From assembly GCF_001457795.1 (NCBI RefSeq), contig NZ_LN898208.1:1-64000 (forward strand): a DNA stretch of 64,000 nt. The letters run 5' to 3'. Position numbers and translations under genes: made by a program. This document shows positions 1 to 64,000 of the stretch, in pieces. The DNA comes from Olsenella massiliensis. GTDB taxonomy: Bacteria; Actinomycetota; Coriobacteriia; Coriobacteriales; Atopobiaceae. Below the pieces are notes generated by a model. The model was not told the DNA's origin. It saw only the letters and a program-made list of their open reading frames with translations, and searched no databases. Positions within the stretch are counted from its first letter, which is position 1; every line of letters begins with the position of its first letter.

Positions 1-34
1 GCACGTCCTGTTTGCGGAGGTACATCCGGCGAAC

Positions 35-1630
35 GTGTCCGACGGGGTGGCGCCGTCCGCCACGCCGCACAGGGAGGAAGGCGCTCAGGGCGTGGCCCCC
101 TCCGACAAGACCGCGGCGGCCGGAGCCGACCCGGAGGCAGATGCGCTCGCCCGCCAGATCCTTGAGCTGGCCCGCTGCGAGGTCGTGGCGCGCAACCCCT
201 TCCTGGCGAGCTCCCTCTCGCTGCTGACGCCCGTCGCCGGCCACGGGTCATCCAGCCTGTTTCGCGTGGACGGGCGCAGCCTTAGCTATGACGTTGAGCG
301 TGTGATGGGCGACTTTGTGGAGCATCGCCGCGCGCCGACCCATGACCTCGTCCACGCGCTCGCCCACTGCCTGCTGCTCCACCCCTTCGTGGGGGGAAGC
401 CTGCGCAGACGGCACTGGGACCTCGCCGCCGACATCGCCGCAGAGGCGGTGGTCGCCGAGCTCATGGGACCGCGAGACGGCCTGCGAGGCAGTCGGGAGC
501 AGGCGGCGTTCGACCAGCTGGGCGCCGTCCTCGCGGGGCGCCTCGGTGCCGAGCGCATCTATCGCGCGCTGGGAGAGGGACGCTTTGAGAACGACGTCGA
601 GCAGTGGGAGCGACTCTTCGTCTCCGACGATCACGGCAGCTGGTATCCCGAGCCGCAGGACGCACCCGCGGACGACGGGAAGGGCGACGAGGGCGCCCCC
701 CGGCAGGGCGAGCGGTCTGGCCGGACCTCAAACCCCGACGAGGGAGAGGGTCCCTCCGAGGGTCCCGGCGCCGCCCGTGACGACGATCAGGCACGCGACC
801 TGCCAGAAGCTTACGATGGCGCGCCCCACGACGGCCCGCCACCCGCGAGCGGGGACGCAAGGGCCGCCTGCGAGGACGCGTGCGCGCAGGAGCGCTGGGC
901 CAAGGCCGCAAAGTCTCTGCGCGTTGACCTCGAGACGCTCTCGCGGTCCTACGGCTCCCAGGCGCAGGGGCTCGTGCGCGAGCTTGCCGTCAGCACGCAC
1001 GAGCAGGTGGACTATCGCGAGTTTCTCCGCCAGTTTGCCGTGTCCAGCGAGGAGATGCACCTCTCTGACTCCGAGTTCGACTACGTCTTCTACACCTACG
1101 GACTCCAGCTGTACGGCGACACACCCCTCATAGAGCCCCTGGAATTTAGGGACGAGAAGCGCATCAGGGACTTTGCCATCGTCATCGACACGTCGAGCTC
1201 GGTGACGGCGACGGTGGTCCAGCAGTTCGTGGACGCCACCTTTGACGTGCTCACGAGCGCGTCAAGCTTCTTCGAGCGCACGAACATCCACATCATCCAG
1301 GCCGACGCCCGCGTGCAGGGCGACACCAAGATCAGCTCGCTCGCCGACCTCGACCGCTGGCGCCGGTCCATTCGTCTCAAGGGGTTCGGGGGCACGGACT
1401 TTCGACCGGCCTTCCGCTACGTGCGCGAGCTCAGGGAGCGAGGGGAGTTCGATGACTTTCAGGGGCTCATCTACTTCACCGACGGCTGGGGCATCTATCC
1501 CGAGCAGATGCCCCCCTATAAGACCACCTTCGTCTTCTACGACGAGGACCACCGACCCGAGCTCGTGCCCGCCTGGGCGTTGCAGATCACGCTGCATCCC
1601 GGCGAGTTCGAGAGCATGTCCGTCTACTGA
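35..1630 (+). CDS. VWA-like domain protein with putative metallopeptidase N-terminal domain (DUF2201 type)
   Basis: The N-terminal half resembles the DUF2201 putative metallopeptidase domain. The C-terminal half is a VWA-like domain with a MIDAS motif (DTSSS, then GGTD, then a TDG-type aspartate). A Pro/Gly/Glu-rich low-complexity linker lies between them, at roughly residues 205-285. The zinc-binding HExxH segment reads HALAH at residues 107-111, so the catalytic glutamate is missing. The downstream gene, 36 bases away, is a MoxR-type AAA ATPase, the usual partner; the pair probably acts as a chaperone-like remodelling system, but the target is unknown. The GTG at 35 has a GGAGG 14 bases upstream, which is too far, and the frame is open to the left edge, so the true start may lie outside the window. 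Confidence 0.8.
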   Translation: MSDGVAPSATPHREEGAQGVAPSDKTAAAGADPEADALARQILELARCEVVARNPFLASSLSLLTPVAGHGSSSLFRVDGRSLSYDVERVMGDFVEHRRAPTHDLVHALAHCLLLHPFVGGSLRRRHWDLAADIAAEAVVAELMGPRDGLRGSREQAAFDQLGAVLAGRLGAERIYRALGEGRFENDVEQWERLFVSDDHGSWYPEPQDAPADDGKGDEGAPRQGERSGRTSNPDEGEGPSEGPGAARDDDQARDLPEAYDGAPHDGPPPASGDARAACEDACAQERWAKAAKSLRVDLETLSRSYGSQAQGLVRELAVSTHEQVDYREFLRQFAVSSEEMHLSDSEFDYVFYTYGLQLYGDTPLIEPLEFRDEKRIRDFAIVIDTSSSVTATVVQQFVDATFDVLTSASSFFERTNIHIIQADARVQGDTKISSLADLDRWRRSIRLKGFGGTDFRPAFRYVRELRERGEFDDFQGLIYFTDGWGIYPEQMPPYKTTFVFYDEDHRPELVPAWALQITLHPGEFESMSVY

Positions 1631-1666
1631 GCCGCTCCAGGCGACCCGGGCGGAGAGGAGCGTCAC

Positions 1667-3193
1667 ATGAACATAGCCGAGGCAACCGAGCAGATCGAGG
1701 GTGCCGTGAGGGCCTACCTCGCCAAGGACGACGACGGACTGGACATGGTACCGCCCCCGATGCAGCGCCCCATCATCCTGATGGGCCCCCCGGGCATCGG
1801 CAAGACGGCCGTCGTGAGCCAGGTGGCCGAGCGTCTGGGCATCAACTTCGTGTCCTACTCGATCACCCATCACACCCGGCAGAGCGCCCTGGGCCTCCCC
1901 TACATCGGCGGGGCGCGCTTTGGCGAGCGTGACTATCGCGTCAGCCGCTACACCATGAGCGAGATCATCGCCGCCGCCTACGACGCCGTCGAGCGGTCCG
2001 GCACGAGGGAGGGCATCCTCTTCTTGGACGAGGTCAACTGCGCCTCAGAGACGCTCATGCCTTCCATGCTGCAGTTTCTGCAGTACAAGACCTTCGGGCA
2101 GCACCGCCTGCCTGCCGACTGGGTCATCGTCTGCGCCGGCAACCCCCCCGAGTACAACCGGGCGGCGCGCGAGTTTGACCCCGCCATGATGGACCGTCTC
2201 AAGCGCATTGACATCGAGCCCGACCTCGACGTGTGGATGGACTACGCCACGACGCATGGCGTCCATCCCGCCGTCACGAGCTACCTGGCAAGCAAGCCCG
2301 CGTACTTCTATCGCCTGCGGGCGGGCGTCAGGGGGGCGCGCATCGTGACGGCACGCGGATGGGAGGACCTCTCCCGCATGATAGGCGCGTACCGCCGCGA
2401 GGGCATGGGCGTCTCGCTCGCGCTCGTCTCGCAGTACCTGCAGGACCGTGAGGTCGCGGAGGACTTCTCGCTGTACCTCGAGCTCTTCTCGAAATATGAG
2501 GACGACTACAAGGTCCAGGACATCCTGGGCGGCACCGCCGCGCCCGGCATCGCCGATCGCGCCCGGGACGCCGCCCTGGACGAGCGCATCGCCCTCATCA
2601 ACCTGCTGCTGGGCGCCGTCCTGGCTGACGTCCATGCGCTCGACCAGGCACGCGGCGCCCTCGAGCTGACGCGGCGCGCCCTTGACGGTCGCGACGCCCA
2701 CGCGGGCGACGCCCTGCCGTCATGGCTTAAGGCGCAGGAGCGGTCGTGCCGAACGACGGTGGCCCAGGCGCGCGCCAAGGGCACGACCAGCGAGGGGCGC
2801 CTCAAGACCCTCCTGGCCCAGGCGTCGCTTCTCGCGCGACTGCGCAGGGAGCTGCTCAGGGCCCGGACGCTGGGCGACGGCGACGAGGGCGTCGTCTGCG
2901 CGCAGGCCCTGGCAAGGTGCGCGAGCGAGCTTGACGAGCGCGCGGGGTCGGTCATGGGGCGGGTGGACAACGCCCTTGACTTTCTGGACGCCTGCTGCGG
3001 CGACGGGCAGGAGATGCTCGTGTTCGTGACGCATCTTGCGGTGGACGAGCCCTTCATGCGGCTGGCGAGCGAAGGCGGCGCAGAGGCCTTCGTCAGGCAC
3101 AGCCAGGCCCTCATGCTCCATGAGCGGGGCATCGACCTCTTGAGCCAGGCGGAGCGCGTCGCGGCACGCGCGGCCGGCACGAACGGCAGCTAG
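1667..3193 (+). CDS. MoxR-family AAA+ ATPase
   Basis: An AAA+ ATPase of 508 residues. Walker A is GPPGIGKT near residue 40 and Walker B is ILFLDEVN near residue 118, followed by the sensor region typical of MoxR/RavA-like proteins that partner with VWA proteins. The C-terminal 200 residues are Ala/Arg-rich and helical, with no domain I recognise. A GGAGAGGAG sequence precedes the ATG. It lies 36 bases after the VWA/metallopeptidase gene and is almost certainly cotranscribed with it. Known MoxR-VWA pairs help assemble or remodel metal-containing or multisubunit complexes; the client here cannot be told from the sequence. Confidence 0.88.
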   Translation: MNIAEATEQIEGAVRAYLAKDDDGLDMVPPPMQRPIILMGPPGIGKTAVVSQVAERLGINFVSYSITHHTRQSALGLPYIGGARFGERDYRVSRYTMSEIIAAAYDAVERSGTREGILFLDEVNCASETLMPSMLQFLQYKTFGQHRLPADWVIVCAGNPPEYNRAAREFDPAMMDRLKRIDIEPDLDVWMDYATTHGVHPAVTSYLASKPAYFYRLRAGVRGARIVTARGWEDLSRMIGAYRREGMGVSLALVSQYLQDREVAEDFSLYLELFSKYEDDYKVQDILGGTAAPGIADRARDAALDERIALINLLLGAVLADVHALDQARGALELTRRALDGRDAHAGDALPSWLKAQERSCRTTVAQARAKGTTSEGRLKTLLAQASLLARLRRELLRARTLGDGDEGVVCAQALARCASELDERAGSVMGRVDNALDFLDACCGDGQEMLVFVTHLAVDEPFMRLASEGGAEAFVRHSQALMLHERGIDLLSQAERVAARAAGTNGS

Positions 3194-3208
3194 GGCCGAC
3201 CCATAGAC

Positions 3209-3249
3209 GCGCCGCCGCCCCCGTACGCTGGTTGGGAGACGGCGGCGCG
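3209..3249. terminator. GC-rich hairpin between convergent genes
   Basis: A perfect 9-bp inverted repeat (CGCGCCGCC at 3209-3217 with GGCGGCGCG at 3241-3249) around a 23-base loop sits between the convergent MoxR and flavodiiron genes. There is no T-tract, so this is a possible bidirectional terminator only. Confidence 0.35.
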
Positions 3250-3278
3250 GGACGAGACCACGGACGGCAGGACGAAGG

Positions 3279-4487
3279 CTAGCGCGCGAGGTCCTCGACG
3301 ATGGCGTCCGCGAGGGCGTCGAGCTGCTCGACGTCCTCCTCGGTCACGCTCGACTTGATCTTGACCATGGGGTCAAGGATCTGGACGTTGGACATGCGTC
3401 CCAGGCGCTGCTTGAGGAGCGCGCCGGCCTGGGGCGACCAGCTGCCGTTCTCGATGATGGCGACCGTGCGGTTGCGCATGTTGTGCTTCACGAGGTCCTG
3501 CACGAAGTGGTCCATGCCGTCAAAGATGTCCAGGTTGTAGGTGGAGGAGGCAAACACGAGCGTGGAATACTGAAAGGCCCTGGACACGAGCTCCGAGACG
3601 TCGGTCTTGGACGAGTCGTAGACGCGGACGTTCTTGAGGCCGCGCTCGGCGAGCTTGCCGGCGAGGATGTCGGCGGCGTTGGCCGTATGACCGTAGACCG
3701 ACCCGTAGAAGATGCAGACGCTGTCGTACTCCGGGGTGTAGCTCGCCCACTTCTGATAGCGCAAAAGGATGCGGTCAAAGTCCTGGCGCCAGAGGTGACC
3801 GTGCAGGGGGAAGATGTACTTGAGGTCGAGCTTGGCCGCCTTGGCCAGGACCGCCAGGGTCTGCGGACCGTACTTGCCCACGATGTTGGCGTAGTAGCGC
3901 CGCGCCTCGCGGGCGTAGGTGCGCGTCCACTTGACCTCGTCGGCAAAGAGGTTGCCGCCCAGGGCGCCAAACTCGCCGAAGGCGTCGGCCGAGAAGAGCG
4001 CGCCGGTGTGCACGTCAAAGCTCATGATGACCTCGGGCCAGTGGACCATGGGCGCCGTGATGAAGCGGAGCGTGTGACGCCCCAGCTCGAGCGTGTCGCC
4101 CTCCTTGACGACGATCTTGCGCGACTCGATGTCAAGGTCGGGATAGAACTGCCCCATGATCCTGAAGCCCTGCATGCTCGCGACGAGCTTGAGCTCGGGA
4201 TAGCGTCGCACCAGGTCGGGAATGGCGGCGCAGTGGTCGGGCTCCATGTGGTCAACGACCAGGTAGTCAAGGGGACGGCCCCCCAGGACGTGCGCGAGGT
4301 TCTCAAAGAGCTGGTCGCGCACGGCGTTGTCGATGCCGTCGAGGAGGCAGGTCTTCTCGTCCATGATCACGAAGTTGTTGTAGGCCATGCCCTCGGGCGT
4401 GGGATAGTTGTTCTCAAAGAGCTCAAGGCGGCGGTCAGAGGCGCCCACCCACCACGTGTCCTCGCAAATCTGGCGAACGTTATGCAT
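3279..4487 (-). CDS. fprA: Flavodiiron protein (A-type flavoprotein, O2/NO reductase)
   Basis: A 402-residue protein with an N-terminal metallo-beta-lactamase-fold diiron domain and a C-terminal flavodoxin domain. The diiron ligands are visible: HMEPDH at residues 80-85 (H80, E82, D84, H85), then a histidine in MVHW, an aspartate in SADAFGE and a histidine in LHGHLW. The FMN loop of the flavodoxin domain reads YGSVYGHTANA. Such proteins reduce O2 to water or NO to N2O in anaerobes and protect oxygen-sensitive metalloenzymes, fitting a genome with nitrogenase-like and hydrogenase-maturation genes. GAGGAG lies 7 bases before the ATG. The tRNA-operon terminator ends only about 28 bases upstream, leaving little room for a separate promoter. 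Confidence 0.93.
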   Translation of the reverse strand: MHNVRQICEDTWWVGASDRRLELFENNYPTPEGMAYNNFVIMDEKTCLLDGIDNAVRDQLFENLAHVLGGRPLDYLVVDHMEPDHCAAIPDLVRRYPELKLVASMQGFRIMGQFYPDLDIESRKIVVKEGDTLELGRHTLRFITAPMVHWPEVIMSFDVHTGALFSADAFGEFGALGGNLFADEVKWTRTYAREARRYYANIVGKYGPQTLAVLAKAAKLDLKYIFPLHGHLWRQDFDRILLRYQKWASYTPEYDSVCIFYGSVYGHTANAADILAGKLAERGLKNVRVYDSSKTDVSELVSRAFQYSTLVFASSTYNLDIFDGMDHFVQDLVKHNMRNRTVAIIENGSWSPQAGALLKQRLGRMSNVQILDPMVKIKSSVTEEDVEQLDALADAIVEDLAR

Positions 4488-4514
4488 GAGCCACTCCTCA
4501 CGTTATCGAACTAC

Positions 4515-4546
4515 AAAAACGGCCAGACACGACGAGGTGCCTGGCC
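4515..4546 (-). terminator. Intrinsic terminator of the tRNA-His/tRNA-Lys transcript
   Basis: On the minus strand a 10-bp stem (one G-U pair) with a 6-base loop is followed by GTTTTTG, a classical intrinsic terminator. It lies just after tRNA-Lys and immediately before the flavodiiron gene. Confidence 0.8.
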
Positions 4547-4560
4547 TACCGTTTCAATGG

Positions 4561-4633
4561 TGGGTCGTGAGGGGGTCGAACCCTCGACCTTGGGATTAAG
4601 AGTCCCCTGCTCTACCATCTGAGCTAACGACCC
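4561..4633 (-). tRNA. tRNA-Lys (anticodon CTT)
   Basis: A 73-base cloverleaf on the minus strand. The acceptor stem is GGGTCGT/ACGACCC with A73, the D arm starts GCTC, and the anticodon loop CTCTTAA gives CTT, which decodes AAG. The T arm is GAGGG/CCCTC with a TTCGACC loop. The CCA end is not encoded. It lies 15 bases after tRNA-His in the same direction. Confidence 0.95.
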
Positions 4634-4648
4634 ATCGACGTGAAATGG

Positions 4649-4721
4649 GGTGGGTAGAGGGGCTCGAACCCTCGACCTACGGAGCCACGGTCCGTCGCTC
4701 TGCCAACTGAGCTACACCCAC
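4649..4721 (-). tRNA. tRNA-His (anticodon GTG)
   Basis: A minus-strand cloverleaf with acceptor stem GTGGGTG/TACCCAC (7:66 G-U), discriminator C73 and an encoded G at position -1 (base 4722). These are the two identity marks of tRNA-His. The anticodon loop reads CCGTGGC, giving GTG at bases 4686-4688 but with C instead of the nearly universal U at position 33. The T arm is GAGGG/CCCTC. It is transcribed before tRNA-Lys. Confidence 0.93.
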
Positions 4722-4722
4722 C

Positions 4723-5069
4723 ATGCCCCACCTCGTATCGCGCTTGACTATCATGCCCAAAGTCAGTTCCCTTTGCAAGGGTCTTTTCCAAAAAATCTCA
4801 GCGGGTGTGCCTGGCACGGCGAGGCGCGGGCGGTACGGCATGTTCCGCGCGGCGGACATGCCAGGGCGGGCGCGAGGTGACGGGCGCGCCAGCAGCCGAC
4901 AAGACGCCGGCAACAAAGCCGCAAGCCTGCGGCAAGTAGCTTGCGGCGGCAGGCAGAGGGCCCCTCTTTCCCTTGATAAGCTCCGTGATTCCCTTTCGTG
5001 GCCCGTGCGGCGACCCAAAACTTGAGAGTGCCGACATCGGATGACGCGTCACGTGCGAAGGGAGCGATC
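4723..5069. other. Intergenic region between the tRNAs and the surface-protein operon
   Basis: Besides the tRNA promoter candidate, the only structure I see is a 9-bp inverted repeat (GCCGCAAGC at 4918-4926 with GCTTGCGGC at 4939-4947, 12-base loop). It may be a hairpin in the leader of the surface-protein operon. No convincing promoter for that operon was found and no gene is supported here. Confidence 0.5.
4750..4778 (-). promoter_or_regulatory. Candidate promoter for the tRNA-His/tRNA-Lys operon
   Basis: On the minus strand TTGCAA (4773-4778) and CATGAT (4750-4755) are separated by 17 bases, about 28 bases upstream of tRNA-His. This matches housekeeping spacing, but both hexamers are imperfect. 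Confidence 0.35.
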
Positions 5070-5420
5070 ATGAGCAGCTGTCCACAGCGTTCTGCCAACC
5101 TGACGATGGGAGGCCTTGGAGGTGGCCTTTCCGTGCGCGAGGGGCCCCGTCAGGGCCCGCGGGCCCACGCCCGCGCGCGTCTGGCGCAAAGCCCGCGCAC
5201 CTGGCAGGCGCTCATCGCCGTGCTCGTCGCCGCCCTCGCGCTCCTAACGGCCCTGAGCGTGCCCGAGGGGCTCCAGAGCCTGCCCGTGACCCGTGCCGCG
5301 CGCGGGGCGGCGACCGGTGACGTCTGCGACGTGCGCCCGCTGCCTGCACGGGTCGTGCGGGAGGCCATGACGCTCGTCGGCTCCGGCGGCAGGTGCGCCC
5401 GGGGAGGCGATGCGCTATGA
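5070..5420 (+). CDS. Small single-pass membrane protein coupled to the VaFE adhesin
   Basis: A protein of 116 residues starting at an ATG with GGGAG 7 bases upstream. It has an Arg-rich N-terminal stretch, one clear transmembrane segment around residues 49-68 (ALIAVLVAALALLTAL) and a roughly 48-residue tail with two or three cysteines. No known family is recognised. Its stop overlaps the start of the adhesin gene (ATGA), so the two should be translationally coupled. The membrane segment and position suggest a role in display, secretion or processing of the adhesin, but this is inference. The frame is open further upstream to 4998; the 5070 start is preferred because of its ribosome-binding site. 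Confidence 0.6.
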   Translation: MSSCPQRSANLTMGGLGGGLSVREGPRQGPRAHARARLAQSPRTWQALIAVLVAALALLTALSVPEGLQSLPVTRAARGAATGDVCDVRPLPARVVREAMTLVGSGGRCARGGDAL

Positions 5421-8400
5421 GGCCCCTCCTGCGCCGGGCGCTCATGGCCAGCGCCTGCCTCGCCTGCGCTCTTGTGGCGATCCTGTGCGTCGCGCCCCGA
5501 GCGGCGAGGGGAGCCGAGCCGCATCAGACGATCGACGTGGTCAAGACCTCCTTTGCGACCTTTTCCACGAGCCAGCCACATACCACGGCCTTCTGCTGCG
5601 AATATGGGGTGTCCCTCGGCACGACGACGAGCTTCGAGCGGCGCGAGCGCGTCACGGGGGCGCTGGGCTACGTGCTCTATCACGGTCATCCGGCATCTCA
5701 GCACGTCAAGGGGCTCTCGGGCAAAGACGCCCGCCTCGCCACCCAGTGGGCCGTCTGGCGCTGCACCGACGACCTGGGCTGGAACCGCTTTCCCGGCGAC
5801 ATGGGCATGGAGGGCTACGTCGTGCTGACCGATGACGTCGCGCGCGGCATGACCAAGACCGTGCGCGACGCGGGCGACGCCCTGTACCAGGAGGCCAAGG
5901 CCTGGGCGGCCTCAACGGCAAACGTTGACGCCGCCGCCGAGAATAACTGCTCGTGGCGCTACGAGAACGCGCGCAACCCCACGTCGCAGGCCCTGGTCGT
6001 CACCAACCTCGAGCATGAGGGATGGCTCAGGCTCACAAAGGCGAGCGCGGCGTCGTCCATCACCCAGGACAACGGCTGCTACTCCCTCGAGGGGGCGCGC
6101 TTCGTCGCCTACGCCGACAGCGCATGCACGCACGAGGTCGGGACCCTCACGACCAAGGCGGACGGCACGGCGAACGTCCTCTCGCTCCAGCCAGGCAGAT
6201 ACTGGGTGAGGGAGGTGGAGGCGCCGAGAGGCTACGCGCTCTCCCAAAAGACGAGGGAGGTAGACGTCGCCGCGGGCCGGGAGGCCGTCGTGAGCTTTGT
6301 CGACGAGCCGGCGGTGGACGACGGCTGGGCCCTCCTCAAGAAGGAGGACGAGGACACCAAGGGCGTGCCGCAGGGCGACGCCGGCCTGGGAGGGGCGCGC
6401 TTTCGCGTGAGCTTCTACGACAACGTGGACGGAACCACCACGGGCGCCCCAAGGCGCAGCTGGATCTTTGCGACCAACGAGGACGGATGGGTGGACTTTG
6501 GCAACGCCTCGAACCTCGTGGGCGGAGACGCGCCCTTCACCACCGCCGAGGGCAGGATCGTGATGCCGCTTGGCAGCTACCTCATACAGGAGGTCTGCGC
6601 CCCTGCGGGCTACGCCCTCCCCTCCCCTCCTCCCGCCTTCACGGCCGTCGTGAGCCAGGACGGCTCGACGAGGCGCGCCGTATGGCACGCCCAGACAGGG
6701 CCCACGACGACGGTTCCCGACGAGCCTGACGTCGTCAGCGTGGCAGCGGAGCGGCCCCAGAGAACGGGAGAGGTCTCGGGCACGAAGGTCGACGCCGAGC
6801 GCGACGCCGGCGTTCCCCAGGGGGACGCCTCTCTCGCCGGCGCCGTGCTCTCCATCCTCAACGCGTCAGACCACCCCGTGTCGTTCGGCGGCAGGGCGAT
6901 CGACGTCGGGGCTGAGGTCACCACCGCCGTCACCAACGACGCCGGGGCCTGGCGCGTGGAAGGCCTTCCCTACGGCACCTACGCCGTGGTGGAGAAGTGC
7001 CCCTCGCCGGGCTACCTGCCCAACTCGACGTGGAGGCTCACGCTGAGGGCGCACGAGGGCGACGGTCGAAGCTACCGCCTACAGGCCCTCCCCGAGCAGG
7101 TGGTGCGCGGTGACGTCCGCGTCGCCAAGGTCTCCTGCGAGAACGGCGAGGGCAAGGCGGAGGGGGCGGCGACCCTCGAGGGCGCACAGCTCGTCATAAC
7201 CAACCGCTCGACCGTCTCGGTGCTGGCCGACTCGGGCGAGCTGAGGGAGTGCCAGCCGGGCGCCTTCGTCCTCACCGTCACGACCAACGAGGGCGGCGTG
7301 GCGCAGACCGAGGGCAAGGCGCTGCCCTTTGGCAGCTACGAGGTCATGGAGAAGACGGCCCCCGAGGGCTACCTCGTCAACAAGGGGTGGAAGAAGCAGT
7401 TCTGCGTCAGGGAGGACGGCCAGAAAGTCGAGCTCGAAGGCCCCGACGCGACCGTGGCAGACCAGGTCAAGCGCGAGGGCTTCCACTTCTCGAAGAAGGA
7501 CGCGCCCTCCATGGGCGCGCTGCCCCGCACCGCCTTCCTCGTCATCGCCCAGTCCGACCAGGACGGCGACGGGCGCAACGAGGCACACGTGATCGTGACG
7601 GACGAGAACGGCGCGTTCGACAGCGACAACTTTGACGAGGGCCGCCTTGACAACGCGAACGACGCGGCCGTGAGCGACCTCGCTTTTACGCATGACGACT
7701 CTGGCAGGGTCATTGCCGACCTCGATGCGCTCAAGCTGTCAGACGATGCGCTCGACCCCGAGAGAGGCGTCTGGTTCACGGGCCGCACCGACCTGACAAC
7801 GCGGCCCAAGCCGGGCAGGAAGGCCTTTCCCTTTGACCGCTACACCGTGCAGGAGCTCCCCTGCAAGGCCAACGAGGGACGTCAGCTCGTCACGTTTGAG
7901 GTCGAGCTCAAGCCGGCGGACAGGAACGACGGCGCCACCGTGGACCTCGGCACCATCGACGACCACCCCGGCCCTCAGCTGAGGACGAGCGCCCAGGGCC
8001 CGGACGGCTCAAAGGTGCTGGAGGCGCAGGATGAGCTGAGCCTCAAGGACGCGGTTCACTACACCGGCCTCGAGCCCGGGGTGACCTACGAGCTGGAGGG
8101 CAGCCTGCACCTGCGCGACGTTGCAGGGACGGACCGTGGCCCCCTCTCGGACGCAGGCGGGACGGTGCGCGCCTCGCGCACCTTTACGCCCCAGGGCAGC
8201 TCGGGCACCGAGGAGCTCACGTTCACGTTTGGCGGGGCGTCACTGCAGGAGGGCGCCCAGCTCGTGGCCTTTGAGACGCTGAGCAAGGACGGGTCCGTCG
8301 TGACGCGGCACGAGGACATAGCGGACGCGGCGCAGACGGTTGTGGTGAGGGCGAGCGGGCGGACGAGGGCGACGGCCGCAGGGACGGGCAAGGGCCTCAT

Positions 8401-10108
8401 GGGCGCCTCCGCCAACCAAACCATCAAGGACACGGTGACCTACCGGGGGCTCACGCCCGGCAAGACCTATGACGTGCTGGGCACCCTGCATCTGCGCGGA
8501 TCGGACGGCGGCGACGGCGGCCAGCTCACGACGCCCGACGGGACGCCCGTCGAGGCGCGCACGTCCTTCACCCCAAGCGCGCCGACCGGTTCGGTGGAGC
8601 TGAGCTTCTCGGTGGACGCCTCCTCGCTCGAGGGGAGCACCCTCGTCGCCTTCGAGACGGTGAGCGCGGACGGCGCCGAGGTGTTCGTCCATGCCGACAT
8701 CGCCGACGAGGGGCAGTCTATCCACATCCCCGCCATCCACACCACGGCGCACGGCGAGACGACCGAGGACGGCGGCATCGAGGCCGCCAGCGCGCAGCGC
8801 GTCGTTGACACGGTGCGCTACGAGAATCTCGTTCCCGGACAGCCGTGCCGCATGACGGGGACCCTCCACCGACGCGGGGATGACGGGTCCGACCAAGGGC
8901 CCGTCAAGGACGCCTCGGGCGCGGACCTCTCCTCGTCGGTGGACTTCACGCCCACGGAGCCCTCGGGCTACGTCGACGTCGTCTTCCAGGTGGACGGCTC
9001 AAACCTCAGGGGCGCGCGTCTCGTCGCCTTCGAGGAGCTGAGCGTGGACGGCGCCACCGTCGCCTCCCATGCCGACATCGACGACGAGGGGCAGACCGTG
9101 AGCGTCGCGGCCCTCTCGACGAGCGCGAGGGGGGCGGCGAGCGGGACGCACGAGGAGGAGGGACGCGGCACCACCAAGATCGTCGACACCGTCTCGTACG
9201 CGGGGCTCACGCCCAAAAAGGGCTATATCCTGACGGGGACGCTGCACGTGCGGGCCGACGACGGCTCCGACGCGGGCGTCCTCATGCAGGACGGCAGCGT
9301 CATGGACCCCGCGCGGGCAGACCTCTCCCAGGCGGTGAGCGCCTCGTTGGACCTGACGCCAGAGGCGTCGCAGGGGTCGGTGGACCTCGAGTTCACCTTT
9401 GACGGGACGCTTTTGCTGGGCAAGACCGTCGTCGCGTTCGAGAGGCTCTCCCACGAGGGGAGGACCGTCGCCGCTCACGCGGACGTCAGCGACGACGAGC
9501 AGGCGGTGAGCATACCCAAGATCCTGACGAGCGCAGAGACGGAGGGCAGGAAGACGGCCCCCGCGGCCGAGGTGAGCGTCACCGACCGCGTCAGCTACGA
9601 AAACGTGACCCCCGGCCAGACCTACCGCGTCGTGGGACGCATGGTGGACCAGACGGGCGAGGCGCTCTCGGACGAGAGGAGCGTCGAGTTCAAGGCCGAG
9701 GCGAGCGCGGGGTCCGTGGACGTTCCCCTGCAGGTTGACCTCTCCCGGCAGGCCGGCAGGAAGGTCGTCGCCTTCGAGCGTCTGGAGCGCGTCGGTGACG
9801 AGGACGCCGATACGGTCGTCGCCCGTCACGAGGACCTCACCGACGAGGCACAGACCGTCACGGTGGAAGCGCCCCCGAATGGTGGCGGTCCCAACGGAGG
9901 CTCCCCGCGTGGGGGCACCGGCGTGGGCAAGGCCCTGCGCAGCCTGGCCCAGACGGGCTCGGGGCCCCTCGCCTGGGTGCTCGGCGCGGCAGGGTCCGCC
10001 CTCCTTGGGTCTGCCCTCTGGCGGGCGCGCGGCCTCAGGGGCCCACGGCTGGGACGCACGGCCCGACGCGCGCTCAGGGGCCGTCGGCGCGCCCATACGC
10101 TCCCATGA
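5417..10108 (+). CDS. Sortase-anchored surface protein: thioester (TQXA) domain, Cna-B/SpaA-type repeats, five VaFE repeats
   Basis: A large cell-wall protein of 1,563 residues. It has a signal peptide (RRAL, then a hydrophobic run ending near ARGAE) and an N-terminal thioester domain with FCCEYG and TQWA, the Cys-Gln pair predicted to form a reactive thioester for covalent host binding. Several Cna-B/SpaA-like beta domains follow (roughly residues 210-830). Five VaFE-type repeats have their VAFE motif near bases 8268, 8649, 9025, 9433 and 9769. A Gly/Asn/Pro linker precedes the LAQTG sorting signal, a hydrophobic segment and an Arg-rich tail. The start at 5417 (GGGGAGG upstream) overlaps the preceding stop; the class B sortase gene overlaps the 3' end by four bases. 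Role: adhesin or pilus-like stalk. Confidence 0.93.
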   Translation: MRPLLRRALMASACLACALVAILCVAPRAARGAEPHQTIDVVKTSFATFSTSQPHTTAFCCEYGVSLGTTTSFERRERVTGALGYVLYHGHPASQHVKGLSGKDARLATQWAVWRCTDDLGWNRFPGDMGMEGYVVLTDDVARGMTKTVRDAGDALYQEAKAWAASTANVDAAAENNCSWRYENARNPTSQALVVTNLEHEGWLRLTKASAASSITQDNGCYSLEGARFVAYADSACTHEVGTLTTKADGTANVLSLQPGRYWVREVEAPRGYALSQKTREVDVAAGREAVVSFVDEPAVDDGWALLKKEDEDTKGVPQGDAGLGGARFRVSFYDNVDGTTTGAPRRSWIFATNEDGWVDFGNASNLVGGDAPFTTAEGRIVMPLGSYLIQEVCAPAGYALPSPPPAFTAVVSQDGSTRRAVWHAQTGPTTTVPDEPDVVSVAAERPQRTGEVSGTKVDAERDAGVPQGDASLAGAVLSILNASDHPVSFGGRAIDVGAEVTTAVTNDAGAWRVEGLPYGTYAVVEKCPSPGYLPNSTWRLTLRAHEGDGRSYRLQALPEQVVRGDVRVAKVSCENGEGKAEGAATLEGAQLVITNRSTVSVLADSGELRECQPGAFVLTVTTNEGGVAQTEGKALPFGSYEVMEKTAPEGYLVNKGWKKQFCVREDGQKVELEGPDATVADQVKREGFHFSKKDAPSMGALPRTAFLVIAQSDQDGDGRNEAHVIVTDENGAFDSDNFDEGRLDNANDAAVSDLAFTHDDSGRVIADLDALKLSDDALDPERGVWFTGRTDLTTRPKPGRKAFPFDRYTVQELPCKANEGRQLVTFEVELKPADRNDGATVDLGTIDDHPGPQLRTSAQGPDGSKVLEAQDELSLKDAVHYTGLEPGVTYELEGSLHLRDVAGTDRGPLSDAGGTVRASRTFTPQGSSGTEELTFTFGGASLQEGAQLVAFETLSKDGSVVTRHEDIADAAQTVVVRASGRTRATAAGTGKGLMGASANQTIKDTVTYRGLTPGKTYDVLGTLHLRGSDGGDGGQLTTPDGTPVEARTSFTPSAPTGSVELSFSVDASSLEGSTLVAFETVSADGAEVFVHADIADEGQSIHIPAIHTTAHGETTEDGGIEAASAQRVVDTVRYENLVPGQPCRMTGTLHRRGDDGSDQGPVKDASGADLSSSVDFTPTEPSGYVDVVFQVDGSNLRGARLVAFEELSVDGATVASHADIDDEGQTVSVAALSTSARGAASGTHEEEGRGTTKIVDTVSYAGLTPKKGYILTGTLHVRADDGSDAGVLMQDGSVMDPARADLSQAVSASLDLTPEASQGSVDLEFTFDGTLLLGKTVVAFERLSHEGRTVAAHADVSDDEQAVSIPKILTSAETEGRKTAPAAEVSVTDRVSYENVTPGQTYRVVGRMVDQTGEALSDERSVEFKAEASAGSVDVPLQVDLSRQAGRKVVAFERLERVGDEDADTVVARHEDLTDEAQTVTVEAPPNGGGPNGGSPRGGTGVGKALRSLAQTGSGPLAWVLGAAGSALLGSALWRARGLRGPRLGRTARRALRGRRRAHTLP

Positions 10109-10878
10109 GAAGGAGACCAGCGCCGCGCTGGGGCCTGCGCGCCGCGCTGACGCTGGTCGCGGCCCTGGGGGCGGGCGGCATCGCAGGAGGGTGCCGCCTG
10201 CTTCTGGGAGAGCTTTCCTCCATACGGCAGGTAGAGGCCGTGGCCGGGGCGGCCCGCCAGGAGGCGGGCCCGCCCTCCCTCGCGCGGGCGCGGCAGGAGG
10301 CCCCCTGCTGCCAGGCCTGGATCGAGGTGCCCGGCGCCCAGATTGACCTGCCCCTGGCGCAGGCAGACGCGTCGGACCCGGACTTCTTCCTCGGGCACGC
10401 CCTGGACGGGAGCCCCTCCTCGGCAGGCACGCCCTATGTGGACGCCCGCAGCCCTCTGGGTTCGCGCCACGTCGTCGTCTACGGCCACCACCTGACGAGC
10501 GTCGGGGGGATGTTCTCGGCCCTGTTTTGCTGCCATCAGCAGCGCGAGTTTGACGAGCGCTGCCGCCCGGGAGCCATCCTCACCACGCCCGCCCAGGGAC
10601 GCGTGAGGCTGTCGGCGCTCTGCGCCCTTTCCGTTGACAAGTCAAACCAGGACGTCCAACAGTTTGCGTGGAGGGACGCCGCCTCGTTCAGGACATGGCT
10701 CGAGGGGCTCTGCCACAACGCCACGGCCCGCGCCCCCGACGCGGAGGCGCTCGTCACTCGGGCGACCGGCGCCGTCTCGCTTGTGACCTGCAGCTCGATA
10801 TGGTCGGGCCGCAGGGGGCGCACCGTCGTCGTGTTCGTGCGCACGCAGGCGGGCAAGGCCAGGCTGCCCCCTCGATGA
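10105..10878 (+). CDS. Class B sortase
   Basis: A 257-residue membrane-anchored transpeptidase with one N-terminal hydrophobic segment (about residues 12-30). The active-site residues of the class B fold are visible: His in YGHH (126-129), Cys229 in LVTCSS and Arg239 in GRRGRT. It overlaps the adhesin gene by four bases (ATGA). Its dedicated substrate is therefore very likely the LAQTG protein encoded immediately upstream, which it would join to peptidoglycan or polymerise. Six to eight further cysteines (CCQ, FCCH, RCR, ALCAL, LCH) are unusual for an extracytoplasmic enzyme of an anaerobe. Confidence 0.9.
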   Translation: MRRRPAPRWGLRAALTLVAALGAGGIAGGCRLLLGELSSIRQVEAVAGAARQEAGPPSLARARQEAPCCQAWIEVPGAQIDLPLAQADASDPDFFLGHALDGSPSSAGTPYVDARSPLGSRHVVVYGHHLTSVGGMFSALFCCHQQREFDERCRPGAILTTPAQGRVRLSALCALSVDKSNQDVQQFAWRDAASFRTWLEGLCHNATARAPDAEALVTRATGAVSLVTCSSIWSGRRGRTVVVFVRTQAGKARLPPR

Positions 10879-10954
10879 GCCCGGCGAAGGGCGGTCGTGG
10901 CCCCTCGCCTGCGGCCCGTCGTCAGGCAGATTGTGTCAGGTTGATAAAGGCCCC

Positions 10955-10983
10955 TTGCGAAGAGGGCGCGTCGCCCGTATGCT
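10955..10983 (+). promoter_or_regulatory. Candidate promoter of the amino acid ABC transporter operon
   Basis: TTGCGA (10955-10960) and TATGCT (10978-10983) have a 17-base spacer and lie about 84 bases upstream of the lipoprotein ATG. The match and spacing are consistent with a housekeeping promoter. Confidence 0.45.
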
Positions 10984-11066
10984 TTACTCAGATAAAGTGC
11001 TCCCGTCGAACGAGCCTGTACGCCTCGACCACGCACGAGCAATCGTCACACGCCAAGGAGACCGCC

Positions 11067-11951
11067 ATGCCCAGCATCCGCCCCGCGCTCTCGCGCCGCC
11101 AGTTCCTGAACGCCCTGCTTCTGACCACCGCGACGGGCGCCCTCAGCGCCTGCGCAAACGGCGGTGCCTCGTCGTCCGGCTCCACGGGCGCGGCGGGCTC
11201 CGCCAGCTCGATACCCGGCTTTGACGGCACGTTCATCGTGGGCTTTGACGAGGACTTTCCACCCTACGGCTACAAGGGGGACGACGGCGAGTACACGGGC
11301 TTTGACCTTGACCTTGCCCAGAAGGTCTGCGAGAGGGAGCACTGGATCTACACCCCCATGCCCATCTCCTGGGACGCCAAGGACGCGCTGCTCGGCTCGG
11401 GGCAGATCACCTGCATCTGGAACGGCTTCACCATCGAGGGTCGCGAGGACAAGTACTACTTCGTGGACCCCTACATGGAAAACAAGCAGGTCGTCGTCGT
11501 GCTCGCCGGCTCGGGCATCACGGCGCTCTCGGACCTTGCCGGCAAGAACGTCATCACCCAGACCGACTCCGCCGCCTATGACCTGCTCAAGACCGACGGC
11601 GCCCAGGCGGAGCTCGGTGCGTCGTTTGCCCAGCTTAAGACCATCGGCGACTACAACACCGCCTTCATGATGCTCGAGAGCGGGTCCGTGGACGCCATCG
11701 CCTGCGACTACCCCGTGGCGGCGTTCAACGGCACGGGCAAGGAGGGCACGTTCTCCGTCCTTTCGGAGGCGCTCAACACGGAGCACTTTGGCGTGGGCTT
11801 TGACAAGACCGACACGGGCAAGGCGCTCGCCGCCCAGGTCGAGAAGGACCTCCAGGCCCTGGACGCGGACGGCACGGTCAAGGAGCTGTGCGCAAAGTAC
11901 GCGTCGCAGGGAGTGTCGTATGATTTGTGGTGTCTCCCCAAGGCAAACTAG
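11067..11951 (+). CDS. Amino acid ABC transporter substrate-binding lipoprotein
   Basis: A 294-residue SBP_bac_3-type binding protein. The leader has SRRQFL followed by a hydrophobic run and the lipobox LSAC (Cys29), so it is a lipoprotein and may use the Tat route. The mature part has the family pattern VGFDEDFPPYGYKG ... GFDLDLAQ and an aspartate late in the chain (SVDAIACD). The start is an ATG with AAGGAG 6 bases upstream. It is followed by a terminator-like hairpin and then the permease and ATPase genes, the usual arrangement that makes the binding protein more abundant. The ligand, a polar or cystine-like amino acid, cannot be read from sequence. Confidence 0.92.
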   Translation: MPSIRPALSRRQFLNALLLTTATGALSACANGGASSSGSTGAAGSASSIPGFDGTFIVGFDEDFPPYGYKGDDGEYTGFDLDLAQKVCEREHWIYTPMPISWDAKDALLGSGQITCIWNGFTIEGREDKYYFVDPYMENKQVVVVLAGSGITALSDLAGKNVITQTDSAAYDLLKTDGAQAELGASFAQLKTIGDYNTAFMMLESGSVDAIACDYPVAAFNGTGKEGTFSVLSEALNTEHFGVGFDKTDTGKALAAQVEKDLQALDADGTVKELCAKYASQGVSYDLWCLPKAN

Positions 11952-11976
11952 CCCCCGGGAAACAGGCAGGTGTCCC

Positions 11977-11997
11977 AGGCCGCCCTCCAGGCGGCCT
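11977..11997 (+). terminator. Partial terminator between binding protein and permease genes
   Basis: A perfect 8-bp stem (AGGCCGCC/GGCGGCCT) with a 5-base loop is followed by a short T run. It probably reduces transcription into the permease gene. Confidence 0.6.
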
Positions 11998-12082
11998 TTC
12001 CCTGGCCGGAACCAGGTCCAATCTGCAGGTCCGCAACATGCGTAGGTCCAATCTGTCGTCCCAAGTTAGGCGGTAGCAGCTC

Positions 12083-12736
12083 GTGGAACTCTCCACCATG
12101 GTCGGCGTGCTCCTTGGGGGATACGCCACCTCTCTCCAGATCTTCGCCGTCACGCTCGTGGGGTCGCTCCCCCTGGGCGTGCTCGTCGCCGTGGGACGTC
12201 TGTCTCGCCTCAGGCCCCTGCGCCTCGTCTGCCAGCTCTTCATCTCCGTCATGCGGGGCACGCCCCTCATGCTCCAGATGTTCGCGGTGTTCTTCACGCC
12301 GTACTTCGTGTTTGGCATCAAGACGGGCCCGAGCTTCATGCTCGCGGCGGTGCTCATCGCCTTCGTCATCAACTACGCGGCCTACTTTGCCGAGATCTAC
12401 CGCTCGGGCATCCAGTCAATCCCCCGGGGGCAGTACGAGGCGGCGGAGGTGCTCGGCTACGGCAAGCGTCAGACCTTCTTTCGCATCATCCTGCCCCAGG
12501 TGGTGAAAAGGGTGCTGCCCGCCATGGGAAACGAGGTCGTCACGCTGGTCAAGGACACCTCGCTCGCCTTCTCCATCGGCATCGCCGAGATGTTCACCGA
12601 GGGACGCGCGCTCGTCTCGTCCCAGCGCAGCATGACCCCCTTCATCATCGCGGCGCTCATCTACTGGGTGACCTGCCTCGTCATTGAGTTCGTCCTGCGT
12701 CGCGTCGAGAGGAAGCTGGGCTACTACCATGACTAA
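12083..12736 (+). CDS. Amino acid ABC transporter permease
   Basis: A 217-residue integral membrane protein with about five hydrophobic segments. It contains the HisM/GlnP-type cytoplasmic loop, where the coupling motif region reads EAAEVLGYGKRQTFFRIILP. The GTG start has an AGG-rich site upstream; an ATG at 12098 is an alternative without a ribosome-binding site. The ATPase gene overlaps its 3' end by eight bases. It forms the membrane channel for the lipoprotein-delivered amino acid. Confidence 0.92.
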   Translation: MELSTMVGVLLGGYATSLQIFAVTLVGSLPLGVLVAVGRLSRLRPLRLVCQLFISVMRGTPLMLQMFAVFFTPYFVFGIKTGPSFMLAAVLIAFVINYAAYFAEIYRSGIQSIPRGQYEAAEVLGYGKRQTFFRIILPQVVKRVLPAMGNEVVTLVKDTSLAFSIGIAEMFTEGRALVSSQRSMTPFIIAALIYWVTCLVIEFVLRRVERKLGYYHD

Positions 12737-13556
12737 GCATGCGGCGTCCGCGCTCAAGCTCCCGCGCCCCGACCAAAGTTACGCCAGCTACCTGGGACTT
12801 CCGGCCGTCTACGTGAAGGGGGCGCGCAAGTCGTTTGGCGAGAGGGAGGTGCTCGGCGGCGTTGACCTCCTCATCAACAAGGGTGAGGTCGTCTCCATCA
12901 TCGGGCCCTCGGGCGCAGGCAAGTCCACGCTCCTGCGCTGCCTCACCCTGCTCGACCGCTTTGACGAGGGGAGCCTCGCCTATGGGAGCGTGATGGTCGC
13001 CAAGGCGGGCGACGACGGCAGCGCCATCTACCATGAGGAGGCCATGCAGCAGGCGCGCATGCGCTTTGGCATCGTCTTTCAGAGCTTTAACCTCTTTCCC
13101 CACCTCACGGTCATGCAGAACGTCACCGACGCCCCCATCGTCGTGCAGGGGCGCGACCGCGAGGAGGTGTCGCAGGAGGCCCGCGAGCTTTTGCGCAGGC
13201 TCGATCTGACGGAGCATGCCGACAAGGTGCCCTGTGAGCTCTCGGGCGGCCAGCAGCAGCGTGCCGCCATCGCACGCGCCCTGTGCATGAGGCCCCAGAT
13301 CATCTACTTTGACGAGGCGACCTCGGCCCTGGACCCCAAGCTCACGGCAGACATGCACACGCTCATCCGCGAGCTCGCCCAAGACGGCATGGCCGTGGGC
13401 ATCGTGACGCACGAGATGGGCTTTGCCCGCGAGGTCTCCGACCGCGTCGCCTTTCTCTTTGAGGGAGCGATCGTCGAGGAGGGCGCCCCCGAGGAGGTCA
13501 TCGGCAATCCCAAGGACGAGCGCACGCGGGCGTTTCTCGCCAACTCGCTGGACTGA
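12729..13556 (+). CDS. Amino acid ABC transporter ATP-binding protein
   Basis: A 275-residue GlnQ/HisP-type ATPase. Walker A is GPSGAGKST, the Q-loop reads VFQSFNLFPHLT, the signature is LSGGQQQR and Walker B is IIYFDEATSALDP, with a switch histidine in VTHEMGFA. The N-terminus has about 25 extra residues before the domain. It overlaps the permease gene and completes a one-ATPase, one-permease importer with the upstream lipoprotein. Confidence 0.93.
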   Translation: MTKHAASALKLPRPDQSYASYLGLPAVYVKGARKSFGEREVLGGVDLLINKGEVVSIIGPSGAGKSTLLRCLTLLDRFDEGSLAYGSVMVAKAGDDGSAIYHEEAMQQARMRFGIVFQSFNLFPHLTVMQNVTDAPIVVQGRDREEVSQEARELLRRLDLTEHADKVPCELSGGQQQRAAIARALCMRPQIIYFDEATSALDPKLTADMHTLIRELAQDGMAVGIVTHEMGFAREVSDRVAFLFEGAIVEEGAPEEVIGNPKDERTRAFLANSLD

Positions 13557-13839
13557 CGACGGCCGCTCACGCCGGCCCCCACACCCATTCTGCGCCTGCC
13601 AGCTGGGAACGTGCGGGTGACGTAGGGATGTCATCCGTCCCGACCCCTGTTGAGGCGGATGCCGGTCGCTCGCCGTTCGTCCGCGTTGTGCCACCCGAAG
13701 CCCTAGGGCGCGTCCCGGTCCGTGCCGGGCGTGGCCTCCACGGACTTGAGCCCCCACTCGAACGGTCGCGCGCCTTGCGCGGCGCTCGCGATGGCTGACA
13801 AGCAGCCCACGAAGACGCACCTCTGCGACAGGTCGGCGC

Positions 13840-14778
13840 TCACCCGCGCGGGCGAAGCCCCCTGCCACAGGCGGCCGCCAGAAACTGTTGGAAGAGCGTG
13901 CCCGCCATGACCGGGAACAAGGCTCCGGCAGGCATGGCCGTCATCGCCACGACCGCACCCGCCGAGATGTTCTTCATGGCGCCCGCAAACGCGAGCGCCG
14001 CCGCCTGGGGTCGCCTCAGACGGCACAGCCGCCCCGCGAGCAGGGCCGCCCCAAAGGCGCCCGCGCAGAAGACGCCCGTGAACGCGAGCACGCCCACGAG
14101 CTCGGCCGTCAGGTGCAGCATGGGCTCGCTGATGCCCGTGGAGTTGGCGATCACCAGAAGGACGAGCATGATGCGGGCAAGCGGCGCGAGCGCGGGCGAG
14201 AGGACCCTCGAGCCCCACCCCTGGCTTTTCTCATTGAGCGCGGTCGCCGCCACGGCCGGCAGCGCCACCATGAGAAGAAGCTCGCCCATCATGGCGGGCA
14301 CGTCGATTGACACCGCCTCCCCCACGAGCAGCCCCATGGCGGCGGGCAGCGTGAAGGGGCAGATGACGGCGGAGATCAGCACCGCCGAGAGGCAGAGCGA
14401 GACGTCTCCCGCGCACATGCTCACCCACAGGAGGCTCGACGTGGCCACCGGCACCGAGTATTCCAGCACGAACCCCGCGACGATGACGGGGCTTTCCCCA
14501 AACAGGGGGCGTGCGAACGCGAACGCCGCCAGGGGCATGAGCAGGTGCGAGAAGGCGAGGATGCCCAGAAGGGGCAGCGGATGCGCGAAGGTGTCCCTGA
14601 CGTCGGAGAGCCTGATGCAGAGCGCCCCCTGAAACGCCATCACCATGAACAGGGGGACCACCACGGCGTTGAGCGCCGAGAAGACCTGGGGAAGGAAGAT
14701 GCCCAAGGCCAGGCAGACCGGAATCACCGCGACCATGTGTTCCGAGAGAAAACCGCCCAGGCGCTCCCAAGCCTCCAT
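13840..14778 (-). CDS. Bile acid:sodium symporter (BASS) family transporter
   Basis: A 312-residue polytopic membrane protein with about nine to ten hydrophobic segments. The BASS-type crossover signatures are present: VLEYSVPVATSSLLW in the middle and FAGAMKNISAGAVVA near the C-terminus, the latter resembling the sodium-site region. GGGGAGGGG lies upstream of the ATG. The family moves organic anions (bile acids, pantoate, keto acids) with sodium; the substrate here is unknown. It stands alone, convergent with the ABC operon and divergent from the HAD phosphatase gene. Confidence 0.87.
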   Translation of the reverse strand: MEAWERLGGFLSEHMVAVIPVCLALGIFLPQVFSALNAVVVPLFMVMAFQGALCIRLSDVRDTFAHPLPLLGILAFSHLLMPLAAFAFARPLFGESPVIVAGFVLEYSVPVATSSLLWVSMCAGDVSLCLSAVLISAVICPFTLPAAMGLLVGEAVSIDVPAMMGELLLMVALPAVAATALNEKSQGWGSRVLSPALAPLARIMLVLLVIANSTGISEPMLHLTAELVGVLAFTGVFCAGAFGAALLAGRLCRLRRPQAAALAFAGAMKNISAGAVVAMTAMPAGALFPVMAGTLFQQFLAAACGRGLRPRG

Positions 14779-15010
14779 CGTCCTGCCCCTCCCCGGCGCG
14801 CGCCGGACGTCTCATGGCACCCCAGGGCGCATCCGCGGCGACCCAGGGCGCGATCATGGCAAACGACCGCATTTTTGCACACCGGCGCCCTGCGCGCGAC
14901 CGTCGGGGGGTATTCTTGACGACGAGGAATTACGAACGAAACATCCCGCGCGGCAGATCCCCCGCAGCGCATCCTGCATGACACGACCACGCCGCCTTAA
15001 GGAGGCAACC

Positions 15011-15844
15011 ATGAACGACACGGGCTATCGCATCGTCGCCAGCGACATGGACGAGACGTTCCTTGCCCACGACCATCACCTGCCTGCCGCCAACGTCGAG
15101 GCCATCCGCAAGCTGCGCGCGGTCGGCTGCCTCTTTGTCCCCGCCTCGGGAAGGGCCTACGGATCGGTCATGGCGTCCTTGGCCGAGCTGCCCGCCGAGC
15201 TCATGGAGGGGTCCTACGTCATCTCCTACAACGGCGGCTGCATCACGCGCTTTGGCGAGGACGCCCCGCTCGTCTCCCACACGATGGGCCGCGACAGGAT
15301 CCGCGCCCTCTTTGACCATGGAAAGTCCCTGGGCATCTGCATGCACGTGTACGGCCTGGACGGCACCGTCTGGGGCTTTGACATGGTGCCAGCCGAGATC
15401 GACTACCTCAAGGGCCACATGGACTACGTGGACTGCGGCCACGGCGACCTTGACCTCGTGGGGGACGCGCCTTTGGCCAAGCTGCTGATGGTGCTGCCCG
15501 GCGCCCTCGACGAGCTGCATCGCCTGCGCGACGACATGGACCCCGAGCTCCTCGAGGGCGTTGACACGACCTTCTCGAGCGGCAGGTACCTGGAGCTCAT
15601 CCCCAAGGGGGTCAACAAGGGGCGGGGGCTTGCCGCCGTGGCCCAGCTTGAGGGCGTTGACCTAGGGCGCACGATCGCCTGCGGCGACGCCGAGAACGAC
15701 CTCGACATGATCGAGGTCGCCGGCGTGGGCGTGGCCGTCTCCAACGCCAGCGCGGACGTCAGGCGCAGGGCCAACCTGGTCACGACCACCAGCTGCGATG
15801 ACGGCGTCCTCGCCGAGGTGTGGCATCGCCTCTTTGAGGCCTGA
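15011..15844 (+). CDS. HAD-superfamily (Cof-type) phosphatase
   Basis: A 277-residue cytoplasmic HAD-IIB hydrolase. Motif I is ASDMDETFL, motif II is the serine in VPASGRAYG, and motifs III/IV are NKGRGLAAVA and ACGDAENDLDMIEVAG. The Cof family dephosphorylates sugar phosphates, FMN or pyridoxal phosphate with broad specificity. The start is fixed by AAGGAGG 6 bases upstream of the ATG. A long imperfect hairpin (about 15839-15881) follows the stop and may end the transcript. Confidence 0.9.
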   Translation: MNDTGYRIVASDMDETFLAHDHHLPAANVEAIRKLRAVGCLFVPASGRAYGSVMASLAELPAELMEGSYVISYNGGCITRFGEDAPLVSHTMGRDRIRALFDHGKSLGICMHVYGLDGTVWGFDMVPAEIDYLKGHMDYVDCGHGDLDLVGDAPLAKLLMVLPGALDELHRLRDDMDPELLEGVDTTFSSGRYLELIPKGVNKGRGLAAVAQLEGVDLGRTIACGDAENDLDMIEVAGVGVAVSNASADVRRRANLVTTTSCDDGVLAEVWHRLFEA

Positions 15845-15934
15845 GCCGGCGAGGCAGCGCGCAGGTCCGCGGCTCTCAGGCCACGGCACCAGCCCGGGCG
15901 CGACGAGCGCATGTCGCCCCCATGAACATGGACG

Positions 15935-15987
15935 TTGAATGAATCGCCCTCTTGGGGGTAAAATCCCTCCACGTGAGTAGGATTTAA
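15935..15987 (+). promoter_or_regulatory. suf operon promoter with overlapping inverted repeat
   Basis: TTGAAT (15935-15940) and TAAAAT (15959-15964) with an 18-base spacer form a good promoter about 70 bases before sufC. An inverted repeat, AAATCC (15961-15966) with GGATTT (15980-15985), overlaps the -10 element and would place a bound repressor over the start site. The Rrf2-family gene at the end of the operon is the obvious candidate regulator. A 9-bp GC hairpin (15990-15998 with 16006-16014) follows in the leader. Confidence 0.55.
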
Positions 15988-16033
15988 TCGGCGCCCGCAT
16001 CTGCCGCGGGCGCCCCTTGCGAGGAGAGACACC

Positions 16034-16810
16034 ATGCCCAACACGTTGCTAGACATCTCGGGACTCTCGGCCGGCACCGAGGACAAGCCCATCCTTTCCG
16101 ACGTCAACCTGAGCGTCGGGGCCGGCGAGTGTCACGTCCTCATGGGCCCCAACGGCGCCGGCAAGTCCACCTTGGGCCACGTCATCATGGGTGATCCCGC
16201 CTATCGCGTGAGCGCCGGCTCCATCACCTTCGACGGCGTCGACATCACCGGCCTGGGGGCCGACAAGCGCTCGCTCGCGGGCGTCTTTCTCTCCTATCAG
16301 GCCCCCGTCGAGGTGCCGGGCGTGCCCCTCTACAGCTTTCTGCGCACCATCTGCCAGATGCGTCCCGAGCTCAAGATGAACGCCCGCGGCTTCCGCGCGC
16401 GCGTCGCCCAGATCTCCGAGCAGCTCGACATCCCCGACGGCTTCCTCACGCGCGAGCTCAACGTGGGCTTCTCGGGCGGCGAGAAGAAGAAGATCGAGAT
16501 GCTGCAGCTGCTGCTGCTTCGCCCCAAGCTGGCCATCCTCGACGAGACCGACTCCGGACTGGACGTAGACGCGCTCACCGTGGTCTCGCGCGCCATCGAG
16601 GCCTACCGTCAGGACGTCCAGGGCGCCCTGTTCATGATCACCCACAACACGCGCATCCTCGAGAGGCTCTCCGTCGATCGCACGCACGTCATGGTCAGGG
16701 GCCGCCTTGTGGCCGAAGGGCCCGCCTCCCTCATCGACGACATCGACGCCAACGGCTTCGCGCGCTTTGAGGACCAGCAAGAGGCGCAGGATAGCGAGGC
16801 CCTGCGATGA
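16034..16810 (+). CDS. sufC: Fe-S cluster assembly ATPase SufC
   Basis: A 258-residue ABC-type ATPase. Walker A is GPNGAGKST, the signature is GFSGGEKKK in the SufC form and Walker B is LAILDETDSGLD. It powers the SufBCD scaffold in the cytoplasm. GAGGAGAG precedes the ATG. It is the first gene of a packed operon: its stop overlaps sufB by four bases and sufD, sufS, sufU and an Rrf2 regulator follow. Confidence 0.97.
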   Translation: MPNTLLDISGLSAGTEDKPILSDVNLSVGAGECHVLMGPNGAGKSTLGHVIMGDPAYRVSAGSITFDGVDITGLGADKRSLAGVFLSYQAPVEVPGVPLYSFLRTICQMRPELKMNARGFRARVAQISEQLDIPDGFLTRELNVGFSGGEKKKIEMLQLLLLRPKLAILDETDSGLDVDALTVVSRAIEAYRQDVQGALFMITHNTRILERLSVDRTHVMVRGRLVAEGPASLIDDIDANGFARFEDQQEAQDSEALR

Positions 16811-18249
16811 GCGACGTCATCCCACCCACGCTCGACGAGAGGGGCCGCTCCAAGGTGGCCGACGTCGACCGCTCCCTCTACGACTTCAAGATGAGCGAGG
16901 AGGGCTACGAGCGCTACGCCGACGGCCTGACCCCCGACATCGTCCGAGCCATCAGCGGGAAGAAGGGCGAGCCCGCCTGGATGCTCGAGCTGCGCCTGAA
17001 GGCCCTTGACGTCTACCATCGGCGTGACATGGCCCCCAACTGGGGTCCTGACATCTCGGGGCTGGACCTTGACCACATCTCCACGTACGTGAGCGCCGGC
17101 GCCGCTCAGGCGCGCGACTGGGACGACGTTCCCACGGACATCAAGGACACCTTCGAGCGCCTGGGCATCCCCGAGGCGGAGCGCAAGAGCCTTGCGGGCG
17201 TGGGGGCCCAGTACGACTCCGAGATCGTGTACCACAACATGCGCGAGGAGGTCGCCAAGAGCGGCGTCGTCTACACGACCATCGAGGACGCCCTGCGCGA
17301 CCCCCAGTGGGAGGGGGTCGTCCGCGCGTACTTTGGCAAGCTCATCCCCATGGACGACCACAAGTTCGCGGCCCTGCACTATGCCGTGTGGTCGGGCGGC
17401 TCCTTCGTCTTCGTGCCCGCAGGCGTCCGCGTGGACTACCCCCTGCAGAGCTACTTCCGCCTCAACGCGTCGGGGGCCGGGCAGTTCGAGCACACGCTCA
17501 TCATCGTCGAGGAGGGCGCCGACCTCCACTTCATCGAAGGCTGCTCGGCGCCCAAGTACTACGAGGCCAACCTCCACGCCGGCGCCGTGGAGCTCTACGT
17601 GAAGGACGGCGCGCGCCTGCGCTACTCCACGATCGAGAACTGGTCCAAGAACATGTACAACCTCAACACCAAGCGCGCCACGGTGGGCGCGGACGCAAAG
17701 ATGGAGTGGGTCTCGGGCTCCTTCGGCAGCCATGTGAGCTACCTCTATCCCACCACCATCCTGGCCGGCGCCAACTCCACCTGCGAGTTCACGGGCATCA
17801 CCTTCGCGGGCGCGGGCCAGGACCTCGACACGGGCTGCAAGGTCGTCCTGGGCGGCGCGAACACGGCCGCCTCGGTGGACACCAAGTCCATCTCCAAGGA
17901 CGGCGGCGTCAACACCTTCCGCAGTGCCGTCGTGGTGGGCAGAAGGGCCGACCACGCGCGGGCGAGCGTGAGCTGCCAGTCGCTCATGCTCGACGACATC
18001 AGCCGCTCCGACACCATCCCCGCCATGGACGTGCGTAACAACACGGCCGCCGTGGGTCACGAGGCCTCCATCGGCCGCATCTCCAACGACACGATCCTCT
18101 ACCTCATGAGCCGCGGCTGCTCCGAGCAGGAGGCGCGCTCGATGGTCGTGAACGGCTTTGCCAACCCGGTCTCCAAGGAGCTGCCGCTCGAGTATGCCGT
18201 CGAGATGAACAACCTAATCAAACTCGAGATGGAAGGGGCGATCGGATGA
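16807..18249 (+). CDS. sufB: Fe-S cluster assembly scaffold SufB
   Basis: A 480-residue SufB: N-terminal helical part, central right-handed beta-helix, and the conserved C-terminal core (SVSCQSLMLDDISRSDT, then VGHEASIGRIS). It forms the SufBCD complex on which [4Fe-4S] clusters are built. It overlaps sufC upstream and sufD downstream by four bases each. Confidence 0.97.
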   Translation: MSDVIPPTLDERGRSKVADVDRSLYDFKMSEEGYERYADGLTPDIVRAISGKKGEPAWMLELRLKALDVYHRRDMAPNWGPDISGLDLDHISTYVSAGAAQARDWDDVPTDIKDTFERLGIPEAERKSLAGVGAQYDSEIVYHNMREEVAKSGVVYTTIEDALRDPQWEGVVRAYFGKLIPMDDHKFAALHYAVWSGGSFVFVPAGVRVDYPLQSYFRLNASGAGQFEHTLIIVEEGADLHFIEGCSAPKYYEANLHAGAVELYVKDGARLRYSTIENWSKNMYNLNTKRATVGADAKMEWVSGSFGSHVSYLYPTTILAGANSTCEFTGITFAGAGQDLDTGCKVVLGGANTAASVDTKSISKDGGVNTFRSAVVVGRRADHARASVSCQSLMLDDISRSDTIPAMDVRNNTAAVGHEASIGRISNDTILYLMSRGCSEQEARSMVVNGFANPVSKELPLEYAVEMNNLIKLEMEGAIG

Positions 18250-19367
18250 TGGACGCAGGCTCCTGCACCACGCTCGAGCACGTCAACGTGCCACCCGCCC
18301 AAACCTGGAACTACCTCAAGATCAACGAGGCCACGCTCAGGATGCCCACCCCCCCGGCGAAGGGCGAGGTGACCTCCCGCCTGCCGCGCCTCTTTTGTGC
18401 CGTCGAGGACGGCATCGGCGAGGCAGCCACCCGCTGGGTGGAGGACTCCGCCGGCGACGCCCGCTACATCGAGGTCCCTCGCCACACACGGCGCGAGGAG
18501 CCCATCCTCGTCGAGGTCGACGCCGACGAGGGCCAGGTCGCAGACACGGGCGTCCTCGTGCGCGAGGGGGCTGAGGCCACCGTCGCGCTCGTGAGCCACG
18601 CGACCGGCGACGGGCGGACCCACTCCGCCAACCTCGTCCGCATCATCTGCGAGCGGGGGGCGAGGCTCACGGTGAACGAGGTCGTGGCCCTGGGCAACAC
18701 CCACACGCACCTCGAGGGCCTGGGCATACAGGTGGGCGAGGACGCCACGGTCACGCTGCGCCAGTACGCCCTCGGGGGCCACCAGGTCGCCCTGGGCATG
18801 GCCGTCGACCTGGTGGGCGACCGCTCCCGCCTCGAGCTGGAGACGCGCTACTTCGCCAACGGCGAGGAGCTGCTCGACGTCAACCACGTCGTTCGCCAGC
18901 GCGGACGCGACACCCGCGCCGACCTCCATGCCCATGGCCTTTTGGACGACGCCGCCCAGAAGACCCTGCGCGAGACCATCGACCTCGTCCACGGCGCCAG
19001 TAGATCCAAGGGCAACGAGTCCGAGACGGTCCTCGTGGTGGGCGAGGGCGTCACCAACAAGACCCTCCCCGTCATCCTCTGCGACGAGGACGACGTCCAG
19101 GGCAACCACGGCGCGTCCATCGGCTCGGTGGGCGCCGACCAGCTGGCGTACCTGGCGGCCCGCGGGCTCTCAGAGGAGGCCGCCTTCGCCCTCTTTGCCC
19201 GCGCCGTCTTTGACGACGCGATGATCCATGCCGCGGTGAGCGAGGCGCGCGCGGCCGCGCTCGCACGTGCCACGGAGGTTCTCGGCGCAGATGTCGCCCG
19301 GGACCTCTCCGAGGCGCTCGAGCTTGGGCAGGACAGCCCTGCCGAAAGGGATGATGCCACGTGCTAA
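18246..19367 (+). CDS. sufD: Fe-S cluster assembly protein SufD
   Basis: A 373-residue SufB/SufD-family protein, more divergent than SufB. The C-terminal half keeps the family core (VGEGVTNKTLPVILCDEDDV, then HGASIGSVGADQLAYL), with the histidine that matters for iron delivery in characterised SufD. It is translationally coupled to sufB (ATGA overlap), and the GTG of sufS lies inside its last codons. Confidence 0.93.
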   Translation: MMDAGSCTTLEHVNVPPAQTWNYLKINEATLRMPTPPAKGEVTSRLPRLFCAVEDGIGEAATRWVEDSAGDARYIEVPRHTRREEPILVEVDADEGQVADTGVLVREGAEATVALVSHATGDGRTHSANLVRIICERGARLTVNEVVALGNTHTHLEGLGIQVGEDATVTLRQYALGGHQVALGMAVDLVGDRSRLELETRYFANGEELLDVNHVVRQRGRDTRADLHAHGLLDDAAQKTLRETIDLVHGASRSKGNESETVLVVGEGVTNKTLPVILCDEDDVQGNHGASIGSVGADQLAYLAARGLSEEAAFALFARAVFDDAMIHAAVSEARAAALARATEVLGADVARDLSEALELGQDSPAERDDATC

Positions 19368-20626
19368 CGCCACATCAGCTCGCAGACATTGAGCGCAATC
19401 CCCACAAGGGGGACTTCCCCCTCCTCGCGGCCGACGAGAACATGGCCTTCCTTGACAGCGCGGCCACCTCGCAGCGCCCCGCCTGCGTGCTCGACGCCCA
19501 GCGCGCCTTCTACGAGACCATGAACGCCAACCCCCTGCGCGGCCTCTACCGTCTGTCCGTGGCGGCCACCGCCGCCATCGACGAAGCCCGCGCCCACGTT
19601 GCCCGCTTCATCGGCGCCGTGGACGCGCAGGGGACGCCCCAGGCAGACCAGATCGTCTTCACCCGCAACACGAGCGAGTCGCTCAACCTCGTGGCCAGCT
19701 CGCTGGGGCGCGGCGTGCTCGGGCCTGGCGACGAGGTGGTCGTCTCCATCATGGAGCACCATTCCAACCTCATCCCCTGGCAGCAGGTCTGCGCCGCAAC
19801 GGGGGCCAGGCTCGTGTACCTGCGCCTCTCGGACGACTACCGCATCACGCCCGAGGAGATCGAGGCCAAGATCGGCCCCAGGGCCAAGATCGTCTCGGTG
19901 ACGCAGGTGTCCAACGTCCTCGGCGTGCAGAACGACGTGAGCGCCATCGCGCGGCGCGCCCACGAGACGGGGGCCTATCTGGTGGTGGACGGCGCGCAGG
20001 GAGCCCCTCACGTGGCCACCGACGTGCGCGAGCTCGGTTGCGACCTCTACGCGCTCAGCGCCCACAAGATGATGGGGCCCATGGGCGTCGGCGTGCTGTG
20101 GGGCACGCGCGAGGCTCTTGACCTCATGCCCCCCTTCCTCACCGGCGGCGAGATGATCGACTCCGTCACGGAGCAGGGCGCCGTGTGGGCGCCCGTCCCC
20201 CAGAAGTTCGAGGCGGGAACCCAGGACGCTGCCGGCATCTACGCCTTTGACGCGGCCCTCTCCTACCTCGAGGGGCTTGGGATGGACCTGGTGGAGGCGC
20301 GCGAGCGAGCGCTCGCCACCTACCTCACCGACCAGCTGGCCGCCCTCGACTTCGTGGACGTCGTCGGGCCCGCCGAGGGCAGCCGTCACGTGGGCGCCGT
20401 CTCCTTCAACGTCCGCGGCGTCCATCCTCACGACGTGGCCTCCATCCTGGACGGGTCAGACGTCTGCATCCGCGCCGGCCACCACTGCGCCCAGCCGCTC
20501 CTCTCCTACCTGGGCGTCCAGATGGGCAGCACCTGCCGCGCGAGCGTCGCCCTCTACAACGACAAGACGGACATTGACCGCCTCGTGAGCGGCCTCACCA
20601 ACGTTTGGAGCATCTTCAATGGATAG
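19361..20626 (+). CDS. sufS: Cysteine desulfurase SufS
   Basis: A 421-residue class V PLP enzyme. The PLP lysine is K236 in LSAHKMMGP, and the group II active-site cysteine is in the GHHCAQ region about 45 residues from the end. It removes sulfur from cysteine and hands it to SufU. The GTG start at 19361 lies within the last codons of sufD. The next gene, sufU, starts at the stop codon of this one. Confidence 0.96.
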   Translation: MLTPHQLADIERNPHKGDFPLLAADENMAFLDSAATSQRPACVLDAQRAFYETMNANPLRGLYRLSVAATAAIDEARAHVARFIGAVDAQGTPQADQIVFTRNTSESLNLVASSLGRGVLGPGDEVVVSIMEHHSNLIPWQQVCAATGARLVYLRLSDDYRITPEEIEAKIGPRAKIVSVTQVSNVLGVQNDVSAIARRAHETGAYLVVDGAQGAPHVATDVRELGCDLYALSAHKMMGPMGVGVLWGTREALDLMPPFLTGGEMIDSVTEQGAVWAPVPQKFEAGTQDAAGIYAFDAALSYLEGLGMDLVEARERALATYLTDQLAALDFVDVVGPAEGSRHVGAVSFNVRGVHPHDVASILDGSDVCIRAGHHCAQPLLSYLGVQMGSTCRASVALYNDKTDIDRLVSGLTNVWSIFNG

Positions 20627-21113
20627 CCCTGCCGCCGGCGTGACCGGCCTCTACAATCCCGAGTTCATGGACCACGTCCAGCACCCGGACTACAAGTACC
20701 CCATGAAGGACGCCACCCACGTCCTTGAGGGCGTGAACCCCTCCTGCGGCGACGAGCTCACGTTCTTCGTGCGCATGGCAGCCGACGGCACGATCGAGGA
20801 GGCCTCGTACCAGGGGCACGGCTGCGCCATCAGCCAGGCCTCCGCCGACATGATGAGCGACCTCATGGTGGGCAAGACCCCCCAGGAGGCCATCGAGCGC
20901 TGCCGCCTGTTTGGGCAGATGCTGCGCGGCGAGCAGACCGACGAGGCCCTTCTCGACGAGAAGCTCGAGGACGCCTTCATGCTCAAGGACATCTCGCACA
21001 TGCCCGCGCGCGTCAAGTGCGCCGAGCTCGCCTGGCGCACGCTCGAGGAGATGCTGGACGGCGGCGGGAGGGCGGACGCGGGCGAGGGACCGTCTGCCAC
21101 GGAGGGGGCGTAG
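20619..21113 (+). CDS. sufU: Zinc-dependent sulfurtransferase SufU
   Basis: A 164-residue IscU-like protein of the SufU type. The zinc ligands are C43 and D45 in NPSCGDE, C69 in GHGC and a late cysteine in VKCAELAW. It accepts persulfide from SufS and passes sulfur to SufBCD. The last 20 residues (GGGRADAGEG type) form a low-complexity tail longer than usual. It overlaps sufS, and the Rrf2 gene follows after 5 bases. Confidence 0.95.
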   Translation: MDSPAAGVTGLYNPEFMDHVQHPDYKYPMKDATHVLEGVNPSCGDELTFFVRMAADGTIEEASYQGHGCAISQASADMMSDLMVGKTPQEAIERCRLFGQMLRGEQTDEALLDEKLEDAFMLKDISHMPARVKCAELAWRTLEEMLDGGGRADAGEGPSATEGA

Positions 21114-21118
21114 GCGCC

Positions 21119-21550
21119 ATGGCTGGGATGTTCTCCACGAAGGGCCGCTACGCCCTGCGCGTCATGGGAGATCTGGCGACGCATGAGGGATGGGTGTCCC
21201 TGGGTGACGTCGCCAAGCGCCAGGGCATCTCGCGCAAGTATCTTGACCAGGTGGTCTCTCTCATGCACAAGGCGGGCTACGTCGAGAGCATGCGCGGCAA
21301 GGGAGGCGGCTACCGCCTGACGCGCCGGCCCGACCAGATCACCCTGGGGCAGATCCTGCGCGCGGCCGAGGGGTCGCTCGCGCCGGTGGCCTGCCTGGAC
21401 TGCACCAACGACGAGATCTGCCCCCAGGTGAGCAGGTGTCCCACGGTGGGCATGTGGCGCGACCTGGGCGCCATGACGGCGGAGTTCCTTGACGGGCGCA
21501 CGCTCGCGGACATCATCAGACGTGAGCAGACGCAGGACGACGAGGACTAG
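21119..21550 (+). CDS. Rrf2/IscR-family transcriptional regulator
   Basis: A 143-residue winged-helix protein (STKGRYALRVMGDLA, then a GKGGGYRLTR wing). Three or four clustered cysteines follow (ACLDC, EIC, SRC), spaced like the [2Fe-2S] ligands of IscR. It is the last gene of the suf operon, so it is probably the Fe-S-sensing regulator of that operon. The inverted repeat over the suf promoter is a candidate target. An ATG nine bases downstream is an alternative start. Confidence 0.9.
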   Translation: MAGMFSTKGRYALRVMGDLATHEGWVSLGDVAKRQGISRKYLDQVVSLMHKAGYVESMRGKGGGYRLTRRPDQITLGQILRAAEGSLAPVACLDCTNDEICPQVSRCPTVGMWRDLGAMTAEFLDGRTLADIIRREQTQDDED

Positions 21551-21625
21551 CGGCAGGGCGGCATTCGGACGGCAGTGCGGCGTCCGCGGGACCCGCGGGG
21601 CCAAACGGCTTGGGAAGGGATGTTC

Positions 21626-23140
21626 ATGAACGGAACCATGCTTCAGGGCTTCTCCTGGTATCTGCCCGCCGACGGCAAGCACTGGGAGCGCCTGCGCACC
21701 AACGCCAAGGCCTTTGCGGAGGTCGGCATCACGAGCGTGTGGCTGCCTCCGGCCTACAAGGGGCAGGCCGGCGCCGAGGACGTGGGCTATGGCGTGTACG
21801 ACCTGTACGACCTGGGCGAGTTTGACCAGAAGGGCAGCGTGGCCACCAAGTACGGCACCAAGGACGAGTATCTCGCCGCCATCAGGGAGCTCAAGGCCCA
21901 GGGCATTCAGGTGCTGGCCGACGTCGTGCTCAACCACCGCATGGGCGCCGACGAGTGCGAGCAGGTGGAGGCCGTGGAGGTCAATGCCGACGACCGCACC
22001 CAGGACTCCTCGGGCACGCAGGTCATCACGGCCTGGAGCCGCTACACCTTCCCCGGGCGCAAGGGCGCCTACTCTGACTTCGTTTGGGATCACAGCTGCT
22101 TTCATGGCTGCGACTACGACGAGGCCACCCAGCGCAAGGCCATCTTCCGCTTTGCCGACAAGCAGTGGGACCCTGACGTCACGCACGAGAACGGCAACTA
22201 CGACTATCTCATGGGAGACGACGTGGACGTCACGCACCCACCCGTCTACGACGAACTCGTGTCCTGGGGCGCGTGGTATGTTGACGCCTGCGACCTGGAC
22301 GGCTTTCGCCTTGACGCCGTCAAGCACATTGAGCGTGACTTCTACCGCCGCTGGCTCGACGAGCTGCGCGAGCGCACGGGCAAGGAGCTCTTTACCGTGG
22401 GCGAGTACTGGTCAAGCGACCTCGACGAGCTCAGGGGCTACCTTGGCGATGATGCTCCCATGAGCCTCTTTGACGTGCCGCTGCACTTCAAGCTCTTCCA
22501 GGCGTCCACCTCGGACGGCCAGATGGACCTCTCAAGGCTCTTCGAGGGGACGCTCGTCGCAAGCGACCCCACCCATGCGGTCACCTTCGTGGAAAATCAC
22601 GACACCCAGCCCGGGCAGGCGCTCCAGTCGTTCATCGAGCCATGGTTCAAGCCAAGCGCCTACGCTTGCATCCTGCTGCGCGAGGCAGGCTACCCCTGCG
22701 TCTTCTATGGCGACCTCTTTGGCATGCCCAACGGCGGCGACATCCCCGCCGTGGAGGAGCTTCCCCTGCTCATGGAGATCAGGCGCCGCTTCGCCTATGG
22801 CCCGCAGCACGACTTCCTTGACAGCCCCGACCTCATCGGCTGGACACGCGAGGGTGACGACGAGCATGAGGCCTCCGGCGTCGCCGTGCTCCTGACCGAC
22901 GGGGAGCAGTCGCAGGCCCAGATGAACGTGGGCGCCTCCCATGCGGGCGAGACCTGGCGCTGCGTCATCGGCGACGAGGCGTCGGTGACCATAGGCGACG
23001 ACGGCTCGGCCACGTTCAGCGTCGGGGGCGGGCGGCTGTCGGTCTACCTGTCCGATACGGCCATCCCCACGCTGCGGAGCGACCGTCGTCGTCTGAGGCG
23101 CGCCGAGGCCAAGGGGACCGACCCCTCCCCCGCCGCCTAG
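21626..23140 (+). CDS. Cytoplasmic alpha-amylase (GH13, AmyA-like)
   Basis: A GH13 glycoside hydrolase of 504 residues without a signal peptide. The four conserved regions are present: DVVLNH, GFRLDAVKH (nucleophile Asp), the acid/base Glu in TVGEYW, and FVENHD (transition-state Asp). The motifs and length fit the GH13_5 bacterial cytoplasmic amylases, which hydrolyse alpha-1,4-glucans such as glycogen or imported maltodextrins. GGGAAGG lies 7 bases before the ATG at 21626; an in-frame ATG at 21620 is possible. Its C-terminal 20 residues are Arg/Pro-rich and probably unstructured. Confidence 0.94.
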   Translation: MNGTMLQGFSWYLPADGKHWERLRTNAKAFAEVGITSVWLPPAYKGQAGAEDVGYGVYDLYDLGEFDQKGSVATKYGTKDEYLAAIRELKAQGIQVLADVVLNHRMGADECEQVEAVEVNADDRTQDSSGTQVITAWSRYTFPGRKGAYSDFVWDHSCFHGCDYDEATQRKAIFRFADKQWDPDVTHENGNYDYLMGDDVDVTHPPVYDELVSWGAWYVDACDLDGFRLDAVKHIERDFYRRWLDELRERTGKELFTVGEYWSSDLDELRGYLGDDAPMSLFDVPLHFKLFQASTSDGQMDLSRLFEGTLVASDPTHAVTFVENHDTQPGQALQSFIEPWFKPSAYACILLREAGYPCVFYGDLFGMPNGGDIPAVEELPLLMEIRRRFAYGPQHDFLDSPDLIGWTREGDDEHEASGVAVLLTDGEQSQAQMNVGASHAGETWRCVIGDEASVTIGDDGSATFSVGGGRLSVYLSDTAIPTLRSDRRRLRRAEAKGTDPSPAA

Positions 23141-23168
23141 GCAGACCGTCTGACGACGCCGCCAGATC

Positions 23169-23984
23169 ATGGGCTTTCGCATCATCATATCCCCCGCCAA
23201 GCGCATGGTAGCAAGCGACGATGAGCCGAGGCCCGCACAGGCGCCTCGGCTTCTCGAGGACGCTCGGACCCTGGCCGCCGCCCTCCTTGCCCTGGGCCGC
23301 GAGGACGCCCAGAGGCTATGGCGCTGCTCGGACGCCCTGGCGGGCGCTGCCTGGGCTCAGACCCTCGCGCTCGGCGAGGCGCTACGTCAGGGTCCCGCGT
23401 CCCTGACCGCAGCCGTGACCTGCTATAACGGCATCCAGTACACCCATTTGGCCGCCGCCGTCATGAGCACGGAGGAGCTCGCCTGGCTCGAGGGGCATCT
23501 GCGCATCGTGTCCGGCATGTATGGGGCGCTCCGCCCCCTGGACGGCGTGGCTCCCTACCGACTTGAGATGCAGGCGCGCCTGGCGCCGAAAGGCGCGCGC
23601 AACCTCTACGAGTTCTGGGGCGATCGCATCTGTAAGGAGGTCATCCGTGGTGCAGACGATGCCGGTGGCGGCGCGGACGGCACGGGCGACGGCGCGACCG
23701 CCATCGTGAACGTCGCGTCGGCAGAGTACGCCCGCGCCGTCCTCCCCGCAGCCCGCGCGGCGGGAGTCAGGGTGATCACCTGCGGGTTCTTCGCGCCGCG
23801 CCCGCGGGACGGCAAGCTCGTGCAGGCCGCCACGGAGGCCAAGGCAACGCGGGGCGGCTTCGTGCGCTGGGCGGCGGAACGCCGGATAGGCAACGTGGAG
23901 GACCTGCGACGCTTTGACGACCGAGGGTACGTCCTTGACCAGGGACGCTCCTCCAAGGATGACTGGGTCTTCATACGGCGCTAG
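23169..23984 (+). CDS. yaaA: YaaA-family peroxide stress protein
   Basis: A 271-residue member of the YaaA/UPF0246 family. The N-terminal ISPAKRM motif, YNGIQY, SGMYGALRPLD and the GARNLYEFWG stretch are typical. In E. coli YaaA limits free iron and DNA damage during peroxide stress. A Gly/Asp/Ala-rich insert sits near residue 162. No good ribosome-binding site precedes the ATG; it follows the amylase gene by 28 bases and may be cotranscribed. Confidence 0.92.
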   Translation: MGFRIIISPAKRMVASDDEPRPAQAPRLLEDARTLAAALLALGREDAQRLWRCSDALAGAAWAQTLALGEALRQGPASLTAAVTCYNGIQYTHLAAAVMSTEELAWLEGHLRIVSGMYGALRPLDGVAPYRLEMQARLAPKGARNLYEFWGDRICKEVIRGADDAGGGADGTGDGATAIVNVASAEYARAVLPAARAAGVRVITCGFFAPRPRDGKLVQAATEAKATRGGFVRWAAERRIGNVEDLRRFDDRGYVLDQGRSSKDDWVFIRR

Positions 23985-24324
23985 CGCGGCGAGCGGAAGG
24001 GCATGGGGGCAAACCTGGCGCACATCCGCTCGCAGTACCACCTAATATGCATAAGTAAGTCATTCATATTCGTGTCCTACTTTGAGGGTTGTCAAAAAGT
24101 CGGCATTACTCGATGAAAAACGACCGATTTAGGTAAAAAATAGCGAGTAATGCCGACTCTGGGACATGTCACGCCACAAGCGATGCATAGGGGTGCCACA
24201 CATACGCAACCGCTCGCTCATGAGCCCAGTCGGCCGACTCGTCGCGCGGGGTTGTGATGGCGTGAAGACGCCTGGCAGACGATGACGTCGTCACGTCACC
24301 GCGCCGCAGGGTTCCGGCCCGCAC
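23985..24324. other. AT-richer intergenic region between convergent genes
   Basis: This 340-base stretch holds the first copy of an inverted-repeat element (24098-24158) and is clearly lower in GC than the flanking genes. It lies between the ends of yaaA and the nucleoid protein gene. I see no gene in it. Confidence 0.6.
24098..24158. repeat. Intergenic inverted-repeat element, copy 1
   Basis: A perfect 15-bp inverted repeat (AGTCGGCATTACTCG at 24098-24112, complement at 24144-24158) encloses a 31-base A-rich loop and is preceded by CAAAA. A related, partly degraded copy occurs at 52970-53030 with the same AAAAAGTC edge. Two related copies in separate intergenic regions suggest a dispersed element such as a REP or MITE remnant. 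Confidence 0.7.
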
Positions 24325-25449
24325 CTACTTGTTTTCGATTCGTCCCACGTTCTTGATGAGGATGGACACTCGCCCCTCGTCATCTGCCGTGAACTCGATG
24401 AAGTTGGCGTCCGCCGCATACTCGCTGGGGAAGCTGATCTCGATGCCGGTGTCGGTCTTGATGCGGTGGTTCTTGGCGATCCTGTTGGCCGCCGTACGCC
24501 GCATGGGCACCTCGTCGGGCAGGCTCGCCTCGCCCAAGGCGCTCTCATAGCGCTCCTGCAGCTCGGGACGGCGCTCAAAGACCTGCCTTCCCACCTCTGC
24601 CGGCGAGAACGCCTCCTCCCGCTCGGCGCTGGCCGCCACGGCATGCTTGGCCTGGGCGACCGCGCGCGACGCATGTTCGCCGTACTGCTGGGCCACCTCC
24701 TCGACGATGCGCTCGACCGTCTGCATCGCCTGCCTGGCCGAGGCCTGCGCACTGCACGCGAGCAGATGGTCGGCGATGAGGTCCACCTCGCTGCCGGCCT
24801 GGCTTCGCGGCTTGTCATGGAAGTCAATCGCACCGGTCGCCAGGTTCACCAGCAGATAGCTGTCAAGTTTCTGCGTGGGATTGGGAAGCGTGCAGTCCTG
24901 CCGCAAGATCTCGTTGGAGGGAGCGCCCGAGCCATCGGACCTCAGGTCATGGACGAACGACCGCCTGCGCGGCAGCAGCGCCGCGCCAAAGAAGCGCTCG
25001 GAGAGGTCTTCGCCGCCCAAGGAGGGCGCGGGGACCCTTGCAACCTTGACAGCTGCCGCAGCCGTCGTGGGCGCGACGGTCGCCTGAGACGTCGCCGCAG
25101 GTCCTGAGCCCAGGTCGCACGTGTCCGTGAAGTCGACGACCAAAAGGTCGCACTGCTCCAGGTCATCGCAGCGCCGCAGCTCCTCCCACAGGAACGCGGC
25201 CAGCTGCTGCGACAGCTCCACGAAGCCCAACGAGCCGCCGCGCGCATACTGCTCGAGCGCGTCGCCAAACGAGCTCTCCCGCGAGAAGGTGCCGTGCCGG
25301 CTCTCGACCGACGAGGCCAGCTTGCGCATGCAACGCTGCACATACGACTTGACTGGACGACTTCCCAGGTCGAGCTCGCGCTCGCTGGGGTACGAGGCGC
25401 CCCCCTCAAAGTCAAAGGCGTGAAGTATGGCATGCGTGATGCGCATCAT
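24325..25449 (-). CDS. Nucleoid-associated protein, NdpA/YejK (NA37) family
   Basis: A protein of about 374 residues. The N-terminal ITHAILHAFDFEGG, LDLGSRPVKSYV and GTFSRESSFGD segments and the C-terminal ISFPSEYAADANFIEF, ending in SILIKNVGRI, resemble the 37-kDa nucleoid-associated family that binds DNA in the cytoplasm. An alternative ATG at 25491 would add 14 residues that look unlike the family; neither start has a clear ribosome-binding site. It is monocistronic, downstream of a GNAT gene on the same strand. Function beyond nucleoid association is unknown. Confidence 0.75.
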   Translation of the reverse strand: MMRITHAILHAFDFEGGASYPSERELDLGSRPVKSYVQRCMRKLASSVESRHGTFSRESSFGDALEQYARGGSLGFVELSQQLAAFLWEELRRCDDLEQCDLLVVDFTDTCDLGSGPAATSQATVAPTTAAAAVKVARVPAPSLGGEDLSERFFGAALLPRRRSFVHDLRSDGSGAPSNEILRQDCTLPNPTQKLDSYLLVNLATGAIDFHDKPRSQAGSEVDLIADHLLACSAQASARQAMQTVERIVEEVAQQYGEHASRAVAQAKHAVAASAEREEAFSPAEVGRQVFERRPELQERYESALGEASLPDEVPMRRTAANRIAKNHRIKTDTGIEISFPSEYAADANFIEFTADDEGRVSILIKNVGRIENK

Positions 25450-25628
25450 GACGGTCACCGCGTTTCTCTGGATCAATGGGACATACAGCATAGCTCAGAC
25501 TGGATATCCAATACGGAAGCGAGGCCGGGACACGCGGGGCGAAAAACCCAGCCGGGCGCGGCCAGGGGCCAACCAGACGGAGCCAGCCACCCGACCGGCC
25601 CGCTCCCACCTGTGACGGGACGGTATGG

Positions 25629-26282
25629 CTAGAGCCTGCGCGCCAGCAGCGACACCGTTCGCCTGCCGGAATCCCCCGCAGCGCCGCGCCGGCTCTCCAC
25701 GACGCTCAAGCCGTGCTTGCGCATGAACTCGCTGTCAAAGTCATCGTCCACCACGCCAAAGCAGCCCTGTGCGCCGGCCTCCGCGAAGGCGGCGAGCATC
25801 GCGTCAAAGAGCGTCTGGCCGATGCCCTGACGCTGAAAGAGGGGGTGCACCACCAGCAGGTTGAACTCCGCCTGCGAGTTGGTGAACCCGCGCGAGATGA
25901 ACACGTCAGCCACCGTGAACATGCGCAGCTTGCTGAACAGGCGCTCCTCCACGGCAATGCCGCCCAGCTTGGCGCGCTTGCGGGCGATGGCCATCGTGTC
26001 CTCGAAGCTCCTCTTCCACTTGTCGTTCTTCTCGAGGACGCCGTCCAGGCAGACGCCGCCAAAGCAGGCACCCACGACGCGGTCGCCCTTGGTGGCGACC
26101 TGCGTGATGCTCGAACGGCGCAACGCGCCCGCCGTCAGCACGCGACCAAAGATGATGCGGTCATACACGCCCTCGACGCTCTTGTACCAGGCGCGCGCGC
26201 ACATGTCCGTCACGGCGTCAAAGTCCCCGCCCTCAAAGGGGCGGTACCCAAACGGTTGCGAGCTGTCTGCGAGAGCGGGCAT
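25629..26282 (-). CDS. GNAT-family N-acetyltransferase
   Basis: A 217-residue GNAT protein. The acetyl-CoA motif A reads VVHPLFQRQGIGQTLFDA, followed by a helix and a C-terminal beta strand. The N-terminal part (GYRPFEGGDFDAVTDM) is a normal GNAT start. The substrate is unknown. GGAAGGAAA lies just before the ATG. A perfect 12-bp palindrome, CGAAACGTTTCG, lies 12 bases upstream of the start and could be a LacI-family operator controlling it. Confidence 0.85.
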   Translation of the reverse strand: MPALADSSQPFGYRPFEGGDFDAVTDMCARAWYKSVEGVYDRIIFGRVLTAGALRRSSITQVATKGDRVVGACFGGVCLDGVLEKNDKWKRSFEDTMAIARKRAKLGGIAVEERLFSKLRMFTVADVFISRGFTNSQAEFNLLVVHPLFQRQGIGQTLFDAMLAAFAEAGAQGCFGVVDDDFDSEFMRKHGLSVVESRRGAAGDSGRRTVSLLARRL

Positions 26283-26608
26283 GGATTTCCTTCCGAAACG
26301 TTTCGTATAGTCTATCGCACCCGGAGATGCTCGTCTATTTATCCAATAACAGATGGATTATTTTAAACGGTGGATGGTATCTTGCTCACAAAAGAATCAA
26401 TTTTTTTAGTAAAAAATGCGTTATTGATTGCAGGTGGCAGCACGGCCGTCACCAGCGGCGACCCGCCGGTGAGCCGACCGTCAAAAGACGCCCGCCAACG
26501 CATAGCCGCGCGCGTGCTCACGCGCGGCGGGTTCGTGGCGTGCTCGCGACGAGTGACGACGAGGGCGGCCGGGTGCGCGACAAGGCCGCGACGGCCACCC
26601 CGGGCGCG
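26283..26608. other. AT-rich intergenic island upstream of the GNAT gene
   Basis: Bases 26320-26432 are strikingly AT-rich for this genome. They contain a 7-bp inverted repeat (AATCAAT at 26395-26401 with ATTGATT at 26423-26429) enclosing T and A runs. The rest is GC-rich and joins the end of the ADP-ribosylglycohydrolase gene. It must hold the GNAT promoter, but I cannot assign hexamers with confidence. No gene is supported. Confidence 0.5.
26294..26305. promoter_or_regulatory. LacI-type palindrome upstream of the GNAT gene
   Basis: CGAAACGTTTCG is a perfect 12-bp palindrome with a central CG, the shape of LacI/GalR-family operators. It overlaps the ribosome-binding region of the acetyltransferase mRNA. 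No LacI-family regulator gene is in the window. Confidence 0.45.
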
Positions 26609-27445
26609 TCAGAACAGGCATTCCTCGATGGTCCCCTTGCCCCTCAGGCGATCCATCCAAGCGGCGGGAATCGTGGCGGCGCCATAGATCACGCCCGCGA
26701 GCGCGCCGGCGACGGCGGCGGTGCTGTCGCTGTCGCCGCCCAGGTTCACGGCGGCAAGAACGCACTCCCGGTAGCTTCTCGTGGTGCCGACGCTCCAGAG
26801 CGCCGCGTCAAAGGTGTCGCGCACAAAGCCCGTGGAGCGCACGCGGCGGCGCGGACGCCCGCCCTGCTCAAGCGCCAGGCGCTCCCAGAGCGCCACCGAA
26901 TCCCTGGCCGCCTCGCGCAGCAGGTGGACAAAGTCGACGCAGGTCTCGTAGCTCACGTGATGCGCGTGCGTGATGCCGCTCACGTCGCGCACGTCGTCGT
27001 CGCTGGCGTCGCAGAAGGCGAGAGGGCAGATGCGCATGAGGGACCCGTTGCCGTTGTCCCATTCGCCCCTAAGCCCGTGGCCGGACGTCAGCGCCGCGCG
27101 GGTGGTCCTGCCTACCGAGAAGCAGCCGTCCACGGTGTAGGCGCCCGTGAGCATCCACGACTCAAAGCGCAGGCGCAGGTCATAGGTATCGACCCTTCCG
27201 CAGGTCTTGATGGAGTCGCAGGTGGCGATCGTCATGGCGGTGTCGTCGGACCAGGTGCCCGCCGGCCGTTGATGCCTGCCTTTGCCCACCATGTCCGTGC
27301 AGGTAAAGCTGTCACGCGCAAGCCCCTCAAAGGGAACGCCGAGCGCGTCTCCCACCGCCTCGCCCCAGACGGCGTCCGCGAGGCCGCGAGCGGTGGTAAG
27401 GTCGATGTGCGGCACAGGATATCCTGCTTCCTCACACGCCATCAT
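26609..27445 (-). CDS. ADP-ribosylglycohydrolase (DraG/ARH family)
   Basis: A 278-residue protein with the ARH metal-binding signatures: GDALGVPFEG near the N-terminus, WSDDTAM, and GGDSDSTAAVAGALAGVIYG near the C-terminus. The family removes ADP-ribose from proteins, nucleic acids or small molecules using two Mg2+ ions. Its ATG overlaps the stop of the cytosine methyltransferase gene (ATGA), so it is translated together with a restriction-modification system. It may reverse ADP-ribosylation linked to defence, or simply be a passenger; this cannot be decided from sequence. Confidence 0.9.
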   Translation of the reverse strand: MMACEEAGYPVPHIDLTTARGLADAVWGEAVGDALGVPFEGLARDSFTCTDMVGKGRHQRPAGTWSDDTAMTIATCDSIKTCGRVDTYDLRLRFESWMLTGAYTVDGCFSVGRTTRAALTSGHGLRGEWDNGNGSLMRICPLAFCDASDDDVRDVSGITHAHHVSYETCVDFVHLLREAARDSVALWERLALEQGGRPRRRVRSTGFVRDTFDAALWSVGTTRSYRECVLAAVNLGGDSDSTAAVAGALAGVIYGAATIPAAWMDRLRGKGTIEECLF

Positions 27446-28758
27446 GCATCCTCTCGGCCAGCTTCATGCGCACGTCGCCCCTCGTCGGCCACGTCCACGA
27501 TGGCTTTCCCTATACGATTGGGAATGCCAACCACCAGGGCATTTCCCATGCAGAAGGCCCTCTGTCCGTCCGTCATGCCCGTCGCAGTCCAACCCTTTGG
27601 AAAGCCCTGAAGCCGGTCAAGTTCGTCAGGCACAAGACGCCGGTACCGCCCGTTGACCTTTACCACATGCTTGAAGCGAGAGGGACTCGTACCCCCCTCT
27701 CCCGTCAGAATCGTCCTGCTGGGATTTTCCAGCAAGTCGGGAAACGCCATAGCACCCTCCGAGTACACATACTCATGGCCCGTCAGCTTGTTCTTGCGCG
27801 GAACTCGTTTTGCGCCTTTGAGGTATTCCCAGCGCGGAAGCTGCTCAGAAGGGATGACGTACGATGCGGGGACCTCAGTCTCCGGGACAAGGACGTCCCC
27901 CAAGCTTCCCCTGACTCCGTCATAGCTCTCGCGGGCATGGCAGGTAAGGGCCGTGTCTCCAACCATGACCCCTGCTTCAAGAAATGGGCTGGAGGGAGTC
28001 CTCGCCTCATTGAAGTGTCTCGTCGCCTCAAAGGGGTCGGGTGGTATCGTCACAGGCCGAGGCCCGCCGTCGATGGACATGGGAAACGCCCCCTGCATGA
28101 CTCCGTCTCGCAGGCGGGCGTCAATGTCCCAACTGGGTGCGGCACGTTCCGCAAAGATATAGACGCGTTTCCTGCGCTGAGAGAACCCATAGGCGGCACT
28201 GTTGACTACGCGCCATTCCACGGCATATCCCAGCGATGCCAGACAGCTGAGAATGATGGCGAAATCTCTCCCCCGTCGAGAGGCGGGGCTCTTAAGCAAT
28301 CGATCGACGTTCTCAAAAAGGCACCATCGCGCGTTTGCCGTATCGAGCGCAATCTGGTATTTGAGGAACCTAAAAATATCCCACCAAAGTACGCCCTTCT
28401 TGCCTTCGATACCGCCTGCCTGAGACAGCGAGCGAGCCACCGAATAATCTTGGCACGGAAAGCCGCCAACCACCATGTCAACGGCCGGAATGTCCAGCGC
28501 TCCCGCCTCCGCCTCGTTCATGACAAGATGGATGTCTCTGTTGACAAGCTCCCCCGTCCCAAAGCGTCGAGCATAGCAGCGCGCCGCAAACTGGCGGGCG
28601 TCGCTTCCAGGCTCCCATTGATTTGCCCAAATCGTCTCGAAGGGCCCTGCGGATGGAAGGTTCCACGAGGGATGACCCTCCGCCCGAAGGCCTTCAAGAC
28701 CAAGTCGAAAGCCGCCGACTCCCGCAAAGAGCTCGGCGACGGTAATCCGTTTGTCCAC
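27442..28758 (-). CDS. DNA (cytosine-5) methyltransferase, type II R-M (GATC-type partner predicted)
   Basis: A 438-residue C5 methyltransferase. Motif I is LFAGVGGFRLG (residues 10-20), the catalytic Pro-Cys is GGFPCQDYS with Cys103, motif VI is ENVD (150-153), motif VIII is SQRRKRVYIFAER, and motif IX/X is LDRLQGFPKGW. It lies 92 bases after a Sau3AI-like endonuclease gene, so it most likely protects the cytosine of GATC. The specificity is inferred from the partner, not seen in the target domain. Base composition is lower in GC than the surrounding genes, suggesting acquisition. Confidence 0.94.
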   Translation of the reverse strand: MDKRITVAELFAGVGGFRLGLEGLRAEGHPSWNLPSAGPFETIWANQWEPGSDARQFAARCYARRFGTGELVNRDIHLVMNEAEAGALDIPAVDMVVGGFPCQDYSVARSLSQAGGIEGKKGVLWWDIFRFLKYQIALDTANARWCLFENVDRLLKSPASRRGRDFAIILSCLASLGYAVEWRVVNSAAYGFSQRRKRVYIFAERAAPSWDIDARLRDGVMQGAFPMSIDGGPRPVTIPPDPFEATRHFNEARTPSSPFLEAGVMVGDTALTCHARESYDGVRGSLGDVLVPETEVPASYVIPSEQLPRWEYLKGAKRVPRKNKLTGHEYVYSEGAMAFPDLLENPSRTILTGEGGTSPSRFKHVVKVNGRYRRLVPDELDRLQGFPKGWTATGMTDGQRAFCMGNALVVGIPNRIGKAIVDVADEGRRAHEAGREDA

Positions 28759-28850
28759 GTTTCTCCATTCGCTGCTGTGGACGCCTACGTTCCTTCATCT
28801 TAGCCAATCACGTCGACAAGAATGGCATTTGCTCACCTTGGCACAACCGC

Positions 28851-30197
28851 CTAGAGTTTTTTCAGCTCTTCCGCAAGGTACTTCTTGTTGAGCCAGAAGC
28901 TTTTCTTTGTCACGGGCCTTCCGTGCGGCTGTGGCACCACATCAGAGGCCCTACGCCCATGCGGACGTACATGGCAGCAACGATTCTCGCTGGAGTGCAC
29001 CGAATCCTCCGCCCTTCCCCTCCTGACGTTGTCCCTCATGTGCTCGTAGCAACGTCGCGCCTCATCAAGATCATCGTCGGGCATCTGCCAGAAGGCGACG
29101 TCGGACAAGACGTACGTCTCGCTCGCCCGACTGGTCTGCCGGTACATCACAAACAAGTATCGCTGCTGAAGCTGCTGGTAGAACTCCGAGCTCTCAAAAT
29201 TGGTCGCCTCGAGCTCGCCATAGTCAAATGCCGGAAACGAGACGTCCTCCTTGGGAACGCCAGTCGTCTTGACGCGCATCGTCTTGGGCTTGATGCCTGC
29301 CTTCTCAAACTCCTCGATCTTTGCGTCATCGTCAATGCCCAGGATTCTCTTAGTAACAAGCGCGCAGGCGTTCTTTGCCTTGTGGCCGCGTTTCTCGCAC
29401 AGGCCAAAATGTCTGAAAAGGGCGTCCTCCGTCATGCCGAAGTACGGCTGGAATCGCGCACGAACCACCTGAAGCAAATCAATCTGAGCCTCGCCCGCAA
29501 CGCGCTTAATCCGCTGTCTGCGGCTAAGCAGAGCATTTTCCACAGCTGTCATGTACGAGGCCTTGAGAGCCCACGCACGGGGCTTGGCGGGAATCGCCGA
29601 GAAGGGCTGGGTCGTCCTCTTCCTTGAGTTCGTCGCCTTAGTACAGGCCTCAAGGTACAACGTGTCGGAGCCAGAGATGTCCTCGGCTCGTCCTTCCCTC
29701 ACCTTGCCGACCACTGTCTCCCAATCACGCTTGATCTGAGGTAGGTCATCTTCCGGGATGCCCCATAGGTCAGCAAGTACGAACTCAAAGTCAAGTGGGT
29801 CCTTCTCCTTCTCGTAGAGATAGGCAAGGAGAAGTATGTTGCGGGCCTTGTCAAGAAAGTGGCTATGCTCAAAGTCCTCGTTGACGACCGAGTGGTAATC
29901 AATCATCGAGATGACGAGCCGTTCCTTGGCGGATAGGGACTGGTCCTTCAAGCGCTTCATGGGGGTCGTTTTTAGCTCGATTCCCACCTTCGGAAAGTCG
30001 GGACGAGGGTCGCTGTTGGGCGCATAGAGGAAGTACTTCTCCTCTACGAAGTTGCCCAGCGAGCCGCGACGTGACACAGGTGGCACGATGGTCTCCGCAT
30101 CGACGTGCATCCTCAAGGTCGTGCCCGGAAGACGCTGGGCATATCTCAGGATGGACGCGGCGTCCGCGTCATCGTAGGGAAGCTCGCCCGCAGACAT
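28851..30197 (-). CDS. Sau3AI-like type II restriction endonuclease
   Basis: A 448-residue protein of the Sau3AI/MutH fold. The N-terminal region has SLGNFVEEKYF, then PDFPKVGIELKTTP (D67, E74, K76, the D...ExK catalytic core) and LSAKERLV. MutH/Sau3AI enzymes cut at GATC. It is about 40 residues shorter than Sau3AI itself. AAGGGGG lies 8 bases before the ATG. GC content is visibly lower than in neighbouring genes, and it begins 25 bases after hydE on the same strand, so the R-M system may be inserted at the end of the hyp/hyd operon and read from it. Confidence 0.88.
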   Translation of the reverse strand: MSAGELPYDDADAASILRYAQRLPGTTLRMHVDAETIVPPVSRRGSLGNFVEEKYFLYAPNSDPRPDFPKVGIELKTTPMKRLKDQSLSAKERLVISMIDYHSVVNEDFEHSHFLDKARNILLLAYLYEKEKDPLDFEFVLADLWGIPEDDLPQIKRDWETVVGKVREGRAEDISGSDTLYLEACTKATNSRKRTTQPFSAIPAKPRAWALKASYMTAVENALLSRRQRIKRVAGEAQIDLLQVVRARFQPYFGMTEDALFRHFGLCEKRGHKAKNACALVTKRILGIDDDAKIEEFEKAGIKPKTMRVKTTGVPKEDVSFPAFDYGELEATNFESSEFYQQLQQRYLFVMYRQTSRASETYVLSDVAFWQMPDDDLDEARRCYEHMRDNVRRGRAEDSVHSSENRCCHVRPHGRRASDVVPQPHGRPVTKKSFWLNKKYLAEELKKL

Positions 30198-30222
30198 GCA
30201 TGACCCCCTTCGCAGACTCAGC

Positions 30223-31392
30223 CTAGTCGTTTAAGTGTAGGCCTTCCAGCCTGGGACAGCGGCTTTTGTCGGAGCCCGCAGGCGTCATGGGCACGCGGCG
30301 TGGCGACTCGCCCTGACGCTGCGCCGCGCCTCGTTCGCCCGACGCCCACCGGGCATGGTCGCCGCGGCTCACCACCACCTGATAGCCCACGCTCTCCATG
30401 CGTCGCGCCATGCAGCGACAGCACTCCGCCGCCTCGTCGCCCGTGCAGATCTTGCCGTCGTAGAGCAGGTACTTGCCGCGGACGTCCCGGGGCGAGAGGT
30501 TGGGCATGACCACGTTGGCGCCGGCGAGCATGCCCAGCTCGCGTCCACGGGGATCGATGGTGCCCAGCGCCGTCGTGGCGGGCAGGAGCACCTCGGGCAG
30601 CATGAGCCGAATCACGGCCAGAAGATGGAGCGTGTCGGCGAGGGTCCCGGCCCTCTTGTGCGCGAAGGGCGTGTCGGCGTGCGGGATGAAGGGGCCTATC
30701 CCCACCATGTGCGGCTGGAAGTCCCGCATCCACAGCAGGTCCTCCACCACATGGTCCCAGGTCTGCCACGGCGACCCCACCATGATGCCGCACCCCACCT
30801 GATATCCTATGTCCTTGAGGTCCCTCAGGCAGCGCTTGCGCCCCTCGACAGACAGCTCGCTCGGATGCAGCAGGGCGTAGTGGGCGGGGTTGGACGTCTC
30901 CTGCCGCAGCAGGTAGCGGTCGGCGCCGGCGTCAAAGAAGGCCTCGTAGCTCGAGCGCGGGCGCTCGCCTATGGACAGGGTCACGGCGCAGTCGGGGTGC
31001 GCGGCGCGTATGGAGCGGACGAGGTCGCACACGAGCTCGTCCCCAAAGGCCGCGTCCTCCCCACCCTGGAGCACGAAGGTCCTGAATCCAAGGTCATATC
31101 CCGTGTCGCAGCAGGCGAGGATACGCTCGCTGCTCAGACGATAGCGCTGGGCGCGGCCGTTGCTGCGCCTGAGGCCGCAGTAGAGGCAGTCGTTGCGGCA
31201 GTAGCTGGTGAACTCCACCAGACCGCGCAGATACACGTCCTTGCCGTAGACCGCCTCGCGCACGGCGCGCGCCTGGGCATAGAGGAGCTCCTCCTCTGAG
31301 GACGTGAGAGAGGCGAGAAGCTCCGCCAGCGCGGCGGCGTCCAGGGTCCCCCGTTCCCGCAGCTGGGCTATGCGTCGCTCGTTCGCGGTCAT
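30223..31392 (-). CDS. hydE: [FeFe]-hydrogenase maturation radical SAM protein HydE
   Basis: A 389-residue radical SAM enzyme. The SAM cluster motif CxxxCxxC is at C65, C69, C72 (YCRNDCLYC). A second set, C316-x7-C324-x2-C327, matches the accessory cluster of Thermotoga HydE. HydE acts on the HydG-made Fe(CO)2(CN)-cysteine complex in the known H-cluster pathway. Here hydG is absent, while hypCDEF and nitrogenase-like genes share the operon. The gene overlaps hydF by four bases and is last in the ten-gene run. About 40 C-terminal residues after the core are extra and charged. Confidence 0.95.
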   Translation of the reverse strand: MTANERRIAQLRERGTLDAAALAELLASLTSSEEELLYAQARAVREAVYGKDVYLRGLVEFTSYCRNDCLYCGLRRSNGRAQRYRLSSERILACCDTGYDLGFRTFVLQGGEDAAFGDELVCDLVRSIRAAHPDCAVTLSIGERPRSSYEAFFDAGADRYLLRQETSNPAHYALLHPSELSVEGRKRCLRDLKDIGYQVGCGIMVGSPWQTWDHVVEDLLWMRDFQPHMVGIGPFIPHADTPFAHKRAGTLADTLHLLAVIRLMLPEVLLPATTALGTIDPRGRELGMLAGANVVMPNLSPRDVRGKYLLYDGKICTGDEAAECCRCMARRMESVGYQVVVSRGDHARWASGERGAAQRQGESPRRVPMTPAGSDKSRCPRLEGLHLND

Positions 31393-32669
31393 GGGCGTCC
31401 CCTCACGATGGTGCCATCCCCTCGCCCGCCAGGCTTCGGACCGTCAGGCTCTCGACCGTCCGCCTCCAGCAGGCGCACGAGGTCGGGAAAGAGCGAGAGG
31501 CTCCTGGCGAGGATGCCCTTCATGTGCGCGATGGCCGTGCCGTAGTTGGTCAGGGGCACCCCCTGCGCGGCACAGGCGGCCGCGCGCCGCGCCAGCTCGC
31601 GCCCGTTGAGCATGCAGCCACCGCAGTGCAGGACGAGGCGGTAGGGCGTGAGGTCGTCAGGAAAGCCGTGGCCGGCCGTGGCGTCCACCATGAGCCTCTT
31701 GCCCGTGCGCTCCCGGAGCCAGGCGGGAATCTTCACCGTGCCTATGTCGCCGCACTGCCGATGGTGCGTGCATCCCTCGGCGACGAGCACGCGATCGCCG
31801 TCGCGCAGTCGGTCGATGGCGGCGACGCCCCGGACGGCACCGGCCAGCAGCCCCTTGCGACGGGCCATGAGGATGGAGAAGGACGTGAGGGGCACGTCCG
31901 CGGGGACGATGGCCGCCACCTGAGAAAACGCCTGACTGTCGGTGATGACCAGGGCAGGGCGCGCGTGGGGCGGCATGCGCCCCAGCACCACGGCCAGCTC
32001 GCTGTCACGCACCACCATCGACACGGCGCCGGCTTCGAGCACGTCCCGTATCGTCATCTGCTCGGGCAGGATGAGGCGACCCTTGGGCGCGGCCTTGTCA
32101 AGGGGGATCACGAGCACCACGAGGTCGCCCGGGGCTATGAGGTCGCGCACGAGGGGCCGCTCCCGGGCGCCGGTGGAGCCGAGACGTGCGATGCGCTCCC
32201 TCAGCGCGCCCACGCCCTCCCCCGTGAGGCCGCTCACGTACACCCTCGCGTCGTCATCGGCGGGCACGCGTGGCAGGAGGTCTCGCTTGGTGAGCGCGAC
32301 GAGGTAGGGCACGTCATGCGAGCGGAAGAGCTCCTGAAGCTGGCGCTCGCAGGCGCCCATGCCCGCGGTGGCGTCCACCACGAGCACCGCCACGTCCGTC
32401 TGGTCCAGGATACGACGGGCCGCGCGCACGCGCCTCTCGCCCAAGGGACCCTCGTCGTCAAAGCCCGGCGTGTCGATGATGACGACCGGTCCCAGCGGCA
32501 GGATCTCCATGGACTTGCGCACGGGGTCGGTGGTGGTGCCAAGCTTTGGGGAGACCACGGACAAATCCTGGCCCGTCACGGCGTTGACCAGACTCGACTT
32601 GCCGGCGTTCCTGCGCCCGAAGAAGCCGATGTGAACCCGCTCGGCAGATGGGGCGTCATTGAGTCCCAT
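31389..32669 (-). CDS. hydF: [FeFe]-hydrogenase maturation GTPase/scaffold HydF
   Basis: A 426-residue HydF. The GTPase domain has P-loop GRRNAGKSS (18-26), DTPGF and the TKRD specificity motif. The C-terminal cluster domain has C300-x-H302 and then H348-C349-x-x-C352, the CxH...HCxxC signature that binds the [4Fe-4S] cluster carrying the diiron precursor. In the known pathway HydF holds the [2Fe] unit and delivers it to apo-hydrogenase HydA. It lies four bases after the split NifK-like gene and overlaps hydE. No hydA or hydG is in the window. Confidence 0.96.
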   Translation of the reverse strand: MGLNDAPSAERVHIGFFGRRNAGKSSLVNAVTGQDLSVVSPKLGTTTDPVRKSMEILPLGPVVIIDTPGFDDEGPLGERRVRAARRILDQTDVAVLVVDATAGMGACERQLQELFRSHDVPYLVALTKRDLLPRVPADDDARVYVSGLTGEGVGALRERIARLGSTGARERPLVRDLIAPGDLVVLVIPLDKAAPKGRLILPEQMTIRDVLEAGAVSMVVRDSELAVVLGRMPPHARPALVITDSQAFSQVAAIVPADVPLTSFSILMARRKGLLAGAVRGVAAIDRLRDGDRVLVAEGCTHHRQCGDIGTVKIPAWLRERTGKRLMVDATAGHGFPDDLTPYRLVLHCGGCMLNGRELARRAAACAAQGVPLTNYGTAIAHMKGILARSLSLFPDLVRLLEADGREPDGPKPGGRGDGTIVRGRP

Positions 32670-32673
32670 GTCG

Positions 32674-33909
32674 TCACGCCCCCTTTCGCATGGCGTCGCC
32701 GACGAGCGCCATGGGGTCGACGCTCATGAGGTCGGGTATCTCGCGCAGCCACTGTCGGCCCGAGAGCGCCAGGTGCGGCAGGCGGCAGAGGCGCTGGTCG
32801 CGCGCGCAGACGTGGGAGAAAAACGGGTCGCCCACGACGATTGCCGCCTCCCGAAGGGCGCGTGCGACGCCCTCCTCGCCCCTGACGCAGACGTCGCCCA
32901 GCCGCGGGTCCACAAGGCGGCGCGCGTCCTCGACGGGGCTCACGAGACGCGCCGTCACGTCCCTGCCCCCCAGCGCCGCCGCCATGGATCCCATCGCGAC
33001 GGGCTCGCCCACCAGGGCGAGCGCGGCGGAAGCCGGAGTGCGAGGTGCCTCGATGCCCCCCTTGAGCAGGTCTTTGTCACGGCTCTGCACAAGACGCAGC
33101 TCAAGATAGGCATTACGGCTCCTGCGCTCGTCACGGGCGCGATCGAGCGCCCGGGCGAGCGCGGGCCCAAAGCCCCTCACGGGCAGCCCCACCACATAGG
33201 GCTGCCCCAGCCTGCGCTCAAGCTCGCGGGCGGCGTCAAGGCCGCAGGCCGACACCACCAGGTTCACGTCCGCCTGGGAGGCGCGCATGACGTCATCCAG
33301 CGTGCAGCCAAGCGACCAGAGTGACGTGAGCGCAAAGCCCTCGCCCTCCAGCCAGCCCACGAGGCTCTCCCTCGACGTGGGAGCCGCGAAGTCGAGGGGC
33401 GTCATCCCCAGCACGTTGACGCGGGCGCGCGGCGGGCGCGCGGCACGGGTTCCCTCGCGCGCGGCGGTCACGAACGCGCGCGCGAGAAGCGCAAAGGCCA
33501 GGCCCGCCCCGCGCACGTAGTCATGCATGCCGTTCGTGGGCACGTGACGGCAGACGACGCCCGTGCGGGCCTCCACCAGCCGCGCCAGCGCCGCAAAGTC
33601 CGTCCCCACCTGGAAGGGCACGGGCGAGCCCGCCAGGACCACGAAGCGCGGTCGCGTCTGTCCCACGGCCTCGACCACGTCGGCGACGAGCCGCTCGTCG
33701 TTGCCCATGAGGGCGTCCGCGTGGCGCAGGCCCGAGACGAAGACGAGGCTGTCCTGGTCATACCAGCGCAGCTCGTCATGGGTGTTGTACGTGGAGTTAC
33801 AGCCCGAGGGGTCGTGGATGACCACCATGCCGCCCAGCTCGAAGAGGGCCGAGCAGGCGCCCGAGACGTCGCCTGCGTAGACGGGCAGGATGCGCTGTGA
33901 CTGTCTCAT
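32674..33909 (-). CDS. Nitrogenase component 1-type protein, NifK-like (separate subunit)
   Basis: A 411-residue protein of the nitrogenase/oxidoreductase component 1 fold. It resembles the C-terminal half of the 837-residue fusion encoded upstream: shared features are the SGC loop (C37), VSGLRHADALMGNDERL and SPVPFQVGTD (95-104). In true NifK the latter carries a cluster cysteine where this protein has proline, so only the first P-cluster-type cysteine is kept. It probably pairs with the 452-residue NifD-like protein encoded 10 bases upstream, giving a second D/K pair. The start at 33909 has GGGAGGGAG upstream; the frame runs further 5' but would then overlap the upstream gene. Function is unknown. 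Confidence 0.85.
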   Translation of the reverse strand: MRQSQRILPVYAGDVSGACSALFELGGMVVIHDPSGCNSTYNTHDELRWYDQDSLVFVSGLRHADALMGNDERLVADVVEAVGQTRPRFVVLAGSPVPFQVGTDFAALARLVEARTGVVCRHVPTNGMHDYVRGAGLAFALLARAFVTAAREGTRAARPPRARVNVLGMTPLDFAAPTSRESLVGWLEGEGFALTSLWSLGCTLDDVMRASQADVNLVVSACGLDAARELERRLGQPYVVGLPVRGFGPALARALDRARDERRSRNAYLELRLVQSRDKDLLKGGIEAPRTPASAALALVGEPVAMGSMAAALGGRDVTARLVSPVEDARRLVDPRLGDVCVRGEEGVARALREAAIVVGDPFFSHVCARDQRLCRLPHLALSGRQWLREIPDLMSVDPMALVGDAMRKGA

Positions 33910-33919
33910 GTCTCCCTCC

Positions 33920-35278
33920 CTACCACGGCATCTGACAGGCGCACGGCAGTCCCAGCCCCTTGCGCGGCACGAGCGAGCGAACGTCGACGCTGGCTGCCCA
34001 GGCCCTCTCCATGAGCCCGACAAGGTGCAGGATGGCCTCATAGCCCCAGTGGCCGTCCGTCTCGATGACGTTGACCACGTGCGAGGTCCCCACGAACCAG
34101 GCCGCCTTGGGGCCGACGGCAAGCCAGCCATCCCCGTCGGTGCGGGGCCGCTGGCGCAGCGTGGGGTGAACGGTGCTCCAAAGCTCAAGGTCAGGGGCCT
34201 GGGAGCGAAGCCACGCCAGGGCGCCGCGCTCCTCGTCGCTCACAACGTCCAGATACACGCGACGCACGTCCAACCCATGCTCCAGCAGCAGGCGCGCGAG
34301 CTCGAGCGGGTGGTTGACCGCCAGGGCGTCGATCGCCACGGGCACGCCCGCAAGCCGGCGTGCGAGAGCGTCCAGGGCGGCGTCGCAGGCGCGGCGCTGC
34401 TCGCGCGTATTCGGCGTCGGGACGCCCAGCGCCTGGGCCAGACGCCCCAGGGAGGCGTCGATGGCCTCGTAGTCCAGCGCGGGGGGCAGGTACAGGTACG
34501 GCCTTTCCAGCCGGCGCGCCACCTTGGCAAGGCCCCACGCGGCCACGGCCGTCCTCGTCACCAGAAGCGAGCTGGCCCCCAGCGACAGATAGTCGTCAAG
34601 GCGCGCGCAGTCATGGAGCTGCATGAGCCTGCGGCCCGAGGAGCGCACGAGGCGGGCCAGGTCGGAGTCATCGGGCAGGCGCAGGTCGTCAGAGAGCACC
34701 CCCACCAGGTTCTCGTCTTGAGGCACAGGGTCAAGGAGCTCGGCCATGGCACGGCGCTGCCGCTGCTCGGGCGTGATGCCCGTCTTCTGCATGATGGGGT
34801 CCATCCAGCAGCGCAGGAAGCGCACGCGCGGAAAGCGCCGCTCTAGCTCCGCGTACACGTAGCGCACGTCGGTCCCCACAAAGTGGTGCAGACACACCAG
34901 AAACACCATCACGGCACGAGGGTGGTAGGTGAGCTTACGCAGCACGTCGCTCACGCCCTCGATCGTGACGGACTCGAGGTTGTCCCGCAGCAGGTCCGCC
35001 TCCTCGATGACGACGGACGAGAGGCGCTCTGACGCCCCCATCTCGGCCGCCGTGAGCACGACGCCCCTGAGGCAGTTGTCCGCGCACACGTAGATCTGAT
35101 GACACTCGGGCATGAGCATGCCCGTGTGGACGATGTTCCAGTTCTCGTGCACGGGCGCGTTGAACTCCAGCACGTTGGGAACGGGACGGGGAAAGGACGC
35201 GTCGGCCGCCCGCACCCACGCGGGCGTCCTTTGGTCGCCCGCCTCAGGGGCCAAGGAGGGACGCAGCCGTCTGAGCAT
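33920..35278 (-). CDS. Nitrogenase component 1-type protein, NifD-like (separate subunit)
   Basis: A 452-residue component 1-fold protein. The N-terminal segment has APVHENWNIVHTG, then cysteines C59, C65 and C69 (PECHQIYVCADNC) and C129 in FLVCLHHFVGTD, which corresponds to the second P-cluster-type cysteine of NifD. It aligns by eye with the N-terminal half of the 837-residue fusion (GCC at 74-75, C135 in [12 protein letters not shown]). GGGAGG precedes the ATG at 35278. It sits between hypE and its NifK-like partner. It is not NifD: the genome context lacks nif assembly genes. Its substrate is unknown; see the findings for the Fe-CO-CN cofactor hypothesis. Confidence 0.85.
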   Translation of the reverse strand: MLRRLRPSLAPEAGDQRTPAWVRAADASFPRPVPNVLEFNAPVHENWNIVHTGMLMPECHQIYVCADNCLRGVVLTAAEMGASERLSSVVIEEADLLRDNLESVTIEGVSDVLRKLTYHPRAVMVFLVCLHHFVGTDVRYVYAELERRFPRVRFLRCWMDPIMQKTGITPEQRQRRAMAELLDPVPQDENLVGVLSDDLRLPDDSDLARLVRSSGRRLMQLHDCARLDDYLSLGASSLLVTRTAVAAWGLAKVARRLERPYLYLPPALDYEAIDASLGRLAQALGVPTPNTREQRRACDAALDALARRLAGVPVAIDALAVNHPLELARLLLEHGLDVRRVYLDVVSDEERGALAWLRSQAPDLELWSTVHPTLRQRPRTDGDGWLAVGPKAAWFVGTSHVVNVIETDGHWGYEAILHLVGLMERAWAASVDVRSLVPRKGLGLPCACQMPW

Positions 35279-35289
35279 GGCGCACCTCC

Positions 35290-36294
35290 CTAGCAGATGC
35301 GGGGCAGCAGCTCGTTGCCGGGCTCCGGCAGGATGGTCTGCGTGCCTATCTCGGTCTGCATGACCACGAGGCCGGGGTCCTCTCGCGTGACGCTGCCGAT
35401 GACGCAGGACCCCTCGGCGTGCGTGCTCGCGCGCAGGGCGGCAAGGACCGCGTCCACGGCGTCCGGCGGGCACACCACCACCAGGCGTCCCTCGCAGGCA
35501 AGGTAGAGCGGCTCGAGGCCCAGCATGCCGCACACGCCGGCCACCTCGGGCGCCACCGGGACCTTGGTGGCGTCCAGGCGCACGCCCACGCCGCTCTGGT
35601 GCGCGATCTCGTAGAGCACCGTCCCCACGCCGCCGCGCGTGGCGTCGCGGATGGTGTGGATGTCGTCGCAGGCGTCAAGGGCCGAGCGGATGGCGGCGGC
35701 AAGCGGGGCGCAGTCGCTCGTCACGTCCGCCTCGATGCCAAAGTCGTCGCGCGAGAGCAGGATGGCACAGCCATGGCGCCCCACGTCGCCCGTCACGATG
35801 ACGGCGTCGCCCGGCCTCGCCGCCCCGCCGCGGGGACGCGCGCCCCTTCCCAGGACGCCCACGCCCGTCGTGGTGATGAACACGCCGTCGACCTGGCCCC
35901 GGCCCGCCACCTTGGTGTCGCCGGCGACCACGCTCACGCCCGCCTCCCGCGCGGCGGCGGCCATGGAGGCCACGATCGTCTCGAGTTGGGCCAGCGGATA
36001 GCCCTCCTCGATCTGGAAGGCGCAGGTCAGATACAGCGGCGTGGCGCCCATGCAGGCCACGTCGTTGACGGTGCCGCAGACGGCGAGCTTGCCCACGTCG
36101 CCGCCCGGGAAGAACGCCGGCGACACGATGAAGCCGTCGGTGGAGAGCGCCAGGCGGCCGGCCGGCACGTCCACGACGGCGGCGTCGTCCTCCGTGAGAA
36201 GCGGGTTGGCCAGGTGCGCCTTGAAGACGCGCTCGATGAGCTCGGAGGTCTGCTTGCCGCCCGCGCCCTGGGCCAAGGTCACAACGTCATTCAT
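35290..36294 (-). CDS. hypE: Hydrogenase maturation protein HypE
   Basis: A 334-residue AIR-synthase/PurM-like protein. It ends in PRIC, the flexible tail whose cysteine takes the carbamoyl group from HypF and is dehydrated to thiocyanate, the source of the CN ligands. The ATP-binding segments (DDAAVVD, STDGFIVSPAFFPGGDVGK, GDTKV) are intact. It starts 3 bases after hypD. In the known pathway it feeds CN to the iron on HypC-HypD. No [NiFe]-hydrogenase gene is nearby; its neighbours are nitrogenase-like and Hyd genes. Confidence 0.97.
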   Translation of the reverse strand: MNDVVTLAQGAGGKQTSELIERVFKAHLANPLLTEDDAAVVDVPAGRLALSTDGFIVSPAFFPGGDVGKLAVCGTVNDVACMGATPLYLTCAFQIEEGYPLAQLETIVASMAAAAREAGVSVVAGDTKVAGRGQVDGVFITTTGVGVLGRGARPRGGAARPGDAVIVTGDVGRHGCAILLSRDDFGIEADVTSDCAPLAAAIRSALDACDDIHTIRDATRGGVGTVLYEIAHQSGVGVRLDATKVPVAPEVAGVCGMLGLEPLYLACEGRLVVVCPPDAVDAVLAALRASTHAEGSCVIGSVTREDPGLVVMQTEIGTQTILPEPGNELLPRIC

Positions 36295-36297
36295 GAG

Positions 36298-37416
36298 CTA
36301 TCCTTCCTCGTCGCCCTCGGGGGCGTGAGCATGCGCGGGCAGGTCGCGAGCTGCCCTGGGAACGTCGGCGCCGTAGAGGTAATAGGCCGAGCAGGCGCCC
36401 TCGCTTGAGACCATGCAGGCGCCCACGGGGTGCTCCGGCGTGCAGGCGCGGCCAAAGACGGGGCACGCGCCGGGGGCGCAGCGTCCCTGCAGTACCTCGC
36501 CGCAGCGGCAGGCCGGGTTCTCGCGGCCCTCCGAGGGGGCGACGTCAAACTTGACGCGGGCGTCCCAGGCCGCATGGCGCTCGCGCAGGCGCAGGCCCGA
36601 CCCCTCGATGGTGCCGATGCCCCGCCAGCGGGCGTCGCAGGGCTCCATCATCTCGTCCACGATGCGACGGGCCGCGGGCGACCCCTCGGGCCGCACCACG
36701 CGCGGGTAGCAGTTGACGAAGAACGGCTCCCCCTCGGCGAACCTGGTGACGCCCACGGCGAGCGCCGTGACGAGCTCGCGCGCCGTGAAGCCGGCGACCA
36801 CGCCGCTCACGCCCGCGCGGGCCAAATCCTCGCAGACCGCGGTGCCCGTGACGGCGTGGACGTGGCCGGGATACAAGAAGAGGTCCGTGGACCCCCGCAT
36901 GGCCTCATAGGCCCCAGGCATGGTCTTGTTGGCCGTGAGCAGCGAGAAGTTGCAGACGTCCTGCTCCTTGGCCTGACGAACGGCGAGGCAGCACGAGGGC
37001 GTGGTGGTCTCGAAGCCCACGGAGAGGAAGACGACCTCCTCCTTGGGGTGCGCGGCGGCGTAGGCCTGCGCGTCCTGGGGCGACCAGACCACCCGCACGC
37101 GCGCGCCTCTCGCCCGGGCGTCCGCCAGAGACAGCCTGCTGCCGGGCACGCGCACGAGGTCCCCGAAGGTGGCGATCGTGCAGCCGCGCTCAAGGGCCAG
37201 GAAGAGCGCCTCGTCTATGAAGCCGACCGGCGTCACGCAGACGGGGCATCCCGGACCCGAGATGAGCTCCACCTGGGCGGGAAGCAGGCGGCGGATGCCC
37301 TGCCGAAAGATCTCGTGGGTGTGCGTTCCGCAGACCTCCATGATGCGCACGCGTGGCCCGTCATAGCCCTCCAAAGCCGCGCGAGCGACAGATCCGGCCG
37401 CCGACGTGCCGCTCAC
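36298..37416 (-). CDS. hypD: Hydrogenase maturation protein HypD
   Basis: A 372-residue Fe-S protein on which the Fe(CN)2CO unit is assembled together with HypC. The conserved motifs CGTHTHEIF (C29) and GPGCPVCVTP (C57, C60) and the four-cysteine C-terminal cluster region (CRCGEVLQGRC ... GACPVFGRAC) are intact, so the protein should be functional. It overlaps hypC by four bases and is followed by hypE. Confidence 0.97.
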   Translation of the reverse strand: MSGTSAAGSVARAALEGYDGPRVRIMEVCGTHTHEIFRQGIRRLLPAQVELISGPGCPVCVTPVGFIDEALFLALERGCTIATFGDLVRVPGSRLSLADARARGARVRVVWSPQDAQAYAAAHPKEEVVFLSVGFETTTPSCCLAVRQAKEQDVCNFSLLTANKTMPGAYEAMRGSTDLFLYPGHVHAVTGTAVCEDLARAGVSGVVAGFTARELVTALAVGVTRFAEGEPFFVNCYPRVVRPEGSPAARRIVDEMMEPCDARWRGIGTIEGSGLRLRERHAAWDARVKFDVAPSEGRENPACRCGEVLQGRCAPGACPVFGRACTPEHPVGACMVSSEGACSAYYLYGADVPRAARDLPAHAHAPEGDEEG

Positions 37417-37625
37417 AACAGCTCCCTCTCGAGGTCGCCGGTCTCCGCGTCGTCATCGTCCGTGATGCGGGCGATGGCGGAGCCGGCGTGCACCATCACG
37501 TACTCACCCGGCTCGAGCCCCTCAAGAAGCTGGGCGGACACCTCGCGGCGGGCGCCCGTCGCCTCGACGAGGGCGGTGCCTGCCGCAGAAACCCTGATCA
37601 CCCGTGCGGGCAGTCCTACGCACAT
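37413..37625 (-). CDS. hypC: Hydrogenase maturation chaperone HypC
   Basis: A 70-residue HypC starting MCVGLPARV. Cys2, the residue that binds iron in the HypC-HypD complex, is present. The start at 37625 is fixed by this motif and an AAGGGACC site; the frame is open further upstream. Its tail is acidic (DDDDAE). In [NiFe] maturation HypC carries the Fe(CN)2CO unit to the large subunit; here the receiving protein is unknown. Confidence 0.95.
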   Translation of the reverse strand: MCVGLPARVIRVSAAGTALVEATGARREVSAQLLEGLEPGEYVMVHAGSAIARITDDDDAETGDLERELL

Positions 37626-37692
37626 GTCTTGGTCCCTTCTCATCCGGCGCCGCGCACGCACGTCGGCGCTACCTGCGTTTGCCGTTTCCCGC

Positions 37693-40167
37693 CTAGAAGG
37701 ACGTGTCAAAAAACGACCGCCCGTCCTGCAGCGCCTGGGCCGCGACCACCGCCTGCCCCAGGCAGATGCCGCCGTCGTTGGGCGGTATGAGGCGATGGGT
37801 GAGCACTCGCAGGCCCGCCGCCTCAAGGTCGTCCTTTACCAGGGCCAGCAGGAGCGTGTTTTGAAAGCACCCCCCGCTCAGGGCCACGGTGGTGAGCTTG
37901 CGCCGTCGGGCGACCCACCGCGCCGCCCCAGCCACCTGCCGCGCGAGGCCCACGTGGAAGGCGTAGGCCAGGCGCCCCGCGTCGTCTCCCGCCAGTCGGC
38001 GTGCGACGAGCCAGCCCACGAGGCGGTCGGTGGGAAGCGTCATGAGCCCCTCGTCGCCGAGCGCCCAGGCGGCGGGCGCGCCCGGCATCGGCAGTCCGAC
38101 GGCAGAGACGGGCGAGCCTTGGTCGGCTGCCCAGCGCTCGGCGCGGTGCTGGAGCAGCACGGCGGACTCCCCCTCGAAGCTCGACGTGCGGCTGACGCCC
38201 AGAAGGGCGCTCACGGCGTCAAAGAGCCTGCCCGCGGAGGTCGAGGTCACGGCATTGACGCGCCGGCGCGTCATGGCCAGCTGCGCGCGCGCCTCCTGGG
38301 GCGAGCAGAGCCTCAGGCGTCGGACGAGCGAGAGCGTCTCGTCCGACGTATCGTCCGCCAGGCCCGCAAGCCCCCCCAGCAGCGACACGGCGACGCGCCA
38401 GCCCTCCAGCGCGGCGGCGTCTCCCCCCGCCTGACAGAAGGGCGCGATGCGCCCCACGCGCTCAAAGCCATGGAAGTCGCAGACCATGAGCTCCCCGCCC
38501 CAGACGCTGCCGTCCTCGCCGTAGCCCGTGCCGTCAAACGAGACGCCCACGACGGGCTCGGTGACGTCGTTCTCGGCCATGCACGAGACGACGTGCGCAA
38601 AGTGATGCTGCACCCGCACGAGGGGGACGCCCGCGTCCCGGGCCATCCTCTGTGCGACGCTCGTCGCGTGGTAGCGAGGATGCAGGTCGCAGGCGACGAC
38701 CTCGGGGGCCACCTCAAGCAGCGCCTCCATCCGCCCCACGGACGCCTCGAGCGCGTGCACGGCGCGCAGGTCGGCAAGGTCGCCCACATAGGACGAGGGA
38801 TAGAAGAGGCCGCCCGTGCCGACGCAGAACGTGTTCTTGAGCTCGCCGCCCACGGCGAGGACGCGCACGTTGGAGGTGTCCTCGTCCGTCCCTGTTCGCC
38901 CGTCGTGCCGAAACGGCGTCGAGAGCACCACGGGCAGCGGCGCGTAGCCGCGCGAGCGCCGCACCATGTAGGGGCGCCCCTCAAACCAGTCCATGACGGA
39001 GTCGTCGGCGCGCGTGCGTATCGTCCGGTCATGCGAGAGCACGAGGTCCGCGATGCCCCCCAGCTGCTCGCGGACGTCGTCATCATCCTTGCAGATGGGG
39101 GCGCCCGACACGTTCGCGCTGGTCATGACCAGGACGTCGGGCGTCATGACGTCATCGTCATAGGCAAAGAGCAGCAGCTGCACGGGCGCGTACGGGAGCA
39201 TGACGCCCAGGCTGGGGGCCTGGGGCGCCACGCAGGGCGCCACCCGCCCGCCCGCGCGGCGCCGCAGCAGCAGGATGGGCCTCTGGTGGCCCGCGAGGAC
39301 CTCGCGCTGGGCGTCCGAGAGCTCGCACTCGCGACGCACGACCCCCTCGTCGGCCATCATCACGGCAAGGGGCTTGCTCGGCCGGCGCTTGCGCCGGCGC
39401 AGCCGGCTCACCGCGTCCTCGTTCGTGGCGTCGCAGCACAGATGGAAGCCCCCGATGCCCTTGACGGCCACGATGCCGCCCGCAGCCAGGCAGCGGCGCG
39501 TGGCCGTGATGGCCTCGGCGCCCCGCTCGTCGCGGTCCAGAAGGTAGACCGCAGGACCGCAGTCGTTGCAGCAGACCGGCTGGGCGTCATAGCGGCGGGA
39601 GGCGGGGTCATGGTATTCGCGCGCGCAGTCGGGACAGAGGGAAAACGCCCGCATGCTCGTGCGCTCGCGGTCGTACGGGAGCGCGTCCAGGATGGTCAGG
39701 CGCGGTCCGCAGCAGGTGCAGTTGATGAAGGGGTGCAGGTAGCGACGGTTCGTGGGGTCAAAGAGCTCGCGCCTGCAGTCGTCGCAAATGGCGATGTCGG
39801 GCGAGACGAAGACCTCGCCCGCGGTCTTCTCGCTCACGACGATCCTGAAGCCCTCGAGGCGCCCGACCTGTGCGGTGGGCACCTCCTGGGACTCCAGGCG
39901 GACGATGTCGGCGCGTCGCGGCGGCTCCGTGCGCACGAGACGCTCGAACTCCCGCACCTGGTCGGCCGTCCCCTGAGCGTAGATCTCGACGTAGGGGCCC
40001 TTGTTGCAGACGCTGCCGCAGACGCCCGCAGTCGCGGCGTGACGGTCCACCGTGGGCCTGAAGCCCACGCCCTGGACGATGCCGTGGACGCGCAGGCGGT
40101 GGGTCACCGGCCGCGCGCCGTCATGCCCCGCCTCCGTCGCGGCGCCTGTGAGCATCCTCTCGCTCAT
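37693..40167 (-). CDS. hypF: Carbamoyltransferase HypF
   Basis: An 824-residue multi-domain enzyme that makes the carbamoyl group for CN synthesis from carbamoyl phosphate and ATP. The N-terminal acylphosphatase domain has GVGFRPTV. Two zinc-finger CxxC pairs follow (CDDC ... CTCC, CPDC ... CNDC), then a YrdC-like domain and a Kae1-like domain with LHPRYHATSVAQ and HHFAHVVSC. It is somewhat longer than the usual 750-780 residues. Its ATG overlaps the stop of the fused nitrogenase-like gene. A 67-base gap precedes hypC. Confidence 0.97.
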   Translation of the reverse strand: MSERMLTGAATEAGHDGARPVTHRLRVHGIVQGVGFRPTVDRHAATAGVCGSVCNKGPYVEIYAQGTADQVREFERLVRTEPPRRADIVRLESQEVPTAQVGRLEGFRIVVSEKTAGEVFVSPDIAICDDCRRELFDPTNRRYLHPFINCTCCGPRLTILDALPYDRERTSMRAFSLCPDCAREYHDPASRRYDAQPVCCNDCGPAVYLLDRDERGAEAITATRRCLAAGGIVAVKGIGGFHLCCDATNEDAVSRLRRRKRRPSKPLAVMMADEGVVRRECELSDAQREVLAGHQRPILLLRRRAGGRVAPCVAPQAPSLGVMLPYAPVQLLLFAYDDDVMTPDVLVMTSANVSGAPICKDDDDVREQLGGIADLVLSHDRTIRTRADDSVMDWFEGRPYMVRRSRGYAPLPVVLSTPFRHDGRTGTDEDTSNVRVLAVGGELKNTFCVGTGGLFYPSSYVGDLADLRAVHALEASVGRMEALLEVAPEVVACDLHPRYHATSVAQRMARDAGVPLVRVQHHFAHVVSCMAENDVTEPVVGVSFDGTGYGEDGSVWGGELMVCDFHGFERVGRIAPFCQAGGDAAALEGWRVAVSLLGGLAGLADDTSDETLSLVRRLRLCSPQEARAQLAMTRRRVNAVTSTSAGRLFDAVSALLGVSRTSSFEGESAVLLQHRAERWAADQGSPVSAVGLPMPGAPAAWALGDEGLMTLPTDRLVGWLVARRLAGDDAGRLAYAFHVGLARQVAGAARWVARRRKLTTVALSGGCFQNTLLLALVKDDLEAAGLRVLTHRLIPPNDGGICLGQAVVAAQALQDGRSFFDTSF

Positions 40168-42677
40168 GTCCCCGACACCGCCGCGAGCCGCGTCAGGTGC
40201 CCTGACAGGGCAAAGTGGGTCTCGTCGAAGAAGTCGCCGTCGTAGCCGTCGAGCAGGGGCCTGAGCACGGCGTCGGCGAGCACCACGTCGGCGCCCATGT
40301 CATCGACCGCGCGGCGAAGGTCCGCCTCCTCGCGCAGCGCGACGTCGCCAGGTCGCGTGACCTCGTCGGGTCGCATGAAGAAGCTCGCGCAGCGCACGTC
40401 GGCGCAGCCGCGAGACAAGAGCTCGCGGCGCAGGGCGTCGGCGGCCACCTGCTGATGCACCACCAGAACGCGCCTCCCCTCCCAGCCGATGGGGGGAATG
40501 AGGGCGCTCACCAGGGGAAAGCCAATGTCATAGGGCGTGCCGAAGCGCTCCTTGAGGAGCTTTGCCGCCGCGAGGCCCGAGGGTGCCACCACCAGGTTGC
40601 GCTCGGCGGCACCCGCGCTCATGACGTCGTCAAGCGAGGCGCCCATACCAAAGCAGGTCACGCGCCGCCAGCCCGCCGCGCAGAGCGCCCCCGCGAGCGC
40701 CTGTGCCGCGCCGGGGTCCGAGAGGTCCATGGGCGTGGCGCCCAGGACGCCCAGCCGTCCGGGCTCCCTGGCGGGACGCTCCCCGCGATCCGCGCGGATG
40801 CCGTCGGCAAAGGTCAGGAAGAGCTCGCAATAGGCGCGCTCGGCCCCCACGTCGTAGAGGCGCATGCCGTTGGCGTCGACGGCCACGGCGGGCAGGCCCG
40901 TGGCTCGCTCGCTCATGCGGCGCAGGGCGGTGAGGTCCGTGCCTATGACCGCCGGGACGGGCGTGCCCACGAGGGCGACAAAGCGAGCGTCGATCTTGCC
41001 CGCGGCGGCGGCGAGCTTCTTCACGAGCAGGTCGTCCCTGCCCATGATGGCGTCCATGTCGCGCAGTCCGGCACTGAAGACGGCATCCGCGCCCGCAAAC
41101 CAGCGCGGCTCGTCAAAGCCGCAGACGTTGCCGGTGCAGCCGCCCGCGTCGACGATGACCGAGAGGCCCCCCAGGCCGAAGAGCACCGAGACGGCGCCGG
41201 ACTGGTCCGGCGCGAAGGGGGTGAGCACCCGGCGCAGCCCCTTGACCTCAAGAGAGGGCTGTCGCAGGACAGTCCGCCCCGCGGCCCTGACCGGACGCGG
41301 GCCCGGGCGGGACGACCGACCGGCCGCAAGGTCCTGCGCGCGCTCGTCTCTCAGCGAGATGGCGCCGGGGCGCTCGGCCTTTCCCGACAGCACGCGCTCG
41401 AGGGACGCAAAGAGGCCCATGACCGCCGTGTAGCCAAAGGGCTGGACGTCGTCGTTCCAGGCCAGGTTGGGGCGGTCGGGATGATAGTGACCGGCGTCGC
41501 GGCCGACGGTCAGCGTGACTGCGGCGTCGGGCTCGTAGCCGATCATCGTGGGCTCGAGGTTGGAGTAGACGCGCGTCTGGGGGGAGAGCTCGGCCAGGCG
41601 GGCAAGATGGCTGAAGCGCTCGGGCGCGAGGGTCCCAAAGACCTCCGCCACCCCAAACCCGTAGCGCACGAGGGCGAGCGCCAGCTCGAAGGGGTCGGCG
41701 TTGCAGCACTCGCCCACCGCGAAGACCTCGCGCGCGTGGCGGGCCCCAAACGCGCGCACGGCGTCTTGGGCCCTCTCGCGCCAGGGCGCCTGATCGAGGC
41801 GCACGCCCAGGGCGCTCCCGAGCGCCTCGTACTGGCTGTGGATGCGGTCAACCTGATAGAGGCGCGAGAGCTCGATCCAGGGGATGCCCAGCCGCTCGCT
41901 CAGGTCCTGGGCCGCGGGCGCGGCCTCGGGGTTGAGCACCAGGTTGAAGTTGGCGCGGGCCATGTCCCGAAAGTCCTCGAACGTCGCGCAGGAGCCCACC
42001 TCGCGCACGTGGCGCACCCCGGCGCGCTCGAGGAGTCCCTTGAGGTCGGAGTCCTGCTCCACCGGCGCAAAGTGACCCAGGAGGTTGCAGGAGCGCGGGT
42101 CCCTGCGGGCGGGCTCCAGCAGCGAGTAGATGGACTGACGCACGTTGACCATGGGCGGCCGGCGGCCCTCGCGGGTGAGCGCGTACATGTAGCAGGGACG
42201 CACGCGAACGCCGGCGAGGTCCTCCGCCGCGCGGCAGACGCGCTCCATGTCCGTGCCCAGAAGGGCGTCCACGCAGGTGATGCACACCATGACCACGGAC
42301 GGCGGGTCGGGCAGGCTTTCGCAGACGGCCTTGACCGCCCGGGGTATGCGCGCCAGATGGCGGGCGGTGATGAGGTCCGTCTCGCTCATGAGCAGGTAGA
42401 AGAAGCGATGCTCATAGCCCGGCAGCTCCGACACGGAGCTGGTGTTGCGGCCGCAGCAGCCGGGCGCCACGACGAGCATAACCGAGCCGGGAACGGAGAG
42501 GCCGGCCCGTTTGACGCCAAAGCCCTCGGCGCCCGGCGAGTTGAAGGCGAGGGCCGCCGGGGAGCTGTAGATGAGATGCGTGGACGAGACGAGCTCGGCG
42601 GGGATGTCGTCGGGGCCGCGCCGCCAGAGCTCCGCGGCCGTGTACGAGGCGACACGGGCGCGCGGTCGCAGGCTCAT
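40164..42677 (-). CDS. Fused NifD-like/NifK-like nitrogenase component 1 protein
   Basis: An 837-residue protein made of two component 1-type halves. The N-half (about 1-445) is NifD-like with PGCC at 74-75 and [12 protein letters not shown] (C132, C135). The C-half (about 481-837) is NifK-like with GGCTGNVC (C514, C519) and [10 protein letters not shown], where the usual second cysteine is proline. An Arg/Pro-rich linker (about 450-475) joins them. The halves correspond to the separate NifD-like and NifK-like genes downstream, so the operon encodes two D/K pairs, one fused. Such fusions occur in a few nitrogenase-like groups. It overlaps the NifH-like gene upstream and hypF downstream by four bases each. 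Catalyst or scaffold cannot be told. Confidence 0.88.
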
Positions 42678-43456
42678 AGGAGCGCCTCGCGAGAACGCGC
42701 CGGGGCGTCGTCGGCGAGGAGCCTTTGGGCCAGGTCGATGAAGACCCGGGAGACGGGCAGGCTCGCGTCGCCCTCGATGACGGTCTTGCCCTCGTCCTCG
42801 AAGCGGTTGACGTCGTCGGAGCGGGGAATGTCGCCTACCACCTCCAGGCCGGCCAAGACGGCGAAGTCCCTCACCTTCCGCTCCTCGTCCGGGACGTTGC
42901 GCCGGTTGAGGATGATGCCGCCCAGCTGGGCGTAGCCGCGCTCCTCGAAGTTGCGCACGGCGGTGCTGATGTTGCCGGCAGCGTAGAGGGCCATCTTCTC
43001 GCCGCTGGTCACGATGAGGACCTTCTGGGCGTAGCCCTCGCGGATGGGGGCCGCAAACCCGCCGCAGACGACGTCGCCCAGAACGTCAAAGAGGACCACG
43101 TCGGGCTCGTAGGTCTCAAAGAGCCGCAGCTCCTCGAGGAGGTTGAACGTGGCGATGATGCCGCGGCCGGCGCAGCCCAGGCCCGGCGTGGGCCCGCCCG
43201 TCTCGATGCAGAGCACCCCGCCGAAGCCCACGCGCGATATGTCCGCGAGGGACGGGGGCTCCTCGTCCTCGCCACGCAGATAGTCCATCACGGGACGCAG
43301 GGCCTTGCCCCCGAGGAGGTTGATCGTGGAGTCCGCCTTGGGGTCACAGCCGATCTGGATGGTGCGCCGGCCCAGCGTCGCGAACGCCGCCGCCAGGTTG
43401 CTGGTGACGGTGGACTTGCCGATGCCGCCCTTGCCATAGACCGCGATTCTGAGCAT
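42674..43456 (-). CDS. NifH/BchL-like ATP-dependent reductase (nitrogenase iron protein-like)
   Basis: A 260-residue P-loop ATPase of the NifH superfamily. The nucleotide site is GKGGIGKST (8-16), switch I is CDPKADST (37-44), and both [4Fe-4S] ligands are present: C95 in GLGCAGRG and C131 in DVVCGG. It should form a homodimer bridging one cluster and pass electrons to a component 1 partner with ATP hydrolysis. As the only H-type protein here, it probably serves both D/K pairs. The start at 43456 has GAGGGG upstream and fits the family; the frame extends further 5'. First gene of the ten-gene operon. Confidence 0.93.
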
Positions 43457-43720
43457 GCGCACCCCTCGCCCGTAGGGGCACGCCGACGAAGAGGCCCGCG
43501 CCACGAGTGGCGCCGTCTGCTGGTGCGACATGGCCGTCTTTCGAATCGAGCTGGCTCTCTTCGTCAGATACCCCTTGCCAGAACATGTCATTTGACCTTC
43601 CGGGCCGAGTCACCTCTCCCCGTCAGGCCGATTCAGTTTACCATAGGTGCCGATGCGACCCCGCCGCGACGGCACGTCCGCCTGCGGCGAGGACCCCCTA
43701 TCACCAGCCTCGGAGGGCCC
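43457..43720. other. Divergent regulatory region between the NifH-like operon and the DUF1846 gene
   Basis: This 264-base stretch must hold the promoters of both the ten-gene operon (leftward) and the DUF1846 gene (rightward). I looked for -35/-10 pairs on both strands and found none with good spacing. Upstream of the NifH-like ATG the frame stays open to 43591 but has no support as coding. Confidence 0.5.
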
Positions 43721-45202
43721 ATGGACACCGGTTTTGACAACGACCTCTACATTCGCACCCAGGCCTCGCGCATCCGCGAGCGCATAGGGCAGTTTGGGGG
43801 CAAGCTCTACCTTGAGTTTGGGGGCAAGCTCTTTGACGACTACCACGCCAGCCGCGTGCTGCCGGGCTTCCAGCCCGACTCCAAGGCGCGCATGCTCTCC
43901 GAGCTCGCGCCCGACGCCGAGGTGGTCTTTGCCATCTGCGCCTCGGACATCGAGTCGGGCAAGCGCCGCAGCGACGTCGGCGTGACCTACGACGAGGACG
44001 TGCTGCGACTGATGGACGTCTTTCGCGGCATGGGGATGGCGGTGGGCGGCGTGGTTATCACGCGCTTCTCGGGCCAGCCCAAGGCCGAGGCCTACCAGCG
44101 CCACCTGGAGCAGCTGGGCATCCGGGTCTATCGCCACTATCCCATCGAGGGCTACCCCTCCAACATCAACTTGATCGTCTCGGACGACGGCTTCGGCCGC
44201 AACGACTTCGTGCCGACGGAGCGCCCCCTCGTGGTGGTGACGGGGCCAGGGCCCGGCTCGGGCAAGCTGGCGGTGTGCCTGTCGCAGCTGTGGGGCGAGC
44301 ATCGGCGCGGGGTGGAGGCGGGCTACGCCAAGTTCGAGACCTTCCCCGTATGGAACCTCCCCCTCAAGCACCCCGTCAACGTCGCCTACGAGGCCGCCAC
44401 CGCCGACCTCGACGACAACAACATCATCGACCCCTATCACCTTGAGGCCCATGGCGAGATCGTCGTCAACTACAACCGCGACGTCGAGACCTTCCCCGTG
44501 CTCAAGGCGACGATGGAGCGCATCGGCGGCGTGAGCCCCTATCTCTCGCCCACCGACATGGGCGTCAACATGGTGGGGCTGTGCATCAGCGACGACGAGC
44601 TCTGCCAGAGGGCGGCCCGCGAGGAGATCGTGCGCAGATGGTTCTGGTGCGCCGAGAAGATCGCGCGCACGGGCGAGGGCCGGGAGGAGCTCGCCAAGAT
44701 CGGCCTCCTCATGAAGGAGGTGGGCGTTGACGAGGGCCTCTCCCCCGCTCGCGCCGCGGCGCTGCTCAAGGAGGAGGTCACGGGAGGGCCTGCGGGCGCC
44801 CTCGTCCTGCCCGACGGCTCGGTGGTCACGGGACGCACGAGCAAGCTGTTGGGGGCCGCCTCGTCGCTTCTGCTCAACGCCCTCAAGCGGACGGCGGGTG
44901 TGGACAAGGACCACTGGGTGGTGTCCGACACGGCGCTCGCGCCCATCTCGCGCCTCAAGACGGAGCACCTCAGGAGCGTCAACCCGCGCCTGCACAGCGA
45001 CGAGACGCTCATCGCGCTCTCCATCTCAAGCGTCACCAACCCCGAGGCCCAGCGCGTCATCGACGCCACCAGGCAGCTCAAGGGCTGCACGGCGTACTTC
45101 TCGGTCATCATCTCGAGCACGGACGAGCTGGTGTACCGCCGGCTGGGCATCAACGTCTGCTGCGAGCCCAAGTTCGAGCGGCACACCTTCTATCACGCCT
45201 AG
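43721..45202 (+). CDS. DUF1846 domain-containing protein
   Basis: A 493-residue member of the DUF1846 family. The typical N-terminal duplicated FGGKLYLEFGGKLFDD, VVTGPGPGSGKLAVCLSQL and the acidic PLKHPVNVAYEAATADL segment are present. A P-loop-like GPGSGK suggests nucleotide binding, but the biochemical role of the family is unknown. GGAGGG lies just before the ATG. It is divergent from the nitrogenase-like/hyp/hyd operon and ends at a large hairpin. Confidence 0.92.
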   Translation: MDTGFDNDLYIRTQASRIRERIGQFGGKLYLEFGGKLFDDYHASRVLPGFQPDSKARMLSELAPDAEVVFAICASDIESGKRRSDVGVTYDEDVLRLMDVFRGMGMAVGGVVITRFSGQPKAEAYQRHLEQLGIRVYRHYPIEGYPSNINLIVSDDGFGRNDFVPTERPLVVVTGPGPGSGKLAVCLSQLWGEHRRGVEAGYAKFETFPVWNLPLKHPVNVAYEAATADLDDNNIIDPYHLEAHGEIVVNYNRDVETFPVLKATMERIGGVSPYLSPTDMGVNMVGLCISDDELCQRAAREEIVRRWFWCAEKIARTGEGREELAKIGLLMKEVGVDEGLSPARAAALLKEEVTGGPAGALVLPDGSVVTGRTSKLLGAASSLLLNALKRTAGVDKDHWVVSDTALAPISRLKTEHLRSVNPRLHSDETLIALSISSVTNPEAQRVIDATRQLKGCTAYFSVIISSTDELVYRRLGINVCCEPKFERHTFYHA

Positions 45203-45208
45203 CCACGC

Positions 45209-45261
45209 GGGGCGCCTCCGGCCGCCGGGGCGCGCCCCGCCCGAGCGGCCGGAGGCGCCCC
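45209..45261. terminator. Large GC hairpin between convergent DUF1846 and DegV genes
   Basis: A perfect 16-bp inverted repeat (45209-45224 with 45246-45261) has a 21-base loop that itself contains the palindrome CGGGGCGCGCCCCG. It sits between convergent genes and is probably a bidirectional terminator despite lacking a T-tract. Confidence 0.6.
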
Positions 45262-45330
45262 CGGCGAGTGCCCTGAGGAGGCTCGCGCCAGCCAGCCGGA
45301 CGACGGCCTGCCGATCAGCCGGTCGTCGGC

Positions 45331-46179
45331 CTACCGGTTGCCGAAAAACGCGATGATGATGGTCCCGGGGCCGGTGTGCGTGCCGATGGTCGCACCGCAG
45401 GACACGCGAGGAATCTGGTCCTCATGTCCCTGGAGGGTCTCGGCGCCGTCGCGCACGTACTTGTCGAGCAGCTCGCTTCCCAGGCCTGCGTATCCCATGC
45501 ACACGGGCAGCGAGAAGTCGATGCCGCCCGCGGAGGTGACGAGCTGGCTCAGAAGGTTGCGCCCGTTCTTGGAGCCGCGCGCCTTGCCCAGCACCTGCAC
45601 CGTGCCGTCCACGATGGAGATGACGGGCTTGATGGCGAGCATGGTGCCCAGCGCGCCGGCGACGTTGGATATGCGCCCGCCCCGACGCAGGTACTCGAGG
45701 GTGTCCAGCAGCGCCACGAGCTTGACGTTGCCGCGGCGGTCCTCGAGGTCGCGAGCCACCTCCTCCTTGCCGAGCCCCTCTGCCACGAGCCTGCGGGCGC
45801 GCTCCACCATGATGCGCTCGCCCACGCTGGCGTTGAGGGTGTCGACGACGCGAACGCGCTCGCCGTACTCCTGCGCGGCGAGGCAGGCCGACTGGTAGGT
45901 GCCCGAGAGCTTTGACGAGATGGTCAGGATGAGCGCCTCGTCCTCGTCGTTCTCGAGGGCCCGGGCGAGCACCTCCGAGAAGCCGAAGGGCGTCACCTGG
46001 CTCGTGGAGGGCAGCTCGTCCGACTCAATGAGCAGCTCATAGAAGCGCTGGTGGGAGAGGTCCACGCCGTCCTCGTACGAGGTTGATCCAAAGCAGATGG
46101 TCAGGGGTGCCACGAGCACGTCAGCGAACTCCCCCTGCTTGATGTCGGACGCCGAGTCGCAGATGATTCTCAGTGCCAT
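45331..46179 (-). CDS. DegV-family fatty acid-binding protein
   Basis: A 282-residue DegV protein. It starts LRIICDSASDI and carries the TSQVTP loop, the fatty-acid head-group motif, and a histidine near the end (IGTHTGPGTI). DegV/FakB proteins bind fatty acids for phosphorylation by FakA; no fakA is nearby. The ATG at 46179 has AAAGGGG upstream; a longer frame to 46224 lacks support. Confidence 0.92.
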   Translation of the reverse strand: MALRIICDSASDIKQGEFADVLVAPLTICFGSTSYEDGVDLSHQRFYELLIESDELPSTSQVTPFGFSEVLARALENDEDEALILTISSKLSGTYQSACLAAQEYGERVRVVDTLNASVGERIMVERARRLVAEGLGKEEVARDLEDRRGNVKLVALLDTLEYLRRGGRISNVAGALGTMLAIKPVISIVDGTVQVLGKARGSKNGRNLLSQLVTSAGGIDFSLPVCMGYAGLGSELLDKYVRDGAETLQGHEDQIPRVSCGATIGTHTGPGTIIIAFFGNR

Positions 46180-46357
46180 GGTGGTTCCCCTTTGCCGTTC
46201 GTGCGGACATGACCTGCATGGCACCCGTCACGAGACGCGACTTCCCCACATGCGGGACCCGTGGCACCATTACAATCAAACAGTAGCATAGACCTGACGC
46301 CCGGCCGGCGAGTCCCTGCCGTCCGGGCGCCGCACCCGATAGATTGGCATATCAGGC

Positions 46358-47824
46358 ATGAGCGACCGCCCCGAAGCAACCACGGCCGTACCCACCGTGC
46401 CCGCCGCGCCCGCACGACCGACGCAGGGGGAGCATCCGTCCCGCCCACCCGAGCCCGCAGGCGGCCTGAGGCGGCTCCTGCTGCCGTTGGGCATCTCCGT
46501 GGTGCTTCTCTGCGGCGCCTACGGCGTCGGGTGCCATCACTTTTCGACCCACTTCGTGCCGGGAACGACCGTTGACGGCATGGACGCGTCCGGGCTCACG
46601 CAGGCGGAGCTCGCGCAGGCCGTCACCAGCCATGCGGAGCACTGGACGACGACGGTCAGCGGGGACGGCATCGACCTCACCCTAAGCGCCGACGACATAG
46701 GCCTGAGCATTGACGGCCCCCTCAGGGCGCGCCGCGCCCGCCAGCAGGCGGATCCGGCGCGCTGGGTGTTGGACCTCGTCAGTCCCAACCACATTGACAC
46801 CGGCGTCGACGCGAGCGTGAGCCAGGAGGCGGTGCTGGCGGCGGCGCAGGCGGCGGCCGACCAGGTCAACGCCACGGCCACGGCGCCCGTCAACGCGTTC
46901 GTGAGCTATGACGAGGGCCAGCATGCCTTTACCATCACCAGCGAGGTCGCCGGGACGCAGGTGGACGCGGCTGCTGCCGCCAGGGCCATCACAAAGGCGA
47001 GCCTCGCCCTCTCCCCGAGCGTCACGCTCGGCGACGGGGAGCTCGTACAGGCGGCGGTGAGGGCGGACGACGCCCGCCTGGCGGCCGCCCGTGACGAGGC
47101 CAATCGCATCATTGGCGTCGAGCTGCCGCTCACGAGGGGCTCCGAGGAGCTCGCACGCGTCACGAGGGACCTCTCGGCCGCCTGGGTCGCCATCGATGAC
47201 GACTACGCCGTGAGCGTCAGCCAGGACGCCGTCAGGGACTGGGCCGCCGGGGAGCTCGGCGCGCGCGCCGCCACGTCCGACGAGGTGCATGACTACGGCC
47301 TTGACGCCGACACCCTCGCCGAGACCCTCGCCTCCCAGCTCGATCGCGGTGACGGCACCGCCGTCGAGCTTCCCCTCGTCGTCACGGCGACGCGGCCGGA
47401 GGAGTCGCAGGGGGCCCGCGAGCGCGGGCGACACGTTGACCTCAACCTCTCCACGCAGTACGCGCGTCTCTACGACAGCGACGGCGGCGTCCTGTGGCGC
47501 AGCTACTTCGTGTCCGGCAACACGAGCGAGCGTCGCTCCACGCCCACCGGTCGCTATGCGATCCTCGCCAAGCGCACGAACGAGACGCTCATCGGGGCCG
47601 ACGAGGACAAGGACGGCAAGCCCGACTATAAGAGCCACGTCAACTACTGGATGCCCTTCATCGGGAACACGGTCGGCATGCACGACGCCGGCTGGCGTCG
47701 GAAGTTCGGAGGGAGCATCTATCAGTACAACGGCAGCCATGGCTGCGTGAACCTCCCGAGCGACGCCGCGCAGGAGCTCTATGCGCTCGTCAACGTCGGC
47801 GACGCGGTCTATGTCCATTGGTAG
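46358..47824 (+). CDS. L,D-transpeptidase (YkuD) with peptidoglycan-binding-like domain
   Basis: A 488-residue membrane-anchored enzyme. A roughly 35-residue Pro-rich cytoplasmic segment precedes one transmembrane helix (LLLPLGISVVLLCGAYG). Then comes a region like the PG_binding_4 domain (VDGMDASGLTQAELAQAV) and a C-terminal YkuD domain with GMHDAGW and the catalytic SHGCVN (Cys463). It makes 3-3 peptidoglycan cross-links or attaches proteins outside the membrane. It is monocistronic. Confidence 0.93.
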   Translation: MSDRPEATTAVPTVPAAPARPTQGEHPSRPPEPAGGLRRLLLPLGISVVLLCGAYGVGCHHFSTHFVPGTTVDGMDASGLTQAELAQAVTSHAEHWTTTVSGDGIDLTLSADDIGLSIDGPLRARRARQQADPARWVLDLVSPNHIDTGVDASVSQEAVLAAAQAAADQVNATATAPVNAFVSYDEGQHAFTITSEVAGTQVDAAAAARAITKASLALSPSVTLGDGELVQAAVRADDARLAAARDEANRIIGVELPLTRGSEELARVTRDLSAAWVAIDDDYAVSVSQDAVRDWAAGELGARAATSDEVHDYGLDADTLAETLASQLDRGDGTAVELPLVVTATRPEESQGARERGRHVDLNLSTQYARLYDSDGGVLWRSYFVSGNTSERRSTPTGRYAILAKRTNETLIGADEDKDGKPDYKSHVNYWMPFIGNTVGMHDAGWRRKFGGSIYQYNGSHGCVNLPSDAAQELYALVNVGDAVYVHW

Positions 47825-47867
47825 GCTGGCGAGACGTGCGCCGTGATGGCGCCGACCGGCGCCGGCA

Positions 47868-47887
47868 GAGAGGCCGCCGGCCCTCTC
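47868..47887. terminator. Hairpin between convergent transpeptidase and CPBP genes
   Basis: GAGAGG (47868-47873) pairs with CCTCTC (47882-47887) around an 8-base GC-rich loop that can extend the stem with a bulge. It lies between convergent genes; there is no T-tract. Confidence 0.4.
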
Positions 47888-47895
47888 GCCAACCG

Positions 47896-48951
47896 TCAGG
47901 TCGACGGGAGGAAGGCCCCGCGATAGGTCTTTAGCCTGCCCAGGCGGCGGGCCGCCTTGACGGCGACGGGCAGATACAGGGCGATGAGCACGGCGTAGAG
48001 GATGATGGTCATGGTCGCCGACCCGTCCGTGCTCACGTAGCTCGTCTCGGTCATGGGGCTCAGCAGCGCGTCGGACAAAAGCAGGGTGACGAAGTCGTCA
48101 AGCCCATGAAAGAGCGCAAGTCCCAACAGACCGCCCTCCTCGCACTCGATGACGCAGCCTGACAGCGCAAACCCATAGACCCCCGTCTGTGCGATCTTGA
48201 GGCAGGCCTGCGCGACCTGGGTCGCGTCCCGAAGATCGAGGCTTCCCCACTCGATGTGGGCGGCGCCAAACAGGAGGGACGCGATCGTGACGCAGACGAG
48301 GACGCCCCGCGTGGTCCCGCCAAAGCGAGCCAGGAGCCCCTGGAGCAGCACGCCTCTGAAGATCCCCTCCTCGAAGAGGCCCACGAGCGCCATCAGGCCA
48401 ACGAGATACAGCAGGTTGAGGGCCCAGTTGGGGTCAAGGGGCGTCCCGTCGAACAGATCGCCTGCAAGCTCGATCGCAAAGAGAGCAAAGGTCACGACGA
48501 GAAGCCAGGCGAGACGGCGAAACACCGCGCGAATGGCGGCAGGACGAAAGACCCACTGCCGCCATCCCCCCAAGGCGGCGCAGCCGGCAAGCGCCAGCGC
48601 GGCGCCCGACAGCTCAAAGGCGAGGTTCTCCTCCAAGCCGACGATATAGAAGAGGGCGCCCAGCGGATACATGAGAAAGTAGATGGCGAGGCCGACGAGA
48701 ACCGACAGCGCGAGCACGCCGCCCCCCGAGCGTCCTCGTGAGGACGAGGTGGACGTGCCGTCGCCAAACGATTCTCCCCGGGCGGGGACGGGCAAGGCGA
48801 CGGGCGGCACGACGGTGGCGGGCGACGGGACAGGGCCGCGTGCGGGGACGGGCGCGGCGACCAGTCCCGAGGGCGCGGGCGGACCCCCGGCCTGCCCCCC
48901 GGGCGGCAGCAGGCCCTCCCCGTCGGTGCGGTCGCTCTGCTGAAGGGGCAT
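47896..48951 (-). CDS. CPBP-family intramembrane metalloprotease
   Basis: A 351-residue protein with a Pro/Ala/Gly-rich N-terminal segment of about 80 residues and roughly seven transmembrane helices. The CPBP motifs are EEGIFRG, FGAAHIEW and HGLDDF, the glutamates and histidines of the CAAX-protease/Rce1 fold. Roles in the family include peptide maturation and bacteriocin immunity; the target is unknown. The start at 48951 has GAGAGGA upstream. It follows cysK on the same strand but is separated by a terminator. Confidence 0.87.
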   Translation of the reverse strand: MPLQQSDRTDGEGLLPPGGQAGGPPAPSGLVAAPVPARGPVPSPATVVPPVALPVPARGESFGDGTSTSSSRGRSGGGVLALSVLVGLAIYFLMYPLGALFYIVGLEENLAFELSGAALALAGCAALGGWRQWVFRPAAIRAVFRRLAWLLVVTFALFAIELAGDLFDGTPLDPNWALNLLYLVGLMALVGLFEEGIFRGVLLQGLLARFGGTTRGVLVCVTIASLLFGAAHIEWGSLDLRDATQVAQACLKIAQTGVYGFALSGCVIECEEGGLLGLALFHGLDDFVTLLLSDALLSPMTETSYVSTDGSATMTIILYAVLIALYLPVAVKAARRLGRLKTYRGAFLPST

Positions 48952-49069
48952 GATGAGTCCTCTCTGCCAGGCCGTACGAGGTTCGCCCCCAGGAACCCTG
49001 GGGCGCGACGATGCCACCCAAGAGGATACCCGTTGCTCCGGCGCTTGGCACGCCCCGCCCTCGCCTACC

Positions 49070-49097
49070 AAAAACGCCGACGGCGGCAGGGCGGCGT
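49070..49097 (-). terminator. Intrinsic terminator of cysK
   Basis: On the minus strand ACGCCG and CGGCGT form a 6-bp stem, with further pairing possible in the loop, followed by TTTTGG. It lies about 90 bases after the cysK stop. Confidence 0.55.
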
Positions 49098-49185
49098 CTT
49101 CGCCCGTCGTAGAGGTATCAGGGGTCACGGTCGGGCGCCGGGCGCCAGGGGTCACAACCGAGCGGCGCGGCCGCGCCCACGATGC

Positions 49186-50097
49186 CTACAGGTCCATCGA
49201 CAGGTAGCGCTCGCCCGTGTCGGGAAGGACCGCCACGATGACCTTGCCGGCAAGCGCGACTCGGCCCGCCAGCTCGACGGCCGCCGCCACGGCGGCGCCG
49301 GAGCTGATGCCCACGAGCAGGCCCAGCTCGCTTGAGAGGCGCCTCTTGGTCGCGATGGCGAGCTCGGAGTCAACGTGCACGACCTCGTCCACGACGTCGG
49401 CGTCGTAGGTCTTGGGCACGAAGCCGGCGCCGATGCCCTGGATGCGGTGGCTGCCGGGCTGGCCGCCCGTAAGGACGGGACTCTCGCTCGGCTCAACCGC
49501 GATGACCTTGACCTCGGGGTTTCTCTCCTTGAGGTACGCGCCGGCCCCGCTCACGGTGCCGCCCGTGCCCACGCCCGCCACGAAGGCCCCGACCGTGCCG
49601 TCCGTGTCGGCCCAGACCTCCGGGCCCGTGGTCTCGTAGTGCGCGCGGGGGTTGGCCGGGTTCACGAACTGCCCCGCCACGATGGCACCGGGCGTCTGGG
49701 CCTTGATCTGGTCGGCACGCTCTACGGCCCCCTTCATGCCGTCCTTGCCGGGCGTGAGCTCGATCCGCGCGCCATAGCTGGCGGCAAGCTTGCGACGCTC
49801 GACGGACATGGTCTCGGGCATGACCAGTATCATCTTGTAGCCCCGGGCCGCGGCGAGCATGGCCAGGCCCACGCCCGTGTTGCCGCTGGTGGGCTCGATG
49901 ATGGTGCCACCCGGCCTCAGGGACCCGTCCCTCTCCGCCGCGTCTATCATGGCCCGGGCGATTCGGTCCTTGATGGAGCCGCCGGGGTTTGTCGCCTCGT
50001 ACTTGCCCAGGATCGTGGCCCTGCCGTCCGCGAGGGACGAGAGGTCGATGAGGGGGGTCGATCCAATGACGGACTCAATCTTGTCTGCGTACTTCAT
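49186..50097 (-). CDS. cysK: Cysteine synthase (O-acetylserine sulfhydrylase)
   Basis: A 303-residue fold type II PLP enzyme. It starts KYADKIESVIGSTPLIDL; the PLP lysine is K43 in NPGGSIKDR. The substrate loop is PTSGNTG and the phosphate-binding loop is GTGGTVSGAG. It makes cysteine from O-acetylserine and sulfide, feeding SufS with its substrate. GGGAGAGG precedes the ATG at 50097; the frame continues upstream without support. A long leader with operator-like and attenuator-like elements precedes it. Confidence 0.96.
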   Translation of the reverse strand: MKYADKIESVIGSTPLIDLSSLADGRATILGKYEATNPGGSIKDRIARAMIDAAERDGSLRPGGTIIEPTSGNTGVGLAMLAAARGYKMILVMPETMSVERRKLAASYGARIELTPGKDGMKGAVERADQIKAQTPGAIVAGQFVNPANPRAHYETTGPEVWADTDGTVGAFVAGVGTGGTVSGAGAYLKERNPEVKVIAVEPSESPVLTGGQPGSHRIQGIGAGFVPKTYDADVVDEVVHVDSELAIATKRRLSSELGLLVGISSGAAVAAAVELAGRVALAGKVIVAVLPDTGERYLSMDL

Positions 50098-50228
50098 GTG
50101 CCTCTCCCTTGTGTGCACGCCCGTGTGGGCATGATGTTCGTGACGTCTGCGGACGGCGTGGGCGACCTTCCGGGAATGGCCTCTCAAGATGGCGGCTCAA
50201 GACGGCCTCCCACACTGCGAAAATCCAG

Positions 50229-50249
50229 AAAAAAGGGCGCCGCGGCGCC
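50229..50249 (-). promoter_or_regulatory. Terminator-like hairpin inside the cysK leader (possible attenuator)
   Basis: On the minus strand the 14-base palindrome GGCGCCGCGGCGCC is followed by CTTTTTTC, about 130 bases before the cysK start. A terminator inside the 5' leader is what attenuation control would need. I do not recognise a known riboswitch or T-box around it. Confidence 0.5.
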
Positions 50250-50412
50250 TCCTGCCCTGCCTCTGCGTCTGGTGGGTGCCAAACGGCATGGCGCTCAGGC
50301 CACGGGTCGGGCACCCTCGCCACAGGTCGAGGGAGGCAGAGGACAAGCGCGACAACAGGCGCGGCCCCACGACGATGACAGGACGCTCACGGCCCCTCCC
50401 CTCTCATGACGA

Positions 50413-50431
50413 ACGTCAGACTGTCTGACGT
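50413..50431. promoter_or_regulatory. Operator-like palindrome just downstream of the cysK promoter
   Basis: ACGTCAGA and TCTGACGT form a perfect 8-bp inverted repeat around CTG. It would lie about 3-21 bases after the expected transcription start, a standard repressor position. Confidence 0.6.
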
Positions 50432-50440
50432 GACAAGAGA

Positions 50441-50469
50441 AGCGTACGCAGGGCGACGGATAATGTCAA
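50441..50469 (-). promoter_or_regulatory. Promoter of cysK
   Basis: On the minus strand a perfect TTGACA (50464-50469) and TACGCT (50441-50446) with a 17-base spacer. The leader from here to cysK is about 335 bases. Confidence 0.7.
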
Positions 50470-50676
50470 GTAAAATACTAGGAATTAGTCTCGCTCGCTA
50501 CGGGCGCCCCGTGACCACCGCAGGACGACGGCGGCGGGACCACGCACGGTCGAGCAGGACCGCTGACGACTCACGTCCCTAAGCTGGTCTCCATCTTCCT
50601 TCAAATATGCAAGAATCAAGGACGGCACCCATACCCCACCCTAGCGCCGCGGCGCCGGCGCACGAGAGGACGCACC

Positions 50677-51753
50677 ATGCTCAGGATTGGATTGCTCACC
50701 AGCGGCGGAGACTGCCAGGCGCTCAATGCCACCATGCGCGGCATCGTGAAGACCGTCCTCAACAACGCGCAGGAATCCGTGAAGATCTACGGCTTCGAGG
50801 ACGGCTACCAGGGCCTCATCTACGGGCGCTACCGAACCATGGCCTGGGACGACTTCTCGGGCGTCCTCACGCAGGGCGGCACCATCCTCGGCACGAGCCG
50901 CACGCCCTTCAAGCTTCTTGACACGCCCGAGGAGGACGGCGTCGAGAAGGTTCCCTCCATGATCAAGACCTACCGCGAACTCAAGCTCGACTGCCTGTTC
51001 ATGCTGGGCGGCAACGGGTCCACCAAGACGGCCAACCGCCTGTCCAGCGAGGGCCTCAACGTCATCGCCCTGCCCAAGACCATCGACAACGACACCTGGG
51101 GTACGGACATCACCTTTGGCTTCACGAGCGCCATCGACGTGGCCACCACCTTCATCGACGAGATCAAGACCACGGCCAGCTCGCACGGTCGCGTCTTCGT
51201 CATCGAGATCATGGGGCACAAGGTGGGGTGGATTCCCCTGTATGCCGGCGTGGCGGGCGGCGCCGACGTGATCCTTCTCCCCGAGATCCCCTACGACATG
51301 CGCAACGTGGTGAAGGCCATCGAGAAGCGCGATGCCGACGGCGGCAGATTTGCCATAGTGGCCGTGGCCGAGGGGGCCATCTCCAAAAAGGAGGCGGCGC
51401 TATCCAAGAAGGAGTACAAGCGCAAGGTCGCCGCACGCAAGTATTCCGTAGCCTACGAGATCGCCGAGCAGGTGGCCTCCCTGACCGGTCGCGAGGTGCG
51501 CGTGGGCATCCCGGGCCACACGCAGCGCGGCGGCGCTCCCGACGCGCAGGACCGCATCCTGGCCACGCAGTGCGGCGTCGAGGCGGCGCGGGGATGCCTG
51601 GAGGGCCAGTACGGCTTCATGGTCGCCAAGGTGCGCAACCGGATGTGTCGCGTGCCCCTCAAGGACGTGGCCGGCAAGCTCAAGTACGTCGATCCCCAAA
51701 GCGACCTGGTGCGCGAGGCAAAGCTCATGGGCATCAGCTTTGGCGACGAATAG
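50677..51753 (+). CDS. 6-phosphofructokinase (PfkA family, mixed ATP/PPi signature)
   Basis: A 358-residue phosphofructokinase. TSGGDCQALNA is at the N-terminus, the phosphoryl-donor site is GGNGS (111-115), the substrate loop is PKTIDND (133-139), and MGHKVGW follows. It phosphorylates fructose-6-phosphate in glycolysis. The lysine in PKTIDND is usual for PPi-dependent or clade X enzymes, whereas the glycine of GGNG fits ATP users, and Asn replaces the usual Asp. The donor therefore cannot be assigned. GAGAGGAC precedes the ATG. Confidence 0.9.
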   Translation: MLRIGLLTSGGDCQALNATMRGIVKTVLNNAQESVKIYGFEDGYQGLIYGRYRTMAWDDFSGVLTQGGTILGTSRTPFKLLDTPEEDGVEKVPSMIKTYRELKLDCLFMLGGNGSTKTANRLSSEGLNVIALPKTIDNDTWGTDITFGFTSAIDVATTFIDEIKTTASSHGRVFVIEIMGHKVGWIPLYAGVAGGADVILLPEIPYDMRNVVKAIEKRDADGGRFAIVAVAEGAISKKEAALSKKEYKRKVAARKYSVAYEIAEQVASLTGREVRVGIPGHTQRGGAPDAQDRILATQCGVEAARGCLEGQYGFMVAKVRNRMCRVPLKDVAGKLKYVDPQSDLVREAKLMGISFGDE

Positions 51754-51785
51754 GCCGGGCAGGCCAACTGAATAGGTTTCCCGAA

Positions 51786-51801
51786 CAGGCCTTTCGGCCT
51801 G
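51786..51801 (+). terminator. Hairpin after the phosphofructokinase gene
   Basis: CAGGCC-TTTC-GGCCTG, a 6-bp stem with a tetraloop, lies 33 bases after the stop. It lacks a T-tract. Confidence 0.4.
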
Positions 51802-51926
51802 CGCCCCCTGGCGCCGGTTCGAACCCTTGACCGCCTGGCCCCGTGCCATGCGGTAGGTCGGGAGATGGTTAATTTTTACGCATGGGCGCGCTCACCGCCG
51901 TACAATGGCCGGAAGGGAGGAAGCGC

Positions 51927-52820
51927 ATGTGCGAGCTATTTGCCATCAACGGACGCAGGGATGTTCGCGCCAACGGATATCTGACGGAGTTCTTTGGCCA
52001 TGGCGTCCAAAATCCTCACGGCTGGGGCGTCGCGCTGCGCGCGGATTGTCTTGCGGACGCGCCTGACGTCCGCGGTCGCGAGACCATCACCAACGACGAG
52101 CACGGCCTGCTTCTGCGCTGGCGCGAGCCCGTGGAGGCGTCGTCGTCCGCCCTCGCTCGCGAGCTTGTCTCGAGCCCCCTGACGGCGCGGCACCTCCTGG
52201 CCCACATCCGCAAGGCAACCTGCGCGACCCTCTCGAGAGAGAACTGCCATCCCTTTGTCGGCATGGACGTCACGGGGCGCACCTGGGCCATGGTTCACAA
52301 CGGGGTCCTGCTCAACGAGGGCATGCTCTGGGGTTATGAGCGTCGTACCACAGGCCAGACGGACTCGGAGCGGACGCTGCTGTTTCTTTTGGACGTGCTT
52401 GACGAGGCGTCGCTGCGCAACGAGGGGTCCCTGGGCTTTGAGAAGACCTTTGACGCCCTGAGCGAGGCCATAGGCCAGCTGGGCAACCTCAACAAGCTCA
52501 ACCTCATCCTGGATGACGGACAGTTCACCTTCGTCCACACCAACACCGACGAGCCCACCCTGCACTATCGCGAGGTCGCAGGCGCTGACGGCAGGACATT
52601 CGCAACGATGTTCGCCACGACGCCACTTGGCGGCGAGGGCGAGCGCGACGCCTGGAGACCCGTTCCCCGCAACCGGCTTCTTGCCTACCGGGATGGCCGG
52701 CTCGTGCGGGCCTCGGTCCCCCATGGCAACGTGTTCTGCGACGCCATCCTGGCGGCACAGCGCGCGCTCGGCGGCATCTGGGAACCGCAGTCAGGGCCGC
52801 TGACGAGCCGTTCAGGCTAG
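51927..52820 (+). CDS. Class II glutamine amidotransferase (YafJ-like)
   Basis: A 297-residue N-terminal-nucleophile amidotransferase. After removal of Met1, Cys2 (MCELFAING) is the nucleophile. NPHGWGVA, HIRKAT and MVHNGVL are the family motifs. It contains only the glutaminase domain, so its synthase partner and product are unknown. GGAGGAAG lies before the ATG at 51927. Confidence 0.9.
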   Translation: MCELFAINGRRDVRANGYLTEFFGHGVQNPHGWGVALRADCLADAPDVRGRETITNDEHGLLLRWREPVEASSSALARELVSSPLTARHLLAHIRKATCATLSRENCHPFVGMDVTGRTWAMVHNGVLLNEGMLWGYERRTTGQTDSERTLLFLLDVLDEASLRNEGSLGFEKTFDALSEAIGQLGNLNKLNLILDDGQFTFVHTNTDEPTLHYREVAGADGRTFATMFATTPLGGEGERDAWRPVPRNRLLAYRDGRLVRASVPHGNVFCDAILAAQRALGGIWEPQSGPLTSRSG

Positions 52821-52969
52821 CGCGGACGTAGGCGCGCCCCTGGCCAGTCGCACCGCTCCTTGCCATCCAGCCCAATCGGCGCACGCCGGGCGCGGTGTTC
52901 CGAGCTGACGGGGCTTCGTTGCATATTTTTGGGGAGTTTATTCCTTCGCTATGTGACGGCCTCAGAAAA

Positions 52970-53030
52970 AGTCAGCACAACTCGACCTTTTTTGGCCAAA
53001 AGTGGCTCAAAAGGCAGGGTAATGCTGACT
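52970..53030. repeat. Intergenic inverted-repeat element, copy 2 (degraded)
   Basis: The left arm AGTCAGCACAACTCG (52970-52984) and the right arm ending TAATGCTGACT (53020-53030) match the arms of copy 1 at 24098-24158 with several changes. Both copies are preceded by a run of A and span 61 bases. Confidence 0.65.
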
Positions 53031-53162
53031 GGATGCGTATCCAAGACGCAACGGATGAATACACGCGCTCAATTCACGCAACGTTCTGTCGTGCGCCTCG
53101 AATCTCTCGTTTAGGCCGTCCCGACGCGTCGCACGTTACTGACCGACAGTGCTCGATGTGGG

Positions 53163-53201
53163 CATTATTTTTTTGCATCCTGCGGAAACGTAAAAATAAT
53201 G
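53163..53201. repeat. AT-rich 10-bp inverted repeat
   Basis: CATTATTTTT (53163-53172) and AAAAATAATG (53192-53201) form a perfect inverted repeat around 19 bases. It is close to element copy 2 and may be part of the same mobile remnant, or a protein-binding site. Confidence 0.5.
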
Positions 53202-53234
53202 ACGAGAAACCCACTTGCCGGTCATTGATAACCT

Positions 53235-53273
53235 CCGGGCTGATGCTCGCCGGGCTGATGCTCGCCGGGCTGA
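53235..53273 (+). repeat. Short tandem repeat, 2.6 copies of 15 bp
   Basis: The unit CCGGGCTGATGCTCG occurs twice in full and then in part. It lies in non-coding DNA about 170 bases before the exonuclease start. Confidence 0.75.
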
Positions 53274-53443
53274 ACTTCAAGATGCTCCTCGGGCCGGCGC
53301 CAAGATCGTCGCTGACCCACCATGGACGATTTCCGCCAGTCGTGCCGCCCCAAACGCCCTACACTGAAGTATCTGGTACCCAGCAGACGGGCGTAAGGGC
53401 CAAGACCCCTCTTGCCCACCGACGCGCAAGCAAAGGCAGGAAC

Positions 53444-54412
53444 ATGAACCTTTCCCAGGCAATCGAGCACGCGAGCGCTTTCGTCTTTCCCGGCTTCCTC
53501 ACCGACGACGAGACCCTCATCGCCGAGCGCGAGCGCAATGAGGAGGCCATCGGTCTTCTTATGTCCGCCTGGATGGCGGCCCCCTCCGGACAGGAGACCT
53601 TCTCGTTTGACCTCGTCCGTAACCTCGCGGACCGCAATCGTGCGAGTTGCGACAGCTTTGGCATCGAGCGGCTGCGCGACGTGGCGCCCGCGACGCTTGC
53701 GCGCAAGCTCTCCGACGACGACCTCGTGCGCGGCGTGGCGGCCCTGCAGCACCGCAGCGCGGACGAGGTGCGTCGCTCCGCCGGGGTGGCCTGCGCCGAC
53801 CTGGGCATCGCCTACACCGAGCGGCCCGTCTCGGGTACGGTCTGCGGCATCGACATCGAGACCACCGACCGCGACCCCGCGCGCGGCTACATCATCAACG
53901 TGGGCCTGGAGTTCATGGACCTCTCGCCCAAGGCCAAGCCCGAGCACCCCTTCAGCGGCTACTGCGGCATCCCCGACATCTATGCCGACAAGGGCGTGCC
54001 CCTGGCCTTCGTGCATCACATCAGCTGGGAGGACCTTGAGGGCAAGAGGCCCCTGCGCCAGAACAAGAAGATGCAGCGGGCCATCCTCGCGGCCTTGGAG
54101 ATGTACCCCTACATGGCCCACAACGCAAGCTTCGAGGACTCGTGGTTCATGCTGCAGATAGACGGCTACGCCGAGGCGCGCAAGGCGGGGCGCATCGTGC
54201 CCATTGACACCCGCGACATCTGCCGGCGCATTGACCCCGAGTACAAGACCCTCCCCCACGACTCGCGTCCTGCGGCCCTGGAAAGCTGGGCGCTCAGGCG
54301 CGGAACCCTCAAGAGGCACCAGAAGGAGACCCACCTTGGCCTTGAGGACGTGGACCTCATGTTCCGGACGGTCCAGGCCGAGTTTTCCGAGAGAAACATG
54401 TTCACGGCCTAG
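53444..54412 (+). CDS. DnaQ-fold (DEDDh) 3'-5' exonuclease domain protein
   Basis: A 322-residue protein. The C-terminal 190 residues carry the exonuclease motifs: D137 and E139 in GIDIETTD, the HNASFED region (Exo II, 226-232), and H297-x4-D302 in HLGLED (Exo III, DEDDh type). The first 130 residues form an Arg/Ala-rich helical region without a known domain. It could act in proofreading, RNA trimming or repair; it stands alone, so its role is open. The start at 53444 has an AGG-rich site; the frame is open far upstream but is not coding there. Confidence 0.85.
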   Translation: MNLSQAIEHASAFVFPGFLTDDETLIAERERNEEAIGLLMSAWMAAPSGQETFSFDLVRNLADRNRASCDSFGIERLRDVAPATLARKLSDDDLVRGVAALQHRSADEVRRSAGVACADLGIAYTERPVSGTVCGIDIETTDRDPARGYIINVGLEFMDLSPKAKPEHPFSGYCGIPDIYADKGVPLAFVHHISWEDLEGKRPLRQNKKMQRAILAALEMYPYMAHNASFEDSWFMLQIDGYAEARKAGRIVPIDTRDICRRIDPEYKTLPHDSRPAALESWALRRGTLKRHQKETHLGLEDVDLMFRTVQAEFSERNMFTA

Positions 54413-54487
54413 CCTGCGCGCCCTGCCCGCGCGTTTCGCGAGCCCTGGCCTGGCCCGCGCATGCTCTGGTCCATGTCCGCAAACGCA

Positions 54488-54513
54488 GGACCGCCAGCTA
54501 CGGCTGGCGGTCC
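54488..54513. terminator. Strong hairpin between exonuclease and small-protein genes
   Basis: A perfect 11-bp stem with a TACG loop lies between convergent genes, a likely bidirectional terminator. Confidence 0.7.
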
Positions 54514-54546
54514 AAGCGTCGTGCGTCGATTAGGGCGTGTCGGCTG

Positions 54547-54783
54547 CTACGCCTCGAAGGCGGCCGCCTCGTCCTTGGTGACGGGCTTGAGGTCCTGGGC
54601 GGGATAGGGCGAGTCAGGCCCGCCGACGCCCACGACGAAGTACAGGCCCTGCTTGGTCTGATACAGCGTCTCCTCGTAGCCCGCAGGATCGCCAAACTGG
54701 CCAAAGCTGCGCCTGGCAAGCTCAGTGGACTTGTCCGTGTCGAAGGTGCGACGCTTGCCCTCAAAAGTCTTGACCTTACGCAT
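54547..54783 (-). CDS. Conserved small protein of unknown function
   Basis: A 78-residue protein (MRKVKTFEGKRRTFDT). It has the pattern DTDKSTELARR followed by EETLYQTKQGLYFVVG, seen in many small uncharacterised bacterial proteins of this length. No membrane segment or cysteine is present. The start at 54783 has GGATGGGA upstream; an ATG four codons earlier is possible. It lies downstream of htpG on the same strand. Confidence 0.72.
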   Translation of the reverse strand: MRKVKTFEGKRRTFDTDKSTELARRSFGQFGDPAGYEETLYQTKQGLYFVVGVGGPDSPYPAQDLKPVTKDEAAAFEA

Positions 54784-54924
54784 GTTCCCATCCAATCACT
54801 CGGTCTGTCACGTCCAAGCTCGTGCGAAAATGGTGTGACCTTATGAAAAATGTAGCTGAAAGCCCTGTGCGCTGATGGCACGAAACCAAGTTTTCACACG
54901 CAGCTTGCCAAGACATGACACGCG

Positions 54925-56895
54925 CTACATCAGCTTGGTGACGTTCTTGGCGAACTCGATGGGGTCCTCGATCGGCAGGCCCTCCACCAGCAGCGCCTGA
55001 TCGTACAGGATGGACCCCAACAGCTTGAGACGGTCGGCGTCGCCCGCGTCCTTGGCGGCGACGAGCTTGCCGAACACCGGGTGCGCGGCATTGAGCTGCA
55101 GGACGCGCTTGGCCTTGGGAGCCTGGTCGGCGTCGGGCCCCTGGCTGATGACGCGCTCCATCTCGAGCGACACGGGCCCCTCGGCGGCGATGGTGGCGGG
55201 GGCGTCCCCCAGACCCGCGGCGATGCGCACCGAGCTCACGCGCTCGCCCAGGTCCTCCTTGAGCTCGTCGAACAGCTCCTGATGCTCGCTTGTGGCCTTC
55301 TTGGCCTCGGCCTTCTCGTCCTCGGTGGCAAAGTCCAGGTCGGCGTTGGCGACGTTGGCCAGCTCAAGGTCGCGCTCGTCCGTGCCCGCGTGCTCGGAGT
55401 CGCCGGCGACGGCGTCCTGATGGTAGCTGCGCATGGCCTGGAACATGAACTCGTCCACGTCCTGCGTGCAGAGGAGCACGTCATGCCCATGGGCGAGCGC
55501 CGAGGTGACGGCCGGCACCTTCTCGAGGCGCTCGCGTGAGTCACCGGCGGCGAAGTAGATCTTGTCCTGACCCTCGGGCATGGCGGCGGCGTACTCCTTG
55601 AGGGTCACGAGCCTGCCCTCCTTGGCCGACCAGAAGAGCAAAAGGTCGGCGAGGTCGGACGCCTTGGAGCCATAGGAGCTGTAAATGCCAAACTTGAGGC
55701 TGCGCCCAAAGTTGTCGAAGAACTTCTCATAGGCCTCGCGGTCGTCGTCGCGCAGGGCGGCAAGCTCCGAGCCGATCTTCTTCTCGATGCGCCGGGCGAT
55801 GGCTCTGAGCTGCGAGTTCTGCTGGAGGGTCTCACGCGAGATGTTGAGCGTCACGTCAGGGCTGTCCACGACGCCGCGCACGAAGTTGTAGTGGTCCGGC
55901 ACGAGGTCGGCGCACTTCTCCTGGATGAGGACGTTGGAGCTGTAGAGCGCCAACCCCTTCTCGAAATCCTTGCTGTAGAGGTCAAAGGGGCGCTGGCTGG
56001 GAATGAAGAGCAGCGCGTCGTACGACAGGGCGCCCTCGGCGTGAAAGCTGATGGTGCGCGCGGGGTCGGCCCAGTCATGGAAGCTCGTCTGGTAGAACTC
56101 GTCGTAGTCCTCCTGCTTGACCTCGCTCTGGCGCCTCTTCCAGATGGGCGTCATGGAGTTGAGCGTTTCGAGCTCCTCGTACTGCTCGTACTCGGGCTTC
56201 CAGTCGTCGCCCGCGTCCTCGGGCTTGGGCTTCTGCCGACTCTTGGTGACCATCATCCGGATGGGGTGGCGCACATAGTTGGAGTAGCGGCGCACCAGGT
56301 CGCGCAGGCCCCACTCCGAGAGGAAGCGGTCGGTGTCGTCGCCCTCGGTAGACGGGCGCAGGACGAGCGTCACGTCGGTGCCATGGTCGTCGGCGCCGGG
56401 ACGCTCGTCGTCCCGCGCGGCGGCGACGGTGTAGCCCTTGACGCCGTCAGACTCCCAGGCGCTGGCAGACGACGCCCCCAGGGCGCGACTCACCACGCGG
56501 ACTCTCTCGGCTACCATGAAGCTGGAGTAGAAGCCCACGCCAAATTGGCCGATGATGTCGATGGCGTCGCCCTGGTGCTCGGCGTTGGCCTCCTTGAACG
56601 CCTCGGACCCCGAGTGTGCGATGGTGCCGAGGTTCTTCTCCAGCTCCTCGGCCGTCATGCCGATGCCGTTGTCGCTGACCGTGACGGTGCGGGCGTCCTT
56701 GTCAAACGAGACGCTAATGGCCAGGCTCGACTGGTCGATGCCCAGGGCGGGGTCCTTGATGGCCTCGAAGCTCAGCTTGTCCAGGGCATCCGAGGCGTTG
56801 GAGATGAGCTCGCGCAGGAAGATCTCGCGATTGGTGTAGATGGAGTTGATCATTAGGTCGAGCAACTTCTTGCTCTCGGTCTTGAACTGCTTCAT
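54925..56895 (-). CDS. htpG: Molecular chaperone HtpG (Hsp90)
   Basis: A 656-residue Hsp90. The N-terminal ATPase has LRELISNASDALDKL, DNGIGM, GTIAHSG and GQFGVGFYSSFMV. The middle domain has NFVRGVVDS and the arginine loop of SRETLQQN, followed by the dimerisation domain. It folds client proteins in the cytoplasm. The ATG at 56895 has AAAGGGG upstream; a TTG at 56919 would add eight residues. Confidence 0.97.
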   Translation of the reverse strand: MKQFKTESKKLLDLMINSIYTNREIFLRELISNASDALDKLSFEAIKDPALGIDQSSLAISVSFDKDARTVTVSDNGIGMTAEELEKNLGTIAHSGSEAFKEANAEHQGDAIDIIGQFGVGFYSSFMVAERVRVVSRALGASSASAWESDGVKGYTVAAARDDERPGADDHGTDVTLVLRPSTEGDDTDRFLSEWGLRDLVRRYSNYVRHPIRMMVTKSRQKPKPEDAGDDWKPEYEQYEELETLNSMTPIWKRRQSEVKQEDYDEFYQTSFHDWADPARTISFHAEGALSYDALLFIPSQRPFDLYSKDFEKGLALYSSNVLIQEKCADLVPDHYNFVRGVVDSPDVTLNISRETLQQNSQLRAIARRIEKKIGSELAALRDDDREAYEKFFDNFGRSLKFGIYSSYGSKASDLADLLLFWSAKEGRLVTLKEYAAAMPEGQDKIYFAAGDSRERLEKVPAVTSALAHGHDVLLCTQDVDEFMFQAMRSYHQDAVAGDSEHAGTDERDLELANVANADLDFATEDEKAEAKKATSEHQELFDELKEDLGERVSSVRIAAGLGDAPATIAAEGPVSLEMERVISQGPDADQAPKAKRVLQLNAAHPVFGKLVAAKDAGDADRLKLLGSILYDQALLVEGLPIEDPIEFAKNVTKLM

Positions 56896-57062
56896 GTGAC
56901 GCGTGTCCCCTTTCGCCAACGTTCATGGTCCGCCCATTCTGATACCCCAAGCGCCTGCCGACAAAACGTCGCAGGCATAAAATCTTATACAAACGCACTT
57001 AGATGTCACCGTGCCGGCGCCGCGCGCGCTGGAATCATGGGCGGTCGAGCCAGCGGACCCGC

Positions 57063-57734
57063 CTAGCAAACCCCCTCGACGGCAATCCAGCTGGTTTCCT
57101 CCTTCAGGTGCGCGACGGCCGAGGAGAAGCCCGCCGCCAGAAGCAGGTCGCGGTACTCCCAGGGTTCCAGGACCGTAAGGTCGTGCTCCCTGATGTTGGC
57201 GAGGGTCTCGTCAGGAAGGTCGTCCCGGCGGTAGACGTCGCAGACCAACAGGAACCGGCCGCGCGGCCTGAGGACCCGGCGCACCTCGCGCAGGCCCCGT
57301 GCGGGGTCGGGCCAGAAGTAGAAGCTCTCCACCGTGGTCACCACGTCAAAGCTGGCATCGGGAAAGGGCAGCCGGTCAACGGAGGCCTCCGTCACGTCCA
57401 TGAGCCCCGCACGGAGGGCGGCCTCGTTGAACGCACGCGACTCGGCGCAGGACACGCTCGAATAGTCCACCCCGCTCACGTGACCCTGCCCCTCCCCCGC
57501 GCCTGCGCCCGCCCGTGCGATGCGGTCGAGAATCCGTCGCATCGTGGCGCCCCCGCCGCACCCGACGTCAAGGGCTCGCAGGCCCGGACGCCAGGGTAAG
57601 AGGTCAAGGGCCCAGTTGGTCACGGCGGCGTGGCTCCTGTTCATGCGCCGCAGCATCCGCGACCCACAGGTCCCCGTCGGTCGGGACGGGTCGCCCGCCT
57701 GTGTCACCTCGCGCTCGCTCATCTCGTCGTCCAT
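57063..57734 (-). CDS. SAM-dependent methyltransferase (class I)
   Basis: A 223-residue Rossmann-fold methyltransferase. Motif I is LDVGCGGGATMR, a post-I acidic residue is in GVDYS, and motif IV/V is PFPDASFDVVTTVESFYFW. The substrate is unknown; the type resembles ubiquinone/menaquinone-like or small-molecule methyltransferases. AAGGGGG lies upstream of the ATG at 57734. It is divergent from the TM1266-family gene. Confidence 0.87.
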   Translation of the reverse strand: MDDEMSEREVTQAGDPSRPTGTCGSRMLRRMNRSHAAVTNWALDLLPWRPGLRALDVGCGGGATMRRILDRIARAGAGAGEGQGHVSGVDYSSVSCAESRAFNEAALRAGLMDVTEASVDRLPFPDASFDVVTTVESFYFWPDPARGLREVRRVLRPRGRFLLVCDVYRRDDLPDETLANIREHDLTVLEPWEYRDLLLAAGFSSAVAHLKEETSWIAVEGVC

Positions 57735-57909
57735 GCATCGCCCCCTTGGAAGGCGGCCGCCCGAGGCCGCGTCCACGCTCGTGGCTAGAGATTCTACGTC
57801 AATCGCCCGAAGGGGATTGTCCGTCACCCCCGCGACGCGCTAGGCTAGGGACGTCCCAACGACAGCACGTGACGACCGAGCACGAAGACAGCACGCGAAG
57901 GAACACGCC

Positions 57910-58164
57910 ATGCCCTCCAGGGTCGCACTCATCGCCATCATCGTCGAGAACCCCGCGTCCGTCCCGACGCTCAACGAGCTTCTGCACGAGCATGCCGACT
58001 ACGTCATCGGACGCATGGGACTTCCCTACCACGCGCGCGGCGTCAATGTCATCAGCGTCGCCGTGGACGCGCCCCAGGACGTTATCGCGGGGCTCGCAGG
58101 CGCCATCGGCGCCCTCGACGGCGTCAGCGCCAAGACCGCCTACTCCAACGTCTATGGAGCATAG
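57910..58164 (+). CDS. TM1266-family putative iron-only hydrogenase system regulator
   Basis: An 84-residue ACT/NikR-like protein. The pattern RVALIAIIVEN ... LNELLHEHADYVIGRMGLPY ... ISVAVDAPQDVIAGLAGAIGALDGVSAKT matches the TM1266 family, which often sits beside hydE, hydF and hydG in other genomes. Here it lies about 14 kb from hydEF. It supports an [FeFe] hydrogenase in this genome; whether it binds DNA is unproven. GAAGGA lies before the ATG. Confidence 0.85.
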   Translation: MPSRVALIAIIVENPASVPTLNELLHEHADYVIGRMGLPYHARGVNVISVAVDAPQDVIAGLAGAIGALDGVSAKTAYSNVYGA

Positions 58165-58329
58165 TCGTGCCGTTTTCGAGGTCGTCGGCGGCGGGCGGGG
58201 CATGCGTCCGAAAAGCGGGCGGAACATCTGTCCGAAAACGTCGCGCGTGGGGCACAAGCCTTATGGGGCCCTTGGCGCCGCTGGCCCAGGGCGCCCGCAG
58301 GCAGACGCCGCCATACGAAGGAGAGATGC

Positions 58330-58983
58330 GTGAAGGTCACTCGCAAGCGTAAGCACGGCAGGCTCAACCTGCACGTCGAGGGGCGCCGCGCCCACAGGAA
58401 GACCAACAACAGGTATCCCTTCCTCGACCTTGACTTCGTGGACGAGGAGCCGCTCGACGTAAAGACTCGCGTCCTCTATGGCGTCGGGGCCGTCGGCTGC
58501 GTCATCCTCGCCGTCATCGGGGCGATCTTCCCCGTCCTTCCCGCCATTCCCTTCTGGGTCCTCGCCGTCATCTGCCTCTCCCACGCCTTTCCCGGCTTTG
58601 GGCGGCTCGTGCGCGAATCGAGGCTGTACCGATGGCTCATCGCCAAGCTCAACGAGCCCGAGAAGAAGACCCGCCGCCCCATCATGCGCCGCCAGGACAA
58701 GAACAGGATCATGTGGCGCGTGAGTCTGGGGGTGCTCGCCCTCGTCGCCTTCGTGGTCCTCACCTGGAGGGTCGTGCGCTATCCTGGCGTCGTCGCCGCC
58801 GTCGTGAGCGTGGTGACCTCTCTCATCTGGGTCATCAGCTGGTTCTACCTCTTCATCTACGTGCGCGAGCCGGAGGCGACCATCAAGCCGGACGCGCGCA
58901 AGACGCCCCGGGACGCCGTGACGACGACCCCGTCCGGCCGCCGCCTGCCGCCCGACGCCCACGCACGCTCCGAGGCCAGCTAG
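58330..58983 (+). CDS. DUF454 (YbaN)-like membrane protein
   Basis: A 217-residue protein with an Arg/Lys-rich N-terminus and about four transmembrane helices. The segment AVIGAIFPVLPAIPFWVLAVICL and the following arginine-rich loop (RESRLYRWLIAKL) resemble the DUF454/YbaN family of inner-membrane proteins of unknown function. The N- and C-terminal tails are extra. A GTG start with AAGGAGAG upstream. Confidence 0.78.
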   Translation: MKVTRKRKHGRLNLHVEGRRAHRKTNNRYPFLDLDFVDEEPLDVKTRVLYGVGAVGCVILAVIGAIFPVLPAIPFWVLAVICLSHAFPGFGRLVRESRLYRWLIAKLNEPEKKTRRPIMRRQDKNRIMWRVSLGVLALVAFVVLTWRVVRYPGVVAAVVSVVTSLIWVISWFYLFIYVREPEATIKPDARKTPRDAVTTTPSGRRLPPDAHARSEAS

Positions 58984-59023
58984 CACCGCGGGTGGACGGC
59001 CCGTCAGGACTGGACGAGACCTG

Positions 59024-60169
59024 TCAAAGCGTGCCGGCAAAGCCGGGCAGCCTGCGACAGAGGCGCGTGACGGCGATCGATCCGCCGACGCCCGCGGCGA
59101 CGATGACCAGCTGAAGCAGGATGACGCCCCCGACGCCCGCCGTGGCCACAAGTTCCACGACGGCGCGCGAGAGCAGCAGGAGATGCGAGAAGAGCGGATG
59201 GATCACATAGATGCCAAAGCTGTGATCCGCGACGATGCGCACCCAGGATGGGACGCTCGTCGGCGCTCCCACGACGCGACGCGCGCCGACGAAGACGAGC
59301 GCGCCGAAGGGCAGGATGGCAAGATGCTCGGGAAGGCAGAGCGCTCCCAGCCCGAGCGTGGCAGCGAGCCACTCGACGAGGACGAGGGCGCCCAGGCCCA
59401 GGCAGAGCAGGGCCGCCCACGCCCCGCCCGCAGGGGCGCCGCGCGCCTCGTCCCCGAAGGCGCCCTCGTCGCCCAGACGATGGAGGACGTGTCCCGCCAG
59501 GTAGTACGGAAGCGGAAACGCCCAGCCCACGAGCCGTGCGAGCGAGGCTGCCACGGGGACGTCGACGCCCATGAGCCCCAGGGTCGCGGGCCCGCAGCAC
59601 GCAAGCCACAGCACGCCCGTCAGCAGGGACAGCCCCACGGTCGTCTGGTGACGAGCGATTGCGCGCAGGGCCGGCGTGACGAGGTAGAGCCCCAGCGTCG
59701 CGTACAGGTACCACAGGTGGTCCCAGGAACGGCCGCTCAGCAGGTTGACGAGGGCCGCGCGAACGACGTCCGCGTCAAGGCCGCCCGCCTCCCACGTTGC
59801 CTCCATCAGGCAGAAGAGCAGGCCAAACGTCATGAGCACGAAGACGACGCGCCAGACGTGCGACAAAAGCTTGCCAGGTGGCATGGGCCGGTCCGCGTCG
59901 AGCATGAGCGCCCCGCTCATCATGAGGAAGCAGGGGACGGCCCAGCGCGTCAGGGGTATGCTCGCCAGCTCCTCGCAGCGCAGCAGCGAGGGGGCCAGTC
60001 CCGACAGCGTCGGCTCGAGGCTCAGCGCGACGTAGGCATGGAGCAGCACGATGGCGAGCGCGCCCAAGGCGCGCAGCCACTGGAGGTACCAGATGGTCCC
60101 CGACGCGCGCGCGGCCCGCTCCCGCCGTCCGCCGAAAGGCGGGTCGCCTGTTCTTTGTGTCGCGAGCAC
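59024..60169 (-). CDS. Acyltransferase 3 family membrane protein
   Basis: A 381-residue polytopic protein with about ten transmembrane helices. The Acyl_transf_3 hallmarks are WLRALGALAIVLLHAYV near the N-terminus, a conserved histidine in that helix, and LTRWAVPCFLMMSGALML. It probably O-acylates a cell-surface glycan or lipid. The start is a GTG 8 bases after the PfkB kinase stop without a ribosome-binding site, so expression may depend on coupling. Confidence 0.85.
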   Translation of the reverse strand: MLATQRTGDPPFGGRRERAARASGTIWYLQWLRALGALAIVLLHAYVALSLEPTLSGLAPSLLRCEELASIPLTRWAVPCFLMMSGALMLDADRPMPPGKLLSHVWRVVFVLMTFGLLFCLMEATWEAGGLDADVVRAALVNLLSGRSWDHLWYLYATLGLYLVTPALRAIARHQTTVGLSLLTGVLWLACCGPATLGLMGVDVPVAASLARLVGWAFPLPYYLAGHVLHRLGDEGAFGDEARGAPAGGAWAALLCLGLGALVLVEWLAATLGLGALCLPEHLAILPFGALVFVGARRVVGAPTSVPSWVRIVADHSFGIYVIHPLFSHLLLLSRAVVELVATAGVGGVILLQLVIVAAGVGGSIAVTRLCRRLPGFAGTL

Positions 60170-60177
60170 CAGAGCGG

Positions 60178-61113
60178 CTACGCCTTCGCCTCGTGCGCCT
60201 TGACGAAGTCCTGCACCTCATACCAGCTGGGGATGGAGGACTGCGCCCCCAGGCGCGTGATGGCGATGGCCGCCGCCGCGCTCGCCAGCTTCATGCTCGA
60301 GACGATCGTCCCGCCGTCCGCGATGTGGGCGGCGATCTCGCCCACGTAGCTGTCACCTGCGCACGACGCGTCCACGATCTGGACGTCATACCCCTCGACC
60401 TTGAAGAACTTGCCGTCGGCAAGGGTCACGGAGCCGCGGTCCTTGAGCGTGATGATGCAGTTGCGCACGCCCTTGCCGTAGAAGAACTGCAAGGCCTTCT
60501 CGGCGGCCTCATCGTCCACGGGCCAGATCCCTGACAGGGCGCGGCAGTCCGTGCGGTTGACCACCAGCAGGTCAAGGTCCTTGTAGGCCTCGTCAGGCAG
60601 CGTCTCGCCGGCGCTCACCGAGGCGCGCAGAATGGTGTAGAGACCGTTGCGCTTGGCGCAGGCGAGCGACTCGAGCGCCACGGGCAGGCCGGGTCCCAGC
60701 GACATGAGAAAGACGTTGCGATGCTGGCCCAGGCCGTGGATGGCGGCACGCACCTCGCTGTAGGAGATCTTCTCGTTGGCGCCGGGGTCGGTGACCACCG
60801 CGCGGTCCTTGCCGCTGCGCAGCACGAGCGAGACGCCCGTGGCGGCACGCGCCGTCACGCTCACGTTGCTCACGGACACGCCATGGATGGTGAGGTCGCT
60901 CGTGAGCTTGCGGCCGTTATGGTCGTTGCCCACCTTGCCCACCATGTAGGTCTCGGCACCCATGCGCGCCGCGGCGACGGCCTCGTTGCCGCCCTTGCCT
61001 CCCGAGGTCGAGAGGAACCCCGTCCCGCGCAGCGAGTCTCCCAGCGTGGGGATGCCCTCGCACTCCATGGACAGGTCCATGTTCAGACTACCGAATACGA
61101 TGACCTTCAGCAT
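60178..61113 (-). CDS. PfkB-family carbohydrate kinase (ribokinase-like)
   Basis: A 311-residue ribokinase-fold kinase. The N-terminal VFGSLNMDLSM and the GGKGGNEAVAAARMGA motif bind sugar. The C-terminal signature region reads DASCAGDSYVG, keeping the catalytic Asp but with Cys where Gly is usual. The sugar is unknown. It lies 35 bases after gatD and 8 bases before the acyltransferase gene, in one probable operon. Confidence 0.9.
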   Translation of the reverse strand: MLKVIVFGSLNMDLSMECEGIPTLGDSLRGTGFLSTSGGKGGNEAVAAARMGAETYMVGKVGNDHNGRKLTSDLTIHGVSVSNVSVTARAATGVSLVLRSGKDRAVVTDPGANEKISYSEVRAAIHGLGQHRNVFLMSLGPGLPVALESLACAKRNGLYTILRASVSAGETLPDEAYKDLDLLVVNRTDCRALSGIWPVDDEAAEKALQFFYGKGVRNCIITLKDRGSVTLADGKFFKVEGYDVQIVDASCAGDSYVGEIAAHIADGGTIVSSMKLASAAAAIAITRLGAQSSIPSWYEVQDFVKAHEAKA

Positions 61114-61148
61114 GAGACGATCTCTCCCTTCGATTCGTGCCGACCGCC

Positions 61149-61916
61149 CTACCGCACGGGGACGGCGCCCGCCATCATTCTGTCATACATGACCTTGTTC
61201 GCGGCAAGCTCCTCGCCATCGTCGAGGGGCTCGAGACTCCCCTGACCATACTTGCGCTCGAGCGCGCGCGACAGCAGATAATCGGCGACGCCCGGGTTCT
61301 TAGGCAGGAGCGGGCCGTGAACATAGGTGCCCAGCACGTTGTTGGACAGGCAGCCCTCCTGGCCCGAGCTGCCGTCGTTGCCAAAGCCGTAGGCCACCGT
61401 GCCGAGGGGCTCCACGCCGGGCCCCAGGTGCGTGCGGCCCCCATGGTTCTCGTAGCCCACGATGGGCTGGGGACTGACGCGGCTGCGCACGGCGACGTTG
61501 CCGATGAGGCGCGGCTCGGCGCGGTCGGTGTACAAGTCCACCAGGCCCAGGCCCCGGACCTTCTCGCCGCCGAGCTGGTAGTAATGGCCCAGCAGCTGAT
61601 AGCCTCCGCAGACGGCGACAAGCACGCCGCCGTCGGCCACGTACGAGGCGATCTCGTCGCGCCAGCTCAGGAGCCTCTCGCAGACGATTCGCTGCTCGCG
61701 GTCGGTCCCTCCCCCCATGAACACGATGTCCACGTCGGAAAAGCCCAGGGACTCCCCCAGGGACACCTCGACGACCTCGCAGCCGAGCCCGCGCCAGGCG
61801 AGGCGCCTCTTGAGCACGAGCATGTTGCCCGAGTCGCCGTAGAGGTTGAGCAGCTCGGGAAAGAGATGCGCTATCCTGAGCCCGCGACGGGCTCCCGCCG
61901 TGATGCCCGCGCTCAT
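61149..61916 (-). CDS. gatD: Lipid II isoglutaminyl synthase, glutaminase subunit GatD
   Basis: A 255-residue class I glutamine amidotransferase. The nucleophile is Cys in AVCGGYQLLG and the histidine is in GTYVHGPLL. With MurT it amidates the D-glutamate of lipid II. It overlaps murT by four bases, as in other Gram-positives. Confidence 0.95.
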   Translation of the reverse strand: MSAGITAGARRGLRIAHLFPELLNLYGDSGNMLVLKRRLAWRGLGCEVVEVSLGESLGFSDVDIVFMGGGTDREQRIVCERLLSWRDEIASYVADGGVLVAVCGGYQLLGHYYQLGGEKVRGLGLVDLYTDRAEPRLIGNVAVRSRVSPQPIVGYENHGGRTHLGPGVEPLGTVAYGFGNDGSSGQEGCLSNNVLGTYVHGPLLPKNPGVADYLLSRALERKYGQGSLEPLDDGEELAANKVMYDRMMAGAVPVR

Positions 61917-63259
61917 CGATCGCCTCCCAGCCTGGTCAGCTCCGCCTTCGCGCCGGCGAGCGCCGAATAGTTGGTGAGGACGTAGAGGGGCACCGAGACG
62001 GGAAGGTCTCCCAGGCGCCCCACCACCTCGGTGACGCCGCGCGCGACCTCGGCCTTGATGCCAGCGTACTTGAGGCGCACCTGCACGTCGTTGGCTCGTG
62101 TCCCGCCAACGTGGACGCGAGAAACCCGCTGGTCGAGCAGGCGCTCAAAGTCCACGTCCCAGACCCACGAGACGTCCGTCCCGTCGTTGGGGTTGTCGTT
62201 GACGACCACGAAGACCGCCTTCTCGCGGTCGTCGGCGGCAAGCAGGCTCAGGTTCTGGTTGAGGCCGGTGGGATTCTTGGCCAGGTTGAGGATGACCTCG
62301 CGACCCCCCACGTCAAAGTGCTGAAGGCGGCCGTTCTGCGGGCGGTAGCGCTCCAGGGCCCGCTGCACGTCGTCCACGCCTCCTCCGACGAGCGTCACCG
62401 CCGCGCAGACGGCCAGCAGGTTGTAGACCATGTAGGTCCCGCCAAAGCCGGCGTGAAGGCGCCGGGTCGGTCGCGAGGGCATGACGAGGTCAAACGCGAC
62501 GCCCTCCCGACCCACCGTCACCGCCCGGGCGGCGACGTCAAGCGCGGGGCGACGAAAGTCGCAGCGAGGGCAACGATAGCTCCCCAGCTGGGCGTAGCTC
62601 CTGAAGGCATACTCCAGCTCGGCGCCGCACGCGGGGCAGAAGCGCGCTTCGGGAACGCGGTCGGCGCTCAGGTGGAGGTCCTCGTCGATGCCAAAGGCCA
62701 GGACGCGGGTGCCGGCCTCGGCGGCGCGACGGGCCACGGCCGCGCAGAGGGGGTCGTCGCCGTTGATGACGAGCGCTGTCTGGGGCGAGAGGGACAGGGC
62801 CCGCACGATCACGTCCTGGACGTGGTCAATCTCGCCGGCGCGGTCGAGCTGGTCGCGGAAGAGGTTGAGCAGCACGAGATAGCGCGGCCTCAGGCTGGGA
62901 AGGATCCGCACGGTTGACAGCTCGTCCGCCTCGATGACGGCCACGTCGGCCGAGCGCGCGGTGAGCAGCGCCGACACGACGCCCGGTGCCATGTTGGCCC
63001 CGACGCGGTTGCACAGCACCGACCTGCCGCCCGCCTCGAGGGCGTCGGCGATGAGGTTGTTCGTGGTGGTCTTGCCGTTTGTGCCGCAGACGACCACGGA
63101 GCCCCAGGTTGCCCGCTCGGCGAGACGGCCCATGAGCGTGGGGTCGAGGGCGAGCGCGACGCGGCCGGGAAGCTGCGAGGCGTTGCGGCGCAGGACCTTT
63201 GAGAGCCCCCAGCGCGTGAGGCGCCCTGCCGTTATCGCGAGGCTGGACCTCAGGCCCAT
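61913..63259 (-). CDS. murT: Lipid II isoglutaminyl synthase, ligase subunit MurT
   Basis: A 448-residue Mur ligase-like enzyme. The P-loop is CGTNGKTTTNN, a zinc ribbon (CPAC ... CPRC) lies in the central domain, and the C-terminal domain is DUF1727-like. It uses ammonia from GatD to amidate lipid II. It overlaps gatD and follows the gls24-like gene by three bases. Confidence 0.95.
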   Translation of the reverse strand: MGLRSSLAITAGRLTRWGLSKVLRRNASQLPGRVALALDPTLMGRLAERATWGSVVVCGTNGKTTTNNLIADALEAGGRSVLCNRVGANMAPGVVSALLTARSADVAVIEADELSTVRILPSLRPRYLVLLNLFRDQLDRAGEIDHVQDVIVRALSLSPQTALVINGDDPLCAAVARRAAEAGTRVLAFGIDEDLHLSADRVPEARFCPACGAELEYAFRSYAQLGSYRCPRCDFRRPALDVAARAVTVGREGVAFDLVMPSRPTRRLHAGFGGTYMVYNLLAVCAAVTLVGGGVDDVQRALERYRPQNGRLQHFDVGGREVILNLAKNPTGLNQNLSLLAADDREKAVFVVVNDNPNDGTDVSWVWDVDFERLLDQRVSRVHVGGTRANDVQVRLKYAGIKAEVARGVTEVVGRLGDLPVSVPLYVLTNYSALAGAKAELTRLGGDR

Positions 63260-63262
63260 AGG

Positions 63263-63901
63263 CTATGCCTCCGTCTTGCCCGTCAGCCGGGGCGCCGTCG
63301 CGCCGCCGATCGCCTCGGGCTCGGCGGGCTCGAGCGCCGCCTGCTCGCTCGTGCCATGCTCGTACTCCTCCGGCGTGAGCACGTCCTCGATGCGCAGGTT
63401 GACGCCCGCCACGGACAGGCCGGTCATGCCGGAGACCTCGCGCACGACGGCCTTCTTGACGTCCTCGAAGACCTGGGGGGCGTAGGCGCCGTACTTGATG
63501 AGGACGCTGATGTTGACGCGGACCGAGGCGTCGGGGGTGACCTCCACCGACACGCCCTTGCGCGCGTCCGAGGCGCCCAGGACGTCCTGGACGCGGTTGA
63601 GCCAGCTGCCCTTCATGCCGATGACGCCCGGCACGTCATGCATGGCGATGGCGACGATCTTCTCGATGACGCCGTTGGAGAAGGTCAGGGAGTCCTCCGA
63701 ATCGAGGTCCTCGTCATCGACGGACACCTCGTCCGACGAGGCGGGCTCCGCGACGCCTGACGGGACGTCGGCGGGCTCGGCCTGCTCGGCAAGCTCGGCA
63801 GAATCCGCCGAAGGCTCCCTCGTGTGCCCCTCTGCGGGGATGGTCTCGTCCCTTTGGGGGTCGTTCGTCGCAAGGCGCGAGGTTGAGCTGCTCAGAGACA
63901 C
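63263..63901 (-). CDS. Asp23/Gls24-family envelope stress protein
   Basis: A 212-residue protein. The family domain (GVIEKIVAIAMHDVPGVIGM ... VEVTPDASVRVNISVLIKYG) is preceded by an acidic Glu/Asp/Ser-rich segment of about 80 residues and followed by a short tail. A GTG start with AAAGGAG upstream. It precedes murT by three bases, linking it to cell-wall synthesis. Confidence 0.9.
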   Translation of the reverse strand: MSLSSSTSRLATNDPQRDETIPAEGHTREPSADSAELAEQAEPADVPSGVAEPASSDEVSVDDEDLDSEDSLTFSNGVIEKIVAIAMHDVPGVIGMKGSWLNRVQDVLGASDARKGVSVEVTPDASVRVNISVLIKYGAYAPQVFEDVKKAVVREVSGMTGLSVAGVNLRIEDVLTPEEYEHGTSEQAALEPAEPEAIGGATAPRLTGKTEA

Positions 63902-63946
63902 GGTGCGCTCCTTTCGGGAGTGGATGGGTTAGGCAGGGGCGCCGCC

Positions 63947-64000
63947 TCAGCGGTTGTCCGAGAAGAGCTTGCGAATGGCCCTGACCACACGCGCGTCGCC
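63947..64000 (-). CDS. 3' end of an unidentified gene (partial)
   Basis: A minus-strand frame runs in from the right edge and stops at 63947-63949. The last residues are GDARVVRAIRKLFSDNR. Gls24-type genes are often preceded by a small membrane-protein gene, and this could be its end, but 17 residues are too few to say. Confidence 0.5.
   Translation of the reverse strand, partial: GDARVVRAIRKLFSDNR

Follow-up and report, generated by a model that had tools for sequence, protein, structure and literature searches.

To our knowledge, no biological source of the CO and CN ligands of the H-cluster of [FeFe]-hydrogenase other than HydG has been described, and the textbook pathway, in which HydE, HydG and HydF mature HydA, has one route. 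In [NiFe]-hydrogenase maturation, cyanide is derived from carbamoyl phosphate by HypF and HypE, and HypC and HypD carry it into an Fe(CN)2CO unit. In this HypCD unit each iron carries one CO and two CN; the known substrate of HydE has two CO and one CN. In the window analyzed here, a stretch of 64,000 nucleotides from Olsenella massiliensis, an operon carries two of the three [FeFe]-hydrogenase maturases, HydE and HydF, together with Hyp proteins and nitrogenase-like proteins (Table 1). We consider it likely that this module takes HydG's place in H-cluster maturation, such that the pathway probably has a second route: the iron-carbonyl-cyanide core appears to be built without HydG from parts of the [NiFe]-hydrogenase and nitrogenase systems.

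The locus shares with HydE-HydG-HydF maturation the HydE and HydF orthologues, the HydA client and a nearby TM1266 regulator; however, it has Hyp proteins instead of HydG, along with NifH and two nitrogenase-like pairs. HypC, D, E and F are shared, with their key motifs, with the HypABCDEF system, but a profile search found neither HypA nor HypB among the operon genes, and a [NiFe] client is usually missing. The D/K fold and the reductase are those of NifEN/NifDK with NifH, the fused D1-K1 protein being closest to fused NifEN, whereas all four D/K units score far under the NifD/K/E/N cut-offs, form a separate clade and lack the cofactor Cys or His. DPOR (BchLNB) and CfbCD likewise join a single-cluster D/K partner to a NifH-like ATPase and give weak profile matches, yet scores are far under their cut-offs, the neighbors here are Hyp and Hyd genes and not those of a tetrapyrrole pathway, and BchN/BchB fall outside the operon D/K clade on long branches.

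Gene content of the operon

The genes are arranged on the minus strand in the order NifH-D1K1-HypF-HypC-HypD-HypE-D2-K2-HydF-HydE, so that the makers of the Fe(CN)2CO unit sit between the two D/K pairs. An earlier note on this DNA had taken the span 32674-42677, which is right for the D/K genes and encloses HypFCDE, unmentioned there, but omits NifH (42674-43456) and HydF and HydE (30223-32669), the genes that weigh most in the present reading.

Table 1. Features of the operon and the regulator gene in the O. massiliensis window.
Feature	Position	Strand	Profile evidence
NifH-like ATP-dependent reductase (H1), 260 aa	42674..43456	-	PF00142 282 bits
Fused D1-K1 nitrogenase-like protein, 837 aa	40164..42677	-	PF00148 twice, 156 bits
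HypF, carbamoyltransferase (cyanide precursor)	37693..40167	-	TIGR00143 695 bits vs cut-off 466
HypC, chaperone of Fe(CN)2CO unit, 70 aa, Met-Cys N-terminus	37413..37625	-	TIGR00074 58.5 bits vs cut-off 48
HypD, Fe(CN)2CO assembly	36298..37416	-	TIGR00075 360 bits vs cut-off 193
HypE, cyanide donor, C-terminal PRIC	35290..36294	-	TIGR02124 402 bits vs cut-off 252
D2 nitrogenase-like protein, 452 aa, ATG 35278	33920..35278	-	PF00148 49 bits
K2 nitrogenase-like protein, 411 aa, ATG 33909	32674..33909	-	PF00148 72 bits
HydF, H-cluster maturation GTPase and scaffold	31389..32669	-	TIGR03918 505 bits vs cut-off 326; PF18133, PF18128
HydE, radical SAM H-cluster maturase	30223..31392	-	TIGR03956 548 bits vs cut-off 255
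TM1266-family iron-only hydrogenase system regulator	57910..58161	+	TIGR03959 103 bits vs cut-off 61

Each of HypC, D, E and F exceeds its NCBIfam cut-off; the HypD motifs CGTH and GPGCPVC are present in 79/79 relatives and the PRIC terminus of HypE in 75 of 78. HypD of the cluster genomes is a weaker match (E about 1e-125) than HypD in other genomes of the class (about 1e-150). The reductase H1 reaches 297 bits against TIGR01287, below the 394-bit cut-off, and is therefore not NifH proper; its Walker A motif GKGGIGKS is found in 130 of 134 aligned relatives, and both cluster-cysteine motifs are conserved in the alignment. The TM1266 regulator, apart from the operon in O. massiliensis, lies inside it in many relatives, and the same family is also found beside HydE-HydG-HydF operons.

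Homology and ancestry of the D/K pairs

The halves of the fused 837-aa protein are homologous to the split D and K proteins far beyond chance, as the earlier note had read from the letters. By pairwise BLAST, the N-terminal half aligns with the 452-aa protein (24% over 400 aa, E 3e-24) and the C-terminal half with the 411-aa protein (43% over 242 aa, E 6e-55); profile-profile comparison of the fused halves with the separate D and K gave E values of 4.5e-33 and 1.8e-57, and PF00148 (Oxidored_nitro) exceeded its cut-off at four sites of the whole genome, which are the four D/K units. The example motif quoted in that note is present in the fused protein, but the quotation leaves out one residue, A. 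Predicted models bear out the proposed D/K-like fold: that of D2 (pLDDT 89) matches NifEN, NifK and VnfK in the PDB with E values down to 2.7e-15, and that of the fused protein (pLDDT 81) has the fused NifEN 9i0g as its top match (E 8e-28). Taken singly, the D1 and K1 halves of the model match NifEN/NifK chains; the relative placing of the halves in 9i0g is not reproduced (rmsd 27 A).

Invariant or nearly invariant cysteines occur in all four units: D1 Cys74, 75, 132 and 135 (92/92 relatives), K1 Cys44 and 49 (84/84), D2 Cys65 (70/72), Cys69 and Cys129 (both 72/72), and K2 Cys37 (58/58). The D1/K1 alignment comprises fused rows only, because a mixed alignment of fused and single rows placed K1 rows on the D1 half. 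Cysteines aligning with those that we take to be NifE Cys62 and Cys124 and NifN Cys44 are kept, and in the sequence alignments the invariant positions are compatible with an interface [4Fe-4S] cluster. The curated NifD and NifK models gave at most 18 bits (the NifD cut-off is 654), NifE 98 bits against 505 and NifN 26 bits against 327. The analogy with catalytic NifDK and scaffolding NifEN holds in part, as far as two related pairs with a reductase are concerned; a division of labor of that style is not supported, since neither D has equivalents of NifD Cys275 or His442 (Asn/Thr and Leu/Val occupy the aligned positions), neither K has, in the alignment, the extra P-cluster cysteines of NifK, and both pairs lack ligands for a FeMo-cofactor. 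In the most likely reading, the other cofactor that had been imagined is the [2Fe] subcluster of [FeFe]-hydrogenase, missed because HydF and HydE lay outside the span considered.

In the tree, the two pairs fall not in unrelated clades but in one large uncharacterized nitrogenase-like H-D-K clade. Coriobacteriia and Treponema saccharophilum have single-pair H-D-K systems of the same D and K clades (support 100/100), which, unlike the operon, have no Hyp or Hyd genes alongside. Origin by duplication, as the earlier note had it, is too simple: the pairs are related, but in the tree D2 joins the single-pair systems of other bacteria and D1 falls outside this group (99/95). The two pairs therefore parted before the module arose, and a duplication in place is not required. 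Fusion or fission, also proposed, is frequent: relatives have D1-K1 fused in 41 cases and split in 47. A single shared reductase is true of the Olsenella operon, but three family members and 41 of 60 other loci showing D2 have a second NifH immediately before D2. Other families of the order were also considered as carriers of the module and rejected, since the H-D-K loci found in them (L093-L112) contain no Hyp and no Hyd genes, and so the clade is put to a different use there.

Exchange with HydG and the hydrogenase clients

A TIGR03955 search found no HydG in the O. massiliensis genome or in any of the 36 other cluster genomes covered; in O. massiliensis only HydE matches, at 53 bits against a cut-off of 312. 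Among the family genomes with HydE and HydF, 14 have the cluster, 10 have HydG, and none has both or neither, a split with a probability of 5e-7 if genomes are assumed to be independent; within the family, the genomes with HypD are exactly the 14 that have the cluster. In 24 further cluster genomes, mostly Bacillota, none had HydG over the cut-off and 23 had a HydE-type match. A hidden or divergent HydG was rejected: sub-threshold TIGR03955 matches are HydE-sized (42-85 bits) or, judged by score and extent, ThiH-like (145-196 bits).

The HydE and HydF trees require at least three changes of partner between HydG and the cluster, and in both of them one cluster genome (G292) is sister to one HydG genome (G182) (100/96 for HydE, 100/100 for HydF). 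HydE is equally conserved with either partner, with only two mild differences, hence its substrate is probably the same. A search for cluster-specific residues marking a changed substrate was negative: just HydE 240 and 255 and HydF 330 differ, none of them diagnostic.

Of the 57 cluster genomes, 56 have HydA (14/14 in the family, 43/44 in the other set). The O. massiliensis copy (C13:797699) has intact H-cluster motifs (TSCCP / GPCSAK / EGMACPGGC), and in NK3A20 HydA adjoins HydE. The [NiFe] large subunit (PF00374) had no match in 49 of the 57: none in the 27 family genomes searched, including 14/14 with the cluster, and none in 36 of 44 others, more distant, the remaining eight giving short matches of about 50 bits. 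The Hyp set is therefore usually left without another client. Counted against the replacement of HydG are one 1.5-Mb cluster genome with no HydA match, some Bacillota (Blautia, C. comes) with HydE elsewhere and no HydF found in the stretches examined, and three family genomes with HydA and HydF in which HydE, HydG and the cluster are all absent.

A candidate route and its alternatives

From these gene contents we infer the following substitution, order of steps and chemistry. HypF and HypE would convert carbamoyl phosphate to cyanide, as in [NiFe]-hydrogenase, and HypC/HypD would place it on iron to give the Fe(CN)2CO unit; the two nitrogenase-like pairs, powered by the NifH-like ATPase reductase or reductases, would cover the rest of HydG's work and deliver an iron-CO-CN synthon acceptable to HydE. 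HydE and HydF would then complete the [2Fe] subcluster and pass it to HydA. Because the HypCD unit mismatches the HydE substrate in its CO and CN numbers, the D/K pairs perhaps provide the missing CO, in the chemistry that we favor by low-potential CO2 reduction. It is possible, though we hold it doubtful, that they are an iron-carbonyl synthase which, by NifH-driven CO2 reduction or by rearranging the Hyp-made Fe-CN unit, yields the CO ligands of the H-cluster. The route gives no reason for having two D/K pairs, which counts against it.

The D/K pairs could instead be a new nitrogenase-like enzyme whose own cofactor is built by Hyp and HydE/HydF, with HydA a bystander, which is close to the earlier note's idea. 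The operon layout and the membership of both pairs in a large clade found elsewhere without Hyp or Hyd genes would suit this, but neither D has the FeMo-cofactor ligands, HydA would be left without a CO/CN source in nearly all its cluster genomes, and neither the exclusive exchange with HydG nor the TM1266 regulator would be accounted for, so that we find it improbable. That HypCDEF alone substitute for HydG, the D/K pairs being mere neighbors engaged in an unrelated reduction, is quite improbable: these are known makers of iron-bound CN and CO, and HypD tracks the absence of HydG exactly within the family, yet both pairs flank the hyp genes in the same order across two phyla, and HypCD would provide more CN and less CO than a HydE-type synthon needs.

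An inactive HydA, or one matured by stray CO and CN with the operon unrelated to it, seems very unlikely. In work cited in PMC9431212, HydF made with HydE and without HydG activated HydA to about 1%, and this activation doubled on adding CO or CN; the three family genomes retaining HydA and HydF point the same way. However, HydE and HydF either belong to the operon or are conserved, the HydA motifs are intact, and growth on H2+CO2 has been reported for a species with the cluster (PMC11008154). A [NiFe]-hydrogenase client would give the Hyp proteins their only known job, and the eight short PF00374 matches might hint at one, but the absence of PF00374 elsewhere and of HypA/HypB from the operon refutes it for most carriers and makes it extremely improbable as a general explanation.

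Replacement of HydG by the module, if true, would be a new way of making hydrogenases, would join the NiFe, FeFe and nitrogenase metallocofactor worlds in one pathway and would change the prediction of H2-cycling capacity from genomes. If the D/K pairs are indeed an iron-carbonyl synthase, they would be the first members of the nitrogenase family to take part in hydrogenase assembly. No description of the module was found in a search of the open-access PMC literature.

The gene order is conserved in the 14 family genomes and most of 80 other loci, and cultured carriers include the gut genera Blautia, Coprococcus, Eubacterium, Anaerobutyricum, Olsenella and Pseudoramibacter. A Blautia schinkii genome has the cluster, HydA and HydE, with no HydG and no [NiFe] match; growth of this species on H2+CO2 (PMC11008154, PMC8875654) was described for the type strain, and the genome is that of a different strain. 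Among rumen genomes, 23% have been scored as having nitrogenase on the basis of nifH-type genes (PMC6776011); in gut metagenomes such genes are widely encoded but hardly transcribed (PMC12578642). Rumen N2 fixation is negligible, a puzzle beside such counts. The module offers an explanation, in that some "nitrogenase" genes of gut and rumen surveys may be hydrogenase maturases, if the surveyed genes include those of the cluster.

Gene content and the nitrogenase-like proteins

The cluster lies on the minus strand and reads, in the direction of transcription, NifH-like reductase (H), fused D1-K1, HypF, HypC, HypD, HypE, D2, K2, HydF and HydE; as neighbouring genes overlap or are separated by short gaps, they probably form one operon. 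The NCBIfam equivalog or subfamily cut-offs are exceeded by HypC, HypD, HypE, HypF, HydE and HydF. Those for NifH, NifD, NifK, NifE, NifN, BchN/B and Cfb lie far above the scores of the D, K and H proteins, which match broad nitrogenase families only.

Coordinates of the operon and of other features in the window
Feature	Position	Strand	Remark
NifH-like	42674-43456	-	broad nitrogenase family match
fused D1-K1	40164-42677	-	broad nitrogenase family match
D2	33920-35278	-	broad nitrogenase family match
K2	32674-33909	-	broad nitrogenase family match
HydF	31389-32669	-	above NCBIfam cut-off
HydE	30223-31392	-	above NCBIfam cut-off
ORF	28851-30197	-	just 3' of HydE, beside the putative methyltransferase; may be its restriction enzyme partner
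putative DNA cytosine-methyltransferase-like ORF	27442-28758	-	just 3' of HydE; GGFPCQDYS motif by eye
TM1266-family regulator	57910-58161	+	away from operon in window, inside cluster in many relatives

The earlier note had proposed that the halves of the fused protein are paralogues of the separate pair, and the alignments bear out the homology (D1-D2 24%, E 3e-24; K1-K2 43%, E 6e-55). In a joint tree, a single clade (100/100) unites D1 and D2 with the D proteins from single-pair H-D-K systems, and another (100/100) unites the K proteins. These clades are separate from NifDE, NifKN and Bch, the position of Bch being unsafe because of long branches. D2 falls together with the single-pair D proteins, D1 lying outside that group (99/95), and the branching order of the K groups is not settled by this tree. 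Single-pair systems of the same clade occur in other Coriobacteriia (loci L093-L112, e.g. L104:8919-12351 and L106:9267-12707) and on a Treponema saccharophilum plasmid (L253:11235-14408), where the system adjoins an iron-type ABC transporter.

The D2 model (pLDDT 89) resembles the folds of nitrogenase component 1 proteins (E as low as 2.7e-15, TM about 0.6), and the best match of the fused D1-K1 model (pLDDT 81) is a fused NifEN (E 8e-28); since the relative orientation of the D1-K1 halves was not reproduced, the predicted fold is claimed for each half only. Invariant cysteines are D1 Cys74, 75, 132 and 135 with K1 Cys44 and 49 in the first pair, and D2 Cys65, 69 and 129 with K2 Cys37 in the second. 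Cluster cysteines of NifE/NifN align with D1/D2 Cys75/69 and Cys135/129 and with the K cysteine, whereas the remaining NifE cluster cysteine is missing from D1 and D2, each of which has another cysteine nearby, and the NifD cofactor ligands Cys275 and His442 have no counterpart in D1/D2. This pattern suits a one-cluster reductase or scaffold rather than a FeMo-cofactor catalyst.

Fusion of D1 and K1 is seen in 41 relatives, and 47 have them as separate proteins. A second NifH before D2 (H2), not present in the window, was found in three family members and in 41/60 other loci showing D2, so each D/K pair was probably served at one time by a reductase of its own.

The cluster as a probable alternative to HydG

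The CO and CN ligands of the H-cluster are known to come from HydG (see also PMC3105041). The genome to which the window belongs (1.82 Mb, 97% complete) carries one HydA, the [FeFe]-hydrogenase (C13:797699), together with HydE and HydF; a HydG (TIGR03955) was not found there, the sole match being the HydE gene, whose 53 bits fall well short of the cut-off of 312. Nor was a [NiFe] large subunit found in this genome, which leaves HypCDEF without their ordinary client.

Among the 298 genomes sampled from the class, HydF is present in 47 and HydG in 30. Within the window's own family, HydF and HydE occur together in 24 genomes, 14 with the D/K cluster and no HydG and 10 with HydG and no cluster, and HypD is found in exactly the 14 cluster genomes of the family. 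The probability of this split is 5e-7 if genomes are taken as independent; as they are related, the trees weigh more than that figure. When genomes are labelled 'cluster' or 'HydG', the label has to switch four times on the trees of HydE and HydF, and strongly supported branches force at least three of these switches. A cluster genome (G292) and a HydG genome (G182) are sisters in both trees (HydE 100/96, HydF 100/100), and another HydG genome (G172) is placed among cluster rows; thus, the same HydE/HydF lineages function with either partner. The invariant residues of HydE and HydF are nearly identical with either partner, and this conservation suggests that the HydE substrate is of the same kind in both cases.

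Three further family genomes (G084, L257; G183, L258; G239, L259) have HydA and HydF without HydE, HydG or the cluster in the stretches read, either a remnant or a third arrangement. In G243 (L062:13310-14792), the D1 frame is split into two overlapping frames, by a frameshift or an assembly error. A HydG/ThiH-like radical SAM gene with a single in-frame TGA (170-176 bits) was seen in seven genomes, six from genus g3 and one from another family (G189, G239, G294, G264, G088, G183 and G248); candidate explanations are a selenoprotein, a frameshift that they share and a pseudogene.

Spread beyond the family

Scanning genome contigs with a D1 profile gave 416 relatives, the best 80 of which belong to Olsenella, other Atopobiaceae, Lachnospiraceae (Blautia massiliensis, B. 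schinkii, B. luti, Coprococcus comes, Eubacterium ramulus, Anaerobutyricum hallii and Faecalicatena contorta), Oscillospiraceae and Pseudoramibacter. The order H-D1-K1-HypF-C-D-E-(regulator)-(H2)-D2-K2-(HydF)-(HydE) is kept in most loci of sufficient length. In genomes with such loci, HydG was above cut-off in 0/24 and a HydE-type match was present in 23/24; HydA was found in 43/44, the exception being a 1.5-Mb assembly, and a [NiFe] match was absent from 36/44. Because Olsenella profusa F0195 is in both samples (G170, G298), distinct totals are taken over 57 genomes, 56 with HydA and 49 without [NiFe]. The HydA H-cluster motifs L1 and L3 are intact in all loci examined, and L2 in all except three not caught by the search pattern. 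In Lachnospiraceae NK3A20, a HydA gene comes after the cluster's HydE.

Autotrophic growth on H2+CO2 has been described for Blautia schinkii (PMC11008154, PMC8875654, PMC6776011). In the genome of strain MSK.6.26 (L160/G310), the cluster is accompanied by one HydE and two HydA matches, and neither HydG nor a [NiFe] match was found. The support from this species is strong but indirect, since growth was shown in the type strain and HydF was not located in the Blautia stretches read.

A possible route to the H-cluster

The analysis establishes the gene set, its occurrence as an exclusive alternative to HydG and an intact HydA client, and we consider it probable that the module substitutes for HydG. 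In the known biochemistry of these families, HypF and HypE produce cyanide and HypCD carry Fe(CN)2CO; the substrate of HydE is the Fe(CO)2(CN)-cysteine synthon, with delivery by HydF, and nitrogenase proteins are known to convert CO2 to CO. The D/K pairs would bridge the Hyp-made Fe(CN)2CO and the HydE synthon, in the simplest form by a low-potential supply of CO, although CO formation by these pairs is a tentative and somewhat doubtful proposal. In experiments reviewed in PMC9431212, HydF made with HydE and without HydG gave ~1% HydA activation, doubled with free CO or CN, so that HydE/HydF are able in principle to take ligands not supplied by HydG. The component families are known, and the whole pathway has no earlier description as far as the literature was searched. 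On the evidence, the end product is an ordinary H-cluster, which makes the module a variant of H-cluster maturation and not a categorically new system.

In many clusters, a ~90-aa protein encoded between HypE and H2/D2 belongs to the TM1266 family (TIGR03959, 'iron-only hydrogenase system putative regulator'), genes of which also adjoin HydE-HydG-HydF operons.
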